Shown: positions 1 through 64,000 of the stretch, piece after piece
Position numbering within the stretch: position 1 is the first letter of the stretch
How the letters are laid out: each line of letters starts with the position of its first letter
Source: Hyperoodon ampullatus
Taxonomy: Eukaryota; Chordata; Mammalia; Artiodactyla; Ziphiidae
Assembly (NCBI GenBank): GCA_949752795.1
Contig: CATKHW010000009.1
Span: 1,550,001 to 1,614,000, forward strand
Direction: 5' to 3'
Length of the DNA stretch: 64,000 nucleotides
The notes under the pieces: model-generated
What the model was told of the DNA's origin: nothing
The model's input: the letters and a program-made list of their open reading frames with translations, nothing else
Databases searched by the model: none
Program-made: the position numbers and the translations under genes

Positions 1-101
1 CCTGCATTTCTGGTTTGTACACATTTTTTGGATGGCCTATCTGAGCAGTGGAAATTGAGACTTCTTTGTTGTGCGGATTTGCATTTCCTGCTTGCTTGCT
101 T

Positions 102-171
102 GGCCAAAAACTCTGTATGTGTTTTTTTCCTGAAGATATTCACGAAGAAACGCATACAGCATTTTGCCCAA
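102..171. repeat. Monomer M1 palindrome, degraded
   Basis: Inverted repeat centred near 136. Outer arms GGCCAAAA and TTTTGCCC still pair; the middle has lost several pairs. The left arm contains CTGTATGTG, which resembles the L1 ORF2 sequence expected at this place, suggesting that the left arm is L1-derived and the right arm is its inverted copy. Confidence 0.6.
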
Positions 172-1851
172 CTGCATCATTTTAGAAATTCTCCTGCTTT
201 TCATATGCTTTAAATGTGAGTCCAATCTACCTTTTGAAATCTGTTTCCTGCAATTCTGCCTCTCATTCAGATCCTCTTCGTTGCCGTACCTGAATATATT
301 TTTGGACGTTGGTTATCATTTTTATCTTTGCAGGTCTTTGAATTATCTGCTCCTGAGCTCCATTTTACAACTCACATTTTTTGTGAGCTGGCCGCCAAAC
401 CATTGTATTGCTTCCGGCCCTATTCTGGTTCTGGGGAGGCAGGCTGAGCCTTTGTTTAATTCTTCTTCCTAATGGGAAATTAGAGTGACATGTGCCTGTC
501 AAAACTCCTACAGCTAGTCTCTCATTGGTTCCCCCTCTTCCCGTTTATCCTCTGCACAAATTGCAAACTTTGTGAAACAGGAGGTTAAAGGTGCTGATTC
601 TCCAAGTGGGGAGATTGTTAGTAATTTGGCTGGAATTGTGAACCCCAGCACCAGGAGATCAAAAATGAGGTGCATTTTCGACACCTTTCCTGATCACACA
701 GTGTACATTCGTCTCGGATTCCCTGGCATGTTTTCGCTTTCGGAAGATTCCCTTGAACCTGCAGATTTGGGACCCATGGAATGGGTACCAGGCAGTATTA
801 CTTTAAAAGGTCTGCATTTCCTCACCCAGCCTCTCTAACATGTCTTAGCGTGCATAGCTTCCAGCCTTATATATCATACTGCTGTGGGTCTACATGTGTT
901 CAATACATGTTTCATCATAGTCCTTCAACAAAAGTTGTAAGAAATTTTGTCTGTCTCACTGTTTTTATACATATTTTTAAATTTATTTTTATATTGGTTA
1001 CAGCTGATTTTCAAAGCTCTGTTTTTTGCTGCTGTGCATCCACTTGATTCATGTACTGTGAGACATCAATAAATTCTTTTTCAGATGCTTACCAGTCATA
1101 TGTATTATTTTCCATTGACTTGAGTGGGCTGAGTGCAGTTCTTTGAGGTACCGTGTAGGCCTTGTCAGTTATTCAATTTGGTACTTGGAATGGTATCTTT
1201 GCTAATTTCAACCTCCTGGATAATACCTCACCCTTCCCCACCTTTCCCATTTAGCAGCCTTATGTCTATTTTCTACATATTTGACTATGTTTCTGTTTTG
1301 TAATTTATTTCATGTGTAGCCATTTTTGATTCCACCTTTAAGTGACATCTTATGATATGTGTCTTTTTCTTTCTCACATACGTCACTTAGAATGATCGTA
1401 TGTATCTCCTCCAGAATTGTTACAACTGGCCTAATTTCATTGATTTCTGGATGAGTAATATTCCACTCTACATAAGTACCCCATCTCTTTTATCCATTTT
1501 ATCCTTCCAGGGACATTTATTTTATATCCAAGTTGAGGCCCTTTTAACAGAGAGGTGGTAAACGTTGGGGTGCCTGTTTTATGTCGATTTTTGTTTTTCC
1601 CAAGGTATACTCCCATGAGTGAAAGTGCCCTATGCTCTGTAGCTCATTTTTTATATGTTTTAGCAAACACAATACACTTCTCCAGAGTGGCCGTTGGCAA
1701 ATTACATTTCCACTATCAGCCTCACAGGGCTCCCTTTTCTCCTCACCCTGTCCTGCATTTCGGGTGTTTACACTTTATGTGGATGGCCCTTCTGACTGAT
1801 GTGAAGTGATACATTTTGTAGTATTGATTTCCAGTGCCCACCTGTTTGGTT

Positions 1852-1917
1852 GGATAAAAAGTGTGTATGGCCTTTACTTGAATATATTCAGAAAAAATGC
1901 ATACGCCCTTTTTGGCC
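1852..1917. repeat. Monomer M2 palindrome, degraded
   Basis: Inverted repeat centred at 1884/1885 (TGAATATATTCA core). The right arm ends ACGCCCTTTTTGGCC, close to the consensus; the left arm has diverged, so pairing is partial. Confidence 0.65.
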
Positions 1918-2734
1918 AACTGCATCATTGGTGATGTTCAGCCCCTTTTCTTTTGCTTTAATGGGGAGTCCTTTCCACCTCTTCAAATCTGTTTCCTGCC
2001 ACTCTCCCTTGCTTACAAGTCCTTTTCTTTGACTTACCTCAAGACATTTTTTGACGATAGATATTTTCAACTCTGCAGTTTCATGAATTTTAGTGCCCCT
2101 GAGTTCCATTTTTCAACTTGTGTTTTTGGAAACTGGACACAAAACAGCGGGATTTCCTCTAGCACTATTCTGTTTCTGTGGGCAATTCTAGCCTTTGATG
2201 AATTTGTCTTCCGGATTGGAAATTAGAGTGGCATGTGCCTGTCTGAACACCTAAGACTTGTCTCTAAATTTTTCTCATCCTTCCGCTTCATCCTCTGGAC
2301 AAATTCCAAACTGTGTGCAACAGGATGTTGACGGTGCTGATATTCCCAAGTGAGGAGATTGTTAGGAAAGATGCTGGAGGGGTGAACCCGAGCACCAGGC
2401 GATGAGGAGATGAGGTGCCTTTTCCAAACTGTTTCCGATCAAACGGTGTACCATCCTCTAGGTGTGACAGGCATGTTTTAGCCGTAGATAGGGTCCCGTG
2501 CATATAAGGGGAACACCAGGGTTTTTTTTTCCAAATTAGTGCCTCCCCGAACCCCAAACTGGGGAATGTTTAAGCTATGGCTACATGTATGTCCATTAAG
2601 GGCCTTGTGTAATAGGCAGAGTCCAAACTTTAGATGATTGAAATTTTCGGGATCAGAAGTGATCAACATCGGCCTTGCTTAGGTTACATTTTATCTGTCA
2701 TTGATAGATGATGTCAATAAAAATATCTATTCTT

Positions 2735-2905
2735 TTTCAGATTATTTCCCCTTATAGGTTACTGCAAACTATTCAGTGTAGTTCCCTGTGCTATACAGTA
2801 GTTCCTTGTTGATGAACTGTTTTATACATAGCAATGTGTATGTGTTAATCCCAAACTGTTAATTTATCCCTTCTCCTAACTTTCCCCTTTGGTAATAATA
2901 AATTA
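2735..2905 (-). mobile_element. L1 3' UTR fragment
   Basis: On the plus strand this reads as the complement of a cetartiodactyl-type L1 3' region: CCCTGTGCTATACAGTAG, then TGTTAATCCCAAACTG and CTTTCCCCTTTGGTAA in the expected order. It is much closer to an ordinary L1 than the equivalent segment of the satellite monomers, which has evolved from the same L1 part. It may be an independent L1 end, or a little-changed ancestor of the satellite's L1 portion. No clear poly-T tail or target-site duplication is visible. Confidence 0.7.
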
Positions 2906-2925
2906 TAAGATTTTATACTTCTCAG

Positions 2926-3115
2926 AAATGGGGAAGCTGAAAGAGAGGTATCATTTTCAATGGAAAAGCATTCAAAACAAGATTGAAGCTTCAGCCAAGA
3001 GTATTCGATGTACATCCTTGGGAATAAATCACTTCATTTCTCTAATGTTGACCTGACAAATAAGACAGACGTCTTCACTGAACTTGCTTATAATAAAGTG
3101 ATGGAAATATCAAAT
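2926..3115 (+). other. Exon-like segment, unassigned
   Basis: A 190-bp stretch bounded by TTATACTTCTCAG on the left and GTAAGT on the right, matching splice acceptor and donor consensus. The first part reads openly in one frame (starting MGKLKERYHFQWK) and the last 36 codons in another (MYILGNKSLHFSN onward), so a coding exon would need a frameshift. I do not recognise the protein. It could be a pseudogene exon or chance. Confidence 0.2.
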
Positions 3116-4279
3116 GTAAGTCTTAGAAACATCTTATTTTACCCGAGCCTTATACACTGCTCTATGTTAACTACAGTTTGGCTCACACATCTGTTCATTG
3201 AAGTTACAATGTTCTCAATTTCTGTTACTGATCCTCCAGAGTGGACTCCAACAGGAGTCCCCGTGCCCAGTGTCAGTGGAGCCAACAGATCAAGACTCAG
3301 TTTGGTTCAGAAGCAAAGGAAACTTTATATTTTGAAAACAGAATGGAGATGTGAGAGCGTGCACTACCCCGCGGGCTGTGGGCTGGGCTGCTGTGTAGGG
3401 GTCCCGGCAGCATCATCGGGAGGGAGGGGCTGGAGCTCTCGAGTGCTGGGTTGGCTGCAGCTCAGGCTCTATGTTGTGGAGTCTGCATGGGACCCAGCTA
3501 GCTGAGGTGTCGACCCAGCCATTCTGCACTAGGAAATCGGGTCTGAAGTGCCGGGTGTGGGACCTCTGCATGTGGAAACCTAGGAGCACGTGAAATTAGA
3601 CAAAGCACAAAGGAAAAACAGGTTAGACTTTATTTTATTGCCCAGATTCTCTTTTTATCTCCCCAAAATTTTTAATGAACGTTGCCAGAGATGAACACCT
3701 CCTCTGCTTTTTGTCCCGTTCCTCATTCTTGGGGTGCTGAGGGTGCAGACCCCTCTTTTGCAACTGCTTCATGCTGAGCTGGGAGCCCTCATACACAGGG
3801 GAGGGGCAAAATATCTCCCCAGCAGCCTCCAGGTGAGGTTGATTGTCCCAATGCCTCCTGCCTCACTGCTCGTCCACCTGAGCACCAGCATTGGAAGTGT
3901 TATAGATTCGATTGACCTTTAAGGGTCCAGGAAAGAGATTGCCAGAGATGCTGCGGTGGCAGGTTTCACCCCACCCCACATTTGTTCGGCGACCTTAGGC
4001 TGACGGTTTTTGCCAGCCTAGATGCTCTGACCAGTAGTCTGTGCTTTCTTTAATTAGGTCCCTGAATTAATGTACAAACAGCACCATTTGTCAGAGCCCT
4101 GCCCGCTCAAATCCCAGACAGTCCAGGGTCGGTGGTGATCCAGGACCATGACGTCCACTGAGTCAACGGCCTTTTGAAGTAGCCAGCAGTCCAGCCGGTC
4201 ATATTGGCCACCATCACCACGGTGTCTGTAGGGTTTTCTATGGTGAAATTGTGAATATACGATTCCCCCGCCAAGCTTA
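3116..4279. other. Non-satellite DNA flanking a retroviral remnant
   Basis: No intact gene seen. About 3350-3530 is GC-rich. Two overlapping TTTATT runs at 3629-3639 give AATAAA poly(A) signals on the minus strand, which would suit a 3' LTR of the minus-strand retroviral remnant to the right, but LTR ends (TG...CA) and a second LTR were not identified. Whether 3650-4279 holds RNase H, integrase or env remnants could not be decided by eye. Confidence 0.4.
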
Positions 4280-5490
4280 TTAGCTCCCCTCTGGTTGCAG
4301 TAAGTCCTCCAAGCAGTAGTCTGCTCTTTCGGGGTACAGACTTGTTTTCTGAGAGAAACTCCAGGTCAAGTGATGGTCACACGTGTCTTCTTTGGGGCCC
4401 ATTGCCCCCGTTTGTCTCTCTGGAGTTTGGAGTTGGAGGGCCTCCTCACTCGAGGTCAGTGTGTCCACAGAGCGACCCCTGCAAATTCAGGGCATGATGG
4501 GTGGTTAGGATCACCACGTGGGGTCCTTTTCCCTTAGGAGCGAGCTGGCCTTGCGGGCTGCTGATTTCCAGCTTTTTAGATTCTCCAGTATCCTGGCCTG
4601 ATGGGGCGGTGAGCAAAGCCCTTTGTGACCATAGTTTGTCATACCTGAAGGGCATTCTTGTGTTGCTCCATTTCAAGTGGTCCCAGTTTTTGCACTAAGG
4701 CTCCAAGGGTGATTAACCTTTGACCGGGTATGTAAAGTTCAAAGGGTTTAGATAAATAAGGGAGTTCCTGGGCAAGGGCCTGAATTGACTGCTCTTTCCA
4801 TTCTTGAAAGGCTGTTTCTGGATTCTATCCTAAAGGATCAACATCTTTTCGTGTCAGTGTTTCATGTAGAGGCCCAGCTATTAGACTGTAGTTATGGATC
4901 CAGATGCAGAAAACCTTGGCCTCCCCAGGAACCCCTAAGCTGTCTTCTAGTTTTAGAAGAGGTAAGGCTTCAAATGGCTTCTTCCCTATCCTGGGATGCA
5001 TTTCTCCTAACATCTCTGAGAATGAAGCCCAGGCATGTCACCTTAGCCTGGGATATTTGAGCCTTTTTCTTGGACACCTTCTATCCTTTCTTGGCTAGGT
5101 ATTGCAGACACGTCTTTAGTAGACCTGACAATCAGAATGTCATCTGCATATTGAAGGAGGGTTCCCTTTTACAGAGGTAGAACTTTTAGGTCTTTAGAGG
5201 ACATTTCCCCAATGATGGTGTGGGGATTTTTGAACAATTGGTGCAGGACGGCCCAGCATTATTGCTTTTGTTGCATGTTGTGTCCTGCCACTCACAAGCC
5301 AAAAATTCTTGTGACTCTGAGATGATTGGAATACAGAAGAAGGCATCATTGAAGTCTAATACAGAATGCCATGGCCTGGTGGATGGTAGAATGACCAGCA
5401 GGGTGTAGGAAATAGGAGCTACAGGATGTATATCCTCGGTGGCTTCACTGACTGTCCTGATATCCTTAACCAGGTCTCCATCAGCCCATG
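4280..5490 (-). pseudogene. pol: Class I endogenous retrovirus pol remnant (reverse transcriptase to RNase H connection)
   Basis: Read on the minus strand from about 5490 downward, the order matches a gammaretrovirus-like reverse transcriptase. A segment resembling the fingers region (LVKDIRTVSEA) is followed by VLDFNDAFFCIPI (around 5340-5370), an EWQD motif, FKNPHTIIGEMSSKDL, then LLQYADDILI with the YADD catalytic box at 5139-5150. Further down are LGVPGEAK..IWI, resembling the connection-domain motif FLG.AGFCR.WI, and FELYIPGQ..LGALVQKLGPLE, resembling the conserved VLTQKLGP region. The frame is broken by at least one frameshift between EWQD and FKNPHT, by a stop just before KGTLLQYADD, and by further shifts in the connection. 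Family (ERV1) is by motif resemblance; subfamily unknown. It cannot make a full-length product. Confidence 0.8.
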
Positions 5491-5695
5491 GGGCTCTTGT
5501 GGTCAGGCCAATCCCAGGATATGGAGCTCACCTGGGCTGCTGCCCACACCCCACAGCCCACGGGGCTCTTGTGGTCAACTCTCTCTCAGAGTATGGAGCT
5601 CATCTGTGCAGCTACACAGCAGCAAATGGGGCTCTCATAGTCAGGCCCTTCCCAGAATACGGAGCTCCCCTGGGCAGGTACCCGTGCAGGGCTGG
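5490..5695. repeat. Three-copy tandem repeat, 66-72 bp period
   Basis: GGGGCTCTTGTGGTCA begins at 5490 and 5562, with a variant GGGGCTCTCATAGTCA at 5628. Each is followed by a (CAG)(A/G)(A/G)TA.GGAGCTC box. The copies are diverged. It lies just upstream, in minus-strand terms, of the reverse transcriptase remnant, where a retroviral protease or gag-pol boundary would be expected. Confidence 0.6.
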
Positions 5696-6860
5696 ACCCA
5701 CAGGAACCGTGCACATAGCCCAACTTGCAGAGAAGCCCCAGCTCACCTGTCGCTCACAGCTGACACAGAACACCTCAGAGCAGGGCTTGAACTAACAAAC
5801 AACTGCTCTGACAGTTCTGTGTCCCTGGGTATCACTCTGAGTGGCCTCTCTCTGCCTGGTCTTCCAGACACTTCCACTGCAGCCAGGGCACCAGGCCTCT
5901 GTCTCCACCCACCATCAGTCCTCTCGCTGACTCCTGGGTTCCTCTCATTAGGAGAGGGTCTTCTTGAAGTTGTTTTCCACTCATGGACCAGATAAAATGA
6001 TAAGAAAACAACCCGCAGCTGCAGCCCCTTGTCTATCCTGACTCTCAAGAGACCACACCTGTTCCTTCGGCCAGGCCCTTTTAGCAAGGTTCATTTTCTG
6101 CAACTGTGAGCCCCTGAGGGGTGAGGATTGGCTGATTTGGGCAGCCTGACACTGCCTGCCAGCCCTCACCAGGTGTGCCTGTGTTGAGGTCAATATAAAG
6201 ACCTCTCCAGTCAGCAAGAGCTCCTGTAGCTGTGCCTGACGCCATATTCTCTGCCCCGTCAGCAGTGTCGGGGCTGGGGTGGTGGGAGGGTGTGAGGGGC
6301 TGTGGCTTTGTGGGTGGCCCAGTGTGAGTGGGGCTCTGCTGGACTTTCTGCAGGAGTTGCCAGGCTGCCACCTGCTAAAGAAGAGGATGTGTCACCATAC
6401 CTGCCACTGGAATTTCTCCCCAGGCAGAGGTGAGGAAGTAAAAAAGCAGTGGGGGCCATGGCAGGAGGGGTATCTCAGGCAGGGAAATGGAAAGCTTCCA
6501 GAAGAGCATCTGGGGCCAGGACCATCCTGGCTGGCCTTCAAGCACCAAGTCGACCTGCGTGCAGTAGCTGGTGTGGCTCCACAGCCCTTCCTCTAGGCTT
6601 GCAAGTTCTTGTACATATTCAGGTGTTTTTCCTGGAAAGGGTGGGAAGAGTTCAGCTGCAGCAGGACTGGGGCTCAGCTCACATTTACTTACAGACGCCT
6701 CGACACAGTCCCCCAGTTTTGCAATGAGGATGCTCCTTGTGGGGGGGATCTCTGCTGACTGCATGGGAGATTATTTCCCACCTCTGACCAACTTAAGAAT
6801 TTTTTACCACTGGAGCAAGTGCCCTTATACGATTTTCCTCTGTATAACTGGTGGTTTCTG
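5696..6860. other. Non-satellite DNA, no recognised gene
   Basis: Moderately GC-rich. The longest open frame is 129 codons on the minus strand (6375-6764), proline- and leucine-rich, with no domain I recognise. From its place upstream of the minus-strand pol it could be a gag/protease remnant, but no zinc knuckle (CX2CX4HX4C), major homology region or protease DTG motif was seen. A TATA-like CAATATAAAG occurs on the plus strand near 6190 without supporting context. Confidence 0.4.
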
Positions 6861-8357
6861 TTTTTTTTTTTTTTTTTTTTCCTTTTTTCTTTTTGGTTCA
6901 AGGTAGATTTTATTTATTCCTCTTTTTTTAATTTAGAGATATAAACATAGAAATAATGCATTAATATAAAGACGTCTATATGAAGGGAAAAACTTTTTTT
7001 CCATTTTATTTTATTAAATGTTATTTATTTATTTTTAATTTTTAAAAATTTATTTATTTCTTTTATACAGCAGGTTCTTATTGGATATCTATTTTATACA
7101 TATAAGTGTGCACATGTGAATCCCAGTCTCCCAATTCATCCCACCACCACCCTCACATGACGTTCCCCCCTTGGTGTCCATATGTTTGTTCTCTACATCT
7201 GTGTCTCTATCTCTGCCCTGCAAACCGGTTCATCTGTACCATTTTTCTAGGTTCCACATATATGCATTAATATACAATATTTGTTTTTCTCTTTCTGACT
7301 TACTTCACTCTGTATGACAATCTCTAGATCCATCAAGGTCTCTACAAATGACCTAATTTCATTCCTATGTATGGCTGAGTAATATTCCATTGTATGTATG
7401 TACCACATCTTTATCCATTTGTCTGTCTGTGGGCACTTAGGTTGCTTTCATTACCTGGCTATTGTAAATAGTGCTGCAATGAACATTATGGTGAATGTGT
7501 CTTTTTGATTTATGGTTTTCTCTGGGTATATGTCCAGTAGTGGGATTGATGGATTATATGGTAATTCTATTTTTAGTTTTTTTAAGGAACCTCCATACTG
7601 TTCTCCATAGAGACTGTATCGATTTACCTTCCCAACAATAGTGGAAGAAGGTTCCTTTTCTCCACAGCCTCTTCAGCATTTGTTGTTTGTAGATTTTCTG
7701 ATGATGCCCATTCTAACAGGTGTGACATGATACCTCATTGTAGTTTCGATTTCCATTTCTCTAATAATTAGTGATGTGGAGCAGGTTTTCATGTGCGTCT
7801 TGGCCATCTGTATTTCTTCTTGGAAGAAATGTCTATTTAGATATTTTTCCATTTTTATATTGGGTTGTTTGTTTTATTAATATTGAGCTGCATGAGCTGT
7901 TTATATATATTGGAGATTAAGCATTTGTCCATTGATTCGTTTGCAAATATTTTCTGCCATTCTGAGGGTTGTCTTTTCGTCTTGTTTGTAGTTTCCTTTG
8001 CTTTGCAAAAGCTTTTACGTTTTACTAGGTCCCATCTGTTTTGATTCTTTTTTTTATTTCATTAGTATAGGAGGTGGATCAAAAAAGATCTTGCTGTGAT
8101 TTACGTCAGAGTATTCTTCGTAAGTTTTCCTCTCAGAATTTTATACTGTCCAGTCTTACATTAAGGTCTCTAATCCATTTTGAATATATTTTTATGTATG
8201 GTGTTGGGGAGTGTTCTAATTTCATTCTTTTACATGTAGCTGTCCATATTTCCCAGCACCACTGATTGAAGAGACTCTCATTTCTCCATTGTAAAGTCTT
8301 GCGTCCTTTGTAATAGATTAGTGGAGCATAGGTGTGTAGGTTTATCCCTGGGCTTTC
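6861..8357 (-). mobile_element. L1 copy 1, 5'-truncated, minus strand
   Basis: Twenty T residues at 6861-6880 mark the complement of the poly(A) tail. An AT-rich 3' end follows, then the L1 3' UTR block CAGCAGGTTCTTATTGG near 7069 and the ORF2 C-terminal region in reverse (GGCTGAGTAATATTCCATTG near 7374, then CTGTTCTCCATAG and AGTAGTGGGATTGATGGAT-type landmarks). L1 identity continues to GGGCTTTC at 8350-8357 and stops. The ORF2 part is full of stops and shifts. The 3' UTR differs from that of copy 2, so the two are different L1 subfamilies. Target-site duplication not identified. Confidence 0.9.
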
Positions 8358-9885
8358 TTTTTTTTTTTCCTTTTACACGTTTATTGGAGTATAATTGCTT
8401 TACAATGGAGTGTTAGTTTCTGCTGTCTAACAAAGTGAATCAGCTATACATATACAAATATCACCAGATCCCATCCCTCTTGCATCTCCCTCCCACACTC
8501 CATATCCCACCCCTTTAGGTGGTCACAAAGCACCGAGCTCATCTCCCTGTTCTATGTGGCTGCTTCCCAGTAGCTATCGGTATTACATTTGGTAATGTAT
8601 TTATGTCCATGCCACTCTCTCACTTCTTCCCATCTTACCCATCCCCCTTCTGTTGTCCTCAAATCCTTTCTCTATGTCTGTGTCCTTAATCCTGTCCTGC
8701 CACTAGGTTCTTCAAAACTTTTTTTTCTTCGTTAGATTCCATATACCTCTGTTAACATACAGTATTTGTTTTTCCCTTTCTGACTTACTTCACTGTGTAG
8801 GACAGATTCTAAGTCGATCCACCTCAGTACAAATAACTCAGTTTTGCTTCTTTTTATGGCTGAGTAATATTCCATTGTATATATATGCCAGATCTTCTTT
8901 ATCCATTCATCTGTCGATGGACACTTAGGTTGCTTCCATGTCCTGGCTATTGTAAATAGAGCTGAAATGAACATTTTTGTACATAAATCTTTTTGAATTA
9001 TGGTTTTCGCAAGGCAAATGCCCAGTAGTTGGATTGTTGTGCTGTATGGTGCTTCTATTGTTAGTTATTTAAAGGAACCTCCTTACTGTTCTCCCTAGTG
9101 GCCATATCAATTTACATTCCCACCCACAGTGCAAGTGTGTTCCCTTTTCTCCAATAAAGGCCTCTCCAGCATTTATTGTTTTGTAGATTTTTTTGATGAT
9201 TGCCACTCTGACTGCTGTGAGGTGATACCTCACAGTAGTTTTGATTTGCATTTCTCTAATGATTAGTGATGTTCAGCATCCTTTCATGTGTTTCTTGTCA
9301 ATCTGTATATCTTCTTTGGAGAAATGTCTATTTAGGTCTTCTGCACGTTTTTGAATTGGGTTGTTTGTTTTTGTGATATTGAGCTACATGAGGTGCTTGT
9401 AAAGTTTGGAGATTAAACCTTTGTCAATTGCTTCATTTGAAAATATTTTCTCCCATTCTGAGTGTTGTTTTTGCATCTTGTTTATGTTTTCCTGTACTGT
9501 CTAAAAGCTTTTAAGTTTCATTAGGTCCCATTTGTTGATTTCTGTTTTTATTTCCATTTCTCTAGGAGGTGGGTCAAAAAGGATCTTGCTGTGATTTATG
9601 TCATAGAGTGTTCTGCCTATGGTTTGCTCTAAGTGTTTTATAGTGTCTGGTCTTATATTTAGATCTCTAATCAATTTAGACTTTATTTTTGTGTATGGTG
9701 TTATGGAGTGTCCTAATTTCATTCTTTTATGTGTAGGGGTCCAGTTTTCCCATCACCAATTACGGAAGAGTCTGTCTTTTCTCCATTGTATATCCTTAGC
9801 TCCTTTGTCATAGATGAGATAGCCATAGGTATGTAGGTTTATCTCTGGGCTTTCTGTCCTGTTCCATTGATCTGTGTTTATGCCA
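8358..9885 (-). mobile_element. L1 copy 2, 5'-truncated, minus strand
   Basis: A T-run at 8358-8368 (complement of the tail) is followed by the TTATTGGAGTATAATTGC 3' UTR block typical of cetacean and related L1s, with GTGGTCACAAAGCACCGAGC and CCATGCCACTCTCTCACTTC in order. The ORF2 region then runs in reverse to about 9885, where the sequence passes into satellite. The element is about 1.5 kb, a usual length for a 5'-truncated L1. Its left end abuts the truncation point of copy 1. Confidence 0.9.
8732..9722 (-). pseudogene. L1 ORF2 C-terminal remnant in copy 2
   Basis: Minus-strand frames match the C-terminal part of L1 ORF2p, the endonuclease/reverse transcriptase of the retrotransposon. 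About 9501-9722 gives PYTKIKSKLIRDLN and INKWDLMKLKSF; 9069-9251 gives [20 protein letters not shown]; 8732-8974 gives WIKKIWHIYTMEYYSAIK, the well-conserved C-terminal box. These blocks are in the right order but in different frames and separated by stops. The catalytic reverse transcriptase domain lies upstream of the truncation and is absent. Confidence 0.9.
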
Positions 9886-10701
9886 ATCTACATACACTTG
9901 ATTCCATTATGGAGACATATAAATACATAGGTTTCAAGATTATTACCTGTCAGATATATTCTTCTTCAGTGAATAGGGTGTTTTGTGTCCAGTTCAGGGA
10001 GAAAGGAGTAGGTCTTGTGTATTACATATTTGGTATATGGTATGGTATCTGTGCTAATTTCAAACTCTGCTTTTACACATGACCCCACGTCAACTTTCCC
10101 CTTAAGGAGGCATAAGTGTGTTTTCTAAATGTGTAACTCTGTTCTCTTTTGAAATTCAGTTCATGTGTAGCCATGTTTACATTCCCTCTATAAGTGATAT
10201 ATTACAATAAGTTTATTTTTCTTTGTGGCTCATTTCACTTAGCATCATCGTACCTAAAGCCACTCATTATGCTGCTATTGGCCTTATGACATTGATTTTA
10301 TGTCTGAGTGACATTCCATTGTATACAAGTACCACAACATCTTTATCCATTTTTTTTTCCTTTCCTGGGATATTTAAAGTGTACCGAAGTCGAGGTTCTT
10401 GTAAACAGAGCAGCCCTAAATTTTGGGCTGGCTGTGTGTTGTGGATTTTTAGTTTTCCCTAAATACACGCCCATGCGTGGAAGTGTGCTATGCTCTGTAG
10501 CTCTGTTTTAGAAAACAACATACAGTTTTCCAGAGAGGCTGTTGGCAATTTACATCCTGTCCATCGGCATAACCAGGCTCCCTTTTCTCCATGGCCTGTC
10601 CTGCATTTGTGGTTTTTACACTATTTGCAGATGGCCCTTTTGACCGGTGGAAAGTGACACTTCTATGTAGTATGGTTTTGCAATGCCTGATGGCTTGCTT
10701 G

Positions 10702-10769
10702 GACAAAAAGGGCATATGCATTTTTTTCCCGAATATATTCAAGAAAATACACATACTCCCTTTTCAGCC
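10702..10769. repeat. Monomer M4 palindrome, partly degraded
   Basis: Centred at 10735/10736 on GAATATATTC. Inner arms pair imperfectly (TTTTTTTCCC against AAGAAAATAC) and the outer arm reads GGAC instead of GGCC, matching the general divergence of this monomer. Confidence 0.7.
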
Positions 10770-12450
10770 AAGGGCAACATTGTCGCAGTTCTGTCGCTTT
10801 TCATGTGCTTTAAATACGACTCCAATCTACCTCTTGAAATCTGTTTCCTTCAATTCTGCCTTGCTTTCAAATCCTCTTCACTTCCTTACCTCAATATATT
10901 TCTGGATGATAGTTGTCCTTTATAACTCTGCAAGTTTGTGAATTGCTGTGCCCCTGATTTCCATTTTTCAACTCATTTATTTGTGAGCTGACTGCAATAC
11001 CGCAGGATGGCTTTAGGCCCTAGTCTGGTTCCGGGGTTGCAGGCTGAGCCTTTGTTTAATTCTTCTTCCTGATGGGAAACTAGAGTGACATGTGCCCATC
11101 CAAACACCTACAGCTAATCTCTCATTTGTTTCCCCTCTTCCTGTTCATCCTCTGCACAATTTGCAAACTGTGCATAACAGGAGGGTAAAGGCACTGACAC
11201 TCCAAGTGGGGAGATTTTCAGTATTACAGATGGAATCACTAAACCGAGCACGAGGAAAGGAAAAATGAGGTACATTTTAGAAAACTTTCCCGATTACAGA
11301 GTGTACCATTCAACGGGTTTCCCATGCATGTTTTAACTGTAGGAAGATTCCCTTAAACCTGGAGAGTTGGGGCCACTAGAATGGGTAGCACACAGTATTG
11401 CTCTAAGTGGTGTTCTTTTGCTCACACAACCTCAGCAATCTTGTCAGCCCCAGGTGTCCAGTCTTATGTCTCCTCCAGCTGTGGGTGTAAAGGTGGTCAA
11501 TCCATGTTTCATCACAGGCCCTGAAAGTAATTTTTAAGACTTTCTCTCTGTTTTGCTGTTTTTGCATTTTGCTTTTGAAATTTATTTTTATAAGGGTGTT
11601 TAGCTGAATTTCAGTGCTGTGCATTCCGTTATACACACGCATGATTCCTTTATGGAGACATAAGAATACATATGTTTTAGAATTATTACAAGTCAGATAT
11701 ATTCTTCTGCAATGAATAGGGGTTGTTGAGTCCAGTTCATTGTGCCGGGAGTAGGTGCTGTCTATTACATACTTGGTTTATGGAACGGTGTCTGTGCTAA
11801 TTTAGGACTCTGGATTTATGTATCACCCCACCTCTCCTTCCCCCTTAAGCAGGCATAAGAGTGTTTTCTAAATGTGAGACTCTGTTCTCTTTCCTAACTC
11901 AGTTCATGTGTAGCCATGTTTACAGGACCTTCATAAGTGATATCTTATGATAAGTCTAATGTTCTCTGTGACTAATTTCACTTAGAATCATCATACCTGA
12001 ATCCACTCATTTTGCTGCTACTGGCCTTATGACATTGATTTCATTGCTGAAGGATATTACATCGTAAGTAAATACCACAATTTCTTGAACCATTTTTGTC
12101 TTTCCTGGGATATTTCAGGTGTACCCTAGTTGAGGTTCTTCTAAGCAGTGCAGCCCTAAATTTTGGCGTGGCTCTGTCTTATTGATTTTCAGTTTTGCCA
12201 AGGTATATTCCCTAGACTGGAAGTGCCGTTGGCTCTGTAGCTCTGTTGATTATTTGTTTTAGGGAACACAATGCACTCCTCCAGAGAGGAGGTTGGCAAT
12301 TTACATCCCGCCCATCAGCATAACTAGGCTCCCTCTTCTCCAGGGCCTGTCTTGCCTTTCTGGTTTTTACACATTTTGCAGAAGTCCCTTTTGAACGGTG
12401 GGAAGAGATACTTCTTTGTAGTGCAGATTTTCATTGCCCGCTTGCTTGAT

Positions 12451-12520
12451 TGGCCAAAAAGGGCGTATGCGTTTTCTCCTGAATATATTCAGGAGAAAAC
12501 AAAAACGCCGTTTTTGGCCA
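12451..12520. repeat. Monomer M5 palindrome
   Basis: Centred at 12485/12486. TGGCCAAAAA pairs with TTTTTGGCCA at the outer ends and GTTTTCTCCTGAAT with its complement at the core; the right arm has AAAAACGCCG where most monomers have a CGCATACGCCC-like sequence. Confidence 0.9.
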
Positions 12521-14185
12521 CGTGCATCTCTCTCGAAATTGTGCCCCTCTTCCAGTGCTTTAAAGGCGATTCCAATGTACTTCTTGAAATCTGTTTCCTG
12601 CTATACTGGCTTGCTTTCAAGTCCGCCTAGTTGCCTTCCCTCAAGAAATTTTTGGACGATAGTTGTCCTTTATTACTCTGCCGGTTTGTGAATTCCTGTG
12701 CCCCTGAGCTCCATTTTTCAACTCGTTTTCGTGAGCTGTACTCAAGTCCAAAATTTTGGTTCAGGACCTATACTGGTCCCCGGCGGGTGGCTGAAACTTT
12801 GATTAATTCTTCTTCCTGCCGGGAAATTAGAGTGACATGTAACCGTCCAAATGCCTAACAGCTACTCTCTCATTGGTTCTCCCTCCTCCCTTTCATCTTC
12901 TGCCAAATTGGCAACCTGTGCGACCCAGGAGGTTAAAGGGGCTGTCTCTCCAAGTTGGGAGATTGATAGTAAAGCAGTTGGATAGTCAAACCGAGGCACC
13001 AGGAGAGGGACTATTAGTTGACTTTTAGAAACCTTTCATATTCACAGTGTTTCCATTCTCTAGGTTTCCCGTACATGTTATCGCTGTAGTAATATTCCCT
13101 TCAACCTGGAAAGTTGGGACCCTTGGATTGTGTGCCACGCATTATTGCTTTAAATGGTCTGCATTTGCTCACCGAATCTCAACAATACTCTCAGTCCCAA
13201 GTGTCCAGAATTATGCCACATCCAGCTATCATTGTAGATAGGGTCATTCCAGGTTTCATCAGAGCCCCTGAAGGAATTGTAGAGAACTTCCTCTTTTTTT
13301 TTTGTTTTTGAGGTTCCTTTTTATATTTGCTTTGAGCTGCTTCTCACTGCCATGTTTATGCCAGTCTAGACACACTTGATTCCCTTACGGAGACATATTA
13401 ATACATAGATTTTATGATTCTTACTAGTCAGATATATTCCTCTGCGGGAAATATGGGGTTTTGAGTCCCTTTCACTGAGGAAAGTGTAGGTCTTTTCTAT
13501 TCCGTATTTGTTTTTCGGAACGGTACCTGTACTAATATCAAACTCTGGTTTTATGCATCACCCCACCTCTCCTTCCCACTTAAGCAGGCATAAGAGTGTT
13601 TTCTAAGTGTGAGACTCTGTTCTCTTTCCTAACTCAGTTCATGTGTAGCCATGTTTACAGGACCTTCATAAGTGATATTTTATGATAAGTTTATTTTTCT
13701 CTGTGACTTATTTCACTTAGAAACATCGTACCTGAAGCCACTCATTTTGCTGCTACTGGCCATATTACATTGATTTCATGACTGTGGGATATTCCTTCGT
13801 ACGTATATAACACAATTTCTTGAACTATTTTTGTCTTTCCTGGGATATTTAAGGTGTACCCAAGTTGAGGTTCTTGTAAGCAGTTCAGCAATAAATTTTG
13901 TGGTGGCACTGTCTTACTGATTTTCAGTTTTCCCAAGGTGTATTCCCTATACTGGAAGTGCCCTTGGATCTGTAGCTCTGTTGTTTACTTGTTTTAGGGA
14001 ACACAATGAACTCCTCCAGAGAGGCAGTTGGCAATTTACATCCTGCCCTTCAGCATTACTAGGCTCCCTGTTCTCCAGTGCCTGTCTTGCCTTTCTGGGT
14101 TTTACACATTTGCGGATGTCCCTTTTGACCGGCGGGCAGTGGTACTTCTTTTTAGTGCAGATTTGCATTGCCCGCTTTCTTGCTT

Positions 14186-14253
14186 GGCCAAAATGGGCGT
14201 ATGCGTTTTCTGCTGAATATATTCAGGAGAAAACACATACGCCCTTTTTAACA
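14186..14253. repeat. Monomer M6 palindrome, right outer arm lost
   Basis: Centred at 14219/14220. GGGCGTATG pairs with CATACGCCC and the core is intact except one change (TGCTGAAT). The right outer end reads TTTTTAACA instead of TTTTTGGCC. Confidence 0.85.
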
Positions 14254-15919
14254 AAGTGCATCATTGTCGAACTTGTGCCACTCTTCCTGTGCTTTAAAGA
14301 TGATTCCAATGTACCTCTTGAAATCTGTTTACTGCTCTTCTGGCCCAAATTCAAGTCCTCCTGGTTGCCTTCCCTCAACAGATTTTTGGACGATAGTTGT
14401 CCTTTATTACTCTGCCAGTTTGTGAATTGCTGTGCCCCTGAGCTCCATTTTTCAACTAGTTGTTTGTGAGATGACCACAAGTACAAAATTTTGGTTCAGG
14501 ACCTATACTGGTTCCCGGCGAATTCCTCAGACTTTAAATAATTCTTTTTCCTGCCGGGAAATTAGAGTGGCATGTGCCCGTCCAAATGTCTAACAGCTAA
14601 TCTCTCATTGGTTCTCCATCTTTCCTTTCATCCTCTGCCAATTGGCAACATGTGAGTACCAGGAGGTTAAAGGAGCTGTCTCTCCAAGTTGGGAGATTGA
14701 TAGGAAAGCAGTTGGAAAGTCAAACCGGAGCACCAGGAGAGGGATTATTAGTTGAGTTTTAGAAACCTTTCGTATTCACAGTGTGTCCTTTCTCTATGTT
14801 TTCCGTACATGTTATAGCTGTAGTAATATTCCCTTCAACCTGGAGAGTTGGGACCCGTGGAATGTGTCCCACGCATTATTGCTATAAATGGTCTGCATTT
14901 GCTCACCTAATCTCACCAATCCTCTCAGTCCCAAGTGTCCAGACTTATGCCACGTCCAGCTGTCGTAGTAGATAAGGTCCTTCCGGGTTTCATCAGAGAC
15001 CCTGAAGGAATTGTAAAGGATTTCCCTGATTTATTGTTTTGTTTGTGAAATTCATTTTTAGAATGGGTTTGAGCTGATTCTCACTTCCATGTTTATGCGA
15101 GTCTAGACACACTTGATTCCCTTACGGAGACATCAATACATAGGTTTTAAGATTTTTACTAGTCAGATATTTTCTTCTGCGGGAAATATGGGATTTTGAG
15201 TCCCTTTCACTTAGGAACTTGTAGGTCTTTGCTACTCCGTAGTTGGTTTTTGGAACGGTACATGTACTAATATCAAACTCTGGTTTTATGCATCACCCCA
15301 CCTCTCCTTCCCCCTTAATCCGGCATAAGAGTTTTTTCTCAATGTAAGTGTCTGTTGTCTTTCCTAACTCACTTCATGTGTAGCCATGTTTACAGGACCT
15401 TCATAAGTGATATCTTATGATAAGTTTCTTTTTCTCTGTGACTTATTTCACTTAGAATCATCGTACCTGAATCCACTCATTCTGCTGCTACTGGCCTTAT
15501 GACATTGATTCCATGGCTGAGGGATATTCGATCATACATAAATACCACAATTTCTTAAACCATTTTTGTCTTTCCTGGGATATTTCAGGTGTACCAAGTT
15601 GAGGTTCTTGTAAGAAGTGCAGCCCTAAATTTTGGGGTGGCTCTGTCTTATTGACTTTCAGTTTTCCCAAGGTATATTCCATACACTGGAAGTTCCCTTG
15701 GCTCTGTAGCTCTGTTGTTTACTTGTTTTACGAACACAATGCACTCCTCCAGAGAGGCAGTTGGCAATTTACATCCCGCCCATCAGCATAACTAGGCTCC
15801 CTTTTCTCCAGGGCCTGTGTTGCCTTTCTAGATTTTACACATTTTGCGGGTGCCTCTTTTGTCCGGTGGGAAGTGATACTGCTTTGTAGTGCAGATTTGC
15901 ATTGCCAGCTTGCTTGCTT

Positions 15920-15987
15920 GGCCAAAAATGGGGTATGCGTTTTCTCCTGAATATATTCAGGAGAAAACGCATACCCCCTTATTGGCC
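15920..15987. repeat. Monomer M7 palindrome with changed stem
   Basis: Centred at 15953/15954, 34-bp arms, two mismatches. The stem reads GGGGTATGCG on the left and CGCATACCCC on the right. Relative to M9 the C:G pair in this part has become G:C on both arms. Confidence 0.95.
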
Positions 15988-17655
15988 CATTGCATCATTG
16001 TCAAAGTTGTGCCCCTCTTCCTGTGCTTTAAAGGCAATTCCAATGTACCTCTTGAAATCTGTTTCCTGCTATTCTGGCTCGCTTTCAAGTCCACCTCGTT
16101 GCCTTCCCTCAACAGATTTTTGGACGATAGTTTTCCTTTATTACTCTGCCCGTTTGTGAATTGCTGTGCCCCTGAGCTCCATTTTTAAATTCGTTTTTTG
16201 TGAGCTGACCGCAAGTCCAAAATTTTGGTTCAGGACCCATACTGGTTCCCGGCGGGTGTCTGAGACTTTGATTAATTCTTCTCCCTGTCGGGAAATTAGA
16301 GTGACATGTGCCCGTCCAAATGCCTAACAGCTACTCTCTCATTGGTTCTCCATCTTACGTTTCATCCTCTGCCAATTGGCAACATGTGAGAACCAGGAGG
16401 TTAAAGGGGCTGTCTCTCCAAGTTTGGAGATTGATAGTAAAGAAGTTGGAAATTCAAAGTGGAGCACCAGGAGAGGGATAATAGGTTGAGATTTAAAAAC
16501 CTTTTGTATTTACAGTGTGTCCATTCTCTAGGTTTCCCGTACATGTTATAGCTGTAGTAGTATTCCCTTCAATCTTGAGTGTTGGGACATTTGGAATGTG
16601 TGCCTCGCATTATTGCTTTAAATGGTCTGCATTTGCTCACCGAATCTCACCAATCCTCTCAGTCCCAAGTGTCCAGACTTATGCCATATCCAGCTGTCAT
16701 TGTAGATAGGGTCATTATAGATTTCATCAGAGCCCCTGAAGGAATTGTAAAGAATATCCATGTTTTTTTGTTTTGTTTTTGAAATTCCTTTTTATAGTGT
16801 GTTTGAGCTGATTCTCACTGCCATGTTTCTGCCAGTCTAGACACACTTGATTCCCTGATGGAGACATATCAATACATAGGTTTTAAGATTCTTACTAGTC
16901 AAATATATTCCTCTGCGAGAAATATGGGGTTTGCGTCCTTTTCACTGAGGAAGGTGTAGGGATTGACTCTTCCGTAGTTGGTTTTTTGAACGGTACCTGT
17001 ACTACTATCAAACTCTTTTTTTATGCATCACGCCACCTCTCCTTCCCCCTTAAGCAGGCATAAGAGTGTTTTCTAAATGTGAGACTCTGTTGTCTTTCCT
17101 AACTCAGTTCATGTGTAGCCATGTTTACAGGACCTTCATAAGTGATATCTTATGATAAGTTTCTTTTTCTCTGTGACTTATTTCACTTAGAATCATCGTA
17201 CCTGAATCCACTCATTCTGCTGCTACTGGCCTTATGACATTGATTTCATAGCTGAGGGATATTCCATCATACGTAAATACCACAATTTCTTAAACCATTT
17301 TTGTCTTTCCTGGGATATTTCAGGTGTACCCAAGTTGAGGTTCTTGTAAGCAGTGCAGCCCTAAATGTTGGGGTGGCTCTGTCTTATTGACTTTCAGTTT
17401 TCCCAAGGTATATTCCGTACACTGGAAGTGCCCTTGGCTCTGTAGCTCTGTTGTTTACTTGTTTTACGAACACAATGCACTCCACCAGAGAGGCAGTTGG
17501 CAATTTACATCCCGCCCATCAGCATAACTCGGCTCCCTTTTCTCAAGGGCCTGTGTTGCCTTTCTTGTTTTTACACATTTTGCGGATGTCTCTTTTGTCC
17601 GGTGGGAAGTGATACTGCTTTGTAGTGCAGATTTGCATTGCCAGCTTGCTTGCTC

Positions 17656-17723
17656 GGCCAAAAATGGGGTATGCGTTTTCTCCTGAGTATATTCAGGAGA
17701 AAACGCATACCCCCTTATTGGCC
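17656..17723. repeat. Monomer M8 palindrome
   Basis: Centred at 17689/17690, same GGGGTATGCG / CGCATACCCC stem as M7. The central loop pair is changed to GAGTATATTC on one side only. Confidence 0.95.
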
Positions 17724-19391
17724 CATTGCATCATTGTCGAAGTTGTGCCCCTCTTCCTGTTCTTTAAAGGCAATTGCAATGTACCTCTTGAAATCTGTTT
17801 CCTGCTATTCTGGCTCGCTTTCAAGTCCACCTCGTTGCCTTCCCTCAACAGATTTTTGGATGATAGTTTTCATTTATTACTCTGCCCGTTTGTGAATTGC
17901 TGTGCCCCTGAGCTCCATTTTTAAATTCGTTTTTTGTGAGCTGACCGCAAGTCCAAAATTTTGGTTCAGGACCTATACTGGTTCCCGGTGGGTGGCTGAG
18001 ACTTTGATTAATTCTTCTTCCTGCCAGGGAATTAGAGTGACATGTGTCCGTCCAAATGCCTAACATATACTCTCTCATTAGTTCTCCATCTTACCTTTCC
18101 TCCTCTGCCAATTGGCAACATGTGAGAACCAGGAGGTTAAAGGGGCTGTCTCTCCAAGTTTGGAGATTGATAGTAAAGAAGTTGGAAATTCAAAGCGGAG
18201 CAACAGGAGAGGGATAATAGGTTGAGTTTTAAAAACCTTTTGTATTTACAGTGTGTCCATTCTCTAGGTTTCCCGTACATGTTATAGTGGTAATAGTATT
18301 CCCTTCAATCTTGAGAGTTGGGACCTTTGGAATGTGTGCCTCACATTATTGCTTTAAATGGACTGCATTTGCTAACCGAATCTCACCAATCCTCTCAGTC
18401 CCAAGTGTCCAGCCTTATGCCACATCCAGCTGTCGTTGTAGATAATGTCATTCCGGGTTTCTTCAGAGACCCTGAGGAGTTGTAAAGGATTTCTCTGATT
18501 TTTTGTTTTGTTTGTGAAATTCCTTTTTAGAATGGGTTTGAGCTGATTCTCACTGCCATGTTTATGCGAGTCTAGACACACTTGATTCCCTTACAGAGAC
18601 ATATCAATACATAGGTTTTAAGATTTTTACTAGTCAGATATTTTCCTCTGCTGGAAGTATGGGGTTTTGAGTCCCTTTCACTTAGGAAGCTGTAGGTCCT
18701 TTCTACTCCATAGTTGGTTTTTGGAACGGTACATGTACTAATATCAAACCCTGGTTTTATGCATCACCCCACCTCTCCTTCCCCCTTAAGCAGGCATAAG
18801 AGTTTTTTCTCAATGTGAGAGTCTGCTCTCTTTCCTAACTCACTTCATGTGTAGCCATGTTTACAGGACGTTCATAAGTGATATCTTATGATAAGTTTCT
18901 TTTTCTCTGTGACTTATTTCACTTAGAATCATCCTACCTGAATCCACTCATTTTGCTGCTACTGGCCTTATGACATTGATTTCATGGATGAGGGATATTC
19001 CATCATACATATATACCACAATTTCTTGAACCATTTTAGTCTTTCCTGGGATATTTCAGGTGTACCCACGTTGAGGTTCTTGTAAGCAGTGCAGCCCTAA
19101 ATTTTGGGTGGCTCTGTCTTATTGACTTTCAGTTTTCCCATGGTGTATTTCCTAGACTGGAAGTGCCCTTGGCTCTGTAGCTCTGTTGTTTACTTGGTTT
19201 AGGGATCACAATGCACTCCTCCAGAGAGGCAGTTGGCAATTTACATCCCGCCCATCAGCATAACTAGGCTCCCATTTCTCCAGGGCCTGTTTTGCCTTTC
19301 TAGTTTTTACACATTTTGCGGATGTCTCTTTTGTCCGATGGGAAGTGATACTGCTTTGTAGTGCAGATTTGCATTGCCTGCTTGCTTGCTC
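17656..19391 (+). repeat. Representative satellite monomer (M8), internal anatomy
   Basis: Three parts can be seen in this 1,736-bp unit. First, a palindrome (17656-17723). Second, about 0.9 kb with no homology I recognise, including GAAATCTGTTTCCTGC, GAACCAGGAGGTTAAAGG and TCAGTCCCAAGTGTCCAG. Third, from about 18635 to the next palindrome, a degenerate minus-strand L1 3' end in the correct L1 order: ACATGTACTAATATCAAACC (compare L1 TGTTAATCCCAAACT), ATCACCCCACCTCTCCTTCC, AGTGATATCTTATG, TTATTTCACTTAGAATCATC, GATGAGGGATATTCCATC (L1 GGCTGAGTAATATTCCAT), and GTGCAGATTTGCATTGCC (L1 TTTTGATTTGCATTTC). The L1 match fades at the palindrome. Confidence 0.8.
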
Positions 19392-19459
19392 GGCCAAAAT
19401 GGGCGTATGCGTTTTCTCCTGAATATATTCAGGAGAAAACGCATACGCCCTTTTTGGCC
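19392..19459. repeat. Monomer M9 palindrome, near perfect
   Basis: Centred between 19425 and 19426 with 34-bp arms and no spacer. Every pair from 19392/19459 inward matches except T19400 against T19451. Stem GGGCGTATGCG / CGCATACGCCC. This is the cleanest example in the window. Confidence 0.97.
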
Positions 19460-21130
19460 CATTGCATCATTGTCGAAGTTGTGCACCTCTTCCTGTGCTT
19501 TAAAGGCAATTCCAATGTACCTCTTGAAATCTGTTTCCTGCTATTCTGGCTCCCTTTCAAGTCCACCTCGTTGCCTTCCCTCAACAGAATTTTGGACGAT
19601 AGTTTTCCTTTATTACTCTGCCCGTTTGTGAATTGCTGTGCCCCTGAGCTCCATTTTTAAATTCGTTTTTTGTGAGCTGACCACAAGTCCAAAATTTTGG
19701 TTCAGGACCTATAGTGGTTCCCGACGGGAGGCTGAGACTTTGATTAATTCTTCTTCCTTCCGGGAAATTAGAGTGACATGTGACTGTCCAAATGTCTAAC
19801 AGCTACTCTCTCATTGGTTCTCCATCTTTCCTTTCAACCTCTGCCAATTGGCAACATGTGAGAACGAGGAGGTTAAAGGGGCTGTCTCTCCAAGTTGGGA
19901 GATTGATAGTAAAGAAGTTGGAAATTCAAACCGGAGCACCAGAAGAGTAACAATTAGTTGAGTTTTAAAAACCTTTTGTATTCACAGTGTGTCCATTCCC
20001 TAGGTTTCCCGTTCATGTTATATCTGTAGTAGTATGCCCTTCAGTCTGGAGAGTGGGGACCTTTGGAATGTGTGCCACGCATTATTGCTTTAAATGGTCT
20101 GCATTTGCTCACCGAATCTCACCAATCCTCTCAGTCCCAAGTGTCCAGAATTATGCCATATCCAGCTGTCATTGTAGATAGGGTCATTATAGATTTCATC
20201 AGAGCCCCTGTAGGAATTGTAAAGAATTTCCCTGTGTTTTTGTTTTGTTTTTGAAATTCCTTTTTATAGTGGGTTTGAGCTGATTATCACTGCCATATTT
20301 CTGCCAGTGTAGACACACTTGAATCCCTGATGGAGACATATCAATATATAGGTTTTAAGATTCTTACTAGTCAGATATATTCCTCTGCGGGAAATATGGG
20401 GTTTTGCATCCCTTTCACTGAGGAAGGTGTAGGGATTGACCCTTCTGTAGTTGGTTTTTGGAACGGTACCTGTACTAATATCAAACTCTGGTTTTATGCA
20501 TCACACCACCTCTCCTTTCCCCTTAAGCAGGCATAAGTGTGTTTTCTCAATGTGAGACTCTGTTGTCTTTCCTAACTCAGTTCATGTGTAGCCATGTTTA
20601 CAGGACCTTCATAAGTGATATCTTATGATAAGTTTCTTTTTCTCTGTGACTTATTTCACTTAGAAACATCGTACCTGAATCCACTCATTTTGCTGCTACT
20701 GGCCTTATGACATTGATTTCATGGCTGAGGGATATTCCATCGTACGTAAGTACCACAATTTCTTGAACCATTTTTGTCTTTCCTGGGATATTTCAGGTTT
20801 ACCCAAGTTGAGGTTCTTGTAAGCAGCGCAGCCTTAAATTTTGAGGTGGCTCTGTCTTATTGATTTTCAGTTTTCCCAAGGTATATTCCTTAGACTGGAA
20901 GTGCCCGTGCCTCTGTAGCTCTGTTGTTTACTTGTTTTAGGGAACACAGTGCACTCCTCCAGAGAGGGAGCTGGCAATTTACATTCCCCTCATCAGCATA
21001 ACTAGGCTCCCTCTTCTCCAGGGCCTGTCTTGCCTTTCTGGTTTTGTACATATTTTGCAGATATCCCTTTTGTCTGGTGGGAAGTGATACTGCTTTGTAG
21101 TGCAGATTTGCTTTGCCCGCTTGCTTGCTT

Positions 21131-21168
21131 GGCCAAAAAGGGCGTATGCGTTTTCTCCTGAATATATG
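21131..21168. repeat. Monomer M10 half palindrome (right arm deleted)
   Basis: The left arm GGCCAAAAAGGGCGTATGCG and core up to GAATATAT are present; the sequence then jumps to GCCAAGTGCATCA. Compared with its neighbours 28 bp are missing, exactly matching the shortened 1,708-bp spacing to the next palindrome. Confidence 0.9.
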
Positions 21169-22839
21169 CCAAGTGCATCATTGTCGAAGTTGTGCCCCTC
21201 TTCCTGTGCTTTAAAGGCGATTCCAATGTACCTCTTGAAGTCTGTTTCCTGCTATTCTGGCTCACTGTCAAGTCTGCCTCGTTGCCTTCCCTCAACAGAT
21301 TTTTGGGCGATAGTTTTCCTTTATTACTCTGCCCGTTTGTGAATTGCTGTGCCCCTGAGCTCCATTTTTCAACTCGTTTTTTGTGAGCTGACCGCAAGTC
21401 CAAAATTTTGGTTCAGGACCTCTACTGGTTCCCAGCAGGTGGCTGAGACTTTGATTAATTCTTCTTCCTGCCGGGAAATTAGAGTGACATGTGCCCGTCC
21501 AAATGTCTCTCAGCTACTGTCTCATTGGTTCTCCATCTTACCTTTCATCCTCTGCCAATTGGCAACATGTGAGAACCAGGAGGTTAAAGGGGCTGTCTCT
21601 CCAAGTTGGGAGATTGATAGTAAAGCAGTTGGAAATTCAAACCAGAGCACCAGGAGAGGGACTGTTAGTTGAGTTTTAAAAACCTTTTGTATTCACAGTG
21701 TGTCCATTCTCTAGGTTTCCCGTACATGTTATAGCTGTAGTAATATTCCCTTCAACCTGGAGAGTTGGGACCCTTGGAATGTGTCCCACGCATTATTGCT
21801 TTAAATGGTCTGCATTTGCTCACCGAATCTCACCAATCCTCTCAGTCCCAAGTGTCCGGCTTTATGCCACATCCAGCTGTCATTGTAGATAGGGTCATTC
21901 CAGCTTTCATCAGAGCCCGTTAATGAATTGTATAGAATTTCCTTTTTTTTTTGTTTTCTTTTTGAAATTCCATTTTATAGTGGGTTTGAGCTGATTCTCA
22001 CTGCCATGATTCTGCTAGTGTAGACACAGTTGATTCCCTGATGGAGACATATCAATACATAGGTTTTAAGATTCTTACTAGTCAGATATATTCCTCTGTG
22101 GGAAATATGGGGTTTTGAGACCCTTTCACTGAGGAAGGTGTAGGGCTAGTCTCTTCCGTAGTTGATTTTTGTAACGGTACCTGTACTAATATCAAACTCT
22201 GGTTTTATGCATCACCCCACCTCTCCTTCCCCCTTAAGCAGGCATAAGAGTGTTTTCTAAATGTGAGACTCTGTTCTCTTTCCTAACTCAGTTCATGTGT
22301 AGCCATGTTTACAGGACCTTCATAAGTGATATCTTATGATAAGTTTCTATTTCTCTGTGACTTCTTTCACTTAGAGTCATCGTACATGAATCCACTCCTT
22401 TTTCTACTACTGGCCTTATGATATTGATTTCATGGATGAGGGATATTCCATCGTACGTAATAAAACAATTTCTTGAACCATTTTTGTCTTTCCTGGGATA
22501 TTTAAGTTGTACCCAATTTGAGGTTCTTGAAAGCAGTGCAGCCCTAAATTTGGGGTGGCTCTGTCTTATTGATTTTCAGTTTTCCCAAGGTATATTCCCT
22601 AGACTGGATGTGCACTTGGCTCTCTAGCTCTGTTGGTTAATTGTTTTAGGGAACACAATGCACTCCTCCAGAGATGCAGTTGGCAATTTACATCGGGCCC
22701 ATCAGCATAACTAGGCTCCCAGTTCTAAACGGCCTGTTTTGCCTTTCTAGGTTTTACACATTTTGTGGATGTCTCTTTTTTCTGGTGGGAAATGGTACTG
22801 CTTTGTAGTGCAGATTTGCATTGCCCGCTTGCATGCTAT

Positions 22840-22905
22840 GCCAAAAAGGGGGTATGCGTTTTCTCCTGAGTATATTCAGGAGAAAACGCATACGCCCTTT
22901 TTGGC
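22840..22905. repeat. Monomer M11 palindrome
   Basis: Centred at 22872/22873. Left stem AGGGGGTATGCG, right stem CGCATACGCCCT, so one stem pair is mismatched (G against G). The outer left GG of GGCC is changed. Confidence 0.9.
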
Positions 22906-24574
22906 CCATTGCATCATTGTCGAAGTTGTGCCCCTCTTCCTGTGCTTTAAAGGCAATTCCAATGTACCTCTTGAAATCTGATTCATGCTATTCTGGCTCG
23001 CTTTCAAGTCCACCCCGTTGCCTTCCCTCAACCGATTTTTGGATGATTGTTGTCCGTTGTTACTCTGCCAGTTTGTGAATTGCGGTGCCCCTGAGCTCCA
23101 TTTTTCAACTCGTTTTTGTGAGCTGACCGCAAGTCCAAAATTTTGGTTCGGGTCCTATACTGATTCCCGGCGGGTGACTGAGACTTGGGTTAATTCTTCT
23201 TCCTGCCAGGAAATTAGAGTGACATGTGCCCGTCCAAATGCCTAACATCTACTCTCTCATTGATTCTCCCTCTTCCCTTTCATCCTCTGCCAAATTGGCA
23301 ACCTGTGCGAACCAGGAGGTTAAAGGGGCTGTCTCTCCATGTTGGGAGATTGATAGTAAAGCAGTTGGAAAGTGAAACCGGAGCACCAAGAGAGGGATTA
23401 TTCGTTGAGATTTAGAAATATTTCGTATTCACAGTGTGTCCATTCTCTAGGTTTCCTGTACATGTTATAACTGTAGGAGTATTCCCTTCAACATGGAGAG
23501 TTGGGACCCGTGGAATGTGTGCCACGCATTATTGCTTTAAATGGTCTGCATTTGCTCACCGAATCTCACCAATCCTCTCAGTCCCAAGTGTCCAGCCTTA
23601 TGCCATATCCAGCTGTCTTTGTACATAGGGTCATTCCGGGGTTCATCACAGATCCTGAAGGAATTGTAAAGGATTTCCCTGATTTTTTGTTTTGTTTGTG
23701 AAATTCCTTTTTAGAATGGGTTTGAGCTGATTCTCACTGCCATGTTCATGTGAGTCTAGACACACTTGATTCCCTTACAGAGACATATCAATACATAGGT
23801 TTTAAGATTTTTACTAGTCAGATATTTTCCTCTGCGGGAAATATGGGGTTTCGAGTTACTTTCACTTAGGAAGTTTTAGGTCTTTTCTACTCCGTAGTTG
23901 GTTTTTGGAACGGTACATGTACTAATATCAAACTCTGGTTTTATGCATCACCCCACCTCTCCTTCCCCCTTAAGCAGGCATAAGAGTTTTTTCTCAATGT
24001 GAGAGTCTGTTCTCTTTCCTAACTCACTTCATGTGAGCCATGTTTACAGGATCTTCATAAGTGATATCTTAGGATAAGTTTCTTTTTCTCTCTGACTTAT
24101 TTCACTTAGAATCATCGTACCTGAATCCACTCATTTTGCTGCTACAGGCCTTATGATATTGATTTCATGGCTGAGGGATATTCCATCATACGTAAATACC
24201 ACAATTTCTTGAACCATTTTTGTCTTTCCTGGGATATTTCAGGTGTACCCAAGTTGAGGTTCTTGTAAGCAGTGTAGCTCTAAATGGTGGGGTGACTCTG
24301 TATTATTCATTTTCAGTTTTCCAAGGTATATTCCTTAGACTGGAATTGCCCTTGGCTCTTTAGCTCTGTTGTTTACTTGTTGTAGGGAACACAATGCACT
24401 CCTCCAGAGAGGCAGTTGGCAATTTACATCCTGCCCATCAGCATAACTAGGCTCCCAGTTCTCCAGTGCCTGTCTTGCCTTTCTGGTGTTTACACATTTT
24501 GCGGATGTCCTTTTTGACCGGTGGGAAGTGATACTTCTTTGTAGTGCAGATTTGCATTTCCCGCTTCCTTGCTT

Positions 24575-24642
24575 GGCCCAAAAGGTCGTATGCGTTTTCT
24601 CCTGAATATATTCAGGAAAAAATGCATACATCCTTTTTGGCC
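24575..24642. repeat. Monomer M12 palindrome
   Basis: Centred at 24608/24609. Core intact on the left; right arm has AGGAAAAAATGCATACATCC, giving several mismatches. Outer GGCC ends still pair. Confidence 0.9.
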
Positions 24643-25807
24643 AAGTGCATCATTGTCGAAGTTGTGCCCCTCTTCCTGTGCTTTAAATCAATTCCAATGT
24701 ACCTCTTGAAATCTGATTCCTGCTATTCTGGCTATCTTTCAAGTCTGCCACTTTGCCTTCTCTCAACAGATTTTTGGACGATTGTTGTCCTTTATTACTC
24801 TGCCATTTTGTGAATTGCTGTGCCCTGAGCTCCATTATTCAACTCGCTTTTGTGAGCTGACGTCAAGTCCAAAATTTAGGTTCAGGACCTATATTGGTTC
24901 CCGTTGGGTGGCTGAGACTTTGGTTAATTCTTCTTCCTGCCGGGAAATTAGAGTGACATGTGCCCGTCCAAATGCCTAACAGCTACTCTCTCATTGGTTC
25001 TCCCTCTTCCCTTTCACCTTCTGCCAATTTGGCAACCTCTGCGAACCAGGAGTTTAAAGCGGCTGTCTCTCCAAGTTGGGAGATTGATAGTAAAGCAGTT
25101 GGAAACTCAATCCGGAGCACCAGGATAGGGACTATTAGTTGAGTTTTAGAATCTTTTCATATTCACAGTGTGTGCATTCTCTACGTTTCCCATACATGTT
25201 ATAACTGTAGTGATATTCCCTTTTACTTGGCGAGTTGGGACCCATGGAATTGGTGGCATTCATTATTGCTTTAAACGGTCTGCATTTTCTCGTTCAATCT
25301 CACCAATCCTCTCAGTCAAAAGTGTCCAGCCTTATGTCTCATCCAGCTGTCGTTTTAGATAGGGTCATTCCAGGTTTCTTCAGAACACCTGAAGGAATTG
25401 TATTAGGATTTCCCAGTTTTTTTCTTTTGTTTTTGAAAATCATTTATATAATGAGGTTGAGCTGATTTTCACTGATGTGTTTATGCTGGTCTAGACACAC
25501 TTGATTCCCTTACGGATACATATCAATACATAGGTATTAAGATTCTTACTAGTCATATATATTCCTCTTCGGGAATAGGGCTGTTGAGTCCCGTTCACTG
25601 AGGAAGGAGTAGCTCTTGTCTATTCTGTATTTGGATTATGCAACGGTACCTGTGCTTATATCAAACTCTGGTTTTGTGCATCTCCCCACCTCTCCTTTCC
25701 CCTTAAGCAGGCATAAGTATGATTTCTAAATGTGAGACTCTGTTCTCTTTCCTAATTCAGTTCATGTGTAGCCATGTTTACATTTCCTTCATAAGTGATA
25801 TCTTATG

Positions 25808-28800
25808 TCAGAATGCTCCACGGCTCTTGTCATCATAATGCTCCATGATGCTCATCATCACAATTATCCATGGCCTTCTCATCACAATGCTCCACCGTCT
25901 TGCCATCACATTGCTCCATGTCCTGGTCATCACAATGCTCCATGTCCCTTGTCATCACAATTCTCCACCTCTTTGTCGTCACAATGCTCCCTGACACTCC
26001 TCATCACAAAGTTACATGCACTTGTCATCACAATTCTCCATGCACTTGTCATCGCAATGCTCCCTGACCCATATCATAGCATGCTCCATATGCTTGTCAT
26101 CACAATGCTTCATGACATTGTTATAAAAATTCTCAATGTCCCTTGTCACGACAGTGCTCCATGCCAATATCATCACAATGCTCCATGACACTTGTCATCA
26201 CAATGCTCCAGACACTTGTCATCACAATGCTCCAGTCCCTTGTTATCACAATGCTCCATGACCTCTGTCATCACAATGTTCCCTGAAAACTGTCATCACA
26301 GTGCTCCATGCCCCTTGTCAGTACAGTGCTCCATGATGCTCGTCATCACAATTACCCAAGGTCTTCTCATCACAATGCTTCAGGGTTTTACCATCACAAT
26401 GCTCCATGCCCTGGTCATCTCAATGCTCCATGACCATTGTCATCACAATTCTCCACATCCTAGTCATCACAGTGCTCCTTGACACTTCTCCTCACAATGT
26501 GATATGCTCTTGTCATCACAATTCTGCATGCACTTGTCATCACAATGCTTCAGGACCCCTGTCATCGCAAGCTCCATGCACTTGTCATCACAATGTTTCA
26601 AGACCTGGTCATTAAAATTCTCTATGGCCCTTGTCATCACAATGATCCATGATCTTGTCATCACAATGCTCCTTTACCTTTGTTATCACAATCCTCCATG
26701 ACACTTGGCATTACAATGCTCCATGTCATTGGCATCACAATGGAACATGAAATATGTCATCACAATGCTCCAAGTCCTTGTCATCACAATGCTCCAAGTC
26801 CTTTTCAAAAGAATGCTCCATGCCCTTGTCATCACAATGATCCATGACCTCTGTCATCACAATGTTCCCTTTCACCTGTCATCACAGTGCTCCATGCCAC
26901 TTGTCAGTACAGTGCTCCATGATGCTCGTCATCACAATTACCCAAGGTCCTCTCATCACAATGCTTCAGGGATTTACCATCAAAATGCTCCATGCCCCTG
27001 TCATCACAATGCTCCATGCCCTTGACATCCCAATGCTCCATGACCGCTGTTATCACAATGCTCCGTGACTCCATTCATCACAATGCTTCATGATCTTTGT
27101 CATCACAGTGGTCAATGCCCACATCATCACAAGGCTCTGTGACCTCTGTCACCACAATGCTCCATGAACTTTGCATCACAATGCTCCATGACCCTTGTCA
27201 TCACAATGCTCCATGCCTTTCTCAGCACAATACGCAAAGACACTTGTCATCACAATGCTCCATGCGCTTGTCAACACAATGCTCCACCAGCTTGTCATCA
27301 CAATAATCCATGCACTTCTCATCAAAATGCTCTGTCACCACTGATATCACAGTGTTCCATAACTACTCATCACAATAGTCCCTCACCCTTCTCATCACAA
27401 TGTTCCATGACCCCTGTCATCACAATACTACATTCCCTTATCATCACAATGCTCCATAACACATGTCATCAAAATGCTCCATAACTTTTGTCATCACAAA
27501 GCTCAATGACCCTTGGCATCACAATGCTCCATGTCATTGTCATCACAATGCTCCAGGAACCTTCTCATCACATTTCTTCATGCCCTTGTCATCACAGATG
27601 TCCATGACGCTTGTCATCACAATGCTCGATGCCCTTCTCATAACAATGCTCCATGCCCTTGTCATTACAGTCCCCCATGAACCCTGTACCACAGTGTTCC
27701 AGGCCCTTGTCATCACAATGCTCCAGGCCCACTCTCATCACAATAATCCATGAAACATTTCAGACCAATGCCCCATGGCCTTGTCATCACAATGCTCCAT
27801 TACCCCTGTCATAACAATGCTCTATGATCCCAGTCATCACAATATTCAACAGCCTTGTCATCACAAGGCTCCATGACCCTTGTCATCACAAGGCTCCATA
27901 CACATGAAATCACAATGCTCCATGCCCTTGTCATCACAAAGCTCCATGATGCATGTCTTCAGAATGCTCCATGGCCTTCTCATCACAATGCACCATTCCC
28001 TTGTCATCAGAATGCTCCACGACCCCTGTAATCACAATGCTCCATGCCCATTTTCATTAGAATGCTCCATGAGAATGTCATCACAACGCTCCATGGTTTT
28101 CTCATCACAATGCTCCAGGACCTTGTTATCACAATGCTCCTTTCTCTTGTCATCACAATGCTCCATGACTCCTGTCATCACAATACTCCATGAACATTTT
28201 CAGCCCAATGTTCCATGACATTCTCATCACAATACTCCATGACACCTGTCATCACAATGCTCCATGACCAATGTCATCACAACCCTCCATGACCCCCGAC
28301 AACACAATGATCCGGGACTCTTGTCATCAAAATGCTCCATGACACTTGTCATCACAATGATCCATGCCCTTGTCATCCCAACGCTCCATGACCCCGTAAT
28401 CACAATGCTCCGTGACGCTTGTCATCACAGTGCTCCATGACACTTGTCATCACAATGCTCCATGCCTTTGTCATCAAAATGCTCCATGGCGTTTTCATCA
28501 CAATGCTCCATGCCCTTCTCATCACAATGCACCACAACCTTGTCATCAAAATGCTCCATGACCTTTGTCATCACAAAGCTCCATGACCCCTGTCATCACA
28601 ATGCTCCAAACCTTTGTGATCACAATGTTCCATAACACTTGTCATCAAAACGCTCCATGATGCCTGTCATCACAAAACGCCATGCCCTTGTCATCACAAT
28701 GCTCCATGACCTTTGTCATCAGAATTCTCAATACACTTGTCATCACAATGCTCCCTAACCCTTTTCTTAAGAATGCTCCTTGAAACCTGTCATGAAAAAG

Positions 28801-31800
28801 CTCCATGTGTTTTTCATCAGAATGCTCCATGCCCTTTTCATCACAATGCTCCATGCCATTGTCATTATAATACTCCACAAGCTTGTCATCAGAATGCTCC
28901 ATGACACTTGTCATCACAATGCTCCATGACCTCTGTCATCACAATTCTCCATAACACCTGTCATCACAATGTTCCATGCCCCTTGTCGTTACAGTGCTCC
29001 ATGACACTCATCTTCACAATTATCCATGGTCTTCTCATCACAATGCTCCACGGTCTTGCCATCACAATGCTGCATGCCCTGGTCATCACAGTGCTCCATG
29101 TCTTTGGTGATCACAATTCTCCACGTCCTTGGCATCACTACGCTCCATGACACTTCTACTCACAGTGTTATATGCTTTGTCATCACAATTCTCTATGCAC
29201 TTTTAATCGCAATGCTCCATGACCCCTGTCATAGCAAGCTCCATGTGGTTGTCATCACAATGCTTCATGAATTATCATCAAAATTATCAATGGCCCTTGT
29301 CATCACAATGGTCCATGCCCTCCTCATCACAATGCTCCAAGCCTATGTCATCACAATGCTCTATTACCTTTGTCATCACAATCCTCCATGACACTTGGCA
29401 TCACAATGCTCCATGCCATTGGCATCACAATGGACCATGACATATGTCATCACAATGTTCCCTGACACCAGTCTTCACAATGCTCCATGCCCTTGTCATC
29501 ACTATGCTCCATGCCCTTGTCATCACAATGCACCATGCCCACTGTCATCACAATAATCCATGAAACTTGTCAGACCAATGCTCCATGCCCCTGTCATCAC
29601 AATGCTCCATGCCCTTTTCATCACAATGCTCCAAGAACCCTGTAATCACAATGCTCTATGCCCCTTTTCATCAGAATGCTCCTTGAGACTTTTCAGCACA
29701 AGGGTCCATGGTCTTCTCATCACAATCCTCCAGAACCTTGTCATCACAATTCTCCATTACCTTGACATCATAATATTCTATGACACCTGTCATCTCAATA
29801 CTCCATGAATATTTTCAGCCCAATTCTCCATGACATTCTCATCACAATGTTTCATGACCCATGTCATCACAATGCTCCATGAACACTGGCATCAAAATGC
29901 TCCATGATCATTGTCATCACAATGATCCATGCCCTTGTCATCCCAGTGTTCCATGGCCCCTGTAATCACAATGATCTGTGACGCTTGTCATCACATTGCT
30001 CCGTGACCCTTGTCATCACAATGCTCCATGCCTTTGTCAGCAAAATGCTACATTACCTTGTCATCACAATGCTCCATGCGCTCGTCATCATAATTCTCCA
30101 TTACCATTGTCATCAAAATCCTCCATGAACGTTGGGATCACATTGCTTCATGCCCTTGTCATCAAAATGCTCCATGCTCCTTGAAATCAAAATGATCCAT
30201 GACCTCTGTCATCACAATGCTCCAAACACTTGTGATCACAATGTTCTATAACACTTGTCATCACAACACACTTTGATGCCTGTCATCACAATTATCCATG
30301 GACTTCTCATGACAATGCTCCATGACATTTGTCATCACAATGCTCAATACACTTGTCATCACAATGCTCCCTGTCACTTCTCATCAGAATGCTCCTTGAA
30401 CCGTGTCATGAAAAGGCTCCATGCCCCTTTCATCACAATGCCCGATGCCATTGTCACCACAATACTTCACAAGCTTCTCATCAGTATCCTCCATGACCCT
30501 AGTCATCACAATGATCCATGACCCCTGTCATCACAATGCTCCATGCCCCTTGTCATTACAGTGCTCCATGATGCTCGTCATCACAATTATCCATGGTCTT
30601 CTCATCACAATGCTCCACGGTCTTGCCATCACAATGCTCCATGTGCCTTGTCATTACAATACTCCACGTCCTTGTCATCACAATGATCCTTAACACTTCT
30701 TATAACAATGTTACATGATCTTGTCTTCACAATTCTCCATGCACTTGTCATCACAATGCTCTATGACCACAGTCATAGCAAGCTCTATGTGCTTTTCATC
30801 ACAATGCTTCACGACGTTTTCATCAAAATTCTCAATGGCCCTTGTCATCACAATGCTCCATTCCCTTGCCATCACAATGCTCCATGACCATTGTCATCAC
30901 AATGTTCCAAGCCCTTGTCATCAAAATGCTCCATTACCTTTGTCATCACAACCCTCCATGACACTTGCTATCACAATGCTCCATGCCATTGTCATCACAA
31001 TGGACAATGACATATGTCATCACAATGCTCCCTGACACCTGTCATCACAGTGCTCCGTGACTCCAGTTATCTCAATGCTTCATGACCTCTGTCATCACAA
31101 TGCTCCAAACCCTTGTGATCACCATGTTCCATAACACTTGTCATCATAACGCTCCATGATGCCTGTCATCACAATACTCCATGCCCTTGCCATCACAATG
31201 CTCCATGAACTTTGTCATCACAATGCTCAATACACCTGTCATCACAATGCTCCCTGACACTTTTCCTCAGAATGCTCCTCGAAACCTGTCATGAAAAGGC
31301 TCCATGCCTTTTTCATCACAATGCTCCATGCCCTTTTTCTCACAATGCTCCAAACCCCTGTCATCACAATGCTCCATTAACTTTGTCATCACATTCCTCC
31401 ATGACACTTGGCATCACAATGCTCCATGATCCCTGTCATCACAATGCTCCATGACACCTGTCATCACAATGCTCCATGCCCCTTGTCATTACAGTGCTCC
31501 GTGACGCTCGTCATCACAAATATCCATGATCTTCTCATCACAATGCTCCACGGTCTTTCCATCACAATGCTCCATGACACTTCTCATCACAATGTTACAT
31601 GCTCTTGTCATCACAATTCTCCATGCATTTGTCATCGCAATGCTCAATGAGCCCTGTCATTGCAAGCTCCATGTGCTTTTCATCACAATGCTTCACGAAA
31701 TTGTCATCAAAATTCTCAATGGCCCTTGGCATCACAATCCTCCATGCCCTTGTCATCAAAATGCTCCATGACCCTTGTCCTCACAATGCTCCAAAGCCCT

Positions 31801-34800
31801 GTCATCACAATGATCCATTAACTTTGTCATCACATTCCTCCATGAACCTTGGCAACACAGTGCTCCATGCCATTGTCATCAAAATGCTCCATGAACACTC
31901 TCATCACATTGTTCCATGCAGTTGTCATCACAGTCTCCATGATGATTTTCATCACAATCCTCAATGCTCTTCTTAACACAATGCTCCATGCCCTTTTCAT
32001 TACAATCCGCCATGACCCATGTATCACAGTGTTCCATGCCCTTGTCATCACAATGCTCCATGCCCCCTCTCATCACAATAATCCATGAAACATTTCAGAC
32101 CAATGCTCCATGCCCTTGTCATCAAAATGCTCCATTAACCCTGTTATAACAATGCTCCATGACACCTGCCATTACAATGTTCCACGGCCTTGTCATCACA
32201 AGGCTCCATAACCCTTGTCATCACAATGCTCCATGTCCTTGTCATCACAAAGCTCCATGACGCATGTCATCAGAATACTCCATGGCCTTCTCATTCACGA
32301 TGCTCCATGCCCTTGTCATCACAATTCTTCTAGACCCCTGTAATCACAATGCTCCATGCCACTTTTCATCTCAATGCTCCATGAACCGTGTCATCACAAT
32401 GCACCATGCCCATCAACATAATGCTTCATGCTATTGTCATCAAAATGAAATCAAAATGCTCCATGACCTCTGTCATCACAATGCTCCAAACCCTTGTGAT
32501 CACATTGTTCCACAACACTTGACATTGCAACGCTCCATATTACCTGTCATCACAATACTCCATGCCCGTGTCATCACAATGCTCCATGAACTTTGTCATC
32601 ACAATGCACAATACACTTGTCATCACAATGCTCCCTGACACTTGTCGTCAGAATCCTCCTTGAAAACTTTCATGAAGAGCTCCATGCCTTTTCCATCACA
32701 ATGCTCCATGCCCTTTTCATCACAATGCTCCATGACCCCTCTCATCACAATTCTCCATGCACTTTTCATCGCAATGCACCATGTGCCCTGTCATAGCAAG
32801 CTCCGTGCACTTGTCAACACAATGCTTCCCGACGTTGGCATCAAAATTCTCACTGGCCCTTGTCATCACAATGCTCCATGACGCTTGTCATCACAATTAT
32901 CCATGGTCTTCTCATCACAGTGCTCCACGGTCTTGCCATCACAATGCTCCATGACACTTCTCATCACAATGTTACATGCTCTTTTCATCACAATTCTCCA
33001 TGCACTTGTCATTGCAATGCTCCATGACCCCTGGCATAGCAAGCTCCATGTGCTTTTCATCACAGTGCTTCACGAACTTGTCATCACAATTCTCAATGGC
33101 CCTTGTCATCACAATGCTCCATTACCGTTGTCATCACAATCCCCCATGACACGTGGCTTCACAATGCTCCATGTCATTGTCATCACAATGCACCATGACA
33201 TATGTCATCACAATGCTCCCTGACACCTGTCTTCACTATATTCCATGACCTGGTCATAACAATGCTCCATGCCCTTGTCATCACAATCTGCCATGCCCAC
33301 TATCATCACAATAATCTATGAAACTTGTCAGACAAATGCTCCATGGCCCTGTCATCACAATGCTCCATGCCATTGTCATCACAGTCCTCCGTGACTCCAG
33401 TCATCACATTGCTTCATGACCTTTGTCATCACAATGGTGCATGCCCTCCTCATCACAGTGCTCTTTGAAATTTGTCACCATAATTCTCCATGAACTTTTC
33501 ATCACAATGCTCTCTGACCCTTGTCATCACAATGCTCCATGCGCTTGTCAGAACAATGCTCCATGACCCATGTCATCACAATGTGCCATGCGATGGTCAT
33601 CACAATGTTCCACAACCTTATCTTCACAATGCTCCGTAAACATTGTCATCACAAAGCTCCATGCACTTCTCAACAAAATTCTCTTTCACCACTGATATCA
33701 AAATGTTCCATCACTAGTCATTACAATACTCCCTCACCCCTGTCATGACAATGTTCCACAGCCTTGTCATCACAAGGCTCCATGACCCTTGTCATCACAA
33801 TTCTCCATGATCCCTGTCATCACAAGACTCCATGGTCTTCTCAACACAATGCTCCAGGACCTACTCATCACAATGCTCGATTCCCTTTTCATCACAATGC
33901 TCCATGGCCCCTGTCATCACAATACTCCATGAACATTTTCAGCCCAATGATCCATGACCTTCTCATCACAATGCACCATGACCACTGTCATCACAATGAT
34001 CCATGACCACTGTCATCCCCACGCTCCATGAAGCTTCACAACACAATGATCCGGGAATCTTGTCATCAAAAATCTCCATGACACTTGTCATCACAATGAT
34101 CCATGCCCTTGTCATCCCAATGCTCCATGACAACTTTAATCAGAATGTTCCGTGAGGCTTGTCATCACAATGCTCCATGACCCTTGTCATCACAGTGCTG
34201 CATGGCCACTGTCATCACAATGCTCCATGCACTTGTCATCACAATGCTCCATGACACATGTCATCACAATGATCCGTGACTCCAGTCATCACAATGCTTC
34301 AAGACTTTGTCATCACAGTGGTCCATGCCCTCATCATCACAAGTCTCTGTAACCTTTGTCACCACAATGCTCAAGGAACTTTTCATTACAATGCTCTGTG
34401 ACCCTTGTCATCACAATGCTCCAACACCCCTGTAGTCACAATGCTCCATGCCCATTTTCATCTCAATGCTCCATGAACCCTGTCATCACAATGCACCGTG
34501 CCCATCACCATAATATTTCATGCTATTGTCATCACAATGAAATAAAAATGCTCAATGACCTCTGTCATCACAATGCACAAAACCCTTCTGATCACAATGT
34601 TCCATAACACTTGTCATCACAATGCCCCATGATGCTGGTCATCACAGTTATCCATAGTCTTCTCATCACAATGCTCCATGATCTTTGTCATCACAATGCT
34701 CAATACACTTATCATCACAATGCTCCCTGACAGTTGTCATCAGTATGCTCCTTGAACCCTGTCATGACAAGGCTCCATGCATTTTTGATCACAATGATCC

Positions 34801-35907
34801 ATTCCCTTTTCATCACAATGGTCCAAGACCCCTGTAATCACAATGCTCCATGTCCTTGTCATCACAAAGGTCCATGACGCATATCATCAGAATGCTCCAT
34901 TGCCTTCTCATCACAATGCTCCATGCCCTTGTAATCACATTGCTTCAAAACCCCTGTAATCTCAATGCTCCATGCAACTTTTCATCAGAATGCTCCATGC
35001 CCTTGTCATCACAAAGCTCCATGACACTTGTAATCGCAATGTTCCAAGTCCTTGTCATCAAAATGCTCCATTACCTTTGTCATCACAATCCACCATGACA
35101 CTTGGTATCACAATGCTCCATGCCATTGTAATCACAATGGACAATGACATATGTCATCACAATGCTCCCTGACACCTCTCTTCTCAATATTCCATGCCCT
35201 TGTCACCAAAATGCTCCATGCCCTTGTCATCTCAATGCTCCATGCCCACTTTCATCACAATAATACATGAAACTTGTCAGACCAATGTTCCATGCCCCTG
35301 TCATCACATTGCTCCATGCACTTGTCTTCACAATGCTCCATGACCCCTGTCTTCACAATGCTCCGTGACTCCGGCCATCACAATGATTCATCCCCTTTCT
35401 CATCACAATGGTCCATGCCCACTGTCATCACAATAATACATGAAACTTGTCAGACCAATGGTCCATGTCCTCTGTCATCACAATAATCCATGAAACTTGT
35501 CAGACCAATGTTCCATGCCCCTGTCATCAAATTGCTCCATGCCCTTGTCATCACAATGCTCCATGACCCCTGTCATCACAATGCTCCGTGACTCCAATCA
35601 TTACAATGATTCCTGACCTTTCTCATCACAATGATCCATGCCCTCGTCACACAAGGCTCTGTGATCTTTGTCACCACAATGCTCCATGAAATTTTCATCA
35701 CAATGCACTGTGTCCCTTGTCATCACAATGCTCCATGCCCTTGTCATCACAATGCTCCATGAAACCTGCCATCACAATGTTCCACGGCCTTGTCATCACA
35801 AGGCTCCATGACCCTTGTCATCACAATGCTCCAAGACCTCTGTAATCACAATTCTCCATGACACTTTTCATCTCAGTGCTCCATGAACACTGTCATCACA
35901 ATGCACC
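25808..35907 (+). repeat. Minisatellite block 1, irregular left part
   Basis: No clean long-period duplication seen by eye, but modules recur. The string ending in TCTTGCCATCACAATGCTCC, preceded by a TTATCCATGG box, appears near 25.87, 29.03, 30.60, 31.53 (variant) and 32.92 kb. A CATCA.CATAAT...GCTATTGTCATCA landmark appears near 32.41 and 34.50 kb. This suggests older, diverged higher-order repeats. Confidence 0.7.
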
Positions 35908-38031
35908 ATGCCCATCATCATAATGATTCATGCTATTGTCATCACAATGAAATCAAAATGCTCCATGTCCTCTGTCATCACAATGCTCCAAACCCTTCTG
36001 ATCACAATGTTCCATATCACTTGTCATCACATGCCCCATGACGCTCGTCATCACAATTATGCAAGGTCTTCTCATCACAGTGCTCCATGACCTATGTCAC
36101 CACAATGCTCAATACACTTGGCATCACAATGCTCGCTGACACTTGTCATCAGTATGCTCCTTGAACACTGTCACGACAAGGCTCCATGCCTTTTTCATCA
36201 CAATGATCCATTCCCTTTTCATCACAATGCTCCAAGACCCCTGTTATCACAATGCTCCGTGACTCCAGTCATCACAATGCTTCATGACATTTGTCATCAC
36301 AGTGGTCCATGACCTCAACACACAAAGCTCTGTGACATTTGTCACCACAATGCTCCATGAAATTTTTATAACAATGCTCTGTGACCCTTGTCATCACAAA
36401 GCTCCATGCCTTTGTCTGCACAATGCTCCATGACGCTTGTCATCACAATGCTCGATGTGCGTGTCAGCACAATGCTCCATAACCCATGTCATCACAATGC
36501 ACCATGCACTTGTCATCACAATGCTCCACATCCTTGTCATCAAAATGCTCCATAAACCTTGTCATCACAATGCTCCATGCACTTCTCCTCAAAATGCTTT
36601 CTCACCACTGATATCACAATGTTCCCTCACTAGTCATCACAATACTCCCTCACCCCTGTCATCACAATATTCCATGACCCCTGTAATCACAATTCTCCAT
36701 GCCCTTGTCATCACAAAGCTCCATGAAGCATGTCATCAGAATGCTCCTTGGCCTTCTCATCACATTGCTCCATGCCCTTGTCATCACAATGCTCCAACAC
36801 CCCTGTAATCACAATGCTCCATGCCCCTTTTCATCCCAGTGCTCCATGAACCCTGTCATCCGAATGCACCCTGCCCATCACCATAATATTTCATGCTATT
36901 GACATCACAATGAAACCAAAATGCTCAATGACCTCTGTCATCACAATGCACCAAACCCTTCTGATCACAATGTTCCATAACACTTGTCATCACAATTCCC
37001 CATGATGCTGGTCATCACAATTATCCATTTTCTTCTCATCGCAATGCTCCATGATATTGGTCATCACAATGCTCAATTCACTTATCATCACAATGCTCCC
37101 TGACAGTTGTCATCAGTATGCTCCTTGAACCCTGTCATGACAAGGCTCCATGCATTTTTCATCACAATGATCCATTCACATTTCATCACAATGGTCCAAG
37201 ACCCCTGTAATCACAATGCTCCATGTCCTTGTCATCACAAAGCTCCATGACGCATGTCATCAGAATGCTCCATTGCCTTCTCATCACAATGCTCCATGCC
37301 CTTGTAATCACATTGCTTCAAAACCCCTGTAATCTCAATGCTCCATGCACCTTTTCATCAGAATGCTCCATGCCCTTGTCATCACAATGCTAAATGACCC
37401 TTGTCATCGCAATGTTCCAAGCCCTTGTCATCAAAATGCTCCATTACCTTTGTCATCACAATCCTCCATGACACTTGGTATCACAATGCTCCATGCCATT
37501 GTCATCACAATGGACAATGACATATGTCATCACAATGCTCCCTGACACCTGTCTTCACAATATTCCATGACCTTGTCATCACAATGTTCCATGCCCTTGT
37601 CATCTCATGTGCCATGCCCACTGTCATCACAATAATCCATGAAACATGTCAGACCAATGTTCCATGCCCCTGTCATCACAGTGCTCCATGCCCTTGTCAT
37701 CACAATGCTCCGTGACTCCAGTCATTACAATGATTCCTGACCTTTCTCATCACAGTGATCCATGCCCTCGTCACACAAGGCTCTGTGATCTTTGTCACCA
37801 CAATGCTCCATGAAATTTTCATCACAATGCACTGTGTCCCTTGTCATCACAATGCTCCATGCCCTTGTCATCACAATGCTCCATGAACCCTGCCATCACA
37901 ATGTTCCACAGCCTTGTCATCACAAGGCTCCAAGACCCTTGTCATCACAATGCTCCAAGACCTCTGTAATCACAATTCTCCATGCCACTTTTCATCTCAG
38001 TGCTCCATGAACACTGTCATCACAATGCACC
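35908..38031 (+). repeat. Minisatellite higher-order unit U1 (2,124 bp)
   Basis: Starts at the landmark ATGCCCATCATCATAATG, which is followed by an atypical tract (GCTATTGTCATCACAATGAA). A second, variant landmark (GCCCATCACCATAATATTTC) lies about 0.96 kb in, so the unit is built of two related halves. Confidence 0.88.
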
Positions 38032-40181
38032 ATGCCCATCATCATAATGATTCATGCTATTGTCATCACAATGAAATCAAAATGCTCCATGTCCTCTGTC
38101 ATCACAATGCTCCAAACCCTTCTGATCACAATGTTCCATATCACTTGTCATCACATGCCCCATGACGCTCGTCACCACAATTATGCAAGGTCTTCTCATC
38201 AGAATGCTCCATGACCTTTGTCACCACAATGCTCAATACACTTGGCATCACAATGCTCGCTGACACTTGTCATCAGTATGCTCCTTGAACAGTGTCACGA
38301 CAAGGCTCCATGCCTTTTTCATCACAATGATCCATTCCCTTTTCATCACAATGCTCCAAGATCCCTGTTATCACAATGCTCCATGACTCCAGTCATCACA
38401 ATGCTTCATGACATTTGTCATCACAATGGTCCATGACCTCAACACACAAAGCTCTGTGACATTTGTCACCACAATGCTCCATGAAATTTTTATAACAATG
38501 CTCTGTGACCCTTGTCATCACAAAGCTCCATGCCTTTGTCTGCACAATGCTCCATGACGCTTGTCATCACAATGCTCGATGCGCGTGTCAGCACAATGCT
38601 CCATAACCCATGTCATCACAATGCACCATGAACTTGTCATCACAATGCTCCATAAACCTTGTCATCACAATGCCCCATGCACTTCTCCTCAAAATGCTTT
38701 CTCACCATTGATATCACAATGTTCCATCACTAGTCATCACAATACTCCCTCACCCCTGTCATCACAATATTCCATGACCCCTGTAATCACAATTCTCCAT
38801 GCTCTTGTCATCACAAAGCTCCATGACGCATGTCATCAGAATGCTCCTTGGCCTTCTCATCACATTGCTCCATGCCCTTGTCATCACAATGCTCCAACAC
38901 CCCTGTAATCACAATGCTCCATGCCCCTTTTCATCTCAATGCTCCATGAACCCTGTCATCCCAATGCACCCTGCCCATCACCATAATATTTCATGCTATT
39001 GACATCACAATGAAATCAAAATGCTCAATGACCTCTGTCATCACAATGCACCAAACCCTTCTGATCACAATGTTCCATAACACTTGTCATCACAATTCCC
39101 CATGATGCTGGTCATCACAATTATCCATGGTCTTCTCATCGCAATGCTCCATGATATTGGTCATCACAATGCTCAATACACTTATCATCACAATGCTCCC
39201 TGACAGTTGTCATCAGTATGCTCCTTGAACCCTGTCATGACAAGGCTCCATGCATTTTTCATCACAATGATCCATTCACTTTTCATCACAATGGTCCAAG
39301 ACCCCTGTAATCACAATGCTCCATGTCCTTGTCATCACAAAGCTCCATGACGCATGTCATCAGAATGCTCCATTGCCTTCTCATCACAATGCTCCATGCC
39401 CTTGTAATCACATTGCTTCAAAACCCCTGTAATCTCAATGCTCCATGCACCTTTTCATCAGAATGCTCCATGCCCTTGTCATCACAATGCTAAATGACCC
39501 TTGTCATCGCAATGTTCCAAGCCCTTGTCATCAAAATGCTCCATTACCTTTGTCATCACAATCCTCCATGACACTTGGTATCACAATGCTCCATGCCATT
39601 GTCATCACAATGGACAATGACATATGTCATCACAATGCTCCCTGACACCTGTCTTCACAATATTCCATGACCTTGTCATCACAATGTTCCATGCCCTTGT
39701 CATCTCATGCGCCATGCCCACTGTCATCACAATAATCCATGAAACATGTCAGACCAATGTTCCATGCCCCTGTCATCACAGTGCTCCATGCCCTTGTCAT
39801 CACAATGCTCCATGACCCCTGTCATCACAATGCTCCATGACTCCAGTCATTACAATGATTCCTGACCTTTCTCATCACAATGATCAATGCCCTCGTCACA
39901 CAAGGCTCTGTGATCTTTGTCACCACAATGCTCCATGAAATTTTCATCACAATGCACTGTGTCCCTTGTCATCACAATGCTCCATGCCCTTGTCATCACA
40001 ATGCTCCATTACACCTGTCATAACAATGCTCCATGAACCCTGCCATCACAATGTTCCACGGCCTTGTCATCACAAGGCTCCATGACCCTTGTCATCTCAA
40101 TGCTCCAAGACCTCTGTAATCACAATTCTCCATGCCACTTTTCATCTCAGTGCTCCATGAACACTGTCAACACAATGCACC
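38032..40181 (+). repeat. Minisatellite higher-order unit U2 (2,150 bp)
   Basis: Near copy of U1, same order of variant 24/25-mers, with a few small indels of whole units (for example one CACATCCTTGTCATCA-type unit missing near 38.64 kb, extra units near 39.81 and 40.0 kb). Confidence 0.9.
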
Positions 40182-41269
40182 ATGCCCATCATCATAATGG
40201 TTCATGCTATTGTCATCACAATGAAATCAAAATGCTCCATGTCCTCTGTCATCACAATGCTCCAAACCCTTCTGATCACAATGTTCCATATCACTTGTCA
40301 TCACATGCCCCATGACGCTCGTCATCACAATTATGCAAGGTCTTCTCATCACAATGCTCCATGCCATTGTCATCACAATGGACAATGACATATGTCATCA
40401 CAATGCTCCCTGACACCTGTCTTCACAATATTCCATGACCTTGTCATCACAATGTTCCATGCCCTTGTCATCACATGTGCCCTGCCCACTGTCATCACAA
40501 TAATCCATGAAACATGTCAGACCAATATTCCATGCCCCTGTCATCACAGTGCTCCATGCCCTTGTCACCACAATGCTCCATGCCCTTGTCATCTCAATGC
40601 TCCATGCCCACTGTCATCAAAATAATCCATGGAACTTGTCAGACCAATGTTCCATGCCCCTGTCATCACATAGCTCCATGCACTTGTCTTCACAATGCTC
40701 CATTACCCCTGTCTTCACAATGCTCCGTGACTCCAGCCATCACAATGATTCATCCCCTTTCTCATCACAATGGTCCATGCCCACTGTCATCACAATAATC
40801 CATGAAGCTTGTCAGACCAAAGGTCCATGTCCTCTGTCATCACAATAATCCATGAAACATGTCAGACCAATTTTCCATGCCCCTGTCATCACATTGCTCC
40901 ATGCCCTTGTCATCACAATGCTCCTTGACCCCTGTCATCACAATGCTCCGCGACTCCAATCATTAAAATGATTCCTGACCTTTCTCATCACAATGATCCA
41001 TGCCCTCGTCACACAAGGCTCTGTGATCTTTGTCACCACAATGCTCCATGAAATTTTCATCACAATGCACTGTGTCCCTTGTCATCACAATGCTCCATGC
41101 CCTTGTCATCACAATGCTCCATGAACCCTGCAATCACAATGTTCCACGGCCTTGTCCTCACAAGGCTCCATGACCCTTGTCATCACAATGCTCCAAGACC
41201 TCTGTAATCACAATTCTCCATGCCACTTTTCATCTCAGTGCTCCATGAACACTGTCATCACAATGCACC
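40182..41269 (+). repeat. Minisatellite truncated higher-order unit U3 (1,088 bp)
   Basis: Begins as U2 does but jumps near 40.34 kb from the TTATGCAAGGTCTTCTCATC tract directly to the ATGCTCCATGCCATTGTCATC tract found late in full units, losing about 1.1 kb. It also carries extra units near 40.6-40.9 kb resembling 35.3-35.5 kb. Confidence 0.85.
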
Positions 41270-43442
41270 ATGCCCATCATCATAATGATTCATGCTATTG
41301 TCATCACAATGAAATCAAAATGCTCCATGTCCTCTGTCATCACAATGCTCCAAACCCTTCTGATCACAATGTTCCATATCACTTGTCATCACATGCCCCA
41401 TGACGCTCGTCATCACAATTATGCAAGGTCTTCTCATCAGAATGCTCCATGACCTTTGTCACCACAATGCTCAATACACTTGGCATCACAATGCTCGCTG
41501 ACACTTGTCATCAGTATGCTCCTTGAACACTGTCACGACAAGGCTCCATGCTTTTTTCATCACAATGATCCATTCCCTTTTCATCACAATGCTCCAAGAC
41601 CCCTGTTATCACAATGCTCCATGACTCCAGTCATCAAAATGCTTCATGACATTTGTCATCAAAATGGTCCATGACCTCAACACACAAAGCTCTGTGACAT
41701 TTGTCACCACAATGTTCCATGAAATTTTTATAACAATGCTCTGTGACCCTTGTCATCACAAAGCTCCATGCCTTTGTCTGCACAATGCTCCATGACGCTT
41801 GTCATCACAATGCTCGATGCGCGTGTCAGCACAATGCTCCATAACCCATGTCATCACAATGCACCATGCACTGGTCATCACAATGCTCCACATCCTTGTC
41901 ATCAAAATGCTCCATAAACCTTGTCATCACAATGCTCCATGCACTTCTCCTCAAAATGCTTTCTCACCACTGATATCACAATGTTCCATCACTAGTCATC
42001 ACAATACTCCCTCACCCCTGTCATCACAATATTCCATGACCCCTGTAATCACAATTCTCCATGCTCTTGTCATCACAAAGCTCCATGAGCATGTCATCAG
42101 AATGCTCCTTGGCCTTCTCATCACATTGCTCCATGCCCTTGTCATCACAATGCTCCAACACCCCTGTAATCACAATGCTCCATTCCCCTTTTCATCTCAA
42201 TGCTCCATGAACCCTGTCATCCCAATGCACCCTGCCCATCACCATAATATTTCATGCTATTGACATCACAATGAAATCAAAATGTTCAATGACCTCTGTC
42301 ATCACAATGCACCAAACCCTTCTGATCACAATGTTCCATAACACTTGTCATCACAATTCCCCATGATGCTGGTCATCACAATTATCCATGGTCTTCTCAT
42401 CGCAATGCTCCATGATATTGGTCATCACAATGCTCAATACACTTATCATCACAATGCTCCCTGACAGTTGTCATCAGTATGCTCCTTGAACCCTGTCATG
42501 ACAAGGCTCCATGCATTTTTCATCACAATGATCCATTCACTTTTCATCACAATGGTCCAAGACCCCTGTAATCACAATGCTCCATGTCCTTGTCATCACA
42601 AAGCTCCATGACGCATGTCATCAGAATGCTCCATTGCCTTCTCATCACAATGCTCCATGCCCTTGTAATCACATTGCTTCAAAACCCCTGTAATCTCAAT
42701 GCTCCATGCACCTTTTCATCAGAATGCTCCATGCCCTTGTCATCACAATGCTAAATGACCCTTGTCATCGCAATGTTCCAAGCCCTTGTCATCAAAATGC
42801 TCCATTACCTTTGTCATCACAATCCTCCATGACACTTGGTATCACAATGCTCCATGCCATTGTCATCACAATGGACAATGACATATGTCATCACAATGCT
42901 CCCTGACACCTGTCTTCACAATATTCCATGACCTTGTCATCACAATGTTCCATGCCCTTGTCATCTCATGCGCCATGCCCACTGTCATCACAATAATCCA
43001 TGAAACATGTCAGACCAATGTTCCATGCCCCTGTCATCACAGTGCTCCTTGCCCTTGTCATCACAATGCTCCATGACCCCTGCCATCACAATGCTCCGTG
43101 ACTCCAGTCATTACAATGATTCCTGACCTTTCTCATCACAGTGATCCATGCCTTCGTCACACAAGGCTCTGTGATCTTTGTCACCACAATGCTCCATGAA
43201 ATTTTCATCACAATGCACTGTGTCCCTTGTCATCACAATGCTCCATGCACTTGTAATCACAATGCTCCATTACACCTGTCATAACAATGCTCCATGAACC
43301 CTGCCATCACAATGTTCCACGGCCTTGTCATCACAAGGCTCCATGACCCTTGTCATCACAATGCTCCAAGACCTCTGTAATCACAATTCTCCATGCCACT
43401 TTTCATCTCAGTGCTCCATGAACACTGTCATCACAATGCACC
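41270..43442 (+). repeat. Minisatellite higher-order unit U4 (2,173 bp)
   Basis: Full-length unit, nearly the same unit order as U1, U2 and U5. Carries a one-unit contraction near 42.09 kb (CATGAGCATGTCATCAG in place of a CATGACGCATGTCATCAG form). Confidence 0.9.
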
Positions 43443-45567
43443 ATGCCCATCATCATAATGATTCATGCTATTGTCATCACAATGAAATCAAAATGCTCCA
43501 TGTCCTCTGTCATCACAATGCTCCAAACCCTTCTGATCACAATGTTCCATATCACTTGTCATCACATGCCCCATGACGCTCGTCATCACAATTATGCAAG
43601 GTCTTCTCATCACAATGCTCCATGACCTTTGTCACCACAATGCTCAATACACTTGGCATCACAATGCTCGCTGACACTTGTCATCAGTATGCTCCTTGAA
43701 CACTGTCACGACAAGGCTCCATGCCTTTTTCATCACAATGATCCAATCCCTTTTCATCACAATGCTCCAAGACCCCTGTTATCACAATGCTCCATGACTC
43801 CAGTCATCACAATGCTTCATGACATTTGTCATCACAATGGTCCATGACCTCAACACACAAAGCTCTGTGACATTTGTCACTGCAATGCTCCATGAAATTT
43901 TTATAACAATGCTCTGTGACCCTTGTCATCACAAAGCTCCATGCCTTTGTCTGCACAATGCTCCATGACGCTTGTCATCCCAATGCTCGATGCGCGTGTC
44001 AGCACAATGCTCCATAACCCATGTCATCATAATGCACCATGCACTTGTCATCACAATGCTCCACATCCTTGTCATCAAAATGCTCCATAAACCTTGTCAT
44101 CACAATGCTCCATGCACTTCTCCTCAAAATGCTTTCTCACCACTGATATCACAATGTTCCATCACTAGTCATCACAATACTCCCTCACCCCTGTCATCAC
44201 AATATTCCATGACCCCTGTAATCACAATTCTCCATGCCCTTGTCATCACAAAGCTCCATGATGCATGTCATCAGAATGCTCCTTGGCCTTCTCATCACAT
44301 TGCTCCATGCCCTTGTCATCACAATGCTCCAACACCCCTGTAATCACAATGCTCCATGCCCCTTTTCATCCCAGTGCTCCATGAACCCTGTCATCCCAAT
44401 GCACCCTGCCCATCACCATAATATTTCATGCTATTGACATCACAATGAAATCAAAATGCTCAATGACCTCTGTCATCACAATGCACCAAACCCTTCTGAT
44501 CACAATGTTCCATAACACTTGTCATCACAATTCCCCATGATACTGGTCATCACAATTATCCATGGTCTTCTCATCACAATGCTCCATGATATTGGTCATC
44601 ACAATGCTCAATACACTTATCATCACAATGCTCCCTGACAGTTGTCATCAGTATGCTCCTTGAACCCTGTCATGACAAGGCTCCATGCATTTTTCATCAC
44701 AATGATCCATTCACATTTCATCACAATGGTCCAAGACCCCTGTAATCACAATGCTCCATGTCCTTGTCATCACAAAGCTCCATGACGCATGTCATCAGAA
44801 TGCTCCATTGCCTTCTCATCACAATGCTCCATGCCCTTGTAATCACATTGCTTCAAAACCCCTGTAATCTCAATGCTCCATGCACCTTTTCATCAGAATG
44901 CTCCATGGCCTTGTCATCACAATGCTAAATGACCCTTGTCATCGCAATGTTCCAAGCCCTTGTCATCAAAATGCTCCATTACCTTTGTCATCACAATCCT
45001 CCATGACACTTGGTATCACAATGCTCCATGCCATTGTCATCACAATGGACAATGACATATGTCATCACAATGCTCCCTGACACCTGTCTTCACAATATTC
45101 CATAACCTTGTCATCACAATGTTCCATGCCCTTGTCATCTCATGTGCCATGCCCACTGTCATCACAATAATACATGAAACATGTCAGACCAATGTTCCAT
45201 GCCCCTGTCATCACAGTGTTCCATGCCCTTGTCATCACAATGCTCCATGACCCCTGTCATCACAATGCTCCGTGAGTCCAGTCATTACAATGATTCCTGA
45301 CCTTTCTCATCACAATGATCCATGCCCTCGTCACACAAGGCTCTGTGATCTTTGTCACCACAATGCTCCATGAAATTTTCATCACAATGCACTGTGTCCC
45401 TTGTCATCACAATGCTCCATGAACCCTGCCATCACAATGTTCCACGGCCTTGTCCTCACAAGGCTCCATGACCCTTGTCATCACAATGCTCCAAGACCTC
45501 TGTAATCACAATTCTCCATGCCACTTTTCATCTCAGTGCTCCATGAACACTGTCATCACAATGCACC
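43443..45567 (+). repeat. Minisatellite higher-order unit U5 (2,125 bp)
   Basis: Full-length unit close to U4; shares with U1 the CCCAGTGCTCCATGAACC variant (near 44.37 kb), where U2 and U4 have TCTCAATGCTCC. Confidence 0.9.
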
Positions 45568-46250
45568 ATGCCCATCATCATAATGATTCATGCTATTGTC
45601 ATCACAATGAAATCAAAATGCTCCATGTCCTCTGTCATCACAATGCTCCAAACCCTTCTGATCACAATGTTCCATATCACTTGTCATCACATGCCCCATG
45701 ACGCTCGTCATCACAATTATGCAAGGTCTTCTCATCACAATGCTCCATGACCTTTGTCACCACAATGCTCAATACAGTTGGCATCACAATGCTCGCTGAC
45801 ACTTGTCATCAGTATGCTCCTTGAACACTGTCACGACAAGGCTCCATGCCTTTTTCATCACAATGATCCATTCCCTTTTCATCACAATGCTCCAAGACCC
45901 CTGTTATCACAATGCTCTGTGACTCCAGTCATCACAATGCTTCATGACATTTGTCATCACAATGGTCCATGACCTCAACACACAAAGCTCTGTGACATTT
46001 TTCACCACAATGCTCCATGAAATTTTAATAACAATGCTCTCTGACCCTTGTCATCACAAAGCTCCATGCCTTTGACTGCACAATGCTCCATGACGCTTGT
46101 CATCCCAATGCTCTATGCGCGTGTCAGCACAATGCTCCATAACCCATGTCATCACAATGCACCATGCCCTTGTCATCACAATGCTCCATGCCCCTTGTCA
46201 TCACAATGCTCCATGACCACAGTCATCACAACGATCCATCACCCCTGACA
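45568..46250 (+). repeat. Minisatellite higher-order unit U6, partial
   Basis: Follows the U5 order for about 0.6 kb (to CATAACCCATGTCATCAC, near 46.14 kb) and then changes to unrelated unit order, marking the right edge of the homogenised stretch. Confidence 0.8.
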
Positions 46251-49200
46251 ACACAATGATCCGGGTCTCTTGTCATCAAAATGCTCCATGACCCTTGTCA
46301 TCACAATGATCCATGCCCTCGTTATCCCAATGCTCCATGACCCCTGTAATCACAATATTCAGTGACGCTTGTCATCAGAGTGCTCCATAAACCTTTTCAT
46401 CAAAATGTTCCATGCATTTGTCAGCAAAATGCTTCATGAACTTGTCATCACAATGCTCCATTCCCATTGTCATCAAAATCCTCGATGAAACTTGGGTTCA
46501 CATTGCTTGATGCCCTTGTCATCACAATGCGCCATGGTCCTTGAAATGAAAATGATCCATGACCTCTGTCATCACAATGCTCCATGCCGACTGTCATAGC
46601 AATAATCCATGAACCTTGTCAGACCAATGCTCAATGCCCCTGTCATCACAATGCTCCATGCCATTGTAATCACAATGCTCCATTGCCCCTCACATCATAA
46701 TGTTCCTAGACTCCAGTCATCACAATGCTTTATGACCTTTGTCAACACAATGGTCCATCCCCTCGTCATCACAATGCTCTGTAACACTTGTCATCACAAT
46801 GCTCCATGCCTTTGTCAGCACAATGCTCCATGACCCTTGTCATCACAATGCTCCATGTGCTTCTCAACTCAGTGCTCCCAGACACATGTCATCACAATGT
46901 GCCATGCACTTGTCATCACAATGCTCCACAACCTTGTCATCAAAATGCTCCATAAACATTTTTATCACAATGCTCCATGCACTTCTCATCTAAATGCTCT
47001 CTCGCCACTGATATCACAATGTTCTATCACTAGTCATCACAATACTCCCTCACCCCTGTCATCACAATGTTCCATGACCCCTGTCATCAAAATGATACAT
47101 GCCCTTATCATCACAATGCTCCATGACCACTGACATCACAATGTTCCATGACCCCTGTCATCAAAATGTTCCCTGACCCTTTTCATCAAATTGCTCCATG
47201 ACCCTGTCATCACAATGCTCCCTGCCCTTCTCATCACAATGCACCACGCACTTGTCATCAAAATGCTCCATGACCTTTGTCATCACAAAGCTCCATGACC
47301 CTTGGCATCACAGTACTCCATGCCATTGTCATCACAATGCTCCATTAACACTCTCATCACATTGCTCCTTGCCCTTGTCATCACAATGCTCAATGGCCTT
47401 TTCATCACAATGCTCCATGCAATTGTCATCATAATACTCCACAAGCTTGTCGTCCGAATGCTCCATGAACCTTGTCATCACAATGCTCCATGACCCCTGT
47501 CATCACAATGATCCATGACACCAGTTATCACAATGCTCCATGCCCCTTGTCACTACAGTGCTCCATGACGCCCGTCATCACAATTATCCATGGTCTACAC
47601 ATCAGAATGGTCCCCAGTCTTGCCAGCACAATGCTCCATGCCCTGCTCATCAGTATTCTCCACGTCGTTGTCATCACAATGCTCTTTGACACATCTCATC
47701 ACAATTTTACATGCTCTTTTCATCAAAATTCTCCATGCCCTTGTCATTGCAATGCTCCATGAACCCTTTCATAGCAAGCTTCATGCACTTGTCATCACAA
47801 TGCTTCACGAATTTGTCATCAAAATTTTCTATGGCCCTTGTTATCACAAAGCTCCAGACCCTTGTCATCACAATGCTCCATTACCTTTGTCATCACAATC
47901 CTCCATAACACTTGGCATCACAATGCTCCATGCCATTGTCATCACAATTGTCCATGACATAGGTCATCACAATGCTCCCTGACACCTGTCTTCACAATTC
48001 TGCATGACATTGTCATCACCATGCTCCATGCCCTTGTCATCACAAGGAGCCATGCCCATTGCCATCACAATAATCCATGAAACTTGTCAGACCAAAGCTC
48101 CATGCCCCTGTCATCACAATGCTCCATGCCATTGTCATCACAATGATCCGTGACTCCAGTCATCAAAATGCTTCATGACCTTTGTTATCACAGTGGTCCA
48201 TGCCATCATCATCACAAGGCTCTATGATATTTGTCACCACAATGCTCCATGAACTTTTCATCAAAATGCTTTGTGACACTTGTCATCACAATGCTCCATG
48301 CTTTCTCAGCACAATGCTCCATGAAGCTTGTCATTACAATGCTCCATGCCCTTGTCAGCACAGTGCTCCATGACCTTTGTCATCACAATGCTCCAAGCCC
48401 TTGTCATCACAATGCTCCATTACCTTTGTCATCACAATCCTCCATGATACTTGGAATCACAATGCTCCATGCCATTGTCATCACAATGGGCCATGACTTA
48501 GGTCTTCACAATGCTCCCTGACACCTGTCTTCATAATACTTCATGACATTGTCTTCACAATGCGCCATTCCCAATGTCATCACAATAATCCATGAAACTT
48601 GTAAGACCAATGTTCCATGCCCCTGTCATCACAATGCTCCATGCCCTTGTCATCACAATGCTCCATGACCCCTGTCATCACAATTCTCTGTGACTCCAGT
48701 CATCACAATGCTTCATGACCTTTCTCATCAAAATGGTCCATGCCCTCGTCATCAGAAGTCTCTGTGACCTTTGTCACCACAATGTTCCCTGAACTTTTCA
48801 TCACAATGCTCTGTGACCCTTGTCATCACAATTCTCTATGCCTTTCTCAGCAGTGTGCTCCATGACCCTTGTCATCACAATGCTCCATGCGCTTCTCAGC
48901 ACAATACTCCATGACCCACATCTTCACAACGCGCCATGTGCCTGTCATGACAATTCTCCACATCCTTTTAATCACAATGCTGCTTAAACCTTGTCATTAC
49001 AGCGCTCTGTGCACTTCTCATCAAAATGCTCTCTCACCACTGATATCACAATGTTCCATCACTATTCATTACAATACTCCATCACCCCTGTCATCACAAT
49101 GTTGCATGACCCCTGTCATTAAAATGCTACATGCACTTATCATCACAATGTTCGATTACCCCTGACATCACAATATTCCATAACCCCTGTCATCAAAATG

Positions 49201-50789
49201 CTCCATGACACTTTTCATCACAAAGCTCCATGACCCCTGACATCACAATATTCCATAACCACTGTAATCAAAATGCTCCATGACACTATTCAGCAAATTA
49301 CTCAATGACCCTGTCATAACAATGCTCCCTGCCGTTCTCATCACAATGGATGTCACCCTTGTCATCAGAATGCTCCATGACATTTGTCATCACAAAGCTC
49401 CATAACCCTGAGCATCACAATGCTCCATGCCATTGTCATCACAATGCTCCATGAACCCTCTCATCACATTGCTCCATGCCGTTGTCATCACAAAGCTCCA
49501 TGACGCTTGTCATCACAATGCTCCATGCCCACTCTCATCACAATAATCCATGAAAATTTTCAGACCAATGCTCCAAGCCCTTGTCATCACAATGCTCCAT
49601 TCCCCCTGTCATAACAATGCTCCATGACACCTGCCATCACAAGGATCCACAGCATTGTCATCACAAGACTCCATGCCTCTTTTCATCACAATGCTCCAAG
49701 ACCCTGTAATCACAATGCTCCATGCAATTGTCATCAGAAAGCTCCATGACGCATGTCATCAGAATGCTCCGTGGACTTCTCATTCACTATGCTCCATGCC
49801 CTTGTCATCACAATGCTCCAAGACGCATGTAATTACAATGCTCCATGCCCCTTTTAATCTCAATGCTCCAAGAACCCTGTCATCCCATGCACCATGCCCA
49901 TCATCATAATGATTCATGCTATTGTCATAACAATGAAATCAATATGCTCCATGACTTCTCTCATCACAATGCTCCAAACACTTGTGATCACAATGTTCCA
50001 TAACACTTGTCATCACAATGCCCCATGACGCTCCTCATCACAGTTAACCATGGTCTTCTCATCAAAATGCTCCATGAACTTTGTCATCACAATGCTCAAT
50101 ACAATTGTCATCACAATGCTCCCTGACATTTGTCGAGAGTATGCTCCTTGAAACCTGCCCTGTCAAGGCTCCATGCCTTTTTCATCACAATGATCCATGC
50201 CTTTTCATCACAATGCTCAAAGACCCCTGTAATCACAATGCTCCATTCCCCTTTTAATCACAAACATCCATGACACATGTCATCAGAATGCTCCATGGCC
50301 TTCTCATCACAATGCTCCATGCCCTTGTTATCACAGTGCTCCAAGAACCCTGTCATCAAAATACTCCATGAATATTTTCAGCCCAATGCTCCATGATCTT
50401 CTCATCACAATTCTCCATGATCCCTGTGATCACAACGCTCCGTGCTCCATGAAATCAAAATGATCCATGACCTCTGTCATCACAATGCTCCAAACCCTTG
50501 TGATCACATTGTTCCACAACACTTGTCATCACAACGCTCCATGATGCCTGTCATCACAATACTCCATGCCCGTGTCATCACAATGCCCCATGACCATTGT
50601 CATCGCAATGCTCAATACACTTGTCATCACAATGCTCCCTGACACTTGTCGTCAGAATGCTCCTTGAACGCTGTCATGAAAAGCCTCCATGCCTTTTACA
50701 TCACAATGCTCCATGCCCTTTTCATCACAATGCTCCATGCCATTGTCATCACATTACTCCACAAGCTTGTCATCAGAATGCTCCACGAC
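46251..50789 (+). repeat. Minisatellite block 1, irregular right part
   Basis: Same 24/25-bp units in an order that does not show a clean long period. Landmark GCCCATCATCATAATGATTC recurs near 49.90 kb, and stretches near 48.6-49.1 kb resemble the order seen at 36.2-36.7 kb, so it looks like diverged copies of the same higher-order arrangement. Confidence 0.7.
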
Positions 50790-52048
50790 CCTTGTCATCA
50801 CAATGCTCCATGCCGCTTGTCATTAAAGTGCTGCATGACGCTGGACATCACAATTATCCATGGTCTTCTCATCATAGTGCTCCACGGTCTTGCCATCACA
50901 ATGCTCCATGACACTTCTCATCACAATGTTACATGATCTTGTCATCACAAATCTCCATGCACTTGTCATCGCAATGCTCCATGAACCCTGTCATAGCAAG
51001 CTCCAAGTGCTTTTCATCACAGTGCTTCACGACATTGTCATCAAAATTCTCAATGGCCGTTGTCATCGCAGTACTCCATGCCCTTGTCATCACAGTGCTC
51101 CATGACCATTGTCATCAAAAAGCTCCAAGCCCTTGTCATCACAATGCACCATTACCTTTGTCATCACAATCCTCCATGACACTTGGCTTCACAATGCTCC
51201 ATGCCATTGTCATCACAATGCACCAAGACATATGTCATCACAATGCTCCCTGACACCTGTCTGCACAGTACTCCATGACCTTCTCATAACAATGCTGCAT
51301 GCCCTTGTCATCACAATGCACCATGCCCACTGTCATCTCAATAATCCATGAAACTTGTCAGACCAATGCTCCATGACCCTGTCATCACAATGCTCCATGC
51401 CCTTGTCATCACAATGCTCCGTGATTCCAGTCATCACAATGCTTCATGACCTTTGGCATCAAAATGTTCCACGCCCTCGTAATCACAGGGCTCTGTGAAA
51501 TTTGTCACCATAATGCTCCATGAACTTTTCATTCACAATGCTCTGTGACCCTTGTCGTCACAATGCTCCATGCCTTTGTCAGCAGAGTGCTCCATGACCC
51601 TTGTTATCACAATGCTCCATGCGCTTGTTATCAAAATTTTCCACAAACTTGTCATCACAATGCTCCATAAAACTTGTCATCACAATGCTCCATGTACTTC
51701 TCATCAAAATGCTCTCTCACCACTGATATCAAAATGTTCCATCACTAGTCATCAGAATACTCCCTCACCCCTGTCATGACAATGTTCCACAGCCTTGTCA
51801 TCACAAGGCTCCATGACCCTTGTCATCACAATGCTCCAAGACCCCTGTAATCACAATGCTCCGTGTTATTGTCATCACAAAGCTCCATGACGCATGTCAT
51901 CAATCTGCTCCATGGCCTTCTCATCACAATGCTCCATGTCCTTGTCATCACAATGCTCCAAGACAACTGTAATCAAATTGCTCCATGCCACTTTTCATCT
52001 CAATGCTCCATGAACTCTGTAATCACAATGAACCATGCCCATCATCAT
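50790..52048 (+). repeat. Minisatellite segmental duplication, copy D1
   Basis: Matches 52585-53845 unit for unit at an offset of 1,797-1,798 bp, including rare variants such as CATCAAAAAGCTCCAAGCCC (51.11 and 52.91 kb) and CTGTCTGCACAGTACTCC (51.26 and 53.06 kb). Confidence 0.88.
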
Positions 52049-52584
52049 AATGCTTGATGCTATTGTCATCACAATGAATTCAGAATGCTCCATAACCTCT
52101 GTCAACACTATGCTCCAAACCCTTGTGATCACAATGTTCCGTAACACTTGTCATCAAAACGCCCCATGATGCTCATCATCACAATTATCCATGGTCTTCT
52201 CATCACAATGCTCCATGACATTTGTCATCACAATGCTCAATACACTTGTCATTATAATGCTCCCTGACACTTGTCTTCAGTATGCTCCTTGAACCCTGTC
52301 ATGACAAGGCTCCATGCCCTTTGCATCACAATCACCCATGCCATTTTCATCACAATGCTCCAAGACCCATGTAATCACAATGCTCCACACCCCTTTTCAT
52401 CAGAATGCTCCATGACACTTGTCATCACAAGGCTCCATGGTCTTCTCCTCACAATGCTCCAGGACCTTGTCATCACAATGCTCCATTCCATTGTCATCGC
52501 AATGCTCCATGACCACTGTCATCACAATACTCAATGAATATTGTCATCCCAATGCCCCATGAACTTCTCATCACAGTGCTCCAT

Positions 52585-53845
52585 GACCCCTGTCATCACA
52601 ATGCTCCATGCCCCTTGTCATTACAGTGCTGCATAACGCTCGACATCACAATTATCCATGGTCTTCTCATCACAGTGCTCCACGGTCTTGCCATCACAAT
52701 GCTCCATGACACTTCTCATCAAAATGTTACATGATCTTGTCATCACAATTCTCCATGCACTTGTCATCACAATGCTCCATGAACCCTGTCATAGCAAGCT
52801 CCAAGTGCTTTTCATCACAGTGCTTCACGACATTGTCATCAAAATTCTCAATGGCCGTTGTCATCACAGTGCTCCATACCCTTGTCATCACAGTGCTCCA
52901 TGACCATTGTCATCAAAAAGCTCCAAGCCCTTGTCATCACAATGCTCCATTACCTTTGTCATCACAATCCTCCATGACACTTGGCTTCACAATGCTCCAT
53001 GCCATTGTCATCACAATGCACCAAGACATATGTCATCACAATGCTCCCTGACACCTGTCTGCACAGTACTCCATGACCTTCTCATAACAATGCTGCATGC
53101 CCTTGTCATCACAATGCGCCATGCCCACTGTCATCTCAATAATCCATGAAACTTGTCAGACCAATGCTCCATGCCCCTGTCATCACAATGCTCCATGCCC
53201 TTGTCATCACAGTGCTCCGTGATTCCAGTCATCACAATGCTTCATGACCTTTGGCTTCAAAATGGTCCATGTCCTCGTCATCACAGGGCTCTGTGAAATT
53301 TGTCACCATAATGCTCCATGAACTTTTCATTCACAATGCTCTGTGACCCTTGCCATCACAATGCTCCATGCCTTTGTCAGCAGAGTTCTCCATGACCCTT
53401 GTTATCACAATGCTCCATGCGCTTGTTATCAAAATTTTCCACAAACTTGTCATCAGAATGCTCCATAAAACTTGTCATCACAATGCTCCATGTACTTCTC
53501 ATCAAAATGCTCTCTCACCACTGATATCAAAATGTTCCATCACTAGTCATCAGAATACTCCCTCACCCCTGTCATGACAATGTTCCACGGCCTTGTCATC
53601 ACAAGGCTTCATGACCCTTGTCATCACAATGCTCCAAGACCCCTGTAATCACAATGCTCCATGCTATTGTCATCACAATCTCCATGACGCATGTCATCAA
53701 TCTGCTCCATGGCCTTCTAATCACAATGCTCCATGCCCTTGTCATCACAATGCTCCAAGACAACTGTAATCAAAATGCTCCATGCCACTTTTCATCTCAA
53801 TGCTCCATGAACTCTGTAATCACAATGAACCATGCCCATCATCAT
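52585..53845 (+). repeat. Minisatellite segmental duplication, copy D2
   Basis: Second copy of D1. It is cut off at ATGCCCATCATCAT, where D1 continues with AATGCTTGATG; the satellite begins at the next base. Confidence 0.88.
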
Positions 53846-54643
53846 GGAGACTTATCAATACATATGTTTTAAGATTCTTACTAGTCAGATATATTCCTCT
53901 GTGGGAAATATGGCGTTTTGAGTCCATTTCACTTAGGAAAGTGTAGGTATTTTCTATTCCGTAGTTGGTTTTTGGTACGGTACCTGTACTAATATCAAAC
54001 TCTGGTTTTATGCATCACCCTACCTCTCCTTCCCCGTTAAGCAGGCATAAGCGTGTTTTCTAAATGTTAGACTCTGTTCTCTTTCCTAACTCAGTTCATG
54101 TGTAGCCATGTTTACAGGAGCTTCATAAGTGATATGTTATGATAACTTTCTTTTTCTCTGTAACTTATTTCACTTAGAATCATCGTAACTGAATCCACTC
54201 ATTTTGAAACTACTCACCTTATGACATTGATTTCATGGCTGACTGATATTCCATCGTGCATAAGTAACACAATTTTTTGAACCATTTTTGTCTTTCCTGG
54301 GTTATTTAAGGTGTACCCAAGTTGAGGTTCTTGTTAGCAGTGCAGCCATAAATTTTGCAGTGGCTCTGTCTTATTGATTTTCAGTTTTCCCAAGGTATAC
54401 TCCCTAGACTGGTAGTGCACTTGGCTCTGTAGCTCTGTTGTTTCCTTATTTTAGGGAACACAGTGCACTCCTCCTGAGAGGCAGTTGGCAATTTACATCC
54501 TGTCCATCAGCATAACTAGGCTCCCTGTTCTCCATGGCCTATCTTGCCTTTCTGGATTTTACACCTTTTGCGGATGTCCCATTTGACTGGTGGGAAGTGA
54601 TACTTCATTGTAGTGCAGATTTGCATTGCCCGCTTGCTTGCTT

Positions 54644-54711
54644 GGCCAAAAAGAACGTATGTGTTTTCTCCTGAATATATTCAGGAGAAAACACCTACGG
54701 CATTTCTGGCC
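54644..54711. repeat. Monomer M13 palindrome, variant stem
   Basis: Centred at 54677/54678. Left GGCCAAAAAGAACGTATGTG, right CACCTACGGCATTTCTGGCC; core TTTTCTCCTGAAT intact. GTG/CAC replaces the GCG/CGC pair set of M9 on both arms. Confidence 0.93.
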
Positions 54712-56380
54712 AAGTGCATCATTGTTGAAGTTGTTCCCCTCTTCCTGTGCTTTAAAGGCGATTCCAATATACCTCTTGAAATCTGTTTCCTGCTATTCTG
54801 GCTCGCTTTCAAGTCCGCCTCGTTGCCTTCCCTCAACAGATTTTTGGAGGATTGTTGTCCTTTATTACTCTGCCAGTGTGTGCATTGTTGTGCCCCTGAG
54901 CACCATTTTTCAACTCGTTTTTTGTGAGCTGACCGCAAGTCCAAAATTTTGGTTCAGGATCTATACTGGTTCCCGGCAGGTGGCTGAGACTTTTGTTAAT
55001 ACTTCTTCCTGCCGGGAAATTAGAGTGACATGTGCCCATCCAAATGCCTAACAGCTACTCTCTCATTGGTTCTCCCTCTTCCCTTTCATCCTCTGCCAAA
55101 TTGGCAACCTGTGCGAATAAGGAGGTTAAAGGGGCTGTCTTACAAGTTGGGAGATTGACAGTAAAGCAGTTGGAAAGTCAAACCGGAGCAGCAGGAGAGG
55201 GACTATTAGTTGAGTTTTAGAAACCTTTCATATTCACAGTGTGTCCATTCTCTATGTTTCCCGTACATTTATAGCTGTAGTAATATTCCCTTCAACCTGG
55301 AGAGTTGGGACCCTTGGAATGTGTGCCACACATTATAGCTTGAAATGGTCTGCATTTTCTCACCGAATCTCATCAATCCTCTCAGTCCCAAGTGTCCAGA
55401 CTTATGCCACATCCAGCTGTCATTGTAGATAGGGTCATTCCAGGTTTCATCAGAGCCCCTGAAAGAATTGTAAAGAATTTCTCTGTTTTATTGTTTTGTT
55501 TTTGAAATTCCTTTTTATAGTGGGTTTGAGCTGATTCTCACTGCCATGTTTATGGCAGTCAAGACACACTTCATTCCCTTACGGAGACATATCAATACAT
55601 AGGTTTTAAGTTTCTTACTAGTTAGATATATACCTCTGCGGGAAATATGGGGTTTTGAGTCCCTTTCACTGAGGAAAGTGTAGGTCTTTTCTATTCCATA
55701 GTTGGTTTTTGGAACGGTACATGTACTGATATCAAACTCTGGTTTTATGCATCACCCCACCTCTCCTTCCCCCTTAAGCAGGCATAAGATTGTTTTCTAA
55801 ATGTGAGACTCTGTTCTCTTTCCTAACTCAGTTCATGTGTAGCCATGTTTACAGGACCTTCATAAGTGATATCTTATGATAAGTTTCTTTTTCTCTGTGA
55901 CTTATTTCACTTAGAATCATCGTACCTGAATCCACTCATTTTGAAACTACTGGCCTTATGTCATTGATTTCATGGCTGACTGATATTCCATCGTACGTAA
56001 GTAACACAATTTCTTGAACCATTTTTGTCTTTCCTGGGATATTTAAGGTGTACCCAAGTTGAGGTTCTTGTTAGCAGTGCAGCCATAAATTTTGGGGTGG
56101 CTCTGTCTTATTGATTTTCAGTTTTCCCAAGGTATACTCCCTAGACTGGTAGTGCACTTGGCTCTGTAGCTCTGTTGTTTCCTTGTTTTAGGGAACACAG
56201 TGCACTCCTCCAGAGAGGCAGTTGGCAATTTACATCTTGTCCATCAGCATAACGAGGCTCCCTGTTCTCCATGGCCTATCTTGACTTTCTGGATTTTACA
56301 CCTTTTGCGGATGTCCCATTTGACTGGTGGGAAGTGATACTTCATTGTAGTTCAGATTTGCATTGCCCGCTTGCTTGCTT

Positions 56381-56448
56381 GGCCAAAAAGCGCATATGTG
56401 TTTTCTCCTGAATATATTCAGGAGAAAACGCATAAGCCCTTTTTGGCC
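56381..56448. repeat. Monomer M14 palindrome
   Basis: Centred at 56414/56415. Left arm carries the T variant (TATGTG) while the right arm keeps CGCATA, so this pair is T against G. Outer GGCCAAAAA / TTTTTGGCC pair fully. Confidence 0.93.
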
Positions 56449-58118
56449 AAGTGCATCATTGTCGATGTTGTGCCCCTATTCCTGTGCTTTAAAGGCCATT
56501 CCAATGTACCTCTTGAAATCTGTTTCCTGCTATTCTGGCTCGCTTTCATGTCCACCTCGTTGCCTTCCCTCAACAGATTTTCGGACGATTGTTGTCCTTT
56601 ACTACTCTGCCAGTTTGTGCATTGCTGTGCCCCTGAGATCCATTTTTAACTCGTTTTTTGTGAGCTGACCGCATGTCCAAAATTTTGGTTCAGGACCTAT
56701 ACTGGTTCCCGGCGGGTGTCTGAGACTTTGGTTAATTCTTCTTCCTGCCAGGAAATTAGAATGACATGTGCCCGTCCAAATGCCTAACAGCTACTCTCTC
56801 ACTGGTTCTCCCTCTTCCCTTTCATCCTCTACAAATTTGGCCACCTGTGAGAACCAGGAGGTTAAAGGGGCTGTCTCTCCAAGTTGTGAGATTGATAGTA
56901 AAGCAGTTGGAAAATCAAACCGGGGCACCAGCAGAGGGATTATTAGCTGAGTTTTAGAAACCTTTCGTATTCACAGTGTGTCCATTCTCTAGGTTTCCGG
57001 TACATGTTATAGCTGTAGTAATATTCCCTTCAACCTGGAGAGTTGGGACCCTTGGAATGTGTGCCACGCATTATTGCTTTAAATGGTCTGCATTTGCCCA
57101 CCCAATCTCACCAATCCTTTCAGTCCCAAGTGTCCAGCCTTATTCCACATCCAGCTGACATTGTAGATAGGGTCATTCCAGGTTTCATCAGAGCCCCTGA
57201 AGGAATTGTAAAGAATTTCTCTGTTTTTTTGTTTTGTTTTTGAAATTCCTTTTTATAGTGGGTTGAAGCTGATTCTCACTGCCATGTTTATGGCAGTCAA
57301 GAAACACTTCATTCCCTTACGGAGACATATCAATACATAGGTTTTAAGTTTCTTACTAGTTAGATATATACCTCTGCGGGAAATATGGGGTTTTGAGTCC
57401 CTTTCAATGAGGAAAGTGTAGGTCTTTTCTATTCCGTGGTTGGTTTTTGGAACGGTACATGTACTAATATCAAACTCTGGTATTATGCATCACCCCACCT
57501 CTCATTCCCCCTTAAGCAGGCATAAGAGTGTTTGCTAAATGTGAGACTCTGTTCTGTTTCCTAACTCAGTTCATGTGTAGCCATGTTTACAGGACCTTCA
57601 TAAGTGTTATCTTATGATAAGTTTCTTTTTCTCTGTGACTTATTTCGCTTAGAATCATCGTACCTGAATCCACTCATTTTGCTGCTACTGGGCTTATGAC
57701 ATTGATTTCATGGCTGACTGATATTCCATCGTATGTAAGTAACACAATTTCTTGAACCATTTTTGTCTTTCCTGGGATATTTAAGGTGTACCCAAGTTGA
57801 GGTTCTTGTTAGCAGTGCAGCCATAAATTTTGGGGTGGCTCTGTCTTATTGATTTTCAGTTTTCCCAAGGTATACTCCCTAGACTGGTAGTGCCCTTGGC
57901 TCTGTAGCTCTGTTGTTTCCTTTTTTTAGGGAACACAGTGCACTCCTCCAGAGAGGCAGTTGGCAATTTACATCCTGTCCATCAGCATAACTAGGCTCCG
58001 TGTTCTCCATGGCCTATCTTGCCTTTCTGGATTTTACACCTTTTGCGGATGTCCCATTTGACCGGTGGGAAGTGATCCTTCATTGTAGTGCAGATTTGCA
58101 TTGCCCGCTTGCTTGCTT

Positions 58119-58186
58119 GGCCAAAAAGAACGTATGTGTTTTCTCCTGAATATATTCAGGAGAAAACACATACGGCATTTCTGGCC
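58119..58186. repeat. Monomer M15 palindrome, variant stem
   Basis: Centred at 58152/58153. CGTATGTG on the left pairs with CACATACG on the right, so the C:G of M9 is T:A here on both arms. Outer part has mismatches at AAGAA against GGCAT. Confidence 0.95.
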
Positions 58187-59846
58187 AAGTGCATCATTGT
58201 TGAAGTTGTTCCCCTCTTCCTGTGCTTTAAAGGCGATTCCAATATACCTCTTGAAATCTGTTTCCTGCTATTCTGCCTCGCTTTCAAGTCCGCCTCGTTG
58301 CCTTCCCTCAACAGATTTTTGGACGATTGTTGTCCTTTATTACTCTGCCAGTGTGTGCATTGCTGTGCCCCTGAGATCCATTTTTAACTCGTTTTTTGTG
58401 AGCTGACCGCATGTCCAAAATTTTGGTTCAGGACCTATACTGGTTCCCGGCGGGTGTCTGAGACTTTGGTTAATTCTTCTTCCTGCCAGGAAATTAGAAT
58501 GACATGTGCCCATCCAAATGCCTAACAGCTACTCTCTCATTTGTTCTCCCTCTTCCATTTCATCCACTGCCAAATTGGCAACCTGTTCGAACCAGGAGGT
58601 TAAAGGGGTTGTCTCTCCAAGTTGGGAGATTGATAGTAAAGCAGTTGGAAATTCAAACCAGAGCACCAGGAGAGGGACTATTAGTTGAGTTTTAGAATCC
58701 TTTTATATTCACACTGTGTCCATTCTCTAGGTTTCCCGTACATGTTATAACTGTTGTAGTATTCCCTACAACCTGGAGAGTTGTGACCCTTGGAATGTGT
58801 GCCACGCATTATTGCTTTAAATGGTCTGCATTTGCTCACCAATCCTCTCAGTCCCAAGTGTCCAGCCTAACGCCACATCCAGCTGTCATTGTAGATAGTG
58901 TCATTCCAGGTTTCATCAGATCCCCTGAAGGAATTGTAAAGAATTTCTCTGTTTTTTTGTTTTGTTTTTGAAATTCCTTTTTATAGTGGGTTAGAGCTGA
59001 TTCTAACTGCCATGTTTATGACATTCTAGACACACTTGATTCCCTTACGGAGACTTATCAATACATAGGTTTTAAGATTCTTACTAGTCAGATATATTCC
59101 TCTGCGAGAAATATGGAGTTTTGAGTCCATTTCACTGAGGAAAGTGTAGGTCTTGTCTTTTCCGTATTTGGTTTTTGGAACGGTACGTGTACTAATATCA
59201 AACTCTGGTTTTATGCATCACCCCACCTCTCCTTCCCCCTTAAGCAGAAATAAGAGTGTTTTCTAAATGTGAGACTCTGTTCTCTTTCCTAACTCAGTTC
59301 ATGTGTAGCCATGTTTACAGGACCTTCATAAGTGATATCTTATGTTAAGTTTCTTTTTCTCTGTGACTTATTTCACTTAGAATCATCGTACCTGAATACA
59401 CTCATTTTGCTGCTACTGGCCTTATAACATTGATTTCATGGCTGAGGGATATTCCATCGTACATAAGTAAAACAATTTCTTGAACCATTTTTGTCTTTCC
59501 TAGGATATTTAAGTTGTACCCAAGATGAGGTTCTTGTAAGCAGTGCAGCACTAAATTTTGAGGTGGCTCTGTCTTATTGATTTTCAGTATTCCCAAGGTA
59601 TATTCCCTAGACTGGAAGTGCTCTTGGCTTTGTAGCTCTGTTGTTTCCTTGTTTTAGGGAACACAATGCACTCCTCCAGAGAGGCAGTTGGCAATTTACA
59701 TCCTGCCCATCAGCATAACTAGGCTCCCTGTTCTCCGGGGCCTGCCTTGCCTTTCTGGTTTTTACACATTTTGCGAATGTCCCTTTTGACCGGTGGGAAG
59801 TGATACTTCATTGTAGTTCAGATTTGCATTGCCCCCTTTCTTGCTT

Positions 59847-59916
59847 GGCCAAAAAGGACGTATGCGTTTTTTCCTGAATTGATTCAGGAGTAAGCACACA
59901 TACGGCATTGCTGGCC
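59847..59916. repeat. Monomer M16 palindrome with 2-bp insertion
   Basis: Centred near 59880; core changed to GAATTGATTC. The right arm reads AGGAGTAAGCACACATACGG, two bases longer than in the other monomers. Confidence 0.85.
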
Positions 59917-61083
59917 AAGTGCATCATTGTTGAAGTTTTGCCCCTGTTCCTGTGCTTTAAAGGTGATTCCAATGTACCTCTAGAAATCTGTTTCCTGCTA
60001 TTCTGGCTCACTTTCAAGTCCGCCTCGTTGCCTTCCCTCAAAAGATTTTTGGACGATTGTTGTCCTTTATTTCTCTGACAGTTTGTGCATTGTTTTCCCC
60101 CTAAGATCCATTCTTCAACTCGTTTTTTGTCAGCTGACCGCAAGTCCAAAATTTTTGTTCAGGACCTATACTGGTTCCCGGCGGGTTGCTGAGACTTTGG
60201 TTAATTCTTCTTCCTTCCGGGATATTAGAGTGACATGTGCCCGTCCAAATGCCTAAGAGTTACTCTCTCAATGGTTCTCCCTCTTCCCTTTCATCCTCTG
60301 CCAAATTGGCAACCTGTGCGAACCAGGAGGTTAAAGGGTCTGTCTTTCCAATTTTGGAGATTGATAGTAAAGCAGTTGGAAAGTCAAACCGGAGCACCAG
60401 TAGAGGGACTATTAGTTGAGTTTTAGAAACCTTTCATATTCACAGTGTGTCCATTCTGTAGGTTTCCCTTACATGTTATAGCTGTAGTAATATTCCCTTC
60501 AACCTGGAGAGTTGGGACCCTTGGAATGTGTGCCACGCATTATTGCTTTAAATGGTCTGCATTTGCTCACCGAATCTAACCAATCCTCTCAGTCCCAAGT
60601 GTCCAGCCTTATGCCACATCCAGCTGTCGTTGTAGATAGGGTCATTCCAGGTTTCCTCAGAGACCCTGAAGGAATTGCAAAGAATATCCCTGTTTTTTTG
60701 TTTTGTTTTTGAAATTCCTTTTTATAGTGGTTTTGAGCTGATTCTCACTGCCATGTTTATGCCAGTCTACACACACTTGATTCCCTTTCAGAGACATATC
60801 GATACATAGGTTTTAAGATTCTTACTACTCTGATATATTCCTCTGCGGGGAATATGGGTGTTCAGTCCCGTTCACTGAGGAAAGAGTAGGTCTTGTCTAT
60901 TCTGTATTTGGATTATGGAACGGTACCTGTGCTAATATCAAACTCTGGTTTTGTACATCTCCCCACCTCTCTTTCCCCTTAAGCAGGCATAAGTATGTTT
61001 TCTAAATGTGAGACACTGTTCTCTTTCCTAATTCAGTTCATATGTAGCCATGTATACATTTCCTTCATAAGTGATATCTTATG

Positions 61084-64000
61084 TCAAAATGCTCCATGGC
61101 TCTTGTCATCATAATGCTCTATGATGTTCTTCATAACAATTATCCATGGTCTTCTCATCACAATGCTCCACTGTCTTGCCATCATATTGCTCCATGCCCT
61201 GATCATCACAATGCTCCTTTACCTTTGTCATCACAATCGTCCATGACACGTGTCATCACAATGCTTCATGTTATTGGCATCACAATGGACCATGACATAT
61301 GTCATCACAATGCTCCCTGACACCTGTCTTCACTATAGTCCATGACGTTGTCATCACAATGTTCCATGCTCTTTTCATCACAATGCACCATGCCCACTGT
61401 CATCACAATAATCCATGAAAATTGTGAGACCAATGCTCCATGCCCCTGTCATCACAATGCTCCGTGACTCCATTCATCACTATGCTTCATGATATTTGTC
61501 ATCACAATGGTCAATGCCCTCGTCATCACAAGGATCTGTGACCTGTGTAACCACAATGCACCATGAACTTTTCATCACAATGCTCCATGCCTTTCTCAGC
61601 ACAACACTCAATGACACTTGTCATCACAATGCTCCATGCGCTTGTCAGCAAAATGCTCCACCAGCTTGTCATCACAATGCTCCATGCACTTCTCATCAAA
61701 ATGCTCTGTCACCACTGATATCACAATGTTCCATCACTAGTCATCACAATACGACCTCATCCTTGTCATCACAATGTTCCATGACTGCTGTCATCACAAT
61801 ACTACATGCCATTATCATCACAGTGCTCCATGACCCCTGACATCACAATTCTCCATAACCCATGTCATCAAAATGCTCCATGACATTTTTCGTCACAATG
61901 CTCCATGACCCCTTACCTCACCATGCTCCATAATTCATGTCATCAAAATGCTCCATGACCTTTGTCATCACAAATCTCCATGACCCTTGTCATCACAATG
62001 CTCGATGCCCTTCTCATAACAATGCTCCATGCCCTTGTCATTACAGTCCTCCATGAACACTGTACCACAGTGTTCTGGGCCCTTGTCATCACAATGCGCC
62101 AGGCCCACTCTCATCACAATAATCCATGAAACATTTCAGACCAATGCCCCATGGCCTTGTCATCACAATGCTCCATTACCCCTGTCATAACAATGCTCCA
62201 TGACCCCTGTCATCACAATGCACCGTGCCCATCACCATAATATTTCATGCTATTGTCATCACAATGAAATCAAAATGCTCAATGACCTCTGTCATCAAAA
62301 TGCTCCAAACCCTTCTGATCACAGTGTTCCATAACACTTGTCATCAATTTGCCACATGAGGCTGGTCATCACAATTATCCATGGTCTTCTCATCACAATG
62401 CTCCATGATCTTTGTCATCAAAATGCTCAATACACTTATCATCTCAATGCTCCCTGACAGTTGTCATCAGTATGCTCCTTGAACCCTGTCATGACAAGGC
62501 TCCATGCATTTTTCATCACAATGATCCATTCCCTTTTCATCACAATGCTCCAAGACCCCTGTAATCAAAATGCACCCTGTCCTTGTCATCACAAAGCTCC
62601 ATGACGCATGTCATCAGAATGCTCCATTGCTTCTCATCACAATGATCCATGCCCTTGTCATCACAATTCTTCCAAACCCCTGTAATCACAATGCTCCCTG
62701 CACCTTTTCATCAGAATGCTCCATGACCCTTTTCATCAAAATGCTCCATTAACCCTGACATCACAATGTTCCATAACCCTTGTCATCAAAATGTTCCATG
62801 ACACTTTTCATTAATTTGCTCCATGAGCCTGTCATCACAATGCTCCCTGCCCTTCACATCACAATGCACCACGACCTTGTCATCAAAATGCTCCATGACT
62901 TTTGTCATCACAAAGCTCCATGACCCTTGGCATCACAATGCTCCATGCCATTTCATCACAATGCTCCATGAAACCTCCCATCACATTGCTCCATGCCCTT
63001 GTCACCACAATGCACCATGACGCTTGTCATCGCAATGCTCGGTACTCCTCTCATCACAATGCTCCATGACCTTGTCATTACAATCCTCTATGACACATGT
63101 ATCACAGTGTTCCGTGCCCTAGTCATCACAATGCTCCATTACCCCTGTCATAATAATGCTCCATGACCCCTGCCATCACAATGTTCCATGGCCTTGTCAT
63201 CCAAATCTCCATGACCCCTGTCATCAAAATACTCCATGAACATTTTCAGCCCAATGCTCCATGACCTTCTCATCACAATGCTCATGGACCCTTGTCATCA
63301 CAATGCTCCATGACCCCTCTCAACACAATGATCCATGACACCTGTCATCACAATGTTCCATGCCCTTTGTCATTACAGTGATCCATGACGCTTTTCATCA
63401 TAATTATCCATGGTCTTTTCATCACAATGCTCCACGGTCTTGCCATCACAATTCTCCATGCCCTGTTCATCACAATGCTCCATGCCCATTTCATCACAAT
63501 GCTCCATGCCATTGTCATCACATTACTCCTCAAGCTTGTCATCAGAATGGTCCATGACCTTTGTCATCACAATGATCCATGACACCTGTCATCACAATGC
63601 TCCATGCCCCTTGTCATTACAGTGCTCCATGATGCTCATCATCACAATTATCCATTGTCTTCTCATCACAATGCTCCACGGTCTTGCCATCACAATGCTC
63701 CATGCCCTGGTCATCACAATTCTACAGGTCCTTGTCATCACAGTGCTCCATGACACTTCTCATCAAAATGTTACATGCTCTTGTCAATACAATTTTCCAA
63801 GCACTTGTCATCGCAGTGCTCCATGACCCTTGTCATAACAATGCTCCATGACCCCTGCCATCACAATGTTCCCCGGCCTTTTCATCCAAGGCTCCATGAC
63901 CCTTGTCATCACAATGTTCCATGCCTTTGTCATCACAAAGATCCATGACGCATGTCATCAGAATACTCCATGCCCTGGTCATCACAATGCTCCATGTCCC
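61084..64000 (+). repeat. Minisatellite block 2, runs off the window
   Basis: Same 24/25-bp family as block 1. The first ~150 bp follow block 1 unit by unit (CTCTTGTCATCATAATGCTC, an ACAATTATCCATGG box, then a GTCTTGCCATCA unit and a CTG(G/A)TCATCACAATGCTCC unit). Later parts resemble other places in block 1: 61.3-61.8 kb resembles 27.0-27.5 kb, 62.0-62.2 kb resembles 27.6-27.8 kb, and 62.2-62.6 kb resembles 34.5-34.9 kb. No gene seen. Confidence 0.95.

Follow-up and report, generated by a model that had tools for sequence, protein, structure and literature searches.

The palindrome carried by a tandem satellite with a monomer of ~1.74 kb (1740 bp) most probably (with a probability of roughly 0.8) derives from the insertion of a MADE1-like, mariner-type MITE into LINE-1-derived sequence, and was copied together with the satellite. 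This origin is favored by sequence comparison because of the identity between the palindrome and a MITE dispersed in the same genome (56 of 74 columns against the MITE consensus), the empty homologous site in LINE-1, the TA register of the insertion and the insert of exactly 80 bp in an old satellite copy. Under this scenario, an 80-bp palindromic MITE would have hopped into a TA dinucleotide of LINE-1 ORF2-derived sequence, the sequence holding the MITE would have become the progenitor of the 1.74-kb satellite, and tandem amplification would have copied the palindrome along, about a hundred thousand times. The persistence of the palindrome would be mainly passive, a palindrome as short as 74 bp probably being tolerated and homogenisation of the array presumably spreading one well-paired version; this is the simplest reading of the persistence, and one that appears reasonably likely.

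The satellite array and its palindromes

The window is the whole 64-kb stretch of DNA analysed here (C30:1550001-1614000), in a genome of 2.83 Gb and 755 contigs. The focal inverted repeat at 19392-19459 has zero spacer and arms of 34 bp with a single mismatch, just as described in the first-pass annotation. The same annotation reported a palindrome of about 68 bp at the same phase in 16 monomers, a description in which the lack of a spacer and the common phase hold, whereas the length and the number do not. The palindrome consensus, obtained from other contigs, is longer than the focal copy and is perfect, with 74 bp, arms of 37 bp, 37 of 37 positions paired and zero spacer; extraction by both flanks yields 15 copies at one phase in the window (15 were in fact listed in the annotation), among which 10 are well paired, 4 decayed and 1 halved. 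The claims that the copy near 21 kb is halved and that a spacer-free palindrome is maintained along the array are both supported by these copies. The copies, together with the core of the focal one, are as follows (all without strand):

99-172: decayed old palindrome (flank extraction)
1849-1920: decayed old palindrome; outer ends GTTGG/CCAAC, the same as in the dispersed MITE
10698-10772: decayed old palindrome (flank extraction)
12449-12522: palindrome copy (scan and flank extraction)
14183-14256: palindrome copy (scan and flank extraction)
15917-15990: palindrome copy with an identical C-to-G change in either arm (scan and flank extraction)
17653-17726: palindrome copy with an identical C-to-G change in either arm (scan and flank extraction)
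19389-19462: focal 74-bp palindrome frame, of which 19392-19459 is the part that still pairs, with 34-bp arms and one mismatch
19412-19439: inner 28-bp core TTTTCTCCTGAATATATTCAGGAGAAAA of the focal monomer, with the lowest substitution count among the 28-bp windows of the monomer
21128-21173: halved palindrome of 46 bp with a 28-bp deletion (flank extraction)
22836-22909: palindrome copy (scan and flank extraction)
24572-24645: palindrome copy (scan and flank extraction)
54641-54714: palindrome copy (scan and flank extraction)
56378-56451: palindrome copy (scan and flank extraction)
58116-58189: palindrome copy (scan and flank extraction)
59844-59919: decayed palindrome of 76 bp (flank extraction)

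The scan of the 64 kb, which allowed spacers of 0-10, detected zero-spacer palindromes with arms of 30-37 bp, 1-5 mismatches and scores of 21-31 at 10 satellite phases (12451, 14190, 15920, 17656, 19392, 22840, 24572, 54641, 56378 and 58116); the only remaining palindromes, at 9211 and 27851, are far weaker (scores 10-12). Genome-wide, the inner 28 bp is found exactly at 99,452 places, compared to 0 for a reversed-pattern control, which by simple arithmetic (99,452 cores x 1.74 kb) implies ~170 Mb of satellite, or ~6% of the assembly.

The window also contains a 25-bp minisatellite (TCACAATGCTCCATGACCCTTGTCA) at 25808-53837, a stretch of 28 kb, and at 61084-64000. Its two left junctions with the satellite, 25807 and 61083, fall at an identical phase of the monomer (query position 1648), which suggests a composite repeat. 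The contig starts L012, L017 and L019 (C3, C8 and C10) consist of degenerate repeats whose words resemble GGCCTTAGTTAGGG or telomere sequence.

Relationship to a dispersed MITE

Dispersed palindromes in the genome have the same ends as the satellite palindrome (TTGGCCAAAAAG...CTTTTTGGCCAA). A search pattern modelled on the end of a bovine mariner was matched 49 times on the forward and 50 times on the reverse strand, with hits on every one of the contigs C1-C21 except C14 (20 contigs). A second pattern yielded 226 forward and 217 reverse matches, those listed being the first hundred, on C1-C3; the reversed control gave 0 matches in each case. Many places match on both strands, and, the outer bases being fixed in the patterns, the copies found are those with intact ends. 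Some hundreds of copies of the dispersed MITE are present in the same genome as the satellite.

Two of the dispersed copies, L035 and L036, each 80 bp long, give full-length matches to the Rfam mir-548 model (all 84 positions; E 2e-16 and 2e-13), although these matches do not reach the curated cut-off. According to the accessible part of PMC1784062, members of mir-548 derive from MADE1, a palindromic MITE that is 80 bp long and belongs to a human mariner. The satellite palindrome (L009) had no match to the mir-548 model at E up to 1, and the Rfam scan of the window gave no mir-548 row, its one match being at chance level. Judging from its sequence, the satellite palindrome is probably a relative of a MADE1-like element, and it is not filed here as a MADE1 copy.

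BLASTN aligned the satellite palindrome with L035 at 75% identity over 76 bp (E 9e-6) and with L036 at 74% over 87 bp. The MITE consensus used for comparison was derived from 19 dispersed copies, namely every plus-strand 76-base match on C1 and C2 among the matches listed. The structure of the satellite palindrome is of the MITE type as well, with two 37-bp arms, zero spacer and almost no interior; its length is 80 bp in the old copy at 1845-1924, and the modern satellite form is 2 bp longer.

The probable insertion site in LINE-1-derived sequence

Positions 207-825 of the monomer consensus align with LINE-1-like segments at 64% identity and less (BLASTN). The read-through frames of the monomer consensus had no match at a useful level in Pfam or PDB; the LINE-1 content is instead demonstrated by DNA comparison and by an open reading frame of L032 that spans the stretch with the site and corresponds to LINE-1 ORF2p (E 4e-39 to solved structures). 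The insertion site maps to approximately residue 1099 of human ORF2p, with LINE-1 antisense to the satellite as read here. The pertinent features of the window, in which the coordinates of the old copy, the empty TA and the TG were counted by hand from alignments and printed sequence, are:

1845-1924, no strand: old copy, exactly 80 bp MITE-derived, between the degraded target dinucleotides TG (1843-1844) and TC (1925-1926), LINE-1-like on both sides
7145-7761, minus strand: LINE-1-like segment, 64% identical to monomer consensus 207-825, with the empty target TA next to it at 7765-7766 (CTCTAATAATTAG) and no palindrome
8623-9324, minus strand: second LINE-1-like segment with an empty site, TG in place of TA at about 9260

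The site reads GATTTGCATTTCTCTAA-TA-ATTAGTGATGTTGAGC in LINE-1 without the palindrome (longer context ...GATTTGCATTTCTCTAATAATTAGTGATGTTGAGC...) and GATTTCCAGTGCCCACC-TG-[80 bp]-TC-ATTGGTGATGTTCAGC in the old copy near 1849. The target dinucleotides are TA/TA at L035, TA/TG at L036, TG/TC in the old satellite copy and TA in the empty LINE-1. The exact 33-mer of the empty site has 11,265 matches in the genome; the hundred listed lie dispersed over C1, in either orientation. The homologous LINE-1 site without the palindrome is also found in L013, L014 and L032 (C4, C5 and C550). These stretches are LINE-1-rich and self-repeating, at offsets of 5.08, 4.51 and 2.73 kb, respectively, with about two copies each.

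In an insertion test, the MITE with a duplicated dinucleotide was placed at each of 55 points in LINE-1 and then aligned with satellite copies. The TA described above was the best of the 55 points for the old copy (score of 429, the next being 417) and also for the modern consensus, by the small margin of 430 to 427 over another TA 3 bp away; it ranked 3rd for the copy at 10698 and 6th of 55 for the copy at 99. In the old copy, a five-copy LINE-1 profile continues across the site once it is emptied (76.7 bits vs 64.2 for the left side alone); emptying the site adds only 2.8 bits in the modern consensus and 2.6 bits in the 10698 copy. Taken alone, the right-hand LINE-1 match has only a weak E of 0.055 in the old copy, amounts to a few bases in the 10698 copy, falls at a different place in the copy at 99 and does not appear in the modern consensus even with E values of 10 allowed. 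The first-pass annotation had L1 homology stop at the palindrome. A border exactly at that point is rejected because the similarity crosses the site in the best-kept copy, the one near 1849, where it fades ~35 bp beyond the right end of the palindrome; the impression of a border is explained by the right-hand remnant having nearly faded in the modern monomers.

Some of the observations weigh against the MITE origin. The TA in question is not the best insertion point in two of the four copies tested (10698 and 99), and the target duplication is degraded in the aligned satellite copies. The weak or missing right-hand LINE-1 match, the few bits gained by emptying the site in the modern and 10698 copies and the lack of a mir-548 match for the satellite palindrome itself count on the same side. 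Furthermore, the consensus arms pair perfectly and yet about nine places in each arm depart from the MITE, a combination that simple decay after insertion does not give. The competing view, in which the palindrome arose de novo inside the satellite and chance or convergence lies behind its resemblance to the MITE, could draw on the moderate similarity of the inner arms taken alone, given that 19 of 20,000 palindromic shuffles equal the MITE-satellite score when the outer 13 bp are held and the inner 24 shuffled, and on Rfam mir-3926, another hairpin with GGCCAAAAAG ends that weakly matches both palindromes too. Against this view, the score was reached by none of 20,000 palindromic shuffles of the same composition, the BLASTN match of the satellite palindrome to the dispersed MITE is independent of that score, and the old copy shows both the exact length of 80 bp and the TA register, so that a de novo origin appears highly improbable.

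Conservation of the palindrome and of its core

In the conservation test set beforehand, the whole 68-74 bp fared no better than the rest of the monomer and the inner 28 bp stood above it in terms of substitutions. Across 58 full monomers, the identity of the whole 74 bp is 0.965, compared to 0.960 overall, which is only the 77th percentile, and conservation of the palindrome as a whole is rejected on this ground; the deleted bases in the 74 bp exceed those of 98% of windows. The assertion of the first-pass annotation that the core is almost unchanged is confirmed: with 14 substitutions against a median of 61 in 56 monomers, the core ranks 1 among 1713 windows (and 1 in 88% of locus bootstraps), and it is exact in 65 of 80 independent palindrome copies. 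After correction for CpG and trinucleotide context, the core shows 0.29 of the expected substitutions, rank 3 behind two windows that overlap it, whereas the outer arms are unremarkable, at 0.82 and 1.01 of the expected count, so the low substitution of the core is not a property of the whole palindrome. When the monomers of the window are left aside (n=45), the core has 1 substitution in 1260 bases compared to a median of 35 per window, and the outer arms have 33 and 35 in 1035 bases each. With deleted bases counted, the rank of the core falls to 142.

The 56-monomer sample, drawn from 13 loci (contig starts and positions chosen arbitrarily) and the window, shows more variation than the whole genome; 11 of the 26 sampled stretches are without satellite. 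One sampled stretch, L021, lies inside the window, and its monomers and palindromes were removed before counting (58 to 56 monomers, 84 to 80 palindromes).

A non-palindromic stretch located 414 bp upstream of the palindrome (-414; ~18976-19003 in the focal monomer; consensus TTGATTTCATGGCTGAGGGATATTCCAT) shows nearly core-like conservation, with 95,871 exact copies genome-wide. The genome-wide lead of the core over this control 28-mer and over a flanking 28-mer that includes a CpG (83,296 exact copies) is small, 4% and 19%, respectively. Among the 45 monomers from outside the window, the fraction with an exact flanking 28-mer is 0.40, vs 0.93 for the core; the ratio of the genome-wide counts is 0.84.

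Persistence, folding and turnover

Several processes might act on the palindrome in addition to, or in place of, passive copying. In the 19 dispersed MITE copies, the arms mismatch at 1-11 of 38 positions, and the old satellite palindromes are imperfect too, whereas all 37 pairs of the modern consensus are intact and, relative to the MITE, the same one-base insertion and the same substitutions appear in both arms. Template switching at the hairpin that keeps the arms identical and that would have turned an imperfect MITE into a perfect palindrome is compatible with the MITE origin; nevertheless, we consider it doubtful. Among the arm changes in 70 copies, 125 affect one arm and 6 are identical in both arms, with 9 sites changed differently between the arms. 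In permutations, 2.0 identical two-arm changes are expected and 6 or more were seen in 58 of 5000 runs; once identical palindromes are collapsed (45 distinct), 221 of 5000 runs reach 6. The excess of symmetric changes is weak; arm-to-arm copying may have occurred, although it is not dominant now. The ratio of 125 to 6 implies that correction, if any, is slow, and the symmetric differences from the MITE may have pre-existed in the inserted copy. A 301-bp query around the decayed 1849 palindrome (1760-2060), with which further diverged old copies were sought, retrieved only copies of that same repeat (40 scored matches, its own included, among 1230 candidates), all 99-100% identical and present on many contigs, e.g., C21-C30, C76, C605, C618 and C738. 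This region is part of a recently spread macro-repeat that holds old decayed monomers, and the near identity of its copies indicates that units with a broken palindrome spread as well.

The very few substitutions in the core are not predicted by a purely passive reading of persistence. Selection on a palindrome of the same MITE origin, with the inner 28 bp now serving as a putative cruciform, as the source of a hairpin RNA through which small RNAs would silence the satellite or as a site for a dimeric protein, is possible in view of the substitution pattern (the lowest count of all 28-bp windows, with ordinary outer arms) and of the predicted 35-pair RNA hairpin. MADE1 hairpins have been turned into miRNAs, as reported in the available text of PMC1784062. 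As single-stranded DNA, the palindrome has a predicted folding energy of -45 kcal/mol (z -16.7), which is consistent with the earlier suggestion that it could extrude a cruciform. However, the non-palindromic -414 stretch comes close to the core in exact copies (95,871 vs 99,452) and the flanking CpG 28-mer still has 83,296, the core loses its first rank once deleted bases are counted, and the repeat with the decayed palindrome has spread; on balance, selection on the centre seems unlikely. Less likely still is the fuller version in which a captured palindrome would have been rectified to perfection and its 28-bp centre selected in ~100,000 copies, so that a Dicer-ready hairpin in each transcript (or a cruciform in each monomer) would act as a built-in silencing or packaging signal. 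The notion that the palindrome drives array turnover through breakage, inversion or unequal exchange, a role already disfavored, is most improbable. Of 74 deletions, 6 begin inside the palindrome, a slight excess over the 3.1 expected, and among 80 sampled copies two have lost the central 8 bp and another is halved. Against these figures stand the rarity of the centre-deleted form in the genome (59 exact occurrences vs 99,452 intact cores), the recurrence in the same genome of palindrome-free LINE-1-rich repeats (L013, L014 and L032), the wide spread of the decayed-palindrome repeat, and the genome-wide count of zero, with exact 15-base flanks required, for head-to-head junctions in which the palindrome has the left flank on both sides. 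An inversion hot spot at the palindrome is rejected on the latter result.

These findings also lend no support to what the first-pass annotation had assumed about stability and turnover. It described perfect spacer-free palindromes as normally unstable and treated the survival of this one as unexpected; the form with a deleted centre for which we searched is rare, and some hundreds of near-palindromes of ~80 bp that belong to the same element family survive at dispersed sites. The role in array turnover that it suggested gains no support from the zero count of head-to-head junctions or from the spread, at 99-100% identity, of the macro-repeat with the decayed palindrome.

Implications and comparison with known systems

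With passive copying of an inserted MITE as the preferred reading, a structural oddity of a highly abundant whale-type satellite would become a datable event, namely the insertion of a MITE into LINE-1-derived sequence before amplification. Knowing which cetacean lineages have the palindrome, and whether the hippopotamus does, would put the steps in the origin of the satellite in order. In addition, an ordinary outer palindrome around a nearly unchanged centre, in ~100,000 natural replicates, provides for a test of tolerated vs used satellite palindromes.

Given the monomer length and the LINE-1 content, the present satellite is probably the common cetacean satellite. Compared by description rather than by sequence, the two share a ~1.7-kb tandem monomer that is LINE-1-derived, and the MITE within the LINE-1-derived part is an extra component here. 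Similarity between the common cetacean satellite and the 3'-terminal region of mammalian L1 has been reported (Kapitonov et al., 1998, as cited in the accessible part of PMC9659126). No mention of a MITE or a mariner in the cetacean satellite was found in the available portions of a mainly non-subscription literature that includes PMC9659126 (cetacean terms), PMC12628747, PMC5751776, PMC10919930 and PMC10815390.

MADE1, the MITE of human Hsmar1, has the same length of 80 bp and the same two near-complete inverted repeats as the element described here, for which a TA target like that of MADE1 is probable, and the likeness of the dispersed copies L035 and L036 to it consists in the full-length match to the mir-548 model, below the curated cut-off; the mariner sequence differs, however (ends TTGGGTTGGCCAAAAAG), and one copy here has joined a satellite monomer. 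Dyad symmetries of under 10 bp have been proposed as non-B-DNA cues at centromeres (PMC9070824, accessible part), where, as here, an inverted repeat occurs once per satellite monomer; in contrast to these short dyads, the present case involves one perfect palindrome of 74 bp with a transposon origin, the comparison being one of structure. In Messor ants, according to the available text of PMC9659126 and PMC2581405, the mariner Mboumar lies inside satellite DNA, so that a mariner-type element resides in satellite monomers as it appears to do here; in the present satellite, the host is a mammal, the element is combined with LINE-1, and it is retained as a short perfect palindrome.
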